Positions 1 to 64,000 of a DNA stretch of 64,000 nt are shown one piece after another. Origin of the DNA: Orobanche coerulescens (lineage: Eukaryota > Streptophyta > Magnoliopsida > Lamiales > Orobanchaceae); assembly GCA_033398695.1 (NCBI GenBank), contig CM065802.1, positions 204,557,096 to 204,621,095 on the forward strand. Direction: 5' to 3'. Each line of letters opens with the position of its first letter. The first letter of the stretch is position 1. The translations under genes were made by a program, and so were the position numbers. The notes below the pieces were generated by a model that saw only the letters and a list, made by a program, of their open reading frames with translations, ran no database searches and was not told where the DNA came from.

Positions 1-632
1 CAAATTACTCGTTAGCGCACGCTATGCACAAGGCTAGCGCACGCTAACCGGACCGAGTATAAATTGACAGCTTAGTCGACTTCTTCATTTGTTCATCTCA
101 TTTCACTCCTTCGGTATTTTTGGGCGATTTGAGCGATTCGGAGAGGGTTCTTCGAGGTGTAATCATCAATCATCATCTTCAAGCTCATCTTTCGTATTTA
201 TCATCATTTCAACATCTTCATCACATCGAATCAAAGGTATTAATCTCTTGGATCTAGAATTTGGATTTTTGGGTTTTCCTTCCGATTTCTTCGTGTAAGC
301 TTGGATTATCATTGGGATATGTTAAGTTATGGATTATCTACTTGGATAAATATATTCCTACGGATTTAATGGTTATTTTCGGAATTGTTTTCAAGAACCC
401 TTGGGGTTGACTTCGGTTAATTGGGGATTTTCCGATTGATGTCGTTATAATCATGAATTATGGATTCCTAATGGATTATTGATATCCTTGAAGTGTTTTG
501 TTAGTTCGAAATACTCATTTTGGTGTGGGTTTCGACATATTCGGGATTGGATATTTCCGAAGTTGTGCGGTCGGTTATGTATTCGTTGGAATGCCTATGA
601 GTTTGATTATCGTTGTTTCGACCCTTGGATTA
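1..632 (+). repeat. G1 5' LTR fragment (U3 end, TATA box, leader)
   Basis: It aligns with 3478-4113 of the 3' LTR with few differences. It begins inside U3 with two palindrome units (13-24, 35-46), followed by the TATA box TATAAA at 58-63. It stops abruptly inside the sequence CCCTTGGATTAG (624-635), where LTR turns into pol sequence. The distal ~1.1 kb of the LTR is absent. Confidence 0.9.
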
Positions 633-2160
633 GCGGGTTATTATCGGCGATTTGTAGAGGGATTTTCTCGAATCGCTCAACCCTTAACGAACCTTTTGCG
701 GAAGGATAAGAAATATACGTGGTCCGACGCGTGTCATCGGAGTTTTGAGGAACTCAAGAGTCGGTTAATGTCAGCACCTGTACTTTCCTTGCCGCAGGGG
801 ACGGAAGGATTTGTGGTCTATAGTGATGCGTCCGGACAGGGTCTCGGATGTGTGCTCATGCAGAACGGGAAAGTTATTGCCTATGCTTCACGGCAATTGA
901 GGCCTTACGAGGTTAATTATCCGACCCACGACCTGGAGCTAGCAGCCGTGGTGTTCGCTTTGAAGATTTGGCGTCATTACCTTTATGGCGTTACCTGTCA
1001 GATATTCACCGATCATAAGAGCTTAAAGTATATATTTACTCAGAAGGAGTTAAATATGCGTCAGAGACGGTGGTTGGAATTAATCAAAGATTATGATATC
1101 GAGATCCTCTACCACCCGGGCAAGGCGAACGTTGTCGCCGACGCCTTGAGTCGTAAGTCCGTTCAGGAGCAGATGCTTGCCCGTTTAACAGTTCAGAAGG
1201 AGCTTCAGCAGGAATTCCTTAGACCCGAGATCGAGGTCTGGCTTCAGCGAGTTCAGGGACAGCTTTGTATGTTAGAGATTTCATCATCACTCGAGGAGGA
1301 AATCCGAGAGAATCAGGGTTCGGACCCATCATTGTTGCGCATCCGAGAGGATGTGGCTCAGGGGAAAGCCCCTGGATTTGTGATCCACGAGGATGGACTT
1401 TTGAGGTTTAAGAATCGGTTGTGCGTACCGGCAAATGACGAGTTGAAAAACTCGATTTTGACAGAAGCTCATGCTACCCCTTATTCCGTTCATCCGGGGT
1501 CTAGCAAGATGTACAAGGACTTGAAACAAAATTACTGGTGGAGTAGTATGAAGCGAGAAGTCGCAGAATTTGTTTCGAGATGCTTAACCTGTCAACGAGT
1601 TAAGATTGAACATCAGCGACCGGCGGGTATGCTGAAACCCCTTCCTATTCCCGAGTGGAAGTGGGAAGACATTTCTATGGATTTCATCACGAGTTTGCCG
1701 ACGAGTCGTCGTGGCATGAACACGATCTGGGTGATCGTGGACCGCTTAACCAAAACAGCTCATTTCCTTGAAATCAAGGAAACGTGGGGTCCCGAGAGAC
1801 TTGCTCAACTGTTCATCAAAGAGATAGTCGATCGCACTGCAGTACTCTAAAAGTATCGTTTCCGATCGTGACGGACGGTTTGTGTCGCATTTTGGAAATC
1901 AGTTCATCGTGCTATGGGAACTCGGCTTAATCTCGACTGCTTTTCATCCTCAACCGACGGACAATCGGCGAGACCATTCGGACATTAGAGGACATGTTGA
2001 GGGCATGCGTCCTCGATTGAAAGACGATTGGGAAGCCCAACTACCATTGATCGAGTTCACGTATAATAATAGTTGGCATGCTTCGATCAAGATGGCACCT
2101 TACGAGGCCTTGTATGGTCGCCGTTGTCGATCTCCGTTGTGTTGGGACGACTTATCGTAA
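627..2160 (+). pseudogene. G1 pol remnant: end of RT, RNase H, integrase
   Basis: An open frame to 1852 starts within the tail of RT ([12 protein letters not shown]), passes through RNase H ([11 protein letters not shown], then FTDHKSL) and reaches integrase. The integrase has an HHCC zinc region ([11 protein letters not shown] ... CLTCQ) and the first catalytic Asp in [12 protein letters not shown] frameshift then gives a stop at 1850-1852. The second catalytic region (SDRDGRF) is still encoded near 1864-1890 in another frame, and the third region (near 1945-2010) is scrambled by two more small indels. A shifted frame, 1882-2160, carries the end of the core ([20 protein letters not shown]). 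The frame upstream of 627 is LTR-derived, so any long ORF spanning the junction is an artefact of the deletion. The product could not be active. Confidence 0.9.
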
Positions 2161-2705
2161 TCAATCGGCACCGAGCCCGATATGCTTATAGCCGCCCGTG
2201 AGAAGGTAGCTTTGATCGAGTCGTTTGTTGACCGCTCGAGTCGGCGTAAATCATATGCGTATAACCGTGCCGACCATTAGAGTTCGAGGCCGGTGACCAT
2301 GTGTTGGTCAAGGTATCCCAGTCGTGGTATCTTCCGTTTTGGGAAGAGGGAAAGTTGAGTCCGAGATTCATTGGACCGTTTGAGATTTTGGATCGAGGGC
2401 GAGTTAGCTTATCGATTGGCTTTACCTCCGGCGTTGAGCCGAATTCATAATGTGTTTCATGTCTCTCGATTGCGGAAGTATGTTGCCGACCCGAGTCACA
2501 TACTTGATTCGATGAAATCGAGATTGCCGATGATCATTCATATGAGGAACGTCCTATACGAGTTTTAGAGTGGCGAATCAAGCAGTTGAGGAATAAGACG
2601 ATTCCTTTGGTTAAAATTCAGTGGTCTAGACACGGAGTCGAAGAGGCTACTTGGGAAACCGAGGATAGTATGCGGGAGAGTTATCCCGAGTTGTTTGACC
2701 CTTAG
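2161..2705 (+). pseudogene. G1 pol remnant: integrase C-terminus and chromodomain-like tail
   Basis: After a stop at 2158-2160 the homology to G2 and G3 continues with further frameshifts. A readable frame at 2371-2568 has the integrase C-terminal region (AYRLALPPALSRIHNVFHVS). From about 2557 another frame carries the tail RVLEWRIKQLRNKTIPLVK followed by WSRHGVEEATWETED and ends at TAG 2703-2705. This tail matches the chromodomain-like C-terminus typical of Tekay-type chromoviruses, which is thought to guide integration into heterochromatin. Several indels make it non-functional. Confidence 0.82.
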
Positions 2706-2713
2706 TTTCGGGG

Positions 2714-2735
2714 ACGAAACTCTTTTAAGGGGGTA
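2714..2735 (+). other. G1 polypurine tract
   Basis: The purine-rich run AAGGGGGTA lies directly before the TGTAATACCCGG start of the 3' LTR, as expected for the plus-strand primer. It follows the conserved GACGAAACTC stretch also seen in G2, G3, G4 and G5. Confidence 0.8.
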
Positions 2736-5203
2736 TGTAATACCCGGTTGTAATTCATAATTATCACTCGGTAATTATCATTCAAGAATTGATACTCGGT
2801 AATTTCATTCATTATTGATCATTTGTCACTCGATTCAGTCATGGTATTCATCATTCGAGTAATTGTATCGTGTATCGATCGTCATTCATCATTAATCTGA
2901 TTGGAGTTTCGTGCCGTGTTTATCATCATTGTCATTTTCGTTGCAAGCTGTGCTTGAGGAGTAGCGCACGCTACATACTCCTTTTAGCGTACGCTAATTG
3001 GGTATAGGTAGCGCACGCTACCGCTCAGCTTTAGCGCACGCTAAGGCTACCTTGGCCGATCCGAAGGTACCGACCGGCAGTGAGAATAATTGTAGCGCAC
3101 GCTACGAGTGGTAAGTAGCGCGCGCTAACGGGTCGTAGTAGCGCACGCTATATGTGTGGAGTAGCGTGCGCTAGAGGCGGATCAGGTTGAGTCCAGTGGC
3201 TACTGGACTGCACCGGGTTTATTCATAGCGCACGCTATGCATTATTGTTAGCGTACGCAACCGATATATTAGCGCACGCTAAATAATGGTTGTAGCGCAC
3301 GCTATCGAGGTTAGATCAGAGGGCGAGATGGTTTTACGGACTCCGATCGGGCGTCAAATATTTCGCTAGCGCACGCTAACAATGGATATTAGCGCACGCT
3401 AGTAGTATGGCCGTAGCGCACGCTACAAATAGGTACGTAGCGCGCGCTACCGTGTTCGGACAAGGTACCGGACTACCCAATTTAGTCGTTAGCGCACGCT
3501 ATGCACAAGGCTAGCGCACGCTAACCTCGGATCGAGTATAAATTGGACGATTAGTCGACTTCTTCATTTGTTCATCTCATTTCACTCCTTCGGTATTTTT
3601 TGGGCGATTTCGAGCGATTCGGAGAGGGTTCTTCGAGGTGTAATCATCAATCATCATCTTCAAGCTCATCTTTCGTATTGATCATCATCTCATCATCTTC
3701 ATCACATCGAATCAAAGGTATTAATCTCTTGGATCTAGAATTTCGGATTTTTGGGTTTTCCTTCCGATTTCTTCGTGTAAGCTTGGATTATCATTGGGAT
3801 ATGTTAAGTTATGGATTATCTACTTGGATAAATATATTCCTACGGATTTAATGGTTATTTTCGGAATTGTTTTCAAGAACCCTTGGGGTTGATTTCGGTT
3901 AATTGGGGATTTTCCGATTGATGTCGTTATAATCATGAATTATGGATTCCTAATGAATTATTGATATCCTTGAAGTGTTTTGTTAGTTCGAAATACTCAT
4001 TTTGGTGTGGGTTTCGACATATTCGGGATTGGATATTTCCGAAGTTGTGCGGTCGGTTATGTATTCGTTGGAATGCCTATGAGTTTGATTATCGTTGTTT
4101 CGACCCTTGGGTTAGTCGTGTTTTGTTGTTTGATACGTGTATTGAACGATTGTTGGTAATTATTGTTATTCAAGGTTGTTCGAGCGATCGGTATCTTGGT
4201 TAGGACGTTGTTCGTGGACGGACATTCTTCATCGGTATTGTGTAAGTTAAATCTTACTCGGTTAAAAGGATACTCATTCCTTTTGTTGTTGATTGCTCAT
4301 AATCATAATTCATTCATCATAATATTAATCATTTTGAGACTTGTAAGTGTCGAATAATCATTTCATTCACGAGGAACGACGGTTCCAAATCTTTTCATTG
4401 GTTTATCAATCACGTCACTATTACTTTCATATCGGTGAGTCATCTTGGCCTTGTCTAATTATTATTCATTGGTTTTCATCATGGTCATTCTCGTTCATGT
4501 GACCTTCCGGTTCATATTGCGCCGGGTGTGGCTATGTGGAATTTTTAGTCGGGCACATGATGGTCATGTATTGGGTTCACCGATACATCGGACCGTGCAC
4601 ACGGTAACGCTTACCTCCGTGAGACTAATTAGGTACAAGGACGGGTGTGTCCGGACATTCGTCTTGTACACTTGCACAGGACATTACGGGCGTACTATGA
4701 TGCTCCTCTTCAGCGTAATTCATAATTAAGAATATTTCATCACTTCAGTTAATTCATGATTGTGTAATTTCAACTCTTGAGGATTGTTGTTACGTAAATC
4801 GACCCGTTGGGGGATTTTGTTTTCAGGTCACGGCAAGGCAAGGGCACGGGAAGAGCATGTTGACGGCGACGAGTCCCAGTGATACTAGTAGGGGGGCCCA
4901 GTCTTTCCGTTTGTTTCAGTCATTTAAGTCATTTCAGTTATTCTGTCAATTGTACTTTTCCGCTGCAAAATTCCGCTTGAGATGTTCATTTATTCAGGGT
5001 GGTGTATTTTATCTCCATATAAAATATACTAGTATTCTGTTTTGTCCTGGTGTAATGTACTTAAACTCCTCATCGGAGTATTTGGTAATATAATGTGGTT
5101 CGGTACTACAATTATATTATTTAATTCATCATTTTCATTCGCCTGGTGGGTCCCAGTCAGGGATCCACGGCACTGTAATATCCGCCTAGTTTGGGGTGTT
5201 ACA
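2736..5203 (+). repeat. G1 3' LTR (2468 bp)
   Basis: It starts TGTAATACCCGG after the polypurine tract and ends GGGGTGTTACA, giving 5-bp TGTAA/TTACA ends. U3 holds the palindrome array (2962-3523) and TATA box (3537-3543). Downstream are a short leader, a candidate splice donor AAAG/GTATTA at 3718 and a candidate acceptor TTTTCAG at 4826, followed by a block conserved with G2 and G3 (GGGAAGAGC, TGTTGACGGCGA). The last 30 bp (5174-5203) begin with a copy of the LTR start, TGTAATATCCG. Small ORFs here have no recognisable domain and I do not call them genes. Confidence 0.92.
2962..3543 (+). promoter_or_regulatory. G1 U3 palindrome array and TATA box
   Basis: TAGCG-YR-CGCTA units begin at 2962, 2985, 3009, 3032; 3093, 3116, 3139, 3162; 3226, 3249, 3270, 3293; 3367, 3390, 3414, 3438; and 3490, 3512. 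That is four quartets and a pair, with pitch 21-24 bp, mostly 23. Seventeen of the 18 are perfect; the unit at 3249 ends CGCAA. The TATA box (TATAAAT) starts at 3537, 25 bp after the last unit start. Spacers are unrelated in sequence. A GTCCAGT...ACTGGAC inverted repeat lies between the second and third quartets (3191-3208). Confidence 0.85.
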
Positions 5204-5477
5204 TGGTGGACATATAATCACAACACATATACACAATACAATCACAACATAACTGTCATCATATAAACAATTCTAATTAGAGTACTTGCCTCGATTCGAA
5301 GACAAGAACAATACTTCCACGAAAAACGAAATACTCAAACGTCGCCCCTTCGATCAATCACATAGAAAGCTCGAACCTTAACAAAAGAAATAATATAGAA
5401 TTCATCTCACGTCGAACGAACATCTAACAATACAAAATACGGTCGGAAGCTCTTAAAAGAAATCTGTCTGGTTTGCT

Positions 5478-5693
5478 TAACGCACGCTACACATCCTATG
5501 TAACGTACGTTAAGGCTACTCGTTAGCGCACACAATTACATACAGCCTAGCGTACGCTAACCATGCACGGTCAGTACCTCACTGACCAGCCAACTGACTC
5601 GCCTGATGACTTAACGCACGCTAAGTTTCAATCGTAACATACGCTAAATAAGCCCGTTAGTGTACGTTAATTCACATAGTTTAGCGCACGCTA
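5478..5693 (-). repeat. L7 internal palindrome quartets downstream of its TATA box
   Basis: Variant palindrome units start at 5478, 5501, 5524, 5548 and at 5612, 5635, 5658, 5682 (plus-strand numbering), two quartets with 23-24 bp pitch. Several have A in place of the first G (TAACG...), for example 5501-5512, which is the perfect palindrome TAACGTACGTTA. In transcription sense they lie about 850-1050 bp downstream of the TATA-like box. Confidence 0.75.
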
Positions 5694-6527
5694 AGCGTGC
5701 ATGGCAGTTCACTGTTGGGCAGCAGACTAGTTCTAACGGTGATGAAATTTACGAACTCCCCAGTGATTAACGTGTGATATCCGTCTACATGTCATATCCA
5801 TAAACTTATGAGTGATCTTATGGATTTAATCATATTTGAGGTTCAAGGAAAAGAATATCATCATAACTCTTATATTCAACCTCAATTATCATTCTCATGC
5901 AAAGTTCGGTGATCTCCGGTTGGTGCACTATATTTATTATCATTATTCACATTCAGACTTCATCTTGAAGGTGAACTACAAATCCAACTTATACGAAAGG
6001 ATACTTCCTAAGATGATTTCTTTCCTTAAGTCCTTATAACCAAAAGTGGTATCACCTCCAATTTTATGATCAATATGACAACATAAATCATACGGATAAT
6101 CAACTTCAGAATGTTCCTCTCATCATTTGATGTACTAAGATTCCAACTACGAGGTTCCAACGACAATATCATAAGCATAAACATTCCAATCTTCTAAACA
6201 TGATGTTTGTTGAATAATTAACCAATGGAACTCAATATCTTGCTAGCATGATCATCTTATTCTTCATAACACGAATCTAAAGTTGGAGATAGAATCATCA
6301 TACCTTTAATGAAGAAATCAGTGATCCAAAAAAAGTAGAATCCAGCTCCGATTGCTTGAGTGTCACTTCAAAGTGAGTTCTTCTTCAATGATCAAGTGTA
6401 AGCACTCTTTAATATTTAATGATCAAGTAAGGCGGATTTGTCTGTGCTTAAGGAGTAGGAAAAGCTCTCTGAACTTCCAAGGAACGAAGAACAAATGAAG
6501 GGAATAGGTAGAAATGGAGTGTTGTCC

Positions 6528-6780
6528 TTTAAATAAAGTTTCTGCACAATAGCTGATTAGCGCACGCTACATACCATTCTTAGCGCACGCTAATAAGCGT
6601 TGACTCCAAATCTGTCCAGGTTCATCCGCGGGAATCTTATCCGGACCCATGTCCCGGCTGGCGCATGTGCTAGCCGGCTAGCTCAATAATTGACTGCCTA
6701 GCGCACGCAAATCCTACATTCGTAGCGTGCGCTAGTTGTAGCCGATAGCGCGCGTTAAGCTACATTCTCAGCGTGCGCTA
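6528..6780 (-). promoter_or_regulatory. L7 U3 palindrome array and TATA-like box
   Basis: Units start at 6769, 6746, 6723, 6699 (a quartet) and 6581, 6558 (a pair). The AT-rich box TTTAAATAAA (6528-6537) follows about one 23-bp step beyond the last unit on the minus strand. This mirrors the quartet-pair-TATA order of G1. Confidence 0.7.
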
Positions 6781-6934
6781 TCACGAGTTCGCATGAGAAG
6801 TTTTGCATGACGATATACTTATGTACAAAGATGCCAATGTGAGAAATATCATACTCCAATTATCGAGATCACAATACGAATAATACAGGGTTCGAATACA
6901 GATGAAATACACAATAATGAATCCGGATATTACA

Positions 6935-7837
6935 TAACCTTGGACCTTGGACTTGGCCTTGGCCTTGATCTTGATCTTGATCTTGATCTTGGAATTGGAT
7001 CTTGGCAATTGGTCTTTGGGTGGTCTTTGGGCCTGGTCTTGGGCTAGGCCTTGACTTGCCTAATGAATTTTTTGGACTAGCTCAACAATGTAGTTCTCGT
7101 ATGTGCACATAAGGATGTCCAGATACATCCCTCGAGCGGTTAAGGAGCTGAATACAGTCCATATGCATCCTGACTATTCAAATTCAGTACAAACCCGTAA
7201 GTAACCTCCCAGGTGTAATGAGGAGGAGTAATTTGCAGGTCTGAATTCTGTAACCCCTGCCAATATTTGAAATTCATAACTCCTGTGTTCAATGCAGGCA
7301 TGAATGCCTGCATTATAATAGCCTTAAGGGCTGTGTTTTAACCTTCCATGCAGAGTGAGATGGCATATAAATAGGCATGCATCCCTCTGCATCAGTACAT
7401 GCAATTTTCGAAATTCAGCATACTCAGTTTTCTGCATACATATCATCAAGTCAGAGCTCTGTCCTCGCCTCATTTTAGTTCGCCAGAACTCGAAGGTCTG
7501 AGGTGCTACTACCTTTGAGATGAAGCCGTTTTATCTTTGGGGACGACACGCCTAAACCGAGAGCACTACTGGGGCATTTCTCATCTTGCGGAAAGAGGAC
7601 CTTCCTCGACTCGGCTACTTAGCATACGGTTTTCTGTCCTTTAATTTATTGTTTATTTGTTATCTCAATTCAGTTTCATATATTTCTATTTTGTCTCGAG
7701 TTGTAATCCAGTTTCGAGTTTTGTATTTTCATTTTTGTACGAGTTTGTAATTTCTATTTCACGAATTGTAATTTTCGTTTCCAGTTGCATTTTGGTTTCC
7801 GACTGGAAAGTTCTCCCGAACACGAAATTTTCCAACA
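6935..7837 (+). repeat. Cop 5' LTR (3' part only)
   Basis: It matches 33922-34787 of the 3' LTR, including CCTTGGACTTGG repeats, a TATA box (TATAAATAGG near 7368) and the end TTCCAACA at 7837. It has about 10 bp (CCCTCTGCAT, near 7382) that the 3' copy lacks. The first ~350 bp are missing; L7 lies at the break. I could not recognise a standard PBS after 7837. Confidence 0.82.
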
Positions 7838-7891
7838 AGCGTAAGACGAGAAAGCGTTACTTGATGTCTTTACTAAATCCCTCAACTGAAG

Positions 7892-8946
7892 ATGTTGACT
7901 ACTGCATCCACCGACTCGAACACCACTGCTGCCTTTGCCTCCGCCACTGGATCAATCATGGCGAACTCCTTTGGTGCAAATATGTCAAATCTTATGAGCT
8001 CAACTACCTCATCAACAACTCCATGGGTGTTTTCGAACCCCTTTCTCACTACCGGAGGATCCACCTCGAGTGGCACCGTTGGTTCCACTTTTAGTGGTAC
8101 CGTATGATCCATGTTGGGATCGACTGTTGGAGCCTACGGGTTCAACACGAGTGGTTCCTATTTTGGAACAACCTCGGGCCCTAGGATGATGCCTACCGCC
8201 GAGAAGCCGCCAAAGTTTGGTGGATCCGACTTTAAAAGGTGGCAACAAAAGATGTTATATTCGACAACATTAAGCTTTGCGAACTTCCTTAAGGAAGATG
8301 CTCCACCGGCGCCAAGTGCACAAGAGACTAGTTTCACAGTCCGAGCTGCCTATGACAACTGGCACAATGGAGATTATCTTTGTAAAAACTTTATTATGAA
8401 TTCTTTAGAGGATAGTTTGTATAATGTATACTCTATTGTAAACACATCAAAAGATATGTGGAAAGCACTTGAAAAGAAGTACCGAGTGATGATGCAGGTA
8501 CAAAGAAGTTTGTAGTCGCCAAGTATCTGGACTACAAGATGGTTGACTCTAGGCCAATCATGGAACAAGTGCAAGAGTTCTAACTCATCATTCATGATGT
8601 CAATGCCTAGGGGATGGTCTTGTCAGACGCTTTTACTGTAGCAACTATGATCGAGAAGTTGCTCCCCAGTTGGAAAGACTTCAAGAGCTACCTCAAGCAC
8701 CACGAAAGGAGACGACTCTTGAAAACTTGATTGTAAAATTGCGCACCGAGTCTGACATGCGCAAGAATGACCATAAACCAAAAGGCCTGATTGATGCTAA
8801 GGCCAATCTGTTGGACCAAGGGGGTCCCTCCATCAAACGGGCTCACCCAAGTGTCTAAAACAAGAACAAAGGGAAGCAACCAGCTAAGAAGTTTGATGGT
8901 GATTGCTTCAACTGTGGCAAACATGGGCACGCGGCGAAGGACTGTT
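7892..8946 (+). pseudogene. Cop gag (capsid/nucleocapsid), broken
   Basis: ATG at 7892 opens a Ser/Thr-rich N-terminus. A TGA at 8105-8107 interrupts it, and the same frame resumes at 8108 with EKPPKFGGSDFKRWQQKM, the start of the copia gag domain (UBN2 type), and a Trp-containing core (SKDMWKALEKKY). A frameshift near 8495 moves the reading frame, with more stops at 8581-8583 and near 8608. The CCHC zinc knuckle CFNCGKHGHAAKDC lies at about 8908-8946 in the frame used by protease. The protein would coat the element RNA in cytoplasmic particles. Stops and frameshifts make it inactive. Confidence 0.8.
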
Positions 8947-9785
8947 GAAAGCCGAAAGCTAACAAGAAGAAGAAACATGTTGGCAACATCGCCGATACTA
9001 ACGGCGAGTGGAAAGAGGTTGACCTTGCTGCTGTGGTCACCGGGGAGGTCAACCACGTTGAGAACCAAGGTGGTTGGTACGTCGACACTGGTGCAACCGC
9101 CCACGTTGGTGCCGATAGGAGCCAGTTTAAGAACTATCAAGCTCTTGAGGGGAGGAAGCTCAACATGGGGAATCCAGCTTCATCTGAGATTATCAGAGTT
9201 GGAGAAGTGGACCTCAAACTTACGTCCGGACAGACACTCACCTTGAAGAATGTGCTTCATGTTCCGGATATGAGGAAGAACTTGATCTCGGGCTCTATAC
9301 TAGTTAATCTCGGGCTCTATACTAGTTAAAAAGGGGTTTAAACTAGTTTTTGAGTCAGATAGAATTATCATAAAAAAATTTGATAGGTTTCTTGGTAAGG
9401 GTTACCTTGCAGAGGGACTCTTTAAACTCAATGCTTTGGCTATACACCATGTAATCAAGTCTGCAAATGCTAATGAAAGTGCTACTGCTTCCTCTTATTT
9501 GACAGAGTGTTCTGATTTATGGCATTGTAGATTAGATAATGTGAATCTAAATGCTATAAAAATATTAGTAAACTTAGATTTACTAAAATTAAATGAAGTC
9601 AGAACCCAAAACAAATGTGAAATTTGTGTTGAGGCAAAAATGACAAAACTTCTGTTTTATTCGATAAAACGGAACACAAAACCCCTTGAAGATAAAGGTG
9701 GTAAGAAGTACTTTATCACTTTTATCGATGACTGCACAAGATATTGTTATCTTTATCTTTTGAGAAGTAAAGATGAGGCTATTGA
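8947..9785 (+). pseudogene. Cop protease and N-terminal integrase, broken by G2
   Basis: Protease is recognisable by [12 protein letters not shown] (about 9076-9110). A 22-bp tandem duplication (about 9283-9327, containing GGGCTCTATACTAG twice) shifts the frame and ends it at 9327-9329. The gag_pre-integrase and HHCC zinc region follow in another frame (LWHCRLDNVNLN ... CEICVEAKM). Next comes GGKKYFITFIDDCTRYCYLY of the integrase core. The stretch between KPLE and DKGGKKY is too short: the segment that normally carries the first catalytic Asp has been deleted. The frame runs into the G2 insertion at 9785. Confidence 0.85.
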
Positions 9786-12191
9786 TGTAATACCTGATTG
9801 TAAATTCATTCATTATCATTCAGTAATTTTTGTCACTGAGTAAATATTTTCACTCATTGGTAGTCATTCATCATTCATGTTCGTTCACTATGTTCACTGT
9901 TTGGCGTATTTGGAACCTTTGATCAGTTATCATTCGCCTTTCATCATTGTTTGAGGTTCGAGTTGAGAATATTATCATTATGGTCGTTGTTGGTAGACTG
10001 TGTATGTTGATTAGCGCACGCTACACACTATTCTTAGCGCACGCTAATTGTGTGCTGGTAGCGCACGCTATCGGATTTCATTAGCGCACGCTACTAGTGT
10101 TTGTGGCAAGCAGTACAGTAGGCACTGGACTGGATTGGATGATTTGTAGCGCACGCTATGATTGGAAAATAGCCTACGCTAGTTATAAGTTGTAACGCAT
10201 GCTATCGCTTCTTCAACGCACGCTAACGTTTTGGAGACTGACAGTCCAGTAGGAAATGGATTGGGGCAGAAAATTCTTAGCGCACGCTAGTCGTGAGTTG
10301 TAGCGTACGCAAGAGTTATTTGGTAGCGCACGCTAAGCATCAGGTAGCTCGAGCTAAGGTTCGATCAGACTTTGGGACAGTAGGTCCTGCACTCCAGTTG
10401 TTGGGTATCAAACATCCGTTAGCGCACGCTAATTTTTGGGCAGTGCACGCTAAAGAGAAGGCATTAGCGCACGCTACCAAGTTCGTAGCGCACGCTAACG
10501 AAACAGTTAGAACTCACTGGACTGGCCGGTGAACCCACTAGCGCACGCTAAGCTGGGTTTACTATAAATAGGACAGTCAGCCTAGGATTCGTCACTTTTC
10601 ACATCTCACTTCATTTTTGGGCGATTTTGGGCGATTTTGAATGATTTGAGAAGATCTTTTCAAGCTGAAACTACCTATCATCATCTTCAAGCTTTTAGTA
10701 CGGATTAATCATCATTTCATCCTCTCCACTACATCAAATCAAGGTAAACATTTCTTGAATCTAGAATTTGGGGTTTTGAGTGTTTTCCTTCCGATCTCTT
10801 CGTGTTAACTTGCTATTATGATTGAATATATTAGAGATGGATTATCTACCTTGGATACATGTATTCCTACGTATTTATTGGTGTATATTTCAGATTTGAT
10901 GAATATTTTGGAATTTTTTCAAGAACCCTTGATGTTTGACTTTGGTTATTTTGGGGGTTTCCGATTATTGTTGTCGTAACCTTGAGTTGTGGTTTCGTAT
11001 TGGATTATTGATATCATTTAAGGTGTTTTGTTGGATTGTATTACTCATTTGGAGGTTGGTTTCGATATAATTGGGGATGGTTGTAACCAATGGAAGTATG
11101 TTGGCAACGTATTCGTTAGAATATCCCAATGAGTTTGGTTATTATTGTATCGACCTCCGGGTTGGTCGTGATTCATGCTTGATACGTATATTAAGCGTTT
11201 GTTGGTAATTATGTTATTCAAGGTTGTTCGAGCGACCGGTATTTCCCGTTTAGGACGTTTGTTCGAGGAAGGATATTTCATCACCGATATTTGTGTAAGT
11301 TAATACTTACTCGGTTAAAAGGATATTCATCCCTTTCGTTGTTGTTCATTCATATTCATAATTCATTCATGATATATTATTCATGTCGAGACTTGTAATT
11401 ATCAAACTAATTATTCAATTCACGAAGAACGATGGTTCCAATCATTTCAGTGAGCTATCATACATTTCATTATTATTTTATCTCGGTGAGTCATTCTTGA
11501 CCATTGTCGATTTGTTATTCATTGATATTCATCATGGTAACTTTTGTTCTTGTGACCTTCTGGGTTCATATTGCGTGGCCGGGTGGTTACGTGTGGAATT
11601 TTTAGTCGGGCATACGATAGTCATGTGAAGGGTTCACCAACACAATGGAATTTGCACACGGTAACGTGCCTCCGTGAGACTAATTAGGTACAAGGACGGC
11701 TGTGTCCGGACACTCGTCTTGTGCACTGGCACGTCCCATTACGGGCATACTATGATGCCCCTCTTCATCTTGATTTCATGACGTATATATTTAATGACTG
11801 TGCTTGTTCAACTCTTGAGGATTGTTGTTCTGTGTAGCTGACCCTGTTGGGGATATTGTTTTTAGGTCATGGAAAGGCAAAATCATGGGAAGATAACGTT
11901 GACGGCGAGGAGACTCAGTGATACTAGTAGGGGGGCCCAGTCCATCTATTTGTTCCTGCTTTCTTGTTATGTATTTTCCGCTGAGTGTTGTATATTTTAT
12001 CTTCACATGAAATATACATGTATTCTGTTCTCCTGGGTGTGTTGTATTTGAAACTCCTCATCGGAGTAATTGATGATGTAATGTGGTTCGGTACTACATT
12101 TATATTTTGTAATTCATTAATTTCACTCGCCTGGTGGGTCCCAGTCGGGGGTCCACGGCACTGTAATATCCGCCTAGTTTGGGGTGTTACA
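9786..12191 (+). repeat. G2 5' LTR (2406 bp)
   Basis: It begins TGTAATACCTG immediately after ATTGA and ends GGGGTGTTACA. U3 carries the array at 10012-10550 and TATAAATA at 10563-10570. A strong donor-like AAG/GTAAAC lies at 10744 and a T-rich acceptor TTTTTAG ends at 11865. The following block (GGGAAGATAACGTTGACGGC) is conserved with G1 and G3. The last 30 bp (12162-12191) start with a repeat of the LTR terminus. Confidence 0.93.
10012..10570 (+). promoter_or_regulatory. G2 5' LTR palindrome array and TATA box
   Basis: Units start at 10012, 10035, 10059, 10082; 10147, 10170, 10193, 10214; 10278, 10301, 10324, 10345; 10420, 10441, 10465, 10486; and a single 10539, with TATA at 10563 (24 bp on). 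The unit at 10345 is the variant palindrome TAGCTCGAGCTA. GTCCAGT/ACTGGAC-type inverted half-sites lie between quartets (near 10106-10130, 10240-10260 and 10510-10525). Confidence 0.82.
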
Positions 12192-12195
12192 GAGC

Positions 12196-12207
12196 TGTTA
12201 TCGGAGC
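12196..12207 (+). other. G2 primer binding site
   Basis: TGTTATCGGAGC, 4 bp after the LTR, resembles the plant initiator tRNA-Met PBS TGGTATCAGAGC with two changes. G3, G4 and G5 have similar sites in the same place. Confidence 0.75.
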
Positions 12208-12689
12208 GTGGTTTTGAATACTACCTTCCGAGTCATGTCTCATTGAAATCATCGTTCATCAGACTAGTATCATTGTACTTTCACGTCACGTGTGACCTGT
12301 GCAAAATCCAAGCCCCTCAGACTAAAAGAACAGTAAGATTTCTGACGCCATGGTATAATTTCTGGCATTAAGAATCACTCATTCATCATTCATCAGTCAA
12401 CAATCCTCAATCATCATTTCATTTGTGATCATGTCGATCATGTTAACTCATTAATCACTCAGTTCATTTCATTGCTCAGTTGTCGATCTTGAGGATCGTA
12501 TCATTAATCTTGTTAATTTGTTCAAGATAATAATTTCAAGAATTTATCAGATAATCATGTCACCTCAGTTGATCCTTCATGTAATCATTGTGTTAGAGCA
12601 CGTATGCTCATTGTTATCACTTCATAACGTAATCATAATGTGGTACTCATGCGAGATCTATAATTATCATGTGACTTTCCTACTTCAGT
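12208..12689 (+). other. G2 untranslated leader
   Basis: This AT-rich region between the PBS and the gag ATG has many TCATT-type repeats and no credible ORF. It presumably carries packaging signals, but none can be identified. Confidence 0.6.
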
Positions 12690-13985
12690 ATGGATCGAGC
12701 TGTCAGAGGACGCAGGGGAAGAGGCCGCGGTGTGGGCCGAAACCTGGGAGCTTGGATGAATACTCGTGCGAACGCGAGGAATAATGTCAATTTAACTAGC
12801 AGCGACGCTGCCACTCATTCACCTGGAAATAATCATTCGCTGTCAGGAAGCCGTACCCGAGATACAGCTCAATCAGAAGGTGTTCGGGTGGACCCACTCG
12901 CTTTTATGCAGGGCATGATGGCCCAAATGACTCAGATGGCACGTCTGATGGAGACGATGCAGAACTCAGCCACCCAGGCTCAGCAGGCCCCTCTGCCACC
13001 ACCTCAGGGTCAAGAGAGGAGTGTGAGCAGTATCATCAACGACATCTCTCGCCAGAGGCCACCTACTTTCGAGGGCTCATCTGAGCCGGCGGATATCATT
13101 CACTGGATTGAATATTTTGAGAAGTTGTTTGCTATGGTGGGGTGTCCCGATGGGCACAAAGTTTCAGTCGCGGCTTACTATCTGGGTAAGAGCGCTCACT
13201 CTTGTTGGCTATCTCAGAAGCCCACCGATGGATCTTGTACTTAGGACCAGTTCAAGATCCTCATGATGGAAAGATAGTATCCGGCCCCACTCAGGGAGGC
13301 CAAGTTGTTGGAGTTACTCAGTCCCGACCCCTCAACGGAAGAAGATGTTCTTGCCATTGCCGAGAAGTTTCAGGAGTTACTTCCTTTCGCCTCATACATT
13401 ATCGACTCCGAGGCGGATAAGATCAAGTACTTCAGTAAGAGGTTGAAACCTCGTATGTGGATACGATTGCTTAATCATCATTGCACCACTCTAGCCGAAT
13501 TCATCGAGAAAGCTCTCGCTTATGAGCTTACTGCTAAGGAAATTTCTACGAATCAAACTTCATCTTCTGGCAAGAAATCGAAGAATCATAATCAGTCTGA
13601 AGGCGGCTAGGCAACCTTCAAGAAGCCTCGTACGGGCTCTACTTTTTCTGAGCGACCTCCTATGGCACTGAAACCTGCATAATCTCAATCCCGAGCAGCC
13701 AATTCGGCCATCACCTATTACAACTGTGGAGAACAGGGTCATTTCAGCACTAAGTGTCCGAAACCGACCCTCACATATAATAATTGTGGGATTGCTAGGC
13801 ATAAAGCCCATTTTTGCTGAAGAGACTCCAAGCCTACTCCGGCGACATCTCAGGACCCGAAGCAGTAAGCGGTTCAGAATCAGGCCACTCAGTCTACGTC
13901 GTTCAAGACGACGGGAGCAAATAAAGGTGTAGCCCACAGCTATCAGACAGGAGCATCCAGTTCCGGGGCTGGCAAGCCCCGAATT
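12690..13985 (+). pseudogene. G2 gag, multiple nonsense codons
   Basis: The ATG at 12690 follows TTCAG, as in G3. The product opens with an Arg/Gly-rich stretch (RGRRGRGRG), then the retrotransposon gag domain (RQRPPTFEGSSEPADIIHWI, then VAAYYLGKSAHSCWLS and LLNHHCTTLAEFIEKALAYE). Two zinc knuckles follow near 13720-13820. Both are damaged: the first Cys is Tyr in each (YNCGEQGHFSTKC, YNNCG...). In-frame stops fall at 13242, 13275, 13608, 13680, 13818 and 13866. Most fit C-to-T or G-to-A change of CAG, CAA, CGA or TGG, as expected of methylated cytosine decay. No frameshift occurs, so the single gag-pol frame is still traceable. Confidence 0.9.
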
Positions 13986-14663
13986 TATGAGATGAAGAGA
14001 GCCGACGATCCGGAGGCCCAAATGATCTCAGGTACACTCGAAATTTTATCTCAACCTGTGTGTACCCTTTTTGATACTGGTGCATCGCATTCATTCATTT
14101 CCGATTCAAGCTTGAGTAGACTTCTTATGGATAGTACTACTAGTTGTGAACCTTATATCATTGGATTACCTGATGGTAGAAGAATTATCGGAGATCGTGA
14201 GATTAAGAATTATCCGATTCAGCTTCATGGCCGTGTTTGGTTGGCAGATCTAATCATGGTAGATTTACCTAGAGATGATGTCATTTTGGGTATTGATTGG
14301 ATGGATCGTCATGATGCCGTCCTTAGTGTCCGTAAGCGTATGGTCACTGTCATTTCAGACGATGGAGTCGAGTGTGTATTTCAGGGGGGTAATCCTAGCT
14401 GTTCCGGAAGAGTCATTAATATGATAAAAGCAGTGAAATTACTCAATCAGGGGTATGTTGGTTATTGGTGTTATATGACCAAGACCGAGAAATCATCAGT
14501 GATGTTGACGGATATTCCTGTACTGAGAGAATATGCTGATGTATTTCCAGACGAGTTACTTGGTTTGCCTCCACAGAGAGATGTGGAATTCACGATTGAG
14601 TTGGAGCCTAGTACGTCTCCAATATCGAAGGCACCGTATCGGATGGCCCCGACCGAAATATAG
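13986..14663 (+). pseudogene. G2 protease and RT lead-in, ending at in-frame TAG
   Basis: The frame continues from gag without a shift. The aspartic protease shows LFDTGASHSFIS (about 14068-14103) and the flap-like IGLPDGRRIIG, then DLPRDDVILGIDWMD. The linker to RT has YADVFPDELLGLPP and VEFTIELEPSTSPISKAPYR. TAG at 14661-14663 closes the frame exactly where G3 also has a TAG, with GAATTG following in both. Protease would cut the polyprotein in the particle. The catalytic DTG is intact here. Confidence 0.9.
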
Positions 14664-15860
14664 GAATTGAAGAATCAACTAGAGGATTTTTCCGATAAAG
14701 GTTATATCAGACCGAGTGCGTCCCCGTGGGGAGCACCAGTGTTATTTGTCAAGAAGAAGGATGGTTCTTTTCGCTTGTGTATTGATTATCGAGAGCTGAA
14801 CAGGGTGACGATCAAGAATAAATATCCCCTACCCCACATCGATGATCTTTTGGATCAACTTCAGGGAGATTTAGTATTTTCCAAGATCGATTTAAGATCT
14901 GGGTATCATCAGTTGTGAATTCGAGAGTCGGATATCGCAAGGACGGCATTTCGAACACGCTATGGTCATTATGAGTTTGTGGTGATGTCGTTTGGGTTAA
15001 TTAACGCACCTGCTGTATTCATGGAGTTGATGAATCGAGTTTTCATCGACTATTTAGATCAGTTCGTGGTTGTTTTCATAGACGACATTTTGATTTATTC
15101 TCGTGACCGGGAGGAGCACGAATTTCACCTTCATCAGGTTCTCGACGTGTTGAGACGAGAGCAGCTCTATGGAAAGTTTTCCAAATATGAGTTCTGGATG
15201 TCCGAAGTGACGTTTCTCGGACATGTGATTTCATCGGACGGAGTACGCGTCGACCCTCAGAAGACGGAGGCTATCCGATATTGGCAACCTTCGAAGAATG
15301 TTAAGGAAATCCGAAGCTTTCTCGGATTAGCTGGTTATTATCAGCGATTTGTGGAAGGATTTTCTAAAATCGCTCAACCAATGACGAACCTTTTGCAGAA
15401 GGTTAAAAAAACACGTGGTCTGACGCATGTCAGTGGAGTTTTGAGGAACTCAAGAGTCGTTTAATTTCAGCGCCTGTCCTTTTTTTACCACAAGGGACAG
15501 AGGGATTCGTGGTTTATAGTGATGCGTCTGGACAAGGTCTCGGATGTGTATTAATGCAGAACGGGAAAGTGATAGCCTATGCCTCGCGGACACTGAGACC
15601 TTATGAGGTCAATTATCTGACCCATGACCTAGAGTTAGCGGCCGTGGTATTAGCGTTGAAGATTTGGCGTCATTATCTTTATGGCGTCACCTGTCAGATT
15701 TTCACCGACCATAAGAGCTTAAAGTATATATTTACTCAGAAGGAGTTGAATATGCGATAGATGGTGGTTAGAACTGATCAAGGATTATGATATTGAGATT
15801 CAATACCACCCGGGTAAGGCGAACGTTGTCGCCGACGCCTTGAGTTGTAAGTCTGTTCAG
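14664..15860 (+). pseudogene. G2 reverse transcriptase and RNase H, broken
   Basis: RT resumes in the same frame after the TAG ([44 protein letters not shown]). A TGA at 14916-14918 interrupts it. It continues with the catalytic FIDDILIYS near 15076-15102. Close to 15405 a 1-nt deletion in an A-run shifts the frame. RNase H then reads from about 15507 in the new frame ([25 protein letters not shown]) until a 2-nt deletion and TAG near 15758. RT normally copies the RNA genome from a tRNA primer; this copy cannot. Confidence 0.9.
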
Positions 15861-17412
15861 GAGCAAATGCTTGCTCGTTTGACTATTCAGAAGGAACTTC
15901 AATAGGATATCCTAAGATCCGAGATCGAGGTCTGGTTACAGCGAGTACTAGAGCAACTTTGTATGTTAGAGATTTCATCACCACTTGAGGAGGCGATCAG
16001 AGTGTATCAGGGCTCAGACCCATTTTTGTTGCGCGTCCAAGAGGATGTGGCTCAGGGGAAAGCCCCTGGATTTTTAGTCCACGAGGATGGATTCTTGAGA
16101 TTTAAGAACCGGTTATGCATTTTGGCAAATGACGAGTTGAAAAACTCGATTTTGAGAGAGGCCCATGCTACCCCTTATTCCATTCATCCGGGGTCTAGCA
16201 AGATGTACAAAGACTTGAAACAGAATTACTGGTGGAGTAATATGAAGCGAGAAGTCGCAGAATTTTTTCGAGATGTTTAACCTGTCAGCAAGTCAAGGTA
16301 GAACATTAGCAACCGGCGGGTATGCTGAAACCGCTTCCTATTCCAGAATGGAAGTGGGAGGATATCTCGATGGACTTCATCACGAGTTTGCCGACGAGTC
16401 TTCATGGCATGAATAAAATTTGGGTAATCGTGGACCGCTTAACTAAGTCAGCTCATTTTCTTGAGATTAAGGATACATGGGGTCCCGAGGGACTTGCCCA
16501 GTTGTTCATCAAAAAGATAGTTAGACTACACGGTACTCCTAAGAGTATCGTTTCTGATCATGATGGGCGATTCGTGTCACATTTTTAGAAATCTGTTCAT
16601 CGAGCCATGGGAACTCAGTTTAATTTCAGCACGGCTTTTCACCCTCAGTCCGATGGACAATCAGAGCGAACTATTCAGACGTTGGAGGACATGTTGAGGG
16701 CATGTGTTTTCGATTGGAAAGATGATTGGGAAGCCCAACTACCATTGATCGAGTTCACGTACAATAACAGTTGGCATGCTTCGATTAAGATGGCACCTTA
16801 CGAGGCCTTATACGGTCGTCGTTGTCGATCTCCTTTGTGTTGGGATGACTTATCAGAATCAATCGGCACCAAGCCCGATATGCTTATACCACTCATGAGA
16901 AGGTAGCGCTGATCAGGAGTTGTTTGTTGACCGCTCAGAGTCAACAAAAATCATATGCCGATAATCGTCGTCGACCATTAGAGTTCGAGACAGGTGACCA
17001 CATCTTGGTCAAGGTACCCCCGAGTTGAGGTATTTTCCGTTTCGGGAAGAAAGGAAATTTGAGTCCGAGATTCATTGGACCATTTGAGATTTCGGATCGA
17101 GTAGGCGATCTGTCTTATTGATTTGATTTACCTCCATCCTTGAGCCGAATTCATCACGTATTTCATGTCTCTCAATTGCGGAAGTATATTGCCGACCCTA
17201 GTCACATACTTCAGTTCGATGAAATCGAGATCGCGGATGATCATACGTACGAGGAGCATCCGGTATGAATCTTAGAACGGCGAATCAAACGGTTGAGGAA
17301 CAAGACGATTCCTTTGGTTAAGGTTTAGTGGTCTAGACATGGAGTCGAAGAGGCTACTTGGGAAACCGAGGATAGTATGCAGGAGAGTTATCCCGATTTG
17401 TTTGACCCTTAG
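15861..17412 (+). pseudogene. G2 integrase and chromodomain-like tail, broken
   Basis: Recognisable pieces are the spacer (LEISSPLEEAIRVYQG), the zinc region ([11 protein letters not shown]), and the core motifs [19 protein letters not shown] and [18 protein letters not shown], which keep the D, D and E residues. [20 protein letters not shown] follows. The frame breaks near 16270 (lost CC of the zinc region), at TAG 16586-16588 (from TGG), and at several points after 16906. The chromodomain-like tail ends at TAG 17410-17412. The catalytic triad itself is present, so the damage is from stops and shifts. Confidence 0.88.
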
Positions 17413-17427
17413 TTTCAAGGACGAAAC

Positions 17428-17444
17428 TCTTTTTAGGGGGGGTA
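17428..17444 (+). other. G2 polypurine tract
   Basis: A T-run followed by AGGGGGGGTA lies directly before the 3' LTR start TGTAATACCCG. Confidence 0.8.
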
Positions 17445-18755
17445 TGTAATACCCGATTGTAAATTCATTCATTATCATTCAGTAATTTTGTCACTCAGTA
17501 AATCTTTTCACTCATTGATAATCATTCATCATTCATGTTCGTTCATTATGTTAACTGTTTGGCGTATTTGGAACCTTGGATCAGTTATCATTCGCCTTTC
17601 ATCATTGTTTGAGGTTTGAGTCGAGAATATTATCATTGTCGTCGTTGTTGGTAGCCTGTGTATGTTAGCGCAGGCTACAGACTATTCTTAGCGCACGCTA
17701 ATTGTGTACTGGTAGCACACGCAATTGGATTTCATTAGCGCACGCTACTAGTGTTTGTGGCAAGCAGTCTGGTAGGCACTGGATTGGATTGGATGATTTG
17801 TAGCGCATGCTATGATTGTAAAATAGCGTATGGTAGTTATGAGTTGTAACGCACGCTATCGCTTCTTCAACATACGCTAACGTTTTGGAGACAGGCAGTC
17901 CAGTAGGAACTGGAGTGGGGCAGGAAATTCTTAGCGCACGCTAGTTGTGAGTTGTAGCGTATGCAAGAGTTATTTGGTAGCGCACGCTAAGCATCCGGTA
18001 GCGTGGTCTAAGGTTTGATCAGACTTTGGGACAGTAGGTCCTGGCCTCCAGTTGTTGGGTATCAAACATCCGTTAGCACACGCTAATTTTTGGGCAGGGC
18101 ACGCTAAAGAGAAGGCGTTAGCGCACGTTACCAAGTTCACAGCGCATGCTAACGAAACAGTGAGAACTCACTGGACTGGCCGGTGAACCCGCTCGCGCAC
18201 GCTAATAATCAGGAGCTAGCGCGCGCTAAGCTGGGTTTACTATAAATAGGACAGTCAGCCCAGGATTCGTCACTTTTCACATCTCACTTCGTTTTTGGGC
18301 GATTTTGGACGATTTGAGAAGATCTTTTCGAGCTGCAACCACCTATCATCATCTTCAAGCTTTTAGTACAGATTAATCATCATTTCATCCTCCCCACTTC
18401 ATCAAATCAAGGTAAACATTTCTTGAATCTAGAATTTGGGGTTTTGAGTGTTTTCCTTCCGACCTCTTCGTGTTAACTTGCTATTATGATGGAATATGTT
18501 AGAGATGGATTATCTACCTTGTATACATGTATTCCTATGGACTTATTGGTGTATATTTCGGATTTGATGAATATTTAGGAATTTTTTCAAGAACCCTTGA
18601 TGTTTGACTTTGGTTATTTTGGGGGTTTCCGATTATTGTTGTCGTAACCTTGAGTTGTGGTTTCCTAGTGGATTATTGATATCATTGAAGGTGTTTTGTT
18701 GGATTGTATTACTCATTTGGAGGTCAGTTTCGATATAATTGGGGTTGGTCGTAAC
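17445..18755 (+). repeat. G2 3' LTR, first part (interrupted by G3)
   Basis: It matches 9786 to about 11094 of the 5' LTR. It stops at GTAAC (18751-18755), the TSD of G3. The LTR resumes at 29624. Confidence 0.93.
17666..18248 (+). promoter_or_regulatory. G2 3' LTR palindrome array and TATA box
   Basis: The layout matches the 5' LTR array (first quartet 17666, 17689, 17713, 17736), but it ends in a pair at 18193 and 18217 where the 5' copy has one unit. TATAAATA is at 18241, 24 bp after the last unit. Many units carry point changes such as CGCATGCTA or CACACGC. Confidence 0.8.
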
Positions 18756-21618
18756 TGTAATATCCGACTGTAATTTTCATATTTATCTGTCATTATATAT
18801 TCGGATAAATTGATTATCGTAAATCATTGCATTTAGTATTATGTTGAGGTATTATAAATTTGAACTTCATATCGTTGTTATTTCATTTCATACTCGATGA
18901 TTCGATGTTAATTAGAGAGTTGCATTTTTTGAACTTTTCTTGATGTAGCATACGCTACGTAGCATGATTAACGTACGTTAACCTTATGCCTTAACGTGCG
19001 TAATGTTTCCTATGTTGAGTGCGCTAAGATGGAATCTGACATCAGTTGACTTCAACACGTGAACATGTTATCCGTTGGCATGCATGTGGGTGACGTATGA
19101 GATGTCGTGTCGGCCAGAGTCAACTTTTATTTGCATGCGTAGCCCCTTTTCATTAGCGTGCGCTAATGGCCTGCGGATTCAAGACAGTAGCCACTGTAAG
19201 CCGCTTACGTACGTAATAGTAACCAGTTAGCGTACGTAAGTGTGTTAGCGTACGCTAAAGCTTCCCGATAGCGTGCGCTAAGTCTGCACAGTCTATTTAT
19301 AGGACCAGCCTGTTTTTCATTTCTTAACAACTCTAAACCGATTCTCTCTCCATATATCGTCCCTCTGCACTCCCAAACTGATATCAACCTCCTCTAACTT
19401 GCTTTTAAGCCTTAAATCTTGGAGTGGAGCTCATTTCCTTGAAGATTAGGAGGTGTTCTTGAGCTTGGAGTGTACTTTCTCGTAGCATTGAAGTTGTTCT
19501 TCATTTCTGGAGGTAGGTGTACTTTCTTCTCTGTATTGTTTTCATATTTTGATGTTAGTAACGAATTATACTTCACCTAGAGTTAGATTAATCAAGTAAA
19601 ACATGGTTTTAATTAAACTTTTTCACACTTCTTGATGAATATGATAAATGAGGGTTTGAGGTGGATGTATTCTTGATGATATAGTGATATTAACCATATT
19701 GTAACTATCATACTCATCTTGCTAGACGAATTTAGCTCAGTAGAACATCTTTGAATCGGTTAACCTCACCATAGTTGGATTTAAACAATAAAATTGATAT
19801 CATAAACTGTTTAAACATCATGCTTGATATTCATTTACCTTGAGAAAAACTTGCCAATGTTTGGAGATGGTAAAATGTTTCCTTATTTCAGAAACCTTAG
19901 AAACTTTATCATCATTATGGTTCAGATTCACAAATCCATGAAGATTGATAGGAACACCTTGTTGAATGTTAGGAGATTAGTGTGGTAATTCTAAAACCTA
20001 AGCTAGGTGATTTCTTAAATGATGTTAATGGATCTTCCAGCTTTGTAAAGAATGATTTTGATAACCTTCATGAATATGGTGTAATCTCATAGCTAATAAC
20101 CTTGTTGTAAGCTTAATATTCAACTTAGATGAGAGGTGGATGAATATAATTGTGCAGATTTTGTCCTTTCAACATTTTAATGTTTTGTAAAGTTTAATCA
20201 TCATAAGATGATCTTAACATCATAATTGGTTATTCAACATGTTCTTGATAGAATTCTTATTTATGAAGAATCATGTGAACATTCGGTAAAATTATTGTGA
20301 ACCGATTTTATGGTTGCAATGATGTAAAAAGAACTCTTGGCGTAAGGCTTCGATATTTTGAGATAGCAAACTATTCTAAAGGATTGTAGGGTGTCGCCTT
20401 ACTAATCCTATATTGATCATTATACGAATATGTTATTGAGTAAAATGTATTTCGTTTAAGGTTGATTGTTCGAGTAAACGATAGTAGTCGAGGACCGTTC
20501 GTTCGTTTCGACAAGAAGAGGATTATTCTCGTCTCCCTGTTGAGGCAAGTTATCTTGCTTGGTTATAATGATGATTAGATTCTTGTGATGGTTATACATT
20601 TCATGTGTATGAACTGTTTATGTAATGTTTGTCGTGATTTGACATTGTCCTTGACGTTATTCCATTTTCGTCATGGGGTTGCATTCCCAAGTACGTCGCT
20701 TTGAATCGTTGATCTCATTGGTCTTTATTTTCACTTCGGTGAGTTTTCTTGATCCTTAATCGGATATGTGATTTATTGAATTCGTTGTCATGTTGTATCG
20801 TGACATATCCGGAATCATATTTGCATTCCGATTGGTTATTGTGTAGGATTTTTAGCGAGGCACATATATAGTCATGCGTGGATATTATTCCGTATTGGAC
20901 TGTGCACACGAGACGTAGTTCGTAAGGCTAATTAGGTACATCGTCCCACGTATATCCTGGATTCCGTATATGGGGTGGACATGTGCACTGACACATTTCC
21001 AGATCGGGCGTACTGTGATGTCCATCTTGAGCCATATTGTTAATCGTTCATAGTCCATGTATGATTGAATGTGTTCGACGGTTTGTGACCGATTGTTTCG
21101 TACGCCCGAGGGGTATGATTAATATTCAGGATGTTTTCCTTGAGATCTATATATGTGAATTGTATAATGTCGGAAGAATTAATTATCATGTATATCTGAC
21201 CCTGTGTTTTGGGCGAAATACTTGTATTGTAAATTAGGTCGAGGCAAAGGCAAGGCACGGGAAGAGCATGTTGACGGCGAAGGGTTCGAAGGATACTAGT
21301 TCGGGGGACCCAAATCATTTGTTGTCCGGTTATGTTAAACCGTGTTATGTTATTTTATTTCCGCTTCATTTAAATTACTATCTGGTTGTAGTGGTATTGA
21401 AGTATTTTCCATCCCCATATGGTTTATACTTGTATTTCGGATCTTGTGTATCATAAGGCCGTTGGCCATATTTTTAATAAACTCCTAATCAGAGTAATGA
21501 CTAGTTATTATGGTTCGGTATCACAAGTAATGCTTATTTAATCTGTTTTTGGATATCGGCTGGTGGGTCCTAGTGTGGGGTCCACGGCACTGTAATAGCC
21601 ACCTTTTGGGGTGCTACA
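18756..21618 (+). repeat. G3 5' LTR (2863 bp)
   Basis: It begins TGTAATATCCGACTG and ends GGGGTGCTACA (one change from TTACA). U3 carries the array and TATTTATA box. A donor-like GAG/GTAGGT at 19513 and an acceptor-like TTAG ending at 21237 bracket about 1.7 kb. The block after the acceptor (GGGAAGAGCATGTTGACGGC) matches G1. The final 28 bp (21591-21618) start with TGTAATAGCC. Confidence 0.93.
18946..19301 (+). promoter_or_regulatory. G3 5' LTR palindrome array and TATA box
   Basis: Units start at 18946, 18969, 18992, 19015 (exact 23-bp pitch); 19131, 19154; and 19205, 19228, 19246, 19269. TATTTATA is at 19294, 25 bp on. The centre is mostly TG or TA here rather than CA. Several units are altered but still self-complementary (TAACGTACGTTA, TTACGTACGTAA). 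Confidence 0.8.
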
Positions 21619-21623
21619 GAAGA

Positions 21624-21635
21624 TGGTATCGGAGA
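21624..21635 (+). other. G3 primer binding site
   Basis: TGGTATCGGAGA lies 5 bp after the LTR and resembles the initiator tRNA-Met PBS TGGTATCAGAGC with two changes. Confidence 0.8.
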
Positions 21636-22058
21636 GTGTTGCTTCGTTTTTCTTTAAGAGTCGTTGTATAATGAACTAGTATCAAGAGACCTTCGTGTCA
21701 TGTGTGACCTGTGTGCCTAACCCTACGAGCCAAATACGGTATGTACTTTATGAGCCATGATTTAATTACTGGCATGATATTGATATCGGAATGGATCTCT
21801 TTGTTGATCTTGTTATTTCGAGGATTTGTGACAGGATTTATCTGATTAATAATCCGAGAAAAATGTTGAATTGATTATATGATTGAAATTGTTCGACTTG
21901 ACGCCGATATAATATTCGGTGCGACATTCGTGGTGTCAATAATTAATTGTGAACCGTTTCCTTGAATATATGGTTCCTTGTTACTATTAACTTAGCGGAA
22001 ATTTTAAATAGTATCTTGAACTGTACTTATGGTTATCATTATGATTGATTCTTTCAGT
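21636..22058 (+). other. G3 untranslated leader
   Basis: AT-rich, with no credible ORF. It ends in the TTTCAG that precedes the gag ATG in both G2 and G3. Confidence 0.6.
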
Positions 22059-23340
22059 ATGGAAAGAAATCTGAGAGGTCGTGGCAGAGGGGGACGAGGC
22101 CGCGGAAGGGGCCGAATCCCGATACCTCGAGCCAACAGACGCGCGAATGTGGATCATAGTTCCGCAGACAGTGGTTCACCTTCTAGGGAACAATCGCACC
22201 AGAGTGGGCGTGAGGATGCGCGTGTCGATCCTTACATTGTGATGCAGGGCATGATAACTCAGATGACCCAGATGGGTCAATTAATGGAAGCTATGCAGAG
22301 AGCCACTACTGGACAGCAACAGGGGCCTCATCCTCCTCTTGTGCTTGGCGGACCCGTGAGTCGGATCATCAGCGACATCTCTCGCCAGCGACCTCCGACC
22401 TTTGAAGGCTCCTCTGAGACTGCTGACATTGTGCATTGGATCGAGCATTTTGAGAAACTTTTCGAGATGGTGGACTTCCCGGAAGAGAACCGCGTCTCGG
22501 TAGCCGCGTACTATCTTAGCAAAAGCGCTCATACCTGGTGGCTTTCAGTGAGGCCAGCTGATGGTGTTTATACTTGGGAGGAATTTAAAAACCTCATGAT
22601 AGACCGTTACTATCCAGGGCCACTCCATGAGGCCAAACTGTCAGAACTGCTGAACCCGAACCCATCTGAAGACGATGATGTGTTATCTGTTGCCGAGAAA
22701 TTCCAGGCACTCCTTCCTTTCACCACGATAATTATCCGAACAGAGGCTGATAATATCAAATACTTTCTTAAGAGGCTTAAACCCCGAATGAGAATGCAGC
22801 TGTTAAATCACCACTGTACTACCCTACCAGAGTTCATCGAGAAAGCTCTGGAGTATGAACTCACCGCGAAGGATATTTCCAAGAAACAACCACAGTCCAA
22901 CAACAAAAGATCCAGGACCCAGAGCCAGACTGAGAGTAATCGGGGGACATTCAGGAAGCTTCAGTCATTGCCAAACCCTTCTGATCGACCACCCATGGCG
23001 TCGAAGCCAGCCGGATCGCACTCTCGAGCGGTTCCCTCGTCCGTGGTGTGTCATAACTGTGGAGACCAGGGGCATGTCAACTTCAAATGCCCAAAGCCTT
23101 CCATCACATGCCATACTTGTGGCAAGAATGGTCACCATGCTCGCTTTTGCAGGAGTGGGCCCGGACATGAACCAGTAGCGTCTCATACTCCAGTTCAGTC
23201 CTCTGTCCAGAACCGGGCGCCTCCGTCTGCTTCCTATCAGACCACCGGGGCGAATAAGGGAATGGGCCGTGGGAATCAAAGTGGTACACCTAGTGCCGGA
23301 GCTGCGAAACCCAGGATTTACGAGATGAAGAAAGCTGACG
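22059..23340 (+). pseudogene. G3 gag (reading frame intact, fused to broken pol)
   Basis: I chose the ATG at 22059 (MERNLRGRGRGGRGR) because it aligns with the G2 gag start; an upstream in-frame ATG at 22029 adds ten unrelated residues. The gag domain follows (RQRPPTFEGSSETADIVHWI, VAAYYLSKSAHTWWLS, YYPGPLHEAKLSELL, LLNHHCTTLPEFIEKALEYE). Two complete CCHC knuckles are at about 23050-23155 (CHNCGDQGHVNFKC and CHTCGKNGHHARFC). The protein would bind and package element RNA. Gag has no stop in this copy, so a gag-only product is conceivable. I call it a pseudogene because it is only the start of a polyprotein frame that fails in protease. Confidence 0.85.
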
Positions 23341-23993
23341 ATCTCGAGGCCAGCATGATTTCAGGTATACTCGAGATCCACTCCCAGCCTGTGTGTGTTC
23401 TTTTTGATACCGGTGCTTCACACTCCTTTATATCTTCTTCTTGTTTGAGTAATTTGCCTCTAGACCATGTTATCAATTGTGAACCTTACGTGATTGGTCT
23501 ACCCGATGGTAGAAGAATTATTGGAAATCGTGAAGTCCAGACTGTCCGATTCGCATGAACGACTGTGAGTGGTTGTCAAATCTGATTGTAGTCGATTTAC
23601 CTAAGGATGATATAATCTTGGGTATCGATTGTATGGATCATCATGATGCCATACTTAGTGTCCGCAAGCGAATGGTAACTGTCACTTCTGATGATGGCTT
23701 CGAGTGTATTTTTCGAGGTGATAATCCCAGTCGTTCCGGGAGAGTCATAAGCGCTATGAAAGCAGTGAAACTGCTTAATCAAGGGTGTATTGGATTGGTG
23801 CTACATAACCAAAACACCTGATCGACCAGTTGAATTGGCCGACATTCCGGTAGTCCGAGACTACCCAGACGTATTTCCAGAGGAGTTGCCAGTCTTACCA
23901 CCTCATCGTGACGTGGAGTTTATTATTGAGTTAGAGCCAGGTACATCCCCACTTTCAAAAGCACCGTATCGTATGGCTCTGACTGAGATGTAG
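23341..23993 (+). pseudogene. G3 protease and RT lead-in, two frameshifts and a TAG
   Basis: The gag frame runs into protease (LFDTGASHSFIS, IGLPDGRRIIG) and shifts after GNREVQT, ending at TGA 23556-23558. The sequence goes on in a second frame (LIVVDLPKDDIILGIDCMD) and shifts again near 23795 to a third ([33 protein letters not shown]). That frame ends at TAG 23991-23993, the same codon position as in G2. The DTG triad is intact, but the second half of the domain cannot be translated with it. Confidence 0.88.
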
Positions 23994-25160
23994 GAATTGA
24001 AGAACCAGCTTGAGGAGTTGATTGAAAAGGGCTATATTCGACCTAGTGCGTCCCCTTGGGGAGCACCAGTGTTATTTATATGGAAGAAAGATGGATCTCT
24101 GCGTTTATGTATTGATTACCGTGAGCTGAACAGGGTAACCATCAAGAGCAAGTATCCTTTGCCTCGTATTGATGATTTATTGGATCAACTTCAGAGATCT
24201 GCCATGTTTTCTATGATCGACTTGAGATCTGGTTATCATCAGTTGAGGATTCGAGAGTCTGACATTTCAAAGACGGCCTTCCGTACTCGCTATGGGCATT
24301 ATGAGTTCGTGGTGATGCCATTTGGATTGACTAATGCACCGGTAGTATTCATGGAGTTGATGAATCGAGTTTTTATAAACTATCTAGATCTCTTTGTAGT
24401 CATTTTTATTGACGACATTCTAATTTACTCTCGTGACCACGAAGAGCATGAACATCATCTCCACCAAGTTCTTGATGCGTTGAGGCGGGAACAGCTTTAT
24501 GGGAAATTTTCTAAATGTGAATTCTGGATGTCTGAGGTTATCTTTCTCGGGCATGTGATATCAACCGAAGGAGTGAGAGTGGACCCGCAGAAGACGGAAG
24601 CCATTCGAGATTGGCTACCACCGAAGAACGTGAAGGAAGTTCGTAGTTTCCTCGGCCTAGCAGGTTACTACCGACGGTTCGTAGAAGAATTTTCTAAAAT
24701 TGTGCAACCGATGACTAACTTACTGCGGAAGGATAAGAAGTATTTGTGGTCAGAAGCATGTCAGCAAAGTTTTGATGAGATCAGGAGTCGATTGATTTCG
24801 GCACCTGTTTTGGTCTTACCAAAAGGAACGGAAGGATTTGTGGTGTATAGTGACGCGTCGAGACAGGGCCTTGGATGTGTACTAATGCAGGAAGGGAAAG
24901 TGATTGCCTATGCATCGAGACAATTATGACCCTATGAAGTTAACTATCCGCAGCCGTGGTGTTTGCTTTGAAAATCTGGCGTCACTATCTGTATGGAGTT
25001 ACCTGCCAGATCTTTACAGACCACAAGAGCCTAAAGTACATTTTTACTCAGAAGGAGTTTAACATGAGGCAGAGAAGGTGGATAGAATTAATCAAGGACT
25101 ATGATATCGAGATCCTTTATCATCCGGACAAAGCAAATGTAGTTGTCGACGCTTTGAGCT
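23994..25160 (+). pseudogene. G3 reverse transcriptase and RNase H, broken
   Basis: Downstream of the TAG, RT is open to 24926: [53 protein letters not shown] and the catalytic FIDDILIYS. RNase H begins ([14 protein letters not shown]) and hits TGA at 24927-24929. Just beyond, about 19 bp are missing relative to G1 (the stretch encoding THDLELA), which changes the frame. The rest of RNase H ([22 protein letters not shown]) reads on from about 24956. RT alone looks complete, but its link to protease and RNase H is lost. Confidence 0.9.
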
Positions 25161-26720
25161 ATAAGACAGTGCAGGAGCAGATGCTGAGCCGCTTGACAGC
25201 ACAGAGAGAGTTTCAGTTAGATCTTATGAGGCCAGAAATTGAAGTTTGGTTACAACGTGTTCAGGGACAACTTTGCACGCTTGAGATTTCTTCGTCTCTG
25301 GATGATATGATCAAATCGAAGCAAATTACGGTCCCATTCTTATCTCGAGTTTGGGATGAGGTAACTCAAGGGAAAGCCCCTGGATTCGTGATTCACGAGG
25401 ATGGATTGATACGCTTTAGAAATCGAGTTTGTGTACCCGCAGACGAAGAGTTGAGGAACTCTATCATGAGAGAAGCCCACGCTACCCCGTACTCTATTCA
25501 CCTGGGATCTAGCAAGATGTATAAGGATTTGAAGCAAAATTATTGCTGGGGGAATATGAAACGTGAAGTTGCTGAATTCGTTTCGAGATGTTTTACCTGT
25601 CAGCAAGTTAAGATTGAGCACCAGCGACCCGCAAGAATGCTGAAACCGCTTCCGATTCCCGAATGGAAATGGGAGGATATATCGATGGATTTTATCACTA
25701 GCCTGCCGACGAGTCGTCGAGGAATGAATACGATTTGGGTGATTGTGGACTGTCTGACCAAATCAGCCCACTTCTTGGAGATTAAGGACACGTGGGGTCC
25801 CGAGAGATTGCCCCAGCTATTTATTAAGGAAATTGTGAGATTACATGGTACCCCCAAGAGTATTGTATCGGACCGTGACCGGTGATTTGTGTCGCATTTC
25901 TGGAAGGCAGTTCATCGTGCGATGGGCACGCAGTTGAATTTCAGTACGGCTTTTCACCCGCAGACCGATGGCCAATCCGAAAGAACCATCCAAACTTTAG
26001 AAGACATGTTGAGGGCATGTACTCTTGATTGGAAAGACGACTGGGAAGCCCAGCTACCTTTGGTGGAATTCACTTATAATAATAGTTGGCACGCTTCGAT
26101 TCAGATGGCACCGTATGAGGCATTGTATGGCCGTCGTTGTAGGTCCCCTTTGTGTTGGGACGAACTATCAGAATCTCTGGGTACGGAACCCGATATGTTA
26201 TTAGCAGCCCGTGAGAAGATCACTTTGATTAGGAGTCGGTTGTTAACGGCTCAAAGTCGATAGAAGTCCTATGCTGACCACCGTCAACGACCGCTTGAGT
26301 TCGAGGTTGGTGACCATGTGTTAATGAAGTTGTCTCCTACCCGAGGTGTTTTTCGTTTCGGGAAGAGGGGCAAGCTGAGCCCGAGGTACATTGGGCCGTT
26401 TGAGGTTTTGGAGTGTGTAGGTGATCTGGCCTACCGATTGGCTTTACCACCAGCTTTGAGTCGAATTCACAATGTGTTTCATGTCTCCCAGTTGAGGAAA
26501 TATGTTGCTGATCCGAGCCATGTACATCAGTTCGAAGAGATTGAATTAGCGGAAGATCATTCGTCGTCCTATGCGGATACTCGAGAGGAGGATCAAGCAA
26601 TTGCGGAACAAGACGATCCCCCTACTGAAGGTTCAGTGGTCACGACACGGAGTCGATGAGGCTATGTGGGAGATCGAGGATAGTATACGAGTGAGATACC
26701 CCGAGTTGTTTACCACTTAG
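25161..26720 (+). pseudogene. G3 integrase and chromodomain-like tail, broken
   Basis: The frame from RNase H continues into integrase: zinc region ([11 protein letters not shown] ... [14 protein letters not shown]) and core [14 protein letters not shown] at 25883-25885 falls inside the second catalytic region (SDRDR-stop-FVSHF). The third region is intact downstream ([18 protein letters not shown]), with [20 protein letters not shown] following. TAG at 26261-26263 precedes the C-terminal region (RLALPPALSRIHNVFHVS). A small deletion near 26565 shifts the frame before the chromodomain-like tail, which ends at TAG 26718-26720. Confidence 0.9.
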
Positions 26721-26737
26721 TTTCGAGGACAAAACTC

Positions 26738-26754
26738 TTTTTAAGGGGGGAGTA
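26738..26754 (+). other. G3 polypurine tract
   Basis: TTTAAGGGGGGAGTA directly precedes the 3' LTR start TGTAATATCCG. Confidence 0.82.
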
Positions 26755-29618
26755 TGTAATATCCGAATGTAATTTTCATATTTATCTGTCATTATATATT
26801 CGGATAAATTGATTATCGTAAATCATTGCATTCAGTATTATGTTGAGGTATTATAAATTTGAACTTCATATCATTGTTATTTCATTTCATACTCGATGAT
26901 TCGATGTTAATTAGAGAGTTGCATTTTTTGAACTTTTCTGTTGATGTAGCGTACGCTACGTAGCATGATTAACATACGTTAATATTGTGCCTTAACGTGC
27001 GTAATGTTTCCTCTGTTGCGTGCGCTAAGAGGGAATCTGACATCAGTTGACTTCAACACGTGAACATGTTATCTGTTGGCATGCATGTGGGTGACGTCTG
27101 AGCTGTCGTGTCGGCCAGAGTCAACTTTTATTAGCGTGCGTAACCCCTTTTCATTAGCGTGCGCTAATGGCCTGCGGATTCAAGACAGTAGCCACTGTAA
27201 GCCGCTTACATACGTAATAGTAACTAGTTAGCGTACGTAAGTGTGTTAGCGTACGCTAAAGCTTCCCGATAGCGTGCGCTAAGTCTGCACAGTCTATTTA
27301 TAGGACCAGCCTGTTTTTCATTTCTTCACAACTCTAAACCGATTCTCTCTCCATATATCGTCTCTCTGCACTCCCAAACCGATATCAACCTCCTCCAACT
27401 TGCTTTTAAGCCTTAAATCTTGGAGTGGAGCTCATTTCCTTGAAGATTAGGAGGTTTTCTTGAGCTTGGAGTGTACTTTCCCGTAGCATTGAAGTTGTTC
27501 TTCATTTCTGGAGGTAGGTGTACTTTCTTCTCTGTATTGTTTTCATATGTTGATGTTAGTAACGAATTATACTTCACCTAGAGTTAGATTAATCAAGTAA
27601 AACATGGTTTTAATTAAACTTTTTCACACTTCTTGATGAATATGATAAATGAGGGTTTGAGGTGGATGTATTCTTGATGATATAGTGATATTAACCATGT
27701 TGTAACTATCATACTCATCTTGCTGGATGAATTTAGCTCAGTAGAACATCTTTGAATCGGTTAACCTCACCATAGTTGGATTTAAACAATAAAATCGATA
27801 TCATAAAGTGTTTAAACATCGTGCTTGTTATTCATTTACCTTGAGAAAAACTTGCCAATGTTTGGAGATGGTAAAATGTTTCCTTATTTTAGAAACCTTA
27901 GAAACTTTATCATCATTATGGTTCAGATTCACAAATCCATGAAGATTGATAGGAACACCTTGTTGAATGTTAGGAGATTAGTGTGGTAATTCTAAAACCT
28001 AAGCTAGGTGATTTCATAAATGATGTTAATGGATCTTCCAGCTTTGTAAAGAATGATTTTGATAACCTTCATGAATATGGTGTAATCTCATAGCTAATAA
28101 CCTTGTTGTAAGCTTAATATTCAACTTAGATGAGAGGTGGATGAATATAATTGTGCAGATTTTGTCCTTTCAACATTTTAATGTTTTGGAAAGTTTAATC
28201 ATCATAAGATGATCTTAACATCATAATTGGTTATTTAACATGTTCTTGATAGAATTCTTATTTATGAAGAATCATGTGAACATTCGGTAAAAGTATTGTG
28301 AACCGATTTTATGGTTGTAATGATGTAAAAAGAACTATTGGCATAAGGCTTCGATATTTTGAGATAGCAAACTATTCTAAAGGATTGTAGGGTGTCGCCT
28401 TACTAATCCTATATTGATAATTATACGAATATGTTATTGAGTAAAATGTATTTCGTTTAAGGTTGACTGTTCGAGTAAACGATATTAGTCGAGGACCGTT
28501 CGTTCGTTTCGACAAGAAGAGGATTATTCTCGTCTCCCTGTTGAGGCAAGTTATCTTGCTTGGTTATAATGATGATTAGATTCTTGTGATGGTTATACAT
28601 TTCATGTGTATGAACTGTTTATGTAATGTTTGTCGTGATTTCACATTGTCCTTGACGTTATTCCATTTTCGTCATGGGGTTGCATTCCCAAGTACGTCGC
28701 TTTGAATCGTTGATCTCGTTGGTCTTTATTTTCACTTCGGTGAGTTTTCTTGATCCTTAATCGGATATGTGATTTATTGAATTCGTTGTCATGTTGTATT
28801 GTGACATATCCGGAATCATATCTGCGTTCCGATTGGTTATTGTGTAGGATTTTTAGCCAGGCACATATATAGTCATGCGTGGATATTATTCCGTATTGGA
28901 CTGTGCACACGAGACGTAGTTCGTGAGGCTAATTAGGTACATCGTCCCACGTATATCCTAGATTCCGTATACGGGGTGGACATATGCACTGACACATTTC
29001 CGGATCGGGCGTACTGTGATGTCCATCTTGAGCCATATTGTTAATTGTTCATAGTCCATGTAAGATTGGATGTGTTCGACAGTTTGTGACCGATTGTTTC
29101 GGACGCCCGAGGGGTATGATTAATAGTCAGGATGTTTTCCTTGAGATCTATATAAGTGAATTGTATAATGTCGGAAGAATTAATTATCATGTATATCTGA
29201 CCCTGTGTTTTGGGCGAAATACTTGTATTGTATTTTAGGTCGAGGCAAAGGCAAGGCACGGGAAGAGCATGTTGACGGCGAAGGGTTTGTAGGATACTAG
29301 TTCGGGGGCCCAAATCATTTGTTGTCCGGTTATGTTAAACCGTGTTATGTTATTTTATTTCCGCTTCATTTAAATTACTATCTGGTTGTAGTGGTATTGA
29401 AGTATTTTCCATCCCCATATGGTTTATACTTGTATTTCGGATACTGTGTATCATAAGGCCGTTGGCCATATTTTTAATAAACTCCTAATCGGAGTAATGA
29501 CTAGTTATTATGGTTCGGTATCACAAGTAATGCATATTTAATCTATTTTTGGATATCGCCTGGTGGGTCCCAGTGTGGGGTCCACGGCACTGTAATTGCC
29601 GCCTTTTGGGGTGTTACA
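26755..29618 (+). repeat. G3 3' LTR (2864 bp)
   Basis: It matches the 5' LTR along its whole length with scattered substitutions and few indels. It ends GGGGTGTTACA before GTAAC. Its acceptor-like site is a better TTTTAG (near 29232) than in the 5' copy. Confidence 0.94.
26947..27303 (+). promoter_or_regulatory. G3 3' LTR palindrome array and TATA box
   Basis: Same layout as 18946-19301. The first unit is the perfect palindrome TAGCGTACGCTA (26947). The last unit starts at 27270 and the TATTTATA box follows at about 27295. Confidence 0.8.
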
Positions 29619-29623
29619 GTAAC

Positions 29624-30754
29624 CAATGGAAGTATGTTGGCAATGTATTCGTTAGAGTGTCCCAATGAGTTTGGTTATTATTGTATCGACCTTCGAGTTG
29701 GTAGTGATTCATGCTTGATACGTATATTAAGCGTTCGTTGGTAATTATGTTATTCAAGGTTGTTCGAGTGACCGGTATTTCCCATTTAGGATGTTTGTTC
29801 GAGGAAGGTCATTTCATCACTGGTATTTGTGTAAGTTAATACTTACTCGGTTAAAAGGATATTCATCCCTTTCGTTGTTGTTCATTCATATTCATAGTTC
29901 ATTCATGATATATTATTCATGTCGAGACTTGTAATTATCAAACTAATCATTTAATTCACGAGGAACGACGGTTCCAATCATTTCAGTGAGCTATCATACA
30001 TTTCATTATTATTTCATCTCGGTGAGTCATTCTTGACCATTGTCGATTTGTTATTCATTGATATTCATCATGGTCACTTTTGTTCTTGTGACCTTCTGGG
30101 TTCATATTGCGTGGCCGGGTAGTTACGTGTGGAATTTTTAGTCAGGCACACAATAGTCATGTGAAGGGTTCACCAACACAATGGACTGTGTACACGGTAA
30201 CGTGCCTCCATGAGACTAATTAGGTACAAGGATGGGTGTGTCCGGACACTCGTCTTGTGCACTTGCACGTCCCATTACGGGCGTACTATGATGCCTCTCT
30301 TCAGCTTGATTTCATGACTTATATATTTAATGACTGTGCTTGTTCAACTCTTGAGGATTGTTGTTCTGTGTAACTGACCCCGTTGGGGATATTGTTTTTA
30401 GGTCATGGCAAGGAAAAATCACGGGAAGAGAACGTTGACGGCGAGGACTCCCAGTGATACTAGTAGGGGGCCACAGTCCATCTATTTGTTCATGCTTTCT
30501 TGTTATGTATTTTCCGTTGCACTTCCGTTTAGATTGTCATTTATTCAGTGTTGTATATTTTATCTTCACATGAAATATACATGTATTCTATTCTACTGGG
30601 TGTGTTGTATTTGAAACTCCTCATTGGAGTAATTGATGATGTAATGTGGTTCGGTACTACATTTATATTTTGTAATTCATTCATTTCACTCGCCTGATGG
30701 GTCCCAGTCAGGGGTCCACGGCACTGTAATATCCGCCTAGTTTGGGGTGTTACA
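29624..30754 (+). repeat. G2 3' LTR, second part
   Basis: It resumes CAATGGAAGTATGTTGGC exactly after the second GTAAC and ends GGGGTGTTACA before the second ATTGA. It matches the 5' LTR from about 11095 to 12191, including the acceptor-like TTTTTAG and conserved block (near 30400-30450). Confidence 0.93.
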
Positions 30755-31537
30755 ATTGAAGGTTTTAAGAACTTCAAGAATGAAGCAGAGAATCAATTAG
30801 GCTGTCATATAAAGATGGTTCGAAGCGATAGAGATGGCGAATATGTAGCCCCGTTTGAGGAATTATGTAACGAGAGTGGTATAATTCATCAAACAACAGC
30901 TCCATATGCACCACTATCTAATGGCGTTGCTAAACGTAAGAATCAAACACTTAAAGATATGATGAATGTCTTATTGATTACTTCAGGGTTGCCCCAGAAC
31001 ATGTGGGGGGAAGCTGTCTTGACAGCCAACTACATATTGAATAAGATTCCACGCAAAGGTAAGGATGTTACTCCTTATGAGTTGTGGAAAGGTAGAAAAC
31101 CTTCATATAAATATCTCAAAGTGTGGGGGTGTTTGGCTAAGGTTGAGGTGCCTCTACCTAAACAAGTTAAAATCGGTCATAAGACGGTCGATTGTATCTT
31201 TATTGGGTATACACTGAACAGTAGTTCCTATCGGTTTGTTATCCACAAGTCAGAAGTACCTGAAATCACTGTGGGAATAATAATTGAATCAAGGAAGGCT
31301 GTATTCTTTGAAAAAATATATCCTTGTAAGGACAATAATAAAGTTGAGAACAATTCTAGTAATAAAGTTGAAGATGAAGAAACAAGTTCAAAACCTGTGG
31401 ATGTAGATCCAAAGTCACGTAAGCGATCGAGATCTAATCTAGAAGATGTAGAACCGAGACGTGGTAGTAGGGCTAGGACACCAAATACATTTGGACCTGA
31501 CTACATAGCATTCATGTTGGATGAAGAACCAACATGA
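30755..31537 (+). pseudogene. Cop integrase, C-terminal half
   Basis: The copia frame resumes after the TSD. It has MVRSDRDGEY with the second catalytic Asp, then HQTTAPYAPLSNGVAKRKNQ. In this family the position after NGVA is the catalytic Glu; here it is Lys (AAA), one base from GAA. GLPQNMWGEAVLTANYILNK, YELWKGRKPSYKYLKVWGC and the GKR-like IGHKTVDCIFIGY follow. A Lys/Arg/Ser-rich linker (SRKRSRS) leads to RT. Stop at 31535-31537. With the first Asp deleted (before 9700) and the Glu replaced, this integrase lacks two of its three catalytic residues. Confidence 0.88.
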
Positions 31538-31539
31538 TC

Positions 31540-32297
31540 AAAGTAGCTTATGCTAGACCAGATGGGTTGATCTGGAAAGAAGTTGTTCAGAGTGAAATTG
31601 ACTAAATTTTATAAAACCAAACTTGGGTTTTGGTTGATTTACCTGAAGGTTGTAAGACCTTAGGATGCAACTTAAAAGAAAGTACAAGGCTGATGGGTCA
31701 ATTGATAAGTATAAAGCTCATTTAGTAGTTAAAGGTTTCAAGCAGAAGGAAGGGTACGATTTTTTCGATACCTATTCACCTGTAACAAGAATTACATCTA
31801 TACGAGTACTTCTCGTGATTGCTGCTTTGCACGATCTTCAGATTCATCAAATGGATGTTAGGATTGGTTTTCTGAACGGTTATCTGGATGAAGAAATATA
31901 TATGGAACAACCTGAAGGGTTTGTAGTACCTGGACAAGAGAAAAAGGTATGCAAACTGATTAAGTCTCTATATGGGTTGAAACAAGCTCCACTACAATGG
32001 CACTTGAAATTTGATAATGTAATGTTATCAAATGGTTTTAAAATAAACGATTGCGATAAATGTGTTTATATTAAGAACACTAATAACAGCTATGTTATTG
32101 TGTGTCTTTATATAGATGACATGTTAATCATGAGTAACAATATACAAGTGATTAACGATACTAAGAACATGTTAAAAAGAAATTTTGACATGAAATACAT
32201 GGGGCTAGCCGATGTGATTCTTGGAATGAAAATTTTGAGAAAATCTGATGGAATCATCTTGTCACAATCTCACTATGCCGAGAAAGTTGTCGGCTAA
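31540..32297 (+). pseudogene. Cop reverse transcriptase
   Basis: After stops and a likely small deletion (31540-31660), RT is open from about 31665. It has YKAHLVVKGFKQKEGYDFFD, YSPVTRITSIRVLL, MDVRIGFLNG (first catalytic Asp), EEIYMEQPEGF, CKLIKSLYGLKQAP and the active site LYIDDMLIM. A frame break at 32297 ends it after AEKVV. The core looks fairly intact, but the N-terminal part of the domain is damaged. Confidence 0.88.
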
Positions 32298-33027
32298 GAC
32301 TCCAATAGAGTTAAATGTTCACTTGAGCAGAATCGAGGGGAGCCTGTTGCACAAGAAGAATATGCACGAGTCATTGGGTGTTTAATGTATCTTACAAATT
32401 GCACTCGACCCAATTTAGCTTGCGCTGTGAACAAATTGAGTCGTTACACGAGCAATCCAAGCAAAGAGCATTGGAAAGCTCTCGTTAGAGTTTTGAGGTA
32501 CTTAAAGTATACTCAAAACCTTAGGCTACGCTATTCGAGATACCCCCAGTACTTGAAGGGTACCGTGATGCGAATTAGATAGCCGATACGAAAAGTTCAT
32601 TTTCTACCAGTGGTTACGTGTTTACCATTGGGGGTGGAACTGTCTCGTGGAAGTCCGCAAAACAAACATGTATAGCCCGATCCACCATGGAATCGGAATT
32701 CATAGCTTTGGACAAAGCTGGTGAAGAAGCCGAGTGTCTCAGAAACTTTCTAGAACATATTTTATGTTGGTCAAAGCCAGTACCTGCAGTGATGATACAC
32801 TGCGATAGCCAAGCTGCTATTGGTAGGACAAGAAGTAACGTGTATAATGGAAAGTCTCGACATATTCGTCGACGCCATAATAACGTGAGACATTTGATCA
32901 AAAGTGGGGTTATCTCTATTTCTATGTGAGGTCATTGGATAATCTAGCGGATCCGCTAACCAAAGGGTTAAACCGTGATCAAATGAATAAATTGCTAGAG
33001 GGAATGGGTTTAAAATCGATAAATTGA
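32298..33027 (+). pseudogene. Cop RNase H
   Basis: Pieces in more than one frame: VIGCLMYLTNCTRPNLACAV and WKALVRVLRYLKYTQN, then a region with the first catalytic Asp followed by a TAG (from TGG) near 32579, then [39 protein letters not shown] carries the catalytic Glu and HCDSQAAIG the next Asp. The end (LADPLTKGL) reads in another frame and stops at TGA 33025-33027. Confidence 0.85.
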
Positions 33028-33568
33028 GAATTATCATAGTGGTAACCCAACCAAGATGAATGGAGATCCAAATAACTTGGTTCAATGGTAGAACTAAGCT
33101 ATGAGAGTTCGTGTGAAACACTCATCTAACTTTATTCCCTATAGAGCGATTGAGTGTTGAAAGCTTGCCTAGTGGTGAGGTTAAGTCTATGACTTTTAAT
33201 GATTCCTAAATACCTCGAGGAGGTTGAGTATGGCAAGATACTCGGAAAAGAATCACCTATATAAGTGAGATGTGGGGGCCGCTTTATGACATACACTTAT
33301 GAATCCAAAGAGGTGTCCAAGGCCCACAAAGGACACAAAACATGAGAACGGATGAGATTGCGGTGTTTAAGTATTAGCACCATTGTCTCGGTGCACGCTG
33401 TGGGGGAATAGTTCAAAGCTTTAAGCGACTAATCCGCCTGTGTACCCAATGATGTTAACTATGGAAGGTTCAAAGTCACGAACTACCTATCTTTATACTT
33501 TAACGCCTCTTGAGGACTGAGCTTGAGTCTGCATATTGCATTTGGGCTATTTTCACTCATGTGGGGAT
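33028..33568 (+). other. Cop 3' untranslated region and PPT-like site
   Basis: There is no ORF of note. It ends with GTGGGGAT immediately before the LTR start TGTTGGAA, a short polypurine-like tract. Confidence 0.65.
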
Positions 33569-34787
33569 TGTTGGAATCGTTAATGATTTTAATTTTATTT
33601 TGTAAAATTAAATATTGTAGGATCGATCTACGTTCCGAGTAGAAGATCGTGGTATATTCACTTTCTCTAAATCGATTCTCGGTGAGTGAGAAATAGTGAA
33701 TTAAAGTTTGTCACTTAATTGTGAATAAATGAGGGATGGCTATCCCACATTGAATAATGAGCTATCATTATTCAAGTATATAAGGAGTTACCTTTATTCA
33801 TATAATAATTAATGGCACATGTGTATGGTCTTAAATCCCACACACGCGCACACGCGCGCGCCGCCACCGTCGCCCGCCCTCCTCGGCTCGGCCTCGGCCG
33901 AGGCCGTGTGCCGTGGACCTTGTACCTTGGACCTTGGACTTGGCCTTGGCCTTGATCTTGGACTTGGATCTTGGCAATTGGTCTTTGGGCCTGGTTTTCG
34001 GCTAGGCCTTGGCTTGCCTAAGGAATTTTTTGGACTAGATCAACAATGTAGTTGGGCTCGTATGTGCACATAAGGATGTCCAGATAAATTCCTCGAGCGG
34101 TTAATGAGCTGAATACAGTCCAGGTGCATCCTGACTGTTCAAATTCAGTACAAACCCGGAAGTAACCTCCCAGGTGTAATGAGGAGGAGTAATTTGCAGG
34201 TCTGAATTCTGTAACCCCTGCCAATATTTGAAATTCATAACTCCTGTGGTCAATGCAGGCATGAATGCCTGCATTATAACAGCCTTAAGGGCTGTGTTTA
34301 AACCTCCCATGCAGAGTGAGATGGCCTATAAATAGGCATGCATCAGTACATGCAATTTTCGAAATTCAGCATACTCAGTTTTCTGCATACATATCATCAA
34401 GTCAGAGCTCTGTCCTCGCCTCATTTTAGTTCGTGAGAACTCGAAGGTCTGAGGTGCTACTACCTTTGAGAGGAAGCCGTTTTATCTTTGGGGATGACAC
34501 GCCTAAACCGAAAGCACTACCGGGGCGTTTCTCGTCTTGCGGAAAGAGGACCTTCCTCGACTCGGCTACTTAGCATACGGTTATCTGTCCTTTAATTTAT
34601 TATTTATTTGTTATCTCAATTCAGTTTCATATATTTCTGTTTTGTCTCGAGTTGTAATCCAGTTTCGAGTTTTGTATTTTCATTTTCGTACGAGTTTGTA
34701 ATTTCTATTTTTCGAGTTGTAATTTTTGTTTCCAGTTGTATTTTGGTTTCCGACCGGCAAGTTCTCCCGAACAAAAATTTTCCAACA
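33569..34787 (+). repeat. Cop 3' LTR (1219 bp)
   Basis: It starts TGTTGGAATC and ends TTTTCCAACA, with 8-bp inverted ends TGTTGGAA/TTCCAACA. A GC-rich patch (about 33840-33915) with CGCGCG runs and the palindrome CTCGGCCTCGGCCGAG sits in U3. CCTTGGACTTGG-type repeats follow, then the TATA box TATAAATAGG (near 34329). The 5' LTR in the window begins only at the CCTTGG repeats. Confidence 0.88.
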
Positions 34788-35510
34788 ACTTTAATATCTA
34801 ATTAAAATTTATATAATATTCCTTAAAATTAAAGTTTTTTGTAATAAAAATTATAATATTAGTTTATTGAAAAAAAAATGAATGAGAATAGAATGTTTAA
34901 AAGGAAGTTTACCTTCATTAAAATGATTGAAATTAAAAGTTGTTCCACAATTGAATTTTTCTTATTATTTAACTCCCTAACTGCTACACAAAATCAGGTT
35001 CTTGCCTTAGATTTCATTCAAGCGACGACGATGGCGATGGCGATGGCGATTGAGTGACCGACGGCGACATAGTGAGAAAGTGATGCAGGAGTGAGGAGAA
35101 AAGAAATTGAGAAAGTGGAATGGGAGAAAGGAACGGGAGAGAGAGAGAAGGGAGAAACGAAAGTGGAGAGAGAAAGAAAGAGGGAGGCGGTAGGTAAGGG
35201 TAGAAGATGTAATTTTTTGGGCCGAATGGGAACCACACCATTTTCATTGCTGAATCAAAATGATACATTTCAGCTCATTCAGCAAAAGTAAACATCAAAA
35301 AAATCTGAGCGATTCAGCTCATTAAGTATTCAGTCCATTAAGTAAAAAGTAAACAGGGCCTTAATGGTGCTTGGGACTGAACCATTGCAAATGAACTCAT
35401 TTTTATACTTCCATATCGCCTAAACAATACCAAAACACATAAGTAGCTGCAATATAAGTGTGCTGTCGAAACCAAGCAGCTCCCTATGCCGCATAGAGTT
35501 ATTAACGAAG
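34788..35510. other. Non-coding spacer with purine-rich simple repeats
   Basis: AT-rich to about 35010, then GATGGC hexamer repeats (35025-35052) and a purine-rich stretch (about 35085-35205). The small minus-strand ORFs across it are Ser/Pro/Leu-rich low-complexity shadows. TTTCAGCTCATTCAG-like short repeats and AAACAGGGCCTTA near 35351 look like a DNA-transposon end, but I found no matching partner end. Confidence 0.5.
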
Positions 35511-35769
35511 GGTGTTTTTGAAAAATTTATTTATCAAAGGGGTGTAGTTTCAAAAATATTTATCAAATACGTGTAGTTTCAAAATTTTATATTTTTTTAA
35601 AATTTCAGTTTTTTAATTATTTCTACTGTATATTCTAATATTTATTTTTTGACTTTTTTTAACTTTTTGCTATTAATGTTTATCAAATTTTTTTACAAAC
35701 GCCATTATAATCAATAAGTTTTTGAATCTAAACCAACAAGGGCTTCTTACAAAATCAACAAATAATTTT
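35511..35769 (+). repeat. Left arm of long inverted repeat
   Basis: It contains GGTGTTTTTGAAAA at its outer end, GTGTAGTTTCAAAA twice, and AACCAACAAGGGCTTCTTAC at its inner end. The reverse complement is at 55028-55285. Confidence 0.75.
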
Positions 35770-37035
35770 TTGAATTTAAACCAACAAGTACCGTAAGTAC
35801 AATATTTTAGGTACCTCGAAAAAATGTCTGTCTAAGCCAAGGTAAATGAAGAATATTCAATATTTTTTTGATTTGATTCATTGGTATGACTTTATATCTT
35901 ATTTTTTTTATCTTTTTTTTACAGATAGTGGTTCTCAAATCAAGCTATTCCGAATGTTTCTTATTTTTTTGTTTTTTGTAAGAAGCAATTGTTGGTTTTG
36001 TAACTAAAACATTGTATATACGGTATTGGTTTTATTTTAAAATGGTATTTGTTGGTTTAGATTCAAAAAATTAGGGATGACAATTTTGGGCCGACCTGCA
36101 CTGTCCCGCCCTGGCCCGTGGCGTATGGTGTAACACCCCCAGGTTCGACCGGGAATATTACAGCGCCGTAGGCCCCGAGATGGAACCCACAAGGCTGAAG
36201 GAAATTTTCGCAAACATGTTCAAACATTTACAAACGCCTAAAAGGTGAACGACGGTATTATCTTTTAAAAACATTCGAAGACTCTATAAAACTCGTTTAA
36301 CAAAACCGTCGTAAAGTCTCATTTGAAAGGACAAGGCCAAACAGCCGAACTCAATAGTTTACAAAACGATTGCCAAAATAACCTAAGTTACCAGATACCA
36401 AAAGGCCATTTAAAATACTCACGCAGCGGAAAAGACCAACAATTAAAAATACTCTAGCAGCGGAATACAATAACTGATCAGGAAATTCACACAAAAACAT
36501 GCTCTAGCCAGTATCCTCCGGGAAGCTCATCTCTCCACAACCGCTACAAGCTCGATACCTCAAGAACCTAAAAAGAAAGACCACGACGGGGTCAGCCATA
36601 ATATCCAACAATGATAACTGTCACATCACATTAATAATTACATACCAATGAGAATACAACATAAGAATACGACCAATGTAATCTTATCGTCATAACCTTA
36701 CCAAAATTTACATCTCGCACAGTACCCAAGGTTCTCAAAATATCATCATAACTCATTGTTACGAAATCTACGAACTCTGTCCAACCCAAATCCGTCGGGT
36801 AATATCATCACATCTCGACACGGAAACCAATTGCCCATCAAAGACAAATACCAAGGGAAATACGGAACATACCTCGAGATACACAATACCACGACAATCA
36901 TGTCAGTCTAATCCGAGATCAGTTCAACGCAACATACAGGCACGATCCTAACACAATACCTACAAGTGCATACTCATATGACAACGTCAATATGATCAAA
37001 ACAATAACAACAGTGTACACTCAATGGAAATCCCA

Positions 37036-37345
37036 TGATCCAACGCCCTCAGCATAGATCCCAAGATGATCCTACTAGATCAACACGAGGTGGATAACCA
37101 ACAATATACATATGCACAACAAAACATATAAAACCAAAGATGCGAATCCACATGATTCCATCAACACAATTCTGGGTAATCCAACGATCCAGCGCCCTCA
37201 GCATAGATCCCAAGATGATCCCGTCGGACCAACACGAGGTGGAAAACCCGTCCAATGATCCAGCGCCCTCAGCATAGATCCCAAGATTATCCCGTCGGAC
37301 CAACACGAGGTGGACATCTGATCCAGAGCCCTCAGTATAGATCAC
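37036..37345 (-). repeat. Tandem repeat inside the G4 LTR
   Basis: About four diverged copies of a ~62-66 bp unit containing GCCCTCAGCATAGATCCCAA and CAACACGAGGTGG (plus-strand view). The first is separated from the others by about 90 bp. The same array is in the other G4 LTR and both G5 LTRs. Confidence 0.8.
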
Positions 37346-38159
37346 ACGATCCCACCGGATCAACACAACATAAACAACACAATTATGCATACACATATGC
37401 AAATCAATATGTTGATCAACATGAACAACATAACATGAACTACACTATGACAAATCAACTAAGACGACCTCATGTTCAACAACATGAATGACAATATACA
37501 TGATCAAATCACTAACACTAACCGAATCGATAAAAGATACTTGACCCGAGTCCTTCGGGAGAAATCTCGATGTCAAACCATCACCAACGATTATCCGCAA
37601 TGCTCGGCGATCCAAACATACCATGGACTACAGATACTCATATCCTCGTCTTTTATCACAACGTATCCTCGATACCCAATTATGCCAATAACCAAGGTAA
37701 ATCATATACAGTACGATTTAACTTCCAGAATCAGAAAGACAGCATAAAATCCAAATCTCCAGGGTTTACAATAATCATCATCGCTATATGCATTATAAAC
37801 GAAATGAAACTGAAACCATTCATTAAACATTATAACTGAGCAAGTAATAACTTGCCTCGATACCGATGAAGCCATCACAAATTCCATTGCCGTCATCTAC
37901 AAGCTCATAGGCCTTGACCAATGCAATTCACGAACATACTCGAACACGGCCGAAACATACGGTTATAATCACCGATCAATAATCTCAACCTATTGAACTA
38001 ATCAATTAACACATATCCGATAATAATCAACAACCGATATAACCAATCAACAAACTCAACGGTTCTACAATATCTCGGTAAAACATAGTCTGTACAATTC
38101 AACTCGAACCAGCACGAATTCATAACCACAACACGAAAATACTGCACTGTCTGTCTAAT

Positions 38160-38241
38160 TAGCGCACGTTAATCACTTAACGTAGCGTGCGCTAAGTTGC
38201 TCTCGTTAGCGCGCGCTAGCCAGTAAGCTTAGCGTGCGCTA
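38160..38241 (-). repeat. G4 internal palindrome quartet (left LTR)
   Basis: Units at about 38160, 38183, 38206 and 38230 (TAGCGCACGTTA, TAGCGTGCGCTA, TAGCGCGCGCTA, TAGCGTGCGCTA), 23-24 bp pitch. They lie about 700 bp downstream of the TATA box in transcription sense, inside the candidate intron. Confidence 0.75.
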
Positions 38242-38915
38242 ATGCTGTACGGATGCATGTTTTTCAGATACGAATCAACATATGGCGATTATCAAGAACA
38301 CTAAGTGATTCTAAATCATGCTCATAGATATCAAAACAACGAAATCCGATATCCTTTAACATATAAGTAATCATCCAACCCTTAATCCAATTCTTATATT
38401 CAAATATCATCTTCTTCCTCAAATATCAACATCATGAACACCAAGAACCTTAACAACACTCCCCTAATCTAACATTACAGAGATTAATCATCAACAATGA
38501 TATCAACATCCACAAAACAGAAGAAGGATTCACCAACTTATCTCAAGAAAAGGAACTACATAATTCAAACCACACGAATCATATTAATATCATCATACTC
38601 CGGTAATCCATCTCATAATCATGCTTGTCATCTTGTTTATGTAATAATCATCAACTCAAGAACATCAACATTCAATCCAAAACGAAATCCAAAGATGAAG
38701 AGTGATTACCTTTATGAAGGAATGGATTGATTTCCAAGGTTGAATCCATTTCCAAGAATCACCAATGATTTCAAGAATCCATGATTTCCATCTTTTATCT
38801 TGTTAAAGAGGATCATCCCTCAGTGTTTAGGAACTCCAAATGTCCTCCCAAGGTTCTCTCTATCGGGTGAAAGGAAAGAAATAGACGAAATGCTTCATAA
38901 TACCCGTTTGTCCCC

Positions 38916-39432
38916 TTATATAGAATACATTACTAGCGTGCGCTAACATCTCATATTTAACGTACGCAACAGCCTTAGCGTACGCTAACTGACTTTTGTT
39001 AGTGTGCGCTATCGCAGTCCAGAGGCTACTGTCTGGCTTCGTACATGTGCTTACGTACGTAACGCCCATGCATTAGCGTACGTAACTTACACTCTCTAAC
39101 GTACGCAAGTCCTTGCGTTTAGCATGCTCTAATATCAGTTGACTCGTTTGTCTGTATGCTCCGAAGACTAGTCCACACGCCAAAAGTGCTGACAAGGATA
39201 CGATTCCTTTTTGTCCGATATACAGTTAGCGTGCGCTAATCAACATGCATTAGCGTGCGCTAACACTACATTACAACATCCGTTGACTTATCAGAACATG
39301 CGCCGAAAGTGGCCTGGTCCACGCGTAGATTCCTTCTGAGTTGTTCTTCACTAGCGTACGCTAAGTTATGTCCGTAGCGTGTGCTAAACCTGCACGATAG
39401 CGTGCGCTACTCGTGATTATTAGCGTGCGCTA
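38916..39432 (-). promoter_or_regulatory. G4 U3 palindrome array and TATA box (left LTR)
   Basis: Palindrome units run from 39421 down to 38934 on the minus strand, with TTACGTACGTAA variants near 39052, then the TATA box (TATATAAGG on the minus strand, 38914-38922). A GTCCAGA...CTGTCTGG inverted motif is near 39016-39037. Confidence 0.8.
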
Positions 39433-39665
39433 ATAATGTTATACTTAGCCATTTCTAACTTTTCTCGTCCGTCTCGACATACTGGATACGTATACTTGAC
39501 GCACTATATCCTCTAATACAATTGTCGACCAAGTACGACAATTATACCGATACTGACATCTCAGTCCTTCATTTATTTTATCTATACTGTACAGATTCCA
39601 CGCTGTACAATATAACTCGGATAAAATAATATTAAACAACGGTAGTAGAAGTTCCGGATATTACA

Positions 39666-42042
39666 TACTACACCACTCAAAATAAGTTTCGTCCTCGAAA
39701 CTTGCAATCCGTCATAGAAAAACAAACAAACCGTTCAACCAAAATATTTCGAAACCACCACGACAACGATCAATCATCATCATTCACGAATAACTGAAAC
39801 AGCATACTTACCAATGCGTAAAGTCTACGATCTCTTGAGATACTAGCAAGTGACCTCACTATATAGTCTCAATACGCTTGCAATCACAATTCCTTGAGTC
39901 TCAACAAAATATATCATCTTCGGATGAAATAATCTATTCGTGTCGAATCATGTCTGCCTGATCGCACAATCAAATCCCAATTCGGATACAAATCAATAAT
40001 ACACGATACATCTGTGAAACAACTGCCCAAAACAACGACATAAATTCCGAAGGATTGACACAAAATCTGAACGCTCATATGATCACCAACAATGTTCAAC
40101 CAATGAATTAACCCAAAATATCATCGACATGATAAACTCCGATATAACCAACGAACAATCAACGATAATCGAGAATACCTTCACACGAGAAGCCCCAACA
40201 CGGTCAACATAGAACCACATAAACAGATATACGAAAGAATAACATTCTCAAAAATGACACAACAACCACATACAGTGGATCTCAATAAACATACCCGACT
40301 GGTGAACATATCCCTCGGCAGACGAACAATCAATCACAAATCGACGAACATACCCAATCATACATGGAGTGGGAACAATCACTCTATATCCAAACAACCA
40401 GCATGGGGGCGCCATCCCCAAATCTACACTTACAAAGAAACCATTCAAAAACATTATGGTAGCGCATACGTCCCAGTTTCACAAAACCTGAAGTTCCAAA
40501 ATTACATCATGTGCATGAATCTACAACACGCAACATATTTCTTTTATTCGATAAATCAACCGATCATCCCTGGATAACCAAACTACCATACTGAAGTTCG
40601 AATCTCTATTCATCGTTCCATACTGATGTCTTATCCAGTTTGTGAGTCTCACTCAGAACTTCACCATGATATGCATTATGCACTAAATGCGTATGTATAT
40701 CGATCATATTTTCAAAACTAGTTTGAAATCATATATCTCGTCAAGAAGACAAATTTTCAAAAGTTCATTCAAAAATTTCAAAACTCAAAACATAAATTTC
40801 CGTAAGACCACGAAATAAATTTTCGAAAAGTTAAATTGGTTCGCTAATGCCAAGTATTCGATAACAGTTTCCTTCGAATCCAAACGATTTCGAAGTTTAA
40901 AATGAAAAGTATGCAAATGTTCGGCTACATCCATACTCCTGTATACCAATTCGGTTCGTCACCAATATCCACTGATATTACATCGGAAAACCACACGATC
41001 GAGTTCCAAAATCTCAGTATATAAACTCCGACCAAAAACTCCTTTTCCACATATGACTCGCAACGCCAATCATTAACCCATCTTGGGTCACCTCAGTTAT
41101 GCTATGACAAGACATTGAAACAAATCAACACAGCGAAAGACTTCCCGAGGAGTTTCATTTGAACAAGTAAACTAAAACCGCGAAAGGCGGAAACGAAATC
41201 GATAAAGATTGATAAAGTGTTTTACAATTCTCGGGAGTTTTAGAAAACAGAAAAGCTTTCTTTTGAAACATTAGGGTCTCAGCCCGTATCTCGTTCCATA
41301 TTACAAGAAGTTTAAAAAAAAGTAGAAAACCCTTTTGGACCCTAAGTCCTGAGTTATAAAACTATTTCAAAATCGATTGGGTCTCGGCCCAAAATTATTT
41401 TCCGTAAAACATTCATTTTGAAAAGTATCATTTTCAAATGCTCAAAAACAGTTCGTATATCTCAAGATGAACTAACATGACTACATGTTCTCCTGAACAA
41501 TCCAGAATATTTCTCCCAAATGCACAGCTCCGTTCGAAAACTTAATCGACATATTGATTTCCAAAATCATAACTTATCAAGATCATCAATCCTGTCCCAA
41601 CTCTGTCACCTCATACTGTAACGCATAACATCTTTCTGAATCTCAAAGCATATCAACTTAGAATGGCAATAAATCTTAATGCAATTCAGAAATCCAAATA
41701 CTTACAGATCGTGAAGCCGACGATTCCCCGTGATACTGACACATGTCTCGACTCAAGAAAATACTCGACATAGATATTTTCAAAACACACATTTTGCAAA
41801 CTCAGTTCAACTCGAGAACACAACACAGCTCTATCTGAAGAAACACGTTAACACCATTTGAAAAAGTTTGCAACAACCCCAGTACTACATTGGTAAGTCA
41901 CATAACGCATAAGCCCGAGTGAACAACAAAAACTCACGGCTCTAATATTTGTCAATCGAGAACTCGAATGACACGACAAAAGCACGACCCAACTCGACCC
42001 GACTGCCTAGGTTTTCACAACCTAAGCTCCAATACCATACTC
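39666..42042 (-). other. G4 internal region, non-coding, with PBS
   Basis: 2377 bp without gag, pol or any recognisable domain on either strand. A PBS (TGGTATTGGAGC on the minus strand, 42026-42037) adjoins the right LTR. CGAGGACGAAACTTATTTTG (minus strand, near 39683-39702) matches the pre-PPT stretch of coding elements, but the purine tract is poor. A-rich repeats (41140-41480) fill the middle. Small ORFs here (for example plus-strand 40254-40577) look random. Confidence 0.85.
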
Positions 42043-43233
42043 TGTTACACCCCCAGGTTCGACCGGGAATATTACAGCGCCGTAGGCCCCGAGATGGAAC
42101 CCACAAGGCTGAAGGAAATTTTCGCAAATATGTTCAAACATTTACAAACGCCTAAGAGGTGAACGACGGTACTATGTTTTAAAAACATTCGAAGACTCTA
42201 TAAAACTCATTTAACAAAACCGTCGTAAAGTCTCATTTCAAAGGACAAGGCCAAACAGCTGAACTCAATAGTTTAGAAAAAGATTGCCAAAATAACCTAA
42301 GTTACCAGATACCAAAAGGCCATTTAAAATACTCACGCAGCGGAAAAGACCAATAATTAAAAATACTCTAGCAGCGGAATACAATAACTAATCAGGAAAT
42401 TCACACAAAAACATGCTCTAGCCAGTATCCTCCGGGAAGCTCATCTCTCCACGACCGCTACAAGCTCGATACCTCAAGAACCTAAAAAGAAAGCCCACGA
42501 CGGGGTCAGCCATAATATCCAACAATGATAACCGTCACATCACATTAATAATTACATACCAATGAGAATACAATATAAGAATACGACCAATGTAATCTTA
42601 TCGTCATAACCTTACCAAAATTCACATCTCGCACAGTACCCAAGGTTCTCAAAACATCATCATAGCTCATTGTTACGAAATCTACTAACTCTGTCCAACC
42701 CAAATCCGTCGGGTAACATCATCACATCTCGACACGGAAACCAATTGCCCATCAAAGACAAATACCAAGGGAAATACGGAACATACCTCGAGATACACAA
42801 TACCACGACAATCATGTCAGTCTAATCCGAGATCAGTTCAATGCAACATACAGGCACGGTCCTAACACAAGACCTACAAGTGCATACTCATATGACAACG
42901 TCAATGTGATCAAAACAATAACAACAGTGTACACTCAATGGAAATCCCATGATCCAACGCCCTCAGCATAGATCCCAAGATGATCCTACTAGATCAACAC
43001 GAGGTGGATAACCAACAATATACATATGCACAACAACACATATAAAACCAAAGATGCGAACCCACATGATTCCATCAACACAATTCTGGGTAATCCAACG
43101 ATCCAGCGCCCTCAGCATAGATCCCAAGATGATCCCGTCGGACCAACATGAGGTGGAAAACCCATACAATGATCCCTCGCCCTCAGCATAGATCCCAAGA
43201 TTATCCCGTCGGACCAACACGAGGTGGACATCT
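42043..43233 (-). repeat. G4 LTR, right copy, first part (5' LTR in element sense)
   Basis: It starts TGTTACACCCCC on the plus strand (one change from TGTAACACC). It matches 36129 to about 37316. It is interrupted at CATCT (43229-43233), the TSD of G5, just after a tandem-repeat unit. Confidence 0.9.
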
Positions 43234-43543
43234 TGTAATATCCGGAATTTCTACTACTGATGTTTAATATTATTTTATCCGAGTTATATTGTACAGCGTG
43301 GAATCTGTACAGTAGAGATAAAATAAATAAAGGACTGAGATATCAGTATCGGTATAATTGTCGTATTTGGTCGACAATTACATTTGAGGATATTGTGTAT
43401 CAGGTTGTCGTACTTTTGATATTGGGTATATCGTATGATGATATTATCGATTCATGTTTGTGTTCGGTGTGTGTCTTATGTTCACTTTTGGTATGTCGAG
43501 ACGTTGGACAAGAATCATGGAAAATGGCTAAGTATAGCCTTAT

Positions 43544-44041
43544 TAGCGCACGATATTCATGCATAATGCACGCTATCGCGTGATTAGCGCACGCTACGTT
43601 TATAGGTTAGCGTACGCTAGTGCGCATGTGATCGGAAGGAATACGTGTGGACCCTACCGCTGCGCGCACGCTCGTAAGTCAACGGTTGTTGTCTGAAGTA
43701 TTAGCGCACGCTAAAATATTAGGCTTAGCGCACGCTAACTATGTATCACCAACAAGGAATCTTATCCTTGCCGATGTTGTCGGAATATGGGGCGAGTGGT
43801 AGGTGAACACCGTAGTAAGTCAACTTCGGATAGCGCACGCTAAGAGTAAGGACTTGCGACGCTAGACATGATGATTTACGACGTTAATGCATGGGCATTA
43901 CGTACGTAAGGTAGTTTACGAAGCAAGACAAGTAGCCTCGATCGCGATAGCGCACGCTAACAAAGTCGATTAGCGCACGCTAAGGCTAGCGCACGCTAAA
44001 CATAAGGGTTTAGCGCACGCTAGTGGTGCATTCTATATAAA
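43544..44041 (+). promoter_or_regulatory. G5 5' LTR palindrome array and TATA box
   Basis: Units include 43544, 43564, 43585, 43608; 43702, 43725; 43831, 43853, 43876, 43898; and 43948, 43971, 43987, 44011. TATATAAA follows at 44034, 23 bp after the last. TTACGTACGTAA is one of the units (43898). Pitch is 16 bp at one step and 20-24 bp at the others. Confidence 0.8.
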
Positions 44042-44753
44042 GGGACAAACGGGTGTCATGAAACATTTCGTCCATTTCTTTCCTTTCACCCGATAGAGAC
44101 AACCTTGGGAGAACATTTGGAGTTCCTAAACACTGAAGGATGATCCTCTTTAACAAGATTAAAGATGGAAATCATGGAGTGAAGCTTTGTTCTTGAAATC
44201 ATTGGTGATTCTTGGAAATCAATCCTTTCCTTCAAAAAAGGTAATTACTCTTCACTTTGAGATTTCGTTTTGGATTGTATATGATGTTCTTGAGTTGATG
44301 ATTATCATATAAACAAGTTGATGAGCATGACAACGAGTTGGATTACCGTACTAAGTTAGTGTTGTTATCAATATATGAGTATCGATATGTTTCGTATGGT
44401 TTTGGATGGAATTCAAGATATATGTTGATGTAATTCCCTTCTTCAATTCGGATTTTTGATGTTTTGTCGTTGGTTACTTCGTATGGTAACGATTATGGTG
44501 ATGCTACTGTGATTCTTGAAGTTATATGAATTGTATGTCGAAGAACATGATGAATAAGGATTTTTAGATGTTAGAACACATCGGATTTTATCATTTTATG
44601 GATCATGAACGTGAATTTGGATAATTCGTGTTCTTGAAGAGCTATTAAATTATATGTCATGATTGCTATGAAATCCTTAATCTCGAGATGAGTTGATCAT
44701 TGTCATGATGGAAGTGTTAGACGATGCTTGAAATGCATGCCACTGCACAGCAT

Positions 44754-44832
44754 TAGCGCACGCTACGCCATCGCCTAGCGCGCTAACGGGAGCAACTTAG
44801 CGCACGCTACGTTAGGTGATTAACGTGCGCTA
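44754..44832 (+). repeat. G5 internal palindrome quartet (5' LTR)
   Basis: Four units at 44754, 44776, 44798 and 44821. The second has lost 2 bp (TAGCGCGCTA) relative to the 3' LTR copy. They lie about 720 bp downstream of the TATA box. Confidence 0.78.
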
Positions 44833-45647
44833 AGTAGGCAGACAGTGCAGTATTTTTGTGTTTTGATTAGGAATTCGTGATGGTTTGACTTGGTTGGTTC
44901 CGACTGTGTTTATTCGAGGTTGTGTTGAACCGTTGAGTTCGATTGGTTAGTTTTGCCAGTTGTTGATTGTTATCGGATATGTGTTATTTGATTTCTTCGA
45001 TAGGTTGAGATTGTTGGTCGGTGAGTATAACCGGATATTGCGGTCGTGTTCGAGTATGTCCATTGTATTGCTTTTGATCGAGGCTGAGGAGCTCGTAAAC
45101 AAAGGCAATGTGTTCGGCAGCAGCTTCGTGGTATCGGTATCGAGGCAAGTTATTACTTGCTCAGTTATAATATTTAATGAATGGTTTCAGTTTCATTTCG
45201 TTATAATGCATATAGCGATGATTATTATTGTGAACTCTGGGTATTCGGATCGCATATCGTTCTTTCGATTCTGGGAGATAAATCATAATGTATATGATTA
45301 TCTCAGTTATTGGTATGTTCGAGTATCAAGGTTACATTACGGTAAAGACGAGGATATGAGTATCTATAGTTCATTGTTCGTTTGGATCGCCGAGCATTGA
45401 GGATAATCGTCGGTGATGATTGGACATCGAGATTTCTCCCGAAGGACTCGGGCAAGTATCTTATATCTATTCAGTTAGAGTTAGTGATTTGATCATGCGT
45501 ATTATCATTCATGTTGTCGAACATGAGGTCGTCTTAATTGATTTGTCATATTGTCGTTCATGTTGCGTTGTTCATGATGATGAACATATTGTTTTGCATA
45601 TGTGTATGCATATTGTGTTGTTTATGTTGTGTTGATCCGATGGGATC

Positions 45648-45920
45648 GCGCGATCTATGCTGAGGGCGCTGGATCGGATGTCCACCTCGTGTTGGTCCGA
45701 CGGGATCATCTTGGGATCTATGCTGAGGGCGCTGGATCATTGGACGGGTTTTTCCACCTCGTGTTGGTCCGACGGGATCATCTTGGGATCTATGCTGAGG
45801 GCGCTGGATCGTTGGATTACCCAGTATTGTGTTATTGTTGTGCATATGTATATTGTTGGTTATCCACCTCGTGTTGATCTTGTAGGATCATCTTGGGATC
45901 TATGCTGAGAGCGCTGGATC
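45648..45920 (+). repeat. Tandem repeat in the G5 5' LTR
   Basis: About four units containing TTGGGATCTATGCTGAGGGC and CCACCTCGTGTTGGTCCGAC. The repeated peptide-like ORFs across it (two frames) simply reflect the repeat. Confidence 0.8.
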
Positions 45921-46895
45921 ATGGGATTTCCATTGAGTATACATAGTTGTTATTGTTTTTGAGCATATTGACGTTGTCATATGAGTATGCATTTGTAGGT
46001 CTTGTGTTAGGACCTTGTCCGCATTGCATTGTTCTGATATCGGATTAGAATGATAAGATTATCGTGGCACATCATATCTCGAGGTATGTTCCATATTTTC
46101 TTTGGTCTTTTCTTTGGTTTACAATCGGAGATCGTCTTGGGAGTTGATGATATTATTCGATGGATCGTTTTGGTCAGATAGGGTAGAGTTCCGTATCGTG
46201 AGTTGGTTCAGATAGTTTGAGGATCTTGAGTATTGTTTGAGGTACAATACAGATATTATGTTCGAGTTTATTGGTTAATCGAGTACAGGTTGTGAAATGT
46301 GATAATGGTTATTCTGATGAGAATTACTTGAGTAAGTAAAGTTATGGCGGTAAGATTACATTGGTCGTATTCTTATGTTGTATTCTCATTGGTATGTTAT
46401 TATTAAAGTGATGTGACGATTATCATTGTTGGATATTATGGCCGACCCGTCGTGGGATTTCTTTTAGGTTCTCGGAGTATCGAGCTTGTAGCGGTCGTGA
46501 AGAGATGAGCTTCTGAGGATACCGGCTAGGACATGTTCGTACATTGAGTTTCTTGATTGGTTCTTGTTTTCCGCTGCTAGAGTATCGTTTTGGTTGGTCT
46601 TTTTCCGCTGCGTGAGTATTTTGAGACGCTCTTTTGGTATCTGGTAACTGAGGTTACTTTGGAAATCGTTTTCTAAACTTTTGAGTATCGGCTGTTGGCC
46701 TTGCGATTTCAAATGAGTTTTACGACGGTTTTTGATAAATGGATTTTATAAGTCTTTGTGAATTTTTAAAGTTAGTACCGTCGTTGGCCTCTTGGGCATT
46801 TGTAAATGTTTGTGAAAATTTCTTTTTAGCCTTGTGGGTTCCATCTCGGGGCCCACGGCGCTGTAATATTTCCGGTTAAATCTGGGGGTGTTACA

Positions 46896-47364
46896 GAATA
46901 TGGTATCGGAGCATAGGTTGAGAAAACCTAGGCATTTGGGTCGAGTTGGGTCGTGTTTTTGTTGCGTCATTCGAGTTGTCGATTGACAAATACTAGAGCC
47001 GTGAGTCTTTGTTGTTCACTCAGGCTTGTGCGTTATCGGATTTGCCAGTATCGTACTGGGCTTGTTATAACTTTTCCAAATGGTGTTTACGTGATATATT
47101 GTGTTCTTGAGTTGCACTGAGTTTGCAAAACGTGAGTTTTGAAAATACCTGTGTCGAGTATTTTCTTGAGTCTAGACATGTGCCAGTATCACGGGGAATC
47201 GTCGACCTGCGTATTTGGAAGTATGCTCTTTTGGATATTCGGTAATGATGATGATAAATCGTTGTCGTGATGGTTTTGGGATATTTTGAGTTGAACGGTA
47301 TGTTTGTTCGTTTTATGATGGATTGCAAGTTTCGAGGACGAAACTTATTTTAAGGGGTGTAGAA
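46896..47364 (+). other. G5 internal region: PBS, junction, PPT
   Basis: The PBS is TGGTATCGGAGC at 46901-46912. Sequence to about 47210 corresponds to the PBS-proximal part of the G4 interior (minus strand, about 41685-42040). The last ~130 bp correspond to its PPT-proximal part (39666 to about 39790). A pre-PPT stretch CGAGGACGAAAC and AAGGGGTGTAGAA precede the 3' LTR. No ORF. Confidence 0.88.
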
Positions 47365-47670
47365 TGTAATATCCGGAATTTCTACTACTGATGTTTAATA
47401 TTATTTTATCCGAGTTATATTGTACAGCGTGGAATCATACGTGAGAGATAAAATAAATAAAGGACCGAGATATCGATATCGGTATAATTGTCGTATTTGG
47501 TCGACAATTACATTTGAGGATATTGTGTATCGTTGTCGTACTTTTGATATTGGGTATATCGTATGATGATATTATTGATTCGGTGTTTGTGTTCGGTGTG
47601 TCTTATGTTCACTTTTGGTATGTCGAGACGTTGGACAAGAATCATGGAAAATGGCTAAGTATAGCCTTAT

Positions 47671-48173
47671 TAGCGCACGCCGATATTCATGCATAACGAC
47701 GCTATCGTGCGTGATTAGCGCACGCTACGTTTATAGGTTAGCGACGCTAGTGCGCATGGTCGGAAGGAATCTGCGTGTGGACCCGGCCGCTGGCGCACGC
47801 TCGTAAGTCAACGGTTGTTGTCCTCGAAGTATTAGCGCACGCTAAAATATTAGGCTTAGCGCACGCTAACTATGTATCACCAACAAGGAATCTTATCCTT
47901 GCGATGTTGTCGGAATATGGGGCGAGTGGTAGGTGAACACCGTAGTAAGTCAACTTCGGATAGCGCACGCTAAGAGTAAGGACTTGCGACGCTAGACATG
48001 ATGATTTACGACGTTAATGCATGGGCATTACGTACGTAAGGTAGTTTACGAAGCAAGACGGTAGCCTCTCGGATCGCGATAGCGCACGCTAACAAAGTCG
48101 ATTAGCGCACGCTAAGGCTAGCGCACGCTAAACATAAGGGTTTAGCGCACGCTAGTGGTGCATTCTATATAAA
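47671..48173 (+). promoter_or_regulatory. G5 3' LTR palindrome array and TATA box
   Basis: Same arrangement as in the 5' LTR, with the last unit at 48143 and TATATAAA at 48166 (23 bp on). Some units have lost one or two bases (for example TTAGCGACGCTAG near 47738). Confidence 0.8.
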
Positions 48174-48885
48174 GGGACAAACGGGTGTCATGAAACATTT
48201 CGTCCCATTTCTTTCCTTTCACCCGATAGAGACAACCTTGGGAGAACATTTGGAGTTCCTAAACACCGAGGGATGATCCTCTTTAACAAGATTAAAGATG
48301 GAAATCATGGAGTGAAGCTTTGTTCTTGAAATCATTGGTGATTCTTGGAAATCAATCCTTTCCTTCAAAAAAGGTAATTACTCTTCACTTTGAGATTTCG
48401 TTTTGGATTGTATATGATGTTCTTGAGTTGATGATTATCATATAAACAAGTTGATGAGCATGACAACGAGTCGATTACCGTACTAAGTTAGTGTTGTTAT
48501 CAATATATGAGTATCGATATGTTTCGTATGGTTTTGGATGGAATTCAAGATATATGTTGATGTAATTCCCTTCTTCAATTCGGATTTTTGATGTTTTGTC
48601 GTTGGTTACTTCGTATGGTAACGATTATGGTGATGCTACTGTGATTCTTGAAGTTATATGAATTGTATGTCAAGAACATGATGAATAAGGATTTTTAGAT
48701 GTTAGAACACATCGGATTTTATCATTTTATGGATCATGAACGTGAATTTGGATAATTCGTGTTCTTGAATAGCTATTAAATTATATGTCATGATTGCTAT
48801 GAAATCCTTAATCTCGAGATGAGTTGATCATTGTCATGATGGAAGTGTTAGACGATGCTTGAAATGCATGCCACTGCACAAAGAT

Positions 48886-48965
48886 TAGCGCACGCTACGC
48901 CATCGCCTAGCGCGCGCTAACGGAGCAACTTAGCGCACGCTACGTTAGGTGATTAACGTGCGCTA
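48886..48965 (+). repeat. G5 internal palindrome quartet (3' LTR)
   Basis: Four units at 48886, 48908, 48931 and 48954, 22-23 bp pitch: two TAGCGCACGCTA, one TAGCGCGCGCTA and one TAACGTGCGCTA. Confidence 0.8.
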
Positions 48966-49780
48966 AGTAGGCGCATAAAGGCGTATTTTTGTGTTTTGAT
49001 TAGGAATTCGTGATGGTTTGACTTGGTTGGTTCCGACTGTGTTTATTCGAGGTTGTGTTGAACCGTTGAGTTCGATTGGTTAGTTTTGCCAGTTGTTGAT
49101 TGTTATCGGATATGTGTTATTTGATTTCTTCGATAGGTTGAGATTGTTGGTCGGTGAGTATAACCGGATATTGCGGTCGTGTTCGAGTATGTCCATTGTA
49201 TTGCTTTTGATCGAGGCTGAGGAGCTCGTAAACAAAGGTAATGTGTTCGGCAGCAGCTTCGTGGTATCGGTATCGAGGCAAGTTATTACTTGCTCAGTTA
49301 TAATATTTAATGAATGGTTTCAGTTTCATTTCGTTATAATGCATATAGCGATGATTATTATTGTGAACTCTGGGTATTCGGATCGCATATCGTTCTTTCG
49401 ATTCTGGGAGATAAATCATAATGTATATGATTATCTCAGTTATTGGTATGTTCGAGTATCAAGGTTACATTACGGTAAAGACGAGGATATGAGTATCTAT
49501 AGTTCATTGTTCGTTTGGATCGCCGAGCATTGAGGATAATCGTCGGTGATGATTGGACATCGAGATTTCTCCCGAAGGACTCGGGCAAGTATCTTATATC
49601 TATTCAGTTAGAGTTAGTGATTTGATCATGCGTATTATCATTCATGTTGTCGAACATGAGGTCGTCTTAATTGATTTGTCATATTGTCGTTCATGTTGCG
49701 TTGTTCATGATGATGAACATATTGTTTTGCATATGTGTATGCATATTGTGTTGTTTATGTTGTGTTGATCCGATGGGATC

Positions 49781-50053
49781 GCGCGATCTATGCTGAGGGC
49801 GCTGGATCGGATGTCCACCTCGTGTTGGTCCGACGGGATCATCTTGGGATCTATGCTGAGGGCGCTGGATCATTGGACGGGTTTTTCCACCTCGTGTTGG
49901 TCCGACGGGATCATCTTGGGATCTATGCTGAGGGCGCTGGATCGTTGGATTACCCAGTATTGTGTTATTGTTGTGCATATGTATATTGTTGGTTATCCAC
50001 CTCGTGTTGATCTTGTAGGATCATCTTGGGATCTATGCTGAGAGCGCTGGATC
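49781..50053 (+). repeat. Tandem repeat in the G5 3' LTR
   Basis: Same ~62-66 bp units as 45648-45920, with no difference that I noticed between the two LTRs. Confidence 0.8.
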
Positions 50054-51030
50054 ATGGGATTTCCATTGAGTATACATAGTTGTTATTGTTTTTGAGCATA
50101 TTGACGTTGTCATATGAGTATGCATTTGTAGGTCTTGTGTTAGGACCTTGTCCGCATTACATTGTTCTGATATCGGATTAGACTGATATGATTATCGTGG
50201 CACATCATATCTCGAGGTATGTTCCATATTTTCTTTGGTCTTGTCTTTGGTGGACAATCGGTTATCGTCTTGGGATTTGATGATATTATTCGATGGATCG
50301 TATTGGTCAGATATGGTAGATTTCCGTATCGTGAGTTGGTTCTCGATAGTTTGAGGATCTTGAGTATTGTTTGAGGTACAATACGATATTATGTTCGAGT
50401 TTATTGGTTAATCGAGTACGGGTTGTGAAATGTGATAATGGTTATTCGATGAGAATTACTTGAGTAAGTAAAGTTATGGCGGTAAGATTACATTGGTCGT
50501 ATTCTTATGTTGTATTCTCATTGGTATGTTATTATTAATGTGATGTGACGATTATCATTGTTGGATATTATGGTGACCCCGTCGTGGATTTCTTTTAGGT
50601 TCTCGGAGTATCGAGCTTGTAGCGGTCGTGAAGAGATGAGCTTCTGAGGATCTTGGCTAGGACATGTTCTGTACATTGAGTTTCTTGATTGGTTCTTGTT
50701 TTCCGCCGCTAGAGTATCGCTTTGGTTGGTCTTTTCCGCCGCGTGAGTATTTTGAGACGCTCTTTTGGTATCTCGTAACCGAGGTTACTTTGGAAATCGT
50801 TTTCTAAACTTTTGAGTATGTTTGTTGGCCTTGCGATTTCAAATGAGTTTTACGACGGTTTTTGATAAATGGATTTTATAAGTCTTTGTGAATTTTTAAA
50901 GTTAGTACCGTCGTTGGCCTCTTGGGCATTTGTAAATGTTTGTGAAAATTTCTTTTTAGCCTTGTGGGTTCCATCTCGGGGCCCACGGCGCTGTAATATT
51001 TCCGGTTAAATCTGGGGGTGTTACACATCT

Positions 51031-53388
51031 GATCCAGCGCCCTCAGCATAGATCACACGATCCCATCGGATCAACACAACATAAACAACACAATTATGCA
51101 TACACATATGCAAATCAATATGTTGATCAACATGAACAACATAACATGAACTACAATATGACAAATCAACTAAGACGACCTCATGTTCAACAACATGAAT
51201 GACAATATGCATGATCAAATCACTAACACTAACCGAATCGATAAAAGATACTTGCCCTGAGTCCTTCGGGAGAAATCTCGATGTCAAACCATCACCGACG
51301 ATTATTCGCGATGCTCGGCGATCCAAACATACCATGGACTACAGATACTCATATCCTCGTATTTTATCACAACATATCCTCGATACCCAATTATGCCAAT
51401 AACCAAGGTAAATCATATACAGTACGATTTAACTTCTAGAATCGGAAAGACAACATAAAATCCAAATCTCCAGGGTTTACAATAATCATCATCGCTATAT
51501 GCATTATAAACGAAATGAAACTGAAACCATTCATTAAACATTATAACTGAGCAAGTAATAACTTGCCTCGATACCGATGAAGCCGTCAGCAATTCCATTG
51601 CCGTCATCTACAAGCTCCTCGGCCCTGACCAATGCATTTCACAAACATACTCGAACACGGCCGCAACATACGGTTATAATCACCGATCAATAATATCAAC
51701 CTATTGAAGTAATCAATTAACACATTTCCGATAATAATCAACAACCGATATAACCAATCAACAAACTCAACGGTTCTACAATATCTCGGTAAAACATAGT
51801 CTGTACAATTCAACTCGAACCAGCACGAATTCATAACCACAACACGAAAATACTGCACTGTCTGTCTACTTAGTGCATGTTAATGACTTAACGTAGCGTG
51901 CGCTAAGTTGATCTCGTTAGCGCGCGCTAGCCAGTAAGCTTAGCGTGCGCTAATGCTGTACGGATGCATGTTTTTCAGATACTAATCAACATATGGCGAT
52001 TATCAAGAACACTAAGTGATTCTAAATCATGATCATAGATATCAAAACAACGAAATCCGATATCCTTTAACATATAAGTAATCATCCAACCCTTAATCCA
52101 ATTCTTATATTCAAATATCATCTTCTTCCTCAAATATCAACATCATGAACACCAAGAACCTTAACAACACTCCCCTAATCTAACATTACAGAGATTAATC
52201 ATCAACAATGATATCAACATCCGCAAAAGAGAAGAAGGATTCACCAACTTATCTCAAGAAAACGAACTACATAATTCAAACCACACGAATCATATCAATA
52301 TCATCATACTCCGGTAATCCATCTCATAATCATGCTTGTCAACTTGTTTATGTAATAATCATCAACTCAAGAACGTCAACATTCAATCCAAAACGAAATC
52401 CAAAGATGAAGAGTGATTACCTTTATGAAGGAATGGATTGATTTCCAAGGTTGAATCCATTTCCAAGAATCACCAATGATTTCAAGAACAAAGCTTTAAT
52501 CTATGATTTCCATCTTTAATCTTGTTAAAGAGGATCATCCCTCAGTGTTTAGGAACTCCAAATGTCCTCCCAAGGTTCTCTCTATCGGGTGAAAGGAAAG
52601 AAATAGACGAAATGCTTCATAATACCCGTCTGTCCCCTTATATAGAATACATTACTAGCGTGCGCTAACATCTCATATTTAGCGTGCACAACAGCCTTAG
52701 CGTACACTAACTGACTTTTGTTAGCGTGTGCTATCGCAGTCCAGAGGTTACTGTCTGGCTTCGTACATGTGCTTACGTACGTAACGCTCATGCATTAGCG
52801 TACGTAACTTACACTCTCTAGCGTACGCAAGTCCTTGCGTTTAGCGTGCGCTAATATCAGTTGACTCGTTTGTCTGTATGCTCCGAAGACTGGTCCACAC
52901 GCCGAAAGTGCTGACTAGGATAAGATTCTTTTTTTGTCCGATATACAGTTAGCGTGCGCTAATCAACATGCATTAGCGTGCGCTAACACTACATTACAAC
53001 ATCCGTTGACTTATCAGAACATGCGCCGAAAGTGGTCTGGTCCACGCGTAGATTCCCTCTGAGCTGTTCTTCACTAGCGTACGCTAAGTTATGTCCGTAA
53101 CGTGTGCTAAACCTGCACGATAGCGTGCGCTACTCGTGATTATTAGCGTGCGCTAATAATGTTACACTTAGCCATTTCCAACTTTTCTCGTCCGTCTCGA
53201 CATACTGGATACATATGCTTGACGCACTATATCCTCTAATACAATTGTCGACCAAGTACGACAATTATACCGATACTGACATCTCAGTCCTTCATTTATT
53301 TTATCTATACTGTACATATTCCACGCTGTACAATATAACTCGGATAAAATAATATTAAACAACGGTAGTAGAAGTTCCGGATATTACA
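51031..53388 (-). repeat. G4 LTR, right copy, second part
   Basis: It resumes GATCCAGCGCCC after the second CATCT and matches about 37320-39665. It ends AGTTCCGGATATTACA before TATGG. Internal quartet units remain at 51871-51951, the first badly altered (TAGTGCATGTTA). Confidence 0.9.
52634..53155 (-). promoter_or_regulatory. G4 U3 palindrome array and TATA box (right LTR)
   Basis: Units run from 53144 to 52656 (last quartet 52722, 52698, 52680, 52656), with a TATATAAGG box on the minus strand near 52634-52642. A GTCCAGA...CTGTCTGG inverted motif is near 52740-52760. Confidence 0.8.
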
Positions 53389-53560
53389 TATGGTTCGCCC
53401 CGTCCCGCTACCCGCAACGGGGCGGGGCAGGTCTGAGTATCATTTTTGCTCCGTGGGTACCCGCCCCGCCCTGCCCGCATTACTTTTTAATTATATTTAA
53501 TTTATTTTATATATAGTATTTATATTTATATACTTTTTATATATTTATTAATATATCTTA

Positions 53561-54779
53561 GGGGAAATTACAACCAACTACCCTATTAGATGGTCTCTTT
53601 ACACTTTAGTCCCTATTGTTTCATAAATTACAACGAAGGACAAAAATCTGAATTGGTGTTGACTTCTATTAAAAAGACGAAAATGCCCCTCTATTTACTT
53701 GAATAAAACATTTCTTTTAAAATACATTGCATATTAAACAAATAGCTAATAAGTTATTAAAGTGTTTGACTAATACATTTCTTTTAAAAAATATTCTTTT
53801 TTCAGAAAATAATTTTTTTTTCGAAATATAATTTTTATCCAGAAAATATATTTGTTTTCGCAAAAATATTTTATTTTATTTTTTTTCCAGAAAATAATTT
53901 TATTTTTTCGAAAAATAATATTTTTTCAAGAAAATAATTTTATTTTTTCGAAAAAATAATATTTTTTCAAGAAAATAATTTTATTTCCAAAAAATATTAT
54001 TTTGCCAAGAAAATATTTTTTTAATTTTTTCGAAAAAATATTTTATTTTTATTTTTTTTCCAGAAAATAATTTTATTTTTTCGAAAAAATAATATTTTTT
54101 TTCCAGAAAATAATTTAATTTCGAAAAAATATTATTTTGCAAAAAAATAAAATTTTCTCCAGAAAATATTTTTTTAATTTTATCGAAAAAATATTTTTTT
54201 TATTTTTTTTCAGAAAAAAGTTTTATTTTTTCGAAAAAATAATATTTTTTTCAAAAAATAATAATTTTTCCAGAAAATAATTTTATGTCGAAAAATATTA
54301 TTTTTCCCAAAAATAATTTTTTCTACAGAAAATATTATTTAATTTATCGAAAAAAAAAAAATTCCATAAAATAATATTTTTTCAAAAGATAATTTTTCCT
54401 TAGAAAATATTTTTTTATTTTTTCGAAAAATAATATTTTTTCCAGAAAATACTTTCTTTTTGGAAAAATATTTTTTCTAAAAGCTTGAAAATTTATTACA
54501 TGAAGTCCAAAATGTTATATATATTACAATGAGTCAAAGATGCGCCACCCACGTGAGGCGAAAAATAAATGGATAAACAAGAAAAGGAAAAATAAAAGGG
54601 CAAATTCGGAATATCAGTGCTCTCTCTCCAGTGACATCATCTGAAAATTTGACTTTTGTCCTTCGTTGTAAATATAGTTTCTGGACAGTGCAAACTTTGT
54701 CCTTCATTGTAATATCTGAAACAATAGGGACCAAACTGTAATTAGACCATCTAAAAAGGTAGTCAGATGTAAATCGCCC
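53561..54779. mobile_element. Mutator-like MITE with ~88-bp TIRs
   Basis: It starts GGGGAAATTACAACC and ends with the reverse complement of GGGCGATTTACATCT. The arms (53561-53648 and 54691-54779) share TAGATGGTCT, TCCCTATTGTTTCA and AAGGACAAA in the same order. The exact direct repeat ATATATCTTA flanks it (53551-53560 and 54780-54789), a 9-10 bp TSD typical of Mutator-like elements. No transposase. The interior is an AT-rich array. Confidence 0.85.
53790..54480. repeat. AT-rich array inside the Mutator-like MITE
   Basis: Irregular repetition of TTTTTTCGAAAAAATAAT and TTCCAGAAAATAATTTTATT. TTTTTCGAAAAA is self-complementary, so the array is a chain of small palindromes with roughly 30-40 bp spacing. 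Confidence 0.75.
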
Positions 54780-55027
54780 ATATATCTTATATATTTAGAT
54801 TTATATTGACAAATTTCCAATAATATGTATTATGAAAATAAAATACTAGATAAAAACTCATAAAAATATTAATTTTATTCACTTTAAAATAATATTTCTC
54901 CCTATGCGGGTCGACCTGCCCCGCCCCGCGACCCGCAGTGGGTCGACCCTCTCGTTCACCTCGTGGGGCGGGTCTGGGTCTTCAAGTACCCGACCCGACC
55001 CGATCAATTGTCATCCCTACAAAATAT

Positions 55028-55285
55028 TGTTTGGTGATTTTTGTAAGAAGCCCTTGTTGGTTTAGATTCAAAAAATTGTTGATTATAATGGTGTTTGTAA
55101 AAATTTTTGATAATCATTAATAGCCAAAAGTTGAAAAAAAAAAGTAAAAAAAATTATATTAAAAAAACAGTAAAAATAATTAAAAAACTTAAATTTTAGA
55201 AAAATATAAAATTTTAAAATTACACCTATTTGATAAATATTTTTGAAACTACACCTATTTAGTAAAAAAAGTTTTCAAAAACACT
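55028..55285 (-). repeat. Right arm of long inverted repeat
   Basis: Inverted copy of 35511-35769, ending CAAAAACACT at the outer side. The arms differ by scattered substitutions and short indels. Confidence 0.75.
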
Positions 55286-55360
55286 CTTTTTGATAATGTA
55301 TAGCCAAAACACAGTGAGTAGCCATCGAATACTGAGCTAACCACAAATATATGAGTGCTT

Positions 55361-55491
55361 CCATGGAGAAGGGGTGCAGTGTACTCCCCTCTTCTCAGTC
55401 ATTCACAGCGCGATACGTGTAGCATACTTTACACGTGTCGCACCGTGATATGTGGAGAAAAGAGGGAGTGCACTGCACCCCTTCTCTATGG
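55361..55491. repeat. Foldback hairpin 1
   Basis: The arm CCATGGAGAAGGGGTGCAGT at the left meets its inverted copy ending CTATGG at 55491. The arms are ~65 nt with almost no loop. The core CGATACGTGTAGC is also shared with hairpin 2. No clear TSD. Confidence 0.75.
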
Positions 55492-55565
55492 AAAAAATCC
55501 AAATATTATGGAAAATCCAATATGAGAGTTTCTATTGGAAAAATAAATGTGTCATAGTTATTCTC

Positions 55566-55715
55566 GATTTTTTCCATGGAGAAGGAGGGTGCAGTGCACT
55601 CCCTCCCTTCTCCACAAATCACGACGCGATACATGTAAAGTATGCTACACGTATCGCGTCGTGAATGGCTGAGAAAGGAGGGAGTGCACTGCACCCCTTC
55701 TCCATGAAAAAAGTC
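55566..55715. mobile_element. Foldback MITE (hairpin 2) with 9-bp TSD
   Basis: It starts GATTTTTTCCATGGAG and ends with the reverse complement of GACTTTTTTCATGGAG. Direct repeats GTTATTCTC flank it exactly (55557-55565 and 55716-55724). At 150 bp, almost all of it is stem. The 9-bp TSD points to Mutator-like mobilisation. It is related to hairpin 1 about 80 bp upstream. Confidence 0.78.
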
Positions 55716-55820
55716 GTTATTCTCCCATTTGTCGGCATATTACACAATTAATGTTCTCGGTGAATGTAGTATAATAATAAAACTTTCGAAGAATTTACAT
55801 TGATCAGAGGTCAATTGGAG

Positions 55821-56391
55821 TAGGGGTGTTAATAGAAATCCGAAAACCGATCAACCAATCCGAACAAATCTGCACCGAACCGAAAATCCCCGACCGAAAG
55901 CAACCCCGAACTTGAAACTTACAAACCAAAATTGAAACCGAATTAATTCGGGTTTAGATAACTTAAAACTGAACCGAACCGAATTACCCTGAATTGGACC
56001 GAACTAACCCGAATTATTTATATTATATAAAATTTTATTTATATGACTAAAATTTTTGAACTTATAAAATAATATATCTACACATATATTATAGTTTTGA
56101 TAAAAAATGATTAAATATATCAATTAAAGATCTATCTATTATTTTAGAACAAGTTTTATTAATATAATTAATTTTTTTGTTACTTTAGTAAATATATATA
56201 TATATATATATTAAATATGTTTGAGTCAAAACCGAATTTGACCGAACTAATCCGAAACCGAAATATTTGGGGAGGGTTTGGGTTTTGAGTTTTGAAAACC
56301 GAAACCGACCGAAATCGAAACCGAATTTTAAAATTTGGGGAGAGTTTGGGTTTCAAAAATTTTACCCCGATCGAAACCGAAAAGACCCCTA
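55821..56391. mobile_element. hAT-type MITE with exact 8-bp TSD
   Basis: The TIR-like ends are TAGGGGTGTTAATAG and the reverse complement of TAGGGGTCTTTTCGG, flanked by AATTGGAG on both sides (55813-55820 and 56392-56399). The 571-bp interior is non-coding and rich in ACCGAAACCGAA-type repeats near both ends, with an AT-rich middle. Confidence 0.85.
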
Positions 56392-56549
56392 AATTGGAGC
56401 CTCATATTCTTTTAAAGTGTCCCATTACTTAAGCTTTTGTTTCCCTAATTTTCAACAATTCCTAGTGTAAGTTTGTCTTATTTTTTATGGCTCAATAAGA
56501 ATCAAGCCACGAAAGCATAAGACTAAAAAACATAATAAAACAATTAAAG

Positions 56550-56740
56550 AACCTGCGGTTGGATTGAGGGGGTCCAGCATAGAGTAATTACTTGGGAGAC
56601 GACTCTTTGTGCGCGGTAGTTGAGGATATCTAAGAACCTGAGAGCCAGATACACATCTCGCGATTTAACTGGTAGCAGTACTGTGGGGCCGAGGCTGTTA
56701 TCCCGATAACTAGTCAGGTGTAAGTTTGAAATCTCGGTAT
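56550..56740 (+). mobile_element. SINE-like retroposed insertion
   Basis: About 190 bp is flanked by imperfect ~20-bp direct repeats containing ACATAATAAAACAA (56525-56549 and 56749-56768), with an A-run at its 3' end. TTAACTGGTAGCAG resembles a pol III box A and AAGTTTGAAATCTC a box B. They lie in the second half, which is unusual for a SINE, so a different retroposed RNA is possible. Confidence 0.5.
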
Positions 56741-56768
56741 AAAAAAAAACATAATAAAACAATAAAAG

Positions 56769-57295
56769 TTAAAATAAGTTTACACATCCAGAAAAATATA
56801 AGGAAATCGTCTCAATTCTGATCAGTTCATCTACTCTCAATCTCGGATTTTCTAGAAAGATTCAAATTATTTCATTTTTTCCAGACGATTGACGATTGTA
56901 GAAGAGTCAATTTCACTGGGTATAAGTTTTAGTTTTTTCCAAAAATTCGATTAGTTGGTTAATTTGTTTCATACCTCACTTGAATAATTCAATCTTATTT
57001 ATAAATATAACATATATATATATATATATGGATTGACTATGGTGGAAACATTCTTAATGGTGAAATTTAGAAACCAGTTGCATTATTAAGTAATATTTGT
57101 TATTATTTGTTGCATCAAGTTGGTCGCTAGTATATGCAACAAATAATGCAATAAAAATACATAAATGCATATAATTCTACTCATCTACAGCCGTTAGATC
57201 ACTAATATCAATGACCTACAAAAGTTTCTAGATTTCCCAAGGTAATTAGTTTTCATATGATCTATTTCATATATATATATATATATTGTTAGATT
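56769..57295. other. Spacer with TA microsatellites
   Basis: No coding sequence seen. (TA)n runs occur near 57010-57028 and 57270-57287 and bracket about 240 bp that could be a small MITE, but I saw no convincing TIR. Confidence 0.4.
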
Positions 57296-58695
57296 TGCGT
57301 GGTGAAGTATGACGGGCAAAAGAAAATTTGAATCGTGAAGCTAAAAGAGAAAAAAAATGAAAGGCAAGAGATCCTCTCAAATTCTCTCACCGGATCTATG
57401 GATAGGTACATAACATTTACCGCACATTTTGTTGAAAATATCTATTGCACCCATAGTTGATACGCCTATTGAATCTGTAGTTGAATAACCTATTGTACTG
57501 TGGGGGAAATTGAAATACTCCCTCTGGTCCCTATTATAAGTCCCTTTTTACAAAGTTGAAACAGTCCAAATTTAAAGTTCCTTTGCCTAGTTTTATACAA
57601 TTGTTCAAGAGCATTTACAAAAACACCTTTTATTTTATCTCCAAAGAAAGAAAAAAATATGATGGTTCAAATTGCAACACATACATTTACTCTTTCTCTC
57701 TCTCCACAAATATTTTATCTATATGTTTATATATATGGGCAAAGTAGAAAAGTATTATTAATTTATTTTTAAAACACCTTTTTATACCTTTAACTAACTT
57801 ATCTAGGTTTTGATGAATTGGTTGAAAAGGACTTATAATAGGAACCAGAGGGAGTAGATGATTCAAATGACGAGGCTCATTTAAATGAACTGCGAAGGAG
57901 CTAATATTGGAGGAGAACATAATATTGAAGCGGAGATTCGTCTGAATGATAATTATGAAGGAGCTAATATTAAAGAAGAAAATAATAATGAAGCTGAGAA
58001 TGTAAATGGTACTGAACCTTTGAATCATAATTTGGGAATTAGTGGTGAAGAATTGAATTATTTCTAGATCTGAAAAATTGGGGACTTCAATGTTTTAGAA
58101 AAAGATTGATTTGTTAGGAGAAAGACGGAATAAGAGTTATACATATCGTCTATCCAGTTAATGATAAAGATAGAAGCTTTAATGTCAAACAGAACAATCG
58201 ATCTTTGCCAAACGGCGAAAAACTTGATAGATCATGGCTAGTATACTCTCAAAAGAGAAAAAATATTTTGCTTTTGTTGTGTGCTATTTAAAAGGGCAAA
58301 AGTTATACCAAGTTCTTTAACAACAGTAGAAGTAGGTTATGATGATTGGAGAAATATTTACTCAAGGCTTAATGAGCATGAAAAATTACCGATCACATGA
58401 CAGACTGGATGGAGGCAGAAATGAGATTGTGGGAAAAAATGACAATTGATTCTGCGAATCAGAAAGTCATTGAAAAAGAGAAAAATAGTATGGAAATATG
58501 TTTTGAAGAGAATTATAGATGTTCTAGAAACTCTTGCTAGCACTAATTTAGCTTCTCGGGAAAGTAATGAAAAACATGATCATAACAGTGGGAATTTTCT
58601 AAGCACAATTTGTTTGTTGGATGATTATGATCAGATCATGGAAGAGCACATTAAATCGTGTATGAAAGAAGGATATCCATCGTGCCTATTATCTT
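57296..58695 (+). pseudogene. Decayed hAT transposase (TTF-type zinc finger / DUF4371-like)
   Basis: Several frames together resemble the N-terminal half of plant hAT transposases of the TTF zinc-finger type. Visible pieces are VIHIVYPVNDKDRSFNVKQN and RSLPNGEKLDRSWLVYSQ (58150-58250), KIFCFCCVLFKRAK (58260-58310), YDDWRNIYSRLNEHEKL (58338-58389), DWMEAEMRLW, and VLKRIIDVLETLASTNLASR then NSGNFLSTI (58495-58610). The order and spacing fit TTF finger then DUF4371. At least three frameshifts and several stops break it. The acidic ORF 57885-58067 (two EGANI copies) would be the variable linker. A Stowaway MITE interrupts the 5' part and G6 cuts off the 3' part at 58695. The RNase H-like core and dimerisation domain are absent. 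Confidence 0.7.
57518..57854. mobile_element. Stowaway-type (Tc1/mariner) MITE
   Basis: It starts CTCCCTCTGGTCCCTATTAT and ends with the reverse complement of CTCCCTCTGGTTCCTATTAT, flanked by TA on both sides (57516-57517 and 57855-57856). It is 337 bp and non-coding. It sits in the decayed hAT transposase gene. Confidence 0.88.
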
Positions 58696-59630
58696 TGTAA
58701 CACCCCCAGAATCTAACCGGGAATATTACACGCCGCAGACCCTCTCCGTGAGGATCCGCCAGGCTAAACATCGAAACAACATAATACATCACATGTCGAC
58801 ACGGCAAAATCACGAACCATTAGACCGATTTGGTCTTTTGTCACTGTCTTAAAAATCAAAAATACATAACTCTATCCGCACTGCACTCCACGCAAGGGTA
58901 AAATACTTCATAACATAGACAATACGACAGCGAAAAAGACAATACAATGGACTCTGACTAACTGAACCCAAAATTGGCCTTGGTGTGATTAGTATCATTC
59001 GTCTTTCATCATTCCTCGTACTGATCCTGTGTCTTGCTCCCGAAAACCTGCATGTACCTGGACACAATACAGATATCCACCCCCGGATTACTCGGGGGTT
59101 AGCAAAACTCCACTGTTTCGCTAGTGCAAGTATAAAGTGCAAATACGAGCCATACACAACACATTCCGAGAATACAACGAAAGACTTCCCGAGATATATT
59201 ATTTGGTTAAAAATAGTTCAAGTCTTGAAACTAGAAACGAAACAAGTAAGCACTTTGAAAACACTTCCAAATCTCGGGAGTTTGGAAAACATTTGAAATA
59301 GAAAAGTTCTGAATTCCTCGAAAGCCACTTAGGGTCACAGCCCCAAAGTTCATTTTTCCAAAAATGAAAATCCATTAACAAGACACGGGGTCCACGGCCC
59401 AACCATTTCGATCACAAAACACAGGGCCCACGACCCGATCATCCACTGCAATTCACTTATAAGGACACATTACACATAACACATTATTCTTATGCCATTC
59501 TAGTCAAACACCAAGACATGATATATAATGTATCTCGACCCCGAGCGCAAAGCATTGTGATACTCCGGACATTTCATAATTAATCATTAAAACATCAACA
59601 TCAATATCACAGAAACCACAGTTGGTAACC

Positions 59631-59850
59631 CGTGGCCGTACCCATTAGTATCGGCCCCCAGAGGCCCCGTCGGACCGTCCCCAGGTGGAAAACAACTTCC
59701 GCGGCCGTACCCATTAGTATCGGCCCCCAGAGGTCCCGTCGAACCGTCCCCAGGTGGAAGAACATCAACACACGCACCCAAGTCCACTTCCGTGGCCGTA
59801 CCCATTAGTATCGGCCCCCAGAGGCCACATGCCATCCCCAGGTGGAAGAG
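59631..59850 (-). repeat. Tandem repeat in the G6 LTR
   Basis: Three units of ~58-65 bp, each with GGCCGTACCCATTAGTATCG, GGCCCCCAGAGG and CCCCAGGTGGAA. The unit sequence differs from that of G4/G5, but both arrays lie in the same part of the LTR and share an AGGTGGA ending. Confidence 0.82.
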
Positions 59851-61061
59851 TAACAACTCACTGATTACAAAACTAAAACTCTCAAAGGTCAAACACACAA
59901 AATATATATAGTCGAGGTACCTTGCTAGAATGGCCATATTATCCAACACGTACTCACAACCCAGAACTATATCAATTCACAAGGGAGCACAAGATCTCAA
60001 CAGCACCGAACGACACAACCAATATCACAAAAACTCACATATTCGTCCATAACCACGTGACTCCAAGCACATAATTTGACAAGAGAATTACACTTTACAT
60101 TTACCGACGCCATAATCATACATAATGACATCACACGAAAGTAAGGTGATCCTATACTCGACACTAGCACACATAATCAACTAAGCATATTAATTCCCGA
60201 CCCACACGGGTCACCTTTACGAAAACTATGATGATAAATATACCGATTCTTTTGAAAAATGGTTATAAATATTTACTTAGCACATATCGACACTTAGCAA
60301 CCATTATATCCACAAAACACGTAATGTATGGGCAAGATACTTGCCTCGAAATCAATTTGTGAATACTCCGACGAAAGCGGTTCGGCCGAAACAGCCCCAA
60401 AAAAGTCCCGAAACAGCCCGGCCGAAACATCCCCAAAACAGCCCCAAAAACCGACCACCTTCACGAGAAATCAATAACAACACAATCACCACGAGAATAA
60501 CACCGCTACGAATCAACACTAAACGAAATCTCAATCGACACTAAGAAACTACAAGGGTTCAAGGGTTCGTTCCAAGAAAGCCAAAATCATGTTCCGGGTG
60601 AGATGAAGTCAATAAACGAGTTACTAATCCGTAGATTACAACCAATACAACAAGAATTACATGACCAATTCATCATAATCGGCCCAGAATTGAAATCAAA
60701 AGGAAAACCCCAAAATATCTCAAGAACATAAATCAACCCGATAAAAACATGAAAACGAAACTCCAAACTGGGGGTTAAGATAAACAAGACTAGATAACAA
60801 CAAGGGAATCAACAATATCAGATTGGATCATGAAATCACGATAAACCCCAAATTATCCCGAAAGTAGGGTTTTAAGAAGAAAATACCTCAATTAAAATGG
60901 CGAAAGATGTTGGGATGTTGTTAAATTCGTACTAGGAACTCAAAGATATTGATGGGTGATGATATCAGGCCAAAATCCATGCTTATATGCCCTCAAGATC
61001 GTCTAGATCGCCGGAAGGAAGAAAGGGGAGGAAGAAATGACGAAAGTTGACATTTGCAGTC

Positions 61062-61190
61062 TTATATATACTGTCAACAGTTAGCGCACGCTAAGGTATG
61101 TGTAGCGTGCGCTAACGGCTGTACAATGCAGTCCAGAACCCTCTGCCAGATCCGTTAGCGCGCGCTAATATATGTATTTAGCGTGCGCTA
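61062..61190 (-). promoter_or_regulatory. G6 palindrome units and TATA box
   Basis: Units start at 61179, 61156 and 61103, 61082 (two pairs, pitch 23 and 21). TATATATAAG on the minus strand (61061-61070) follows the last. Between the pairs is GCAGTCCAGA ... TCTGCCAGA, related to the inverted motif of the other arrays. Confidence 0.8.
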
Positions 61191-61641
61191 ATTATACACT
61201 GAGTAGTCTTTGCTATTACGACCATAACTCCTTCGTCTGGACTCCGATTGACTCGCCGTTTGAACCATTGGAAAGCTAATTTGATGTTCGATCACATTGT
61301 AAAGTTTCAAAATTTTTAGACTTTATAAGCGCCGGTGGTGATCTTACAAAGTCGACTAAATGCACAAAAACGATACTCCTCGACAAAACAATCATTATTC
61401 AACATGCAACGAAACACTAACGGACAACACCAACGATCCAAATCGAAAACGAACACATAACAAAGCAAGACATACTATTAGCTCGACTTACGCAACGATA
61501 AGTCATACCAGTCGAACACCACAACACTGTACATCGTGTCGTACCCAACATAGGGGAAAATCTCAAGAAATCGCCAACAGAACAAAATGAACGGCGCAAT
61601 CGACAAAAATTCAAAAATAACCGGAACCGAGAATCTCGGGT

Positions 61642-62798
61642 TGTTGTGTCAAGATTTATCCATCCCGACAGGCGATCGACTATAAGGCCGAGCGACCAAG
61701 TCAACTCTAGTCAAACTATGGCTAGTTCGCCAAGTCGAAGATATCAGACCACCATCAGGTACCTAGCGATCAACTCCCAAGGCGATCGCCCTTTGGCAGC
61801 TGGCGATCTACTCTAGTGACCGGCTAAGGGCAATCGACCTACGCCCCGAGCAGAGACGATCGCCCGTCAAAGTCATCAAGGACTGGATCTCAGAAAAGCA
61901 CCCACGTGCAGATCCACAAAAGGCGCTGACATACGAGATCTTCGCTGACAGACAAGATCTTTTACTGACAGACAAGACCTTTGACCACAGCCTGTCACCT
62001 ACCTCACCTACCGGCAGGCGCGCCGAAAGTTGTCAGTGGGACCACCCGTGACAGCAACTCAGGACACGTGCAGGTTCCCCATTGGACCGTACCGTTGACT
62101 GCCAGCAACTCCTGCAGACTTTAAGGAGACATGCCCACGTGCTAAAAGACGATCGCCCGATTATTATAATGCATAAAAGGCGATCGCCCGGCACATCCAT
62201 GTCCTATAAATAGAGAACCTCCTCCTACTGGAAAAAGGTTCCGAATTCATTTGACCTACGGTTCGAAATTCATTTTACCACCAACAGAAATACAGTAGAA
62301 CATACATACCAACAAGCTCCCTGCTTTCTCGCCGGAATCCATCTCAGGACTTCTCTCTCCGAATCTCTCGTCCAGAAGACGATCGGCAAAGGCAGCAAGT
62401 CTCCACTAGACAGATTCCAAGAGATTCATAAGCCCAGGAGCCCGAGCATCCAGCTAAATACTCGCCGTGAGAGACTGTCGATCTCTCACCGCCGCGACTG
62501 TTCATCTCCATTGTTACAAGAACTCACAGAGCATCAAATCTGGTTCTTCCGGCAATCTACACGCTCACTAGCTAAGATAACAAGAATCTTTACACTCATT
62601 GTAATTGTATTCTTACATTAGTACTTGTATCCCCAAATATTAGTATTAATAATATCTCGCGAGAGCATTCAAGCCCGGGACTAACAACCCCGGCAAATCT
62701 TGTGTTATTTATCTTTCTCACGGAAGTGCTCTTGCATTTGTTTGCTATCCATCCATTCCAGCAATATCTATCTCCGGAAAATATTTTGGGTAGCAACA
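61642..62798 (+). repeat. Tat 5' LTR (1157 bp)
   Basis: It starts TGTTGTGTC and ends GTAGCAACA (TGTTG/CAACA ends). U3 carries a GGCGATCGCC palindrome series. The TATA box TATAAATAGAG is at 62205-62215. No ORF of note. Confidence 0.8.
61671..62212 (+). promoter_or_regulatory. Tat U3: GGCGATCGCC palindrome series and TATA box
   Basis: Copies and variants start at 61671 (GGCGATCGAC), 61765, 61781 (perfect), 61802, 61829, 61855, 62148 (GACGATCGCC) and 62179 (perfect). TATAAATA is at 62205, 26 bp after the last. Spacing is less regular (16-31 bp in clusters) than in the gypsy arrays. Confidence 0.75.
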
Positions 62799-62800
62799 AT

Positions 62801-62818
62801 TGGCGCTAGAGGAAGGAC
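62801..62818 (+). other. Tat primer binding site
   Basis: TGGCGCTAGAGGAAGGAC starts 2 bp after the LTR and begins TGG, as required to pair with a tRNA CCA end. I did not identify which tRNA. Confidence 0.7.
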
Positions 62819-62924
62819 TTGAACCTTCGAATTTTTATACCTACTGTCCCGAAGAACACTCACTGTTCTCGGGGCATATACTTGAAGTGACACTCACTGC
62901 ACTTCAAAGAAAACCTTCAGAATC

Positions 62925-64000
62925 ATGACATCCGCCGGTACATCGAAGAAAGCCGCTCTCCGAACCGCCGGACACCATATCCCGGTTCAGTCCGAACCCC
63001 AGCCAACGACAGGGGGAATCCGCAGCAACGCGAGACTCTCGATCCCGCACCCGAGAGATGGCCCCGACCTCTCACTCGATCAGTTCCAAACCAAGGAACA
63101 GATCGAGGAGGCTATGGCCATCCTAGAGGAGCGACGGAGAGCATGCGCGTCGCCCGCGATAACTCCCTCGATCATCCGCCGCATGGGAAAACGGAAATTC
63201 AGCGGGCTACTGAACGAGCGATCGTCAGAAAGCCCCAATTCGCGAGGAAAGGCTCTCGCACGATCGGACGGATCCATATTCAATCGCTTTGGGCGCGACC
63301 CATCCTGGCGACCGGGGCATTCAGTTTCCAACCACGAAAAGACAATATCCGAATCCATCACCAGGAGCTCGGCCTACCCACCTCACAGCCGAACGCAGGT
63401 CAGCCATCTGATTCCCGCCCCGATCGCCAGGGGATCAGTACTCAATCGCCTCGGCTCCCGCTCCGAGCGCCGAGCCGCGAGCAGCCAGGCCACGGCGATG
63501 GCCGCTATACAACGCCAGCTCGACGAGATGAAAGCACTCTTGGACACTAGGGCAAGCACCAGCAAAAAGATCGCCGGGCCGACCGAGCCACTCGTGGTCC
63601 ACATCGAGCTTGCCCCCATACAACCAACGATCGCTCCTCCCAAAACACCTCTGTATGAGGGGAGATCGGACCCCGAAACCCACCTGAGTAAATTCCGAAT
63701 CTACATGACTGGGTGTGGGGCATCTGATGCAACCAAGTGTCGGATCTTCCCGTTAACATTGGGCGAGCTGGCCCATAGGTGGTACGTATCACTACCACCA
63801 CGATCAATCACCTCCTTTAAGAAACTGGCGAATGACTTCACGTCATACTTCGCCAAAGAAGGTCGCTGCACTGAAGGCCCCCACCGCGTGATGAAAATCA
63901 AGCAGGGGAAGGACGAGTCAGACGCAGAATACATCGACCGGGTAGACGAAATCATCCTCACCGGCGAACCCGTCAGTGACGAGCTCGCTCTCTATTCGGT
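62925..64000 (+). CDS. Tat-like gag, open frame to window edge (partial)
   Basis: ATG at 62925, about 105 bp after the PBS, opens a frame without any stop to the window end (358 codons plus 2 nt). The N-terminal ~240 residues are Arg/Ser/Pro-rich and poorly defined, with a short helical stretch (QIEEAMAILEERRRACAS, then AAIQRQLDEMKALLD). From about residue 242 comes the retrotransposon gag domain: LYEGRSDPETHLSKFRIYM, then KCRIFPLTLGELAHRWYVSL and SFKKLANDFTSYFA. ESDAEYIDRV is near the end. This is the only element gene in the window without visible damage. The protein would form the particle around element RNA. Frames overlapping it on both strands are shadows. Confidence 0.82.
   Translation, partial: MTSAGTSKKAALRTAGHHIPVQSEPQPTTGGIRSNARLSIPHPRDGPDLSLDQFQTKEQIEEAMAILEERRRACASPAITPSIIRRMGKRKFSGLLNERSSESPNSRGKALARSDGSIFNRFGRDPSWRPGHSVSNHEKTISESITRSSAYPPHSRTQVSHLIPAPIARGSVLNRLGSRSERRAASSQATAMAAIQRQLDEMKALLDTRASTSKKIAGPTEPLVVHIELAPIQPTIAPPKTPLYEGRSDPETHLSKFRIYMTGCGASDATKCRIFPLTLGELAHRWYVSLPPRSITSFKKLANDFTSYFAKEGRCTEGPHRVMKIKQGKDESDAEYIDRVDEIILTGEPVSDELALYS

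What the first reader, a model, noticed from the sequence alone, without database searches (positions are those of the whole stretch)
2962..3543. Quartet-phased palindrome arrays (TAGCG-YR-CGCTA, 23-bp pitch) leading into the TATA box, shared by at least six gypsy LTR families
In G1 the 12-bp palindrome starts at 2962, 2985, 3009, 3032 / 3093, 3116, 3139, 3162 / 3226, 3249, 3270, 3293 / 3367, 3390, 3414, 3438 / 3490, 3512, then TATA at 3537: four quartets, a pair, then TATA one step further. G2 has the same 4+4+4+4+2 plan (second copy of the pair kept in its 3' LTR). G3, G4, G5, G6 and L7 use the same unit, pitch and TATA spacing with fewer or rearranged groups. Spacers of ~11 bp are unrelated in sequence, so this is not a simple satellite: palindrome and phasing are kept while the rest drifts. 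Such a layout fits cooperative binding of a dimeric factor along one face of DNA, a methylation-sensitive switch (four CpGs in the CG-centred form), or target sites of an anti-silencing protein, by analogy with the short repeated motifs bound by VANC proteins in VANDAL transposons. I know of no description of this motif in plant LTRs. Its function is inference.
Basis: partly seen in the sequence, partly recalled or inferred. Interest (0 to 1): 0.92.

Follow-up and report, generated by a model that had tools for sequence, protein, structure and literature searches.

The report
Quartet binding-site arrays in retrotransposon promoters
Several related jumping genes in what looks like a broomrape-type parasitic plant carry, just before their promoter, strictly spaced groups of four copies of a short palindrome that looks like the landing site of an unidentified paired DNA-binding protein, and the sites stay conserved while the DNA between them changes almost beyond recognition.

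Summary
TAGCG-YR-CGCTA occurs 93 times exactly and 151 times with up to 2 mismatches, against 2.7 expected. All 93 exact copies lie in segments I took as gypsy LTRs. Sites sit mostly 23-24 bp apart, in runs that never exceed four. In 11 of 12 arrays (6 of 7 elements) a TATA box starts 23-25 bp after the last site starts. (2) Between related families sites stay 82-97% alike while the rest of the array falls to 44-67%, yet between the two LTRs of G2 both are 92%. Selection therefore acts on active source elements only. (3) Motif CpGs of resident copies decay like other LTR CpGs, against lasting VANC-like protection. (4) Some gaps between quartets hold a second inverted repeat (tentative). Best reading: a U3 enhancer of cooperatively filled, probably methylation-sensitive sites for an unidentified, probably host-encoded dimeric activator. 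The pitch is not 'one face' of B-DNA. The factor is unknown; no bench, methylation or genome-wide data were available.

The parts
2962..3523 (+). G1 3'-LTR U3 array: quartets at 2962-3043, 3093-3173, 3226-3304, 3367-3449 and pair 3490-3523
3537..3542 (+). G1 TATAAA, 25 bp start-to-start after the last site
3190..3209 (+). Second (B-type) inverted repeat centred between quartets 2 and 3 of G1 (32 bp from the centre of either neighbouring site); coordinates worked out
   Evidence: p 0.010 against 200 shuffles of that gap
2736..5203 (+). G1 3' LTR (TGTAATACCC...GGTGTTACA) behind a PPT and a chromodomain-like C-terminus
13..63 (+). Remnant of the G1 5' LTR: last pair of sites plus TATA
10012..10568 (+). 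G2 5'-LTR array 4+4+4+4+1 and TATAAA at 10563-10568
17666..18246 (+). G2 3'-LTR array 4+4+4+4+2 and TATAAA at 18241-18246
18946..19301 (+). G3 5'-LTR array (4,1,4; last quartet steps 23,18,23) and TATTTATA
26947..27302 (+). G3 3'-LTR array (4,2,3) and TATTTATA
6528..6780 (-). G4 U3 array (4+2) and TATTTAAA 34 bp on
5478..5693 (-). G4 second group (4+4), over 800 bp downstream of its TATA
38917..39432 (-). G5 U3 array, first LTR copy (4,2,4,4) and TATA
38160..38241 (-). G5 second quartet, about 0.7 kb downstream of TATA
52639..53155 (-). G5 U3 array, other LTR copy, and TATA
43544..44039 (+). G6 U3 array, first LTR (4,2,1,4), and TATA
44754..44832 (+). G6 second quartet, first LTR
47671..48171 (+). 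G6 U3 array, second LTR, with small indels in motifs (runs 1,1,1,2,1,4), and TATA
48886..48965 (+). G6 second quartet, second LTR
61065..61190 (-). L7: two pairs of sites (plus a 4-mismatch site) and TATATATAA

Best explanation
The arrays are the upstream activating region of U3 in a clade of plant Ty3/gypsy, probably chromodomain, retrotransposons. Each 12-bp palindrome (14 bp with a preferred T and A outside) is one site for a protein that binds as a dimer and bends or kinks DNA at the central pyrimidine-purine step. Dimers pack end to end, one per 23-24 bp, in units of four or two. They act together with factors at the gaps (a second inverted repeat, and W-box-like AGTCAAC in four families) and place an activation surface one pitch upstream of TBP. 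The factor is most likely a host protein, because elements without recognised genes carry the arrays too and no candidate gene was found in the elements. CpG methylation of the sites in settled copies probably lowers binding and is the off state. Shown: sequence, spacing, TATA distance, YR rule, conservation between families with no such conservation inside elements, CpG-biased decay. Inferred: protein, dimer, bending, activation, methylation sensitivity.
For: TATA spacing of 23-25 bp in 11 of 12 arrays. 93 of 93 exact copies in LTR segments, 80 of them in 8.7 kb of U3-like sequence. With exact arms, 93 of 93 centres are CA, TG, TA or CG; other arm spacings of 0-8 nt give 3 hits against 93 at spacing 2. 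Between families, sites differ 29/208 against spacers 69/127 (G1-G2a) and 12/154 against 36/89 (G5a-G6a). Within four LTR pairs (parts of the LTR for G2 and G5), sites differ 42/693 and spacers 14/397; McDonald-Kreitman-like odds ratio 0.13, p 3e-9. Relative to LTR outside the array, sites run at 0.38 (G1-G2a) and 0.70 (G5a-G6a) between families but 2.5 within elements (figures). With sites called in one family only: 0.82-0.97 identity in sites against 0.44-0.67 in the rest of the array between families, 0.92 against 0.92 between the two G2 LTRs. Array length 550 against 551 bp in G1 and G2b although spacers differ at 57%. Within elements motif CpGs change at 26/235, motif non-CpG at 16/458.
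Against: No factor identified; no expression, binding or methylation data. In G5a-G6a the sites (12/154) are not significantly better kept than the neighbouring LTR outside the array (44/394, p 0.27, first 900 bp), though they are over the longer piece (12/200 against 321/1706, p 1e-6) and in G1-G2a (p 6e-9). So part of the contrast there is that spacers diverge unusually fast. In resident copies motif positions change faster than LTR outside arrays (42/693 against 194/8135, p 4e-7), also outside CpG (16/458 against 134/7504, p 0.019); the non-CpG part is unexplained. Some quartets lie about 0.7 kb or more downstream of TATA. Family-specific CA over TG polarity in sense (G1 13:1, G2a 14:0, G5a 10:1, G6a 12:1; G3 0:3, G4 2:7, L7 2:1) is not explained by a symmetric dimer. 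Families share ancestry, so they are not independent samples, and alignments at this divergence are partly guided by the sites.
Confidence: 0.6

Rival explanations
1. Target array of an element-encoded or domesticated anti-silencing protein (VANC-like): binding strips methylation and lets the element be transcribed.
For: Dense short motifs in the non-coding part of a TE, CpG-rich, shared by related families; VANC works through motif density (PMC5735166, passages). G6, with the lowest LTR divergence, shows only 1 of 67 motif CpG positions changed, so protection in the youngest copies is not excluded.
Against: No extra protein domain in the ORFs tested; longest LTR ORF 149 aa without a Pfam hit. 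Motif CpGs decay as fast as other LTR CpGs (26/235 against 60/631). VANC motifs are same-orientation and amplified as tandem repeats; here the spacers are unrelated.
Confidence: 0.12
2. Host silencing or tethering site: a host repressor, or a chromatin or nuclear-organisation protein, recognises the arrays and the elements cannot lose them.
For: Palindromic arrays bound by dimeric proteins also serve as repressor or tethering sites elsewhere (recalled: bacterial operators; the EBNA1 arrays of Epstein-Barr virus).
Against: Selection keeps the sites in the transposing lineage, which favours benefit to the element; a purely repressive site should be lost. The tight TATA phasing suggests promoter function.
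Confidence: 0.13
3. The conserved unit works in RNA (hairpins in the U3 part of the transcript, e.g. packaging or 3'-end formation).
For: Inverted repeats can form short stems, and U3 is present at the 3' end of the genomic RNA (established knowledge).
Against: A 2-nt loop is too small, so the stem would be only about 4 bp; the centre is limited to YR, which RNA pairing does not ask for; spacing is tied to the TATA box. No RNA fold was run.
Confidence: 0.04
4. A decayed satellite: the array arose by tandem duplication and the motif is the slowest part.
For: TRF reports three rows over two weak arrays in G1; gaps between quartets resemble each other mildly (z above 0 in 28 of 28 comparisons).
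Against: Spacers in the same slot of different quartets are unrelated (mean z 0.15 and -0.36); in resident copies the motif does not decay more slowly than spacers, so it is not intrinsically slow.
Confidence: 0.05

Closest known systems
ONSEN (ATCOPIA78) LTR with heat-responsive elements bound by HSFA2
   Same: A plant LTR carries inverted-repeat sites for an oligomeric host activator in its promoter (PMC3907296, passages).
   Different: ONSEN has a heat response element nTTCnnGAAn and an LTR without CG sites; here up to 18 CpG-rich palindromes per U3 in quartets, factor unknown.
Tnt1 U3 with BII boxes (tobacco)
   Same: BII boxes bind defence-induced host factors, and the promoter is a target of transcriptional gene silencing (PMC3316501, passages).
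   Different: Copia superfamily (recalled); no palindrome quartets described in the passages seen.
VANDAL / VANC target arrays (Arabidopsis MULEs)
   Same: High-density short motifs in TE non-coding DNA (PMC5735166, PMC10398659, passages).
   Different: The VANC21 motif YAGTATTAY lies in one orientation, is spread by tandem repeat formation and has an element-encoded reader; none of these was found here.
Tekay chromoviruses of Orobanche
   Same: Tekay-clade gypsy elements make up about 10-13% of diploid Orobanche genomes (PMC4381496, abstract and passages); the G1 tail has a chromodomain-like match.
   Different: That paper's main text has 0 occurrences of 'promoter' or 'motif'; U3 architecture is not described there.
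EBNA1 site arrays at EBV oriP (recalled, no call)
   Same: Arrays of palindromes for a dimeric protein that act as an enhancer.
   Different: Unrelated virus and protein; analogy of layout only.

Membership tests
Ty3/gypsy LTR retrotransposon | gag, protease, RT, RNase H and integrase in gypsy order between LTRs | tested here: met
   Pfam hits RVP_2, RVT_1, RT_RNaseH, Integrase_H2C2, Ty3_capsid for ORFs in G1-G3 (no single ORF holds all); LTR termini, PBS and PPT. G4 and L7 are LTR pieces only; the one G5 internal ORF tested gave no domain; G6 has only about 470 bp inside.
Chromovirus (Tekay-like) | C-terminal chromodomain and clade by RT tree | tested here: inconclusive
   G1 tail matches Chromo E 5.5e-4, 20.2 bits, below the curated 25.1 cut-off. 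No RT tree was built; 'Tekay' is recalled from the sequence pattern and the Orobanche literature.
VANC-target array | Element-encoded VANC-like protein | tested here: not met
   None in the ORFs tested of the window; the rest of the genome could not be searched.
VANC-target array | Motifs spread by tandem repeat formation | tested here: not met
   Spacers unrelated between quartets in G1 and G2b; other elements not tested this way.
VANC-target array | Loss of methylation over the targets | not testable with these tools
   No methylome; only the indirect CpG decay test, which speaks against lasting protection.
U3 enhancer built of clustered TF sites | Repeated sites close upstream of the TATA box | tested here: met
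U3 enhancer built of clustered TF sites | Sites bound by a factor and needed for activity | not testable with these tools
   Needs binding and reporter assays.
Satellite / tandem repeat | Whole units similar, not only a core | tested here: not met

The most novel reading that the evidence does not exclude
The layout is a silencing-proof enhancer grammar. The element keeps a multivalent platform for one dimeric factor but breaks every conserved stretch into 12-14 bp blocks set 23 bp apart, with spacers that drift, in G5-G6 even faster than the neighbouring LTR (40% against 11%). No 24-nt window, the size of RdDM siRNAs, then stays alike between families, so siRNAs made against an old silenced family cannot silence a new one in trans, while the factor still reads the shared quartets. 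The 'four, never five' rule would be the reading unit of a previously undescribed cooperative complex.
Probability: 0.12. Interest if true: 0.93.

Novelty: new variant of a known kind. Interest (0 to 1): 0.72.

Why it matters
Plant LTRs are known to borrow host factors, but in the cases I know through a few sites. Here up to 18 sites per U3 follow a two-level grammar (23-bp pitch, quartets at 131-141 bp period in G1, TATA one pitch on) that survives after the sequence between the sites has become almost unalignable. That gives a defined probe for fishing out an unknown plant DNA-binding protein, a natural test of how site number and spacing set enhancer output, and a way to ask how gypsy elements became abundant in the genomes of parasitic broomrapes.

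Tried and rejected
Satellite reading: rejected. 'One face of the helix': rejected, mean phase 71 degrees at 10.5 bp per turn; only a helical repeat near 11.5 bp would put the sites in register.

YR centre as a mere relic of CpG decay (CG to CA/TG to TA): considered. It would give only these four dinucleotides, but without constraint transversions should also appear while spacers are at 54-57% divergence in G1-G2; none in 93.

Known plant factors: recalled motifs only (BZR CGTGCG fits the CA/TG forms but not TA or CG; SPL GTAC fits only TA; FHY3/FAR1, CAMTA, E2F do not seem to fit). No motif library was available, so this is no test.

Same array elsewhere: the exact pair pattern gave 1 stretch in viral contigs (L001) and 1 in genome contigs (L002, Aurantiacibacter). 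Each has just two copies in the locus held and looks unrelated. No plant genome collection is on hand.

Gap elements: palindrome score over 22 gaps 122 against 99.9 +/- 5.3 in mononucleotide shuffles, 0 of 200 reach it. Only 5 of 22 gaps are individually at p <= 0.025; G2a and G2b are copies of one LTR; and the best palindrome of one G5 gap is a degenerate site of the main motif. So the B element is tentative. AGTCAAC is in 4 of 7 arrays; shuffles give on average 0.12 7-mers shared by four or more, 3 were seen, but G3, G5 and G6 are related. W-box is a recalled name.

Spacer acceleration: relative to LTR outside the array, spacers run at 3.6 (G5a-G6a) and 1.5 (G1-G2a) between families, and 1.5 within elements, so only the G5-G6 pair shows an excess.

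In print: the 12-mer TAGCGCACGCTA is in 0 papers of the library. Six 10-mers of the motif are in 53 papers, 40 listed; no listed title concerns an LTR promoter, 13 were not seen. Topic searches. Papers were seen as listings or passages only (PMC11656987 too); supplements were not read.

Full report
What was checked. In the 64-kb window there are 93 exact copies and 151 with up to 2 mismatches, against 2.7 expected; no shuffle exceeded 8. All 93 exact copies lie in LTR segments totalling 32.6 kb, and 80 of them in 8.7 kb of U3-like sequence. For two of those segments, G4 and L7, I had to assume an outer limit.

What carries it. Self-comparison and LTR ends (TGTAATAyCC...GGTGTTACA) show nested gypsy elements: G1 (3' LTR 2736-5203, truncated 5' remnant); G2 (LTRs 9786-12191 and 17445-18755 continued at 29619-30754); G3 (18756-29618, flanked by GTAAC, inserted in a G2 LTR); G4 (minus strand, 6934 downwards); G5 (minus strand, 36129-53388, a large-LTR element without recognised coding domains); G6 (43234-51025, inserted in a G5 LTR); and L7 (minus strand, near 61 kb). 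Pfam places ORFs of G1-G3 in Ty3/gypsy; three other ORFs tested in the same call gave copia-type domains and carry no arrays. A chromodomain match in G1 is below cut-off, and a G2 internal ORF gave only a sub-threshold Mlf1IP match. G1 and G2 LTRs are about 72% alike, G5 and G6 about 78-92% by main stretch; G3 shares 3' parts with G1/G2, L7 shares its end with G5/G6, and G4 matches others only over arrays. So there are about five LTR groups, probably of one clade. With the G3 gag, the nine best of 38 hits are Orobanche gracilis or O. minor proteins, the top four at 63-68% identity over 60-85% of the query. The host is therefore probably an Orobanchaceae species (inference). A second search with a G1 pol piece gave general plant gypsy hits, Tanacetum first (best 120 of 7983 listed).

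The grammar. Of 60 non-redundant steps, 34 are 23 bp, 15 are 24 bp and 6 are 21 bp. Runs are four (19), two (6), one (5) or three (1), never more than four. Quartet starts are 131-141 bp apart in G1. A TATA box starts 23-25 bp after the last site in 11 of 12 arrays and 34 bp in G4. A short step (16-18 bp) recurs at the same place in the last quartet of G3, G5 and G6, which points to common descent. G1 and G2b arrays are 550 and 551 bp long. G4, G5 and G6 have a second group about 0.7 kb or more downstream of the TATA box.

The site. Positions inside the motif hold 1.2-2.2 bits, with weak T before and A after; spacers hold little. With exact arms the centre is CA 54, TG 23, TA 9, CG 7 and nothing else, 93 of 93, and the arms are set at spacing 2 and practically no other. 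A strict pyrimidine-purine step at a dyad is a usual sign of DNA kinked by a dimer (established knowledge; inference here). In sense orientation CA prevails in G1, G2, G5 and G6 but not in G3 or G4; I cannot explain this polarity.

Selection. Between families, site positions differ at 13.9% and spacers at 54.3% (G1-G2a), and at 7.8% and 40.4% (G5a-G6a). Between the two LTRs of the same insertion, pooled over G2, G3, G5 and G6 (for G2 and G5 only part of the LTR), sites differ at 42/693 and spacers at 14/397. The 2x2 contrast has odds ratio 0.13, p 3e-9. Calling sites in one family only gives the same picture, 0.82-0.97 against 0.44-0.67, and 0.92 against 0.92 within G2. Against LTR outside the array: sites are kept better in G1-G2a (29/208 against 119/325) and over the longer G5a-G6a piece (12/200 against 321/1706). 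They are not significantly better kept over its first 900 bp (12/154 against 44/394, p 0.27), where spacers are unusually fast (36/89). Within elements sites change faster than LTR outside arrays (42/693 against 194/8135). So, relative to how fast they mutate when idle, the sites are held back in elements that transpose and not after landing. Caveat: alignments at such divergence are partly guided by the sites, and the families are related.

Methylation. Inside elements CpG positions outside arrays change about five times faster than non-CpG (60/631 against 134/7504), and motif CpGs are no exception (26/235; p 0.52). That fits methylated resident copies, argues against a lasting anti-silencing shield, and leaves a methylation-sensitive activator site as the simple reading. 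G6, with the lowest LTR divergence of the four, has only 1/67 motif CpG changes against 17/289 outside arrays, so protection in the youngest copies is not excluded.

Gaps. Three gaps of 52-53 bp hold a strong inverted repeat near the midpoint (G1 gap 2, G2a gap 1, G2b gap 2), and the 22 gaps together exceed shuffles. All 28 gap-gap comparisons in G1 and G2b are positive. AGTCAAC recurs in the long gaps of G3, G4, G5 and G6. This points to a composite enhancer but is weaker evidence.

Interpretation. Best: U3 enhancer made of quartets for a host dimeric activator, 0.6. Rivals: anti-silencing target, repressor or tether site, RNA element, decayed satellite. Nothing here identifies the factor. 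No similar array was found in the two collections scanned, which hold viral contigs and bacterial and archaeal genomes, not plants; the whole-genome search did not complete.

Noticed in passing
43234-51025: G6 is an element with 3.66-kb LTRs around only about 470 bp of internal sequence (PBS at 46901), sitting inside an LTR of G5, itself a large-LTR element without recognised coding domains.
   Followed up: partly
43544-44022 against 47671-48154: The two G6 LTRs differ by several 1-2 bp indels inside CG-rich motifs (6 gap columns in motif positions), which looks like assembly or base-calling error at (methylated?) CpGs rather than evolution.
   Followed up: no
5478-5693, 38160-38241, 44754-44832, 48886-48965: A second quartet group about 0.7 kb or more downstream of the TATA box in G4-G6; in three of the four listed (not 48886-48965) CAGACAG follows in sense. 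Function unclear (internal enhancer or second promoter).
   Followed up: partly
37180-37314, 43096-43228, 45681-45816, 49814-49949: A 71-72 bp head-to-tail dimer shared by G5 and G6 LTRs.
   Followed up: no
whole window: CpG observed/expected is 1.06 over a TE-rich window although CpG decays fast in resident LTRs, suggesting young elements or strong CpG renewal.
   Followed up: partly
L002:396-429: Aurantiacibacter xanthus has two TAGCGCACGCTA 22 bp apart between the facing 3' ends of two ORFs (one a 413-aa, by eye transporter-like, ORF ending at 427); probably unrelated.
   Followed up: partly
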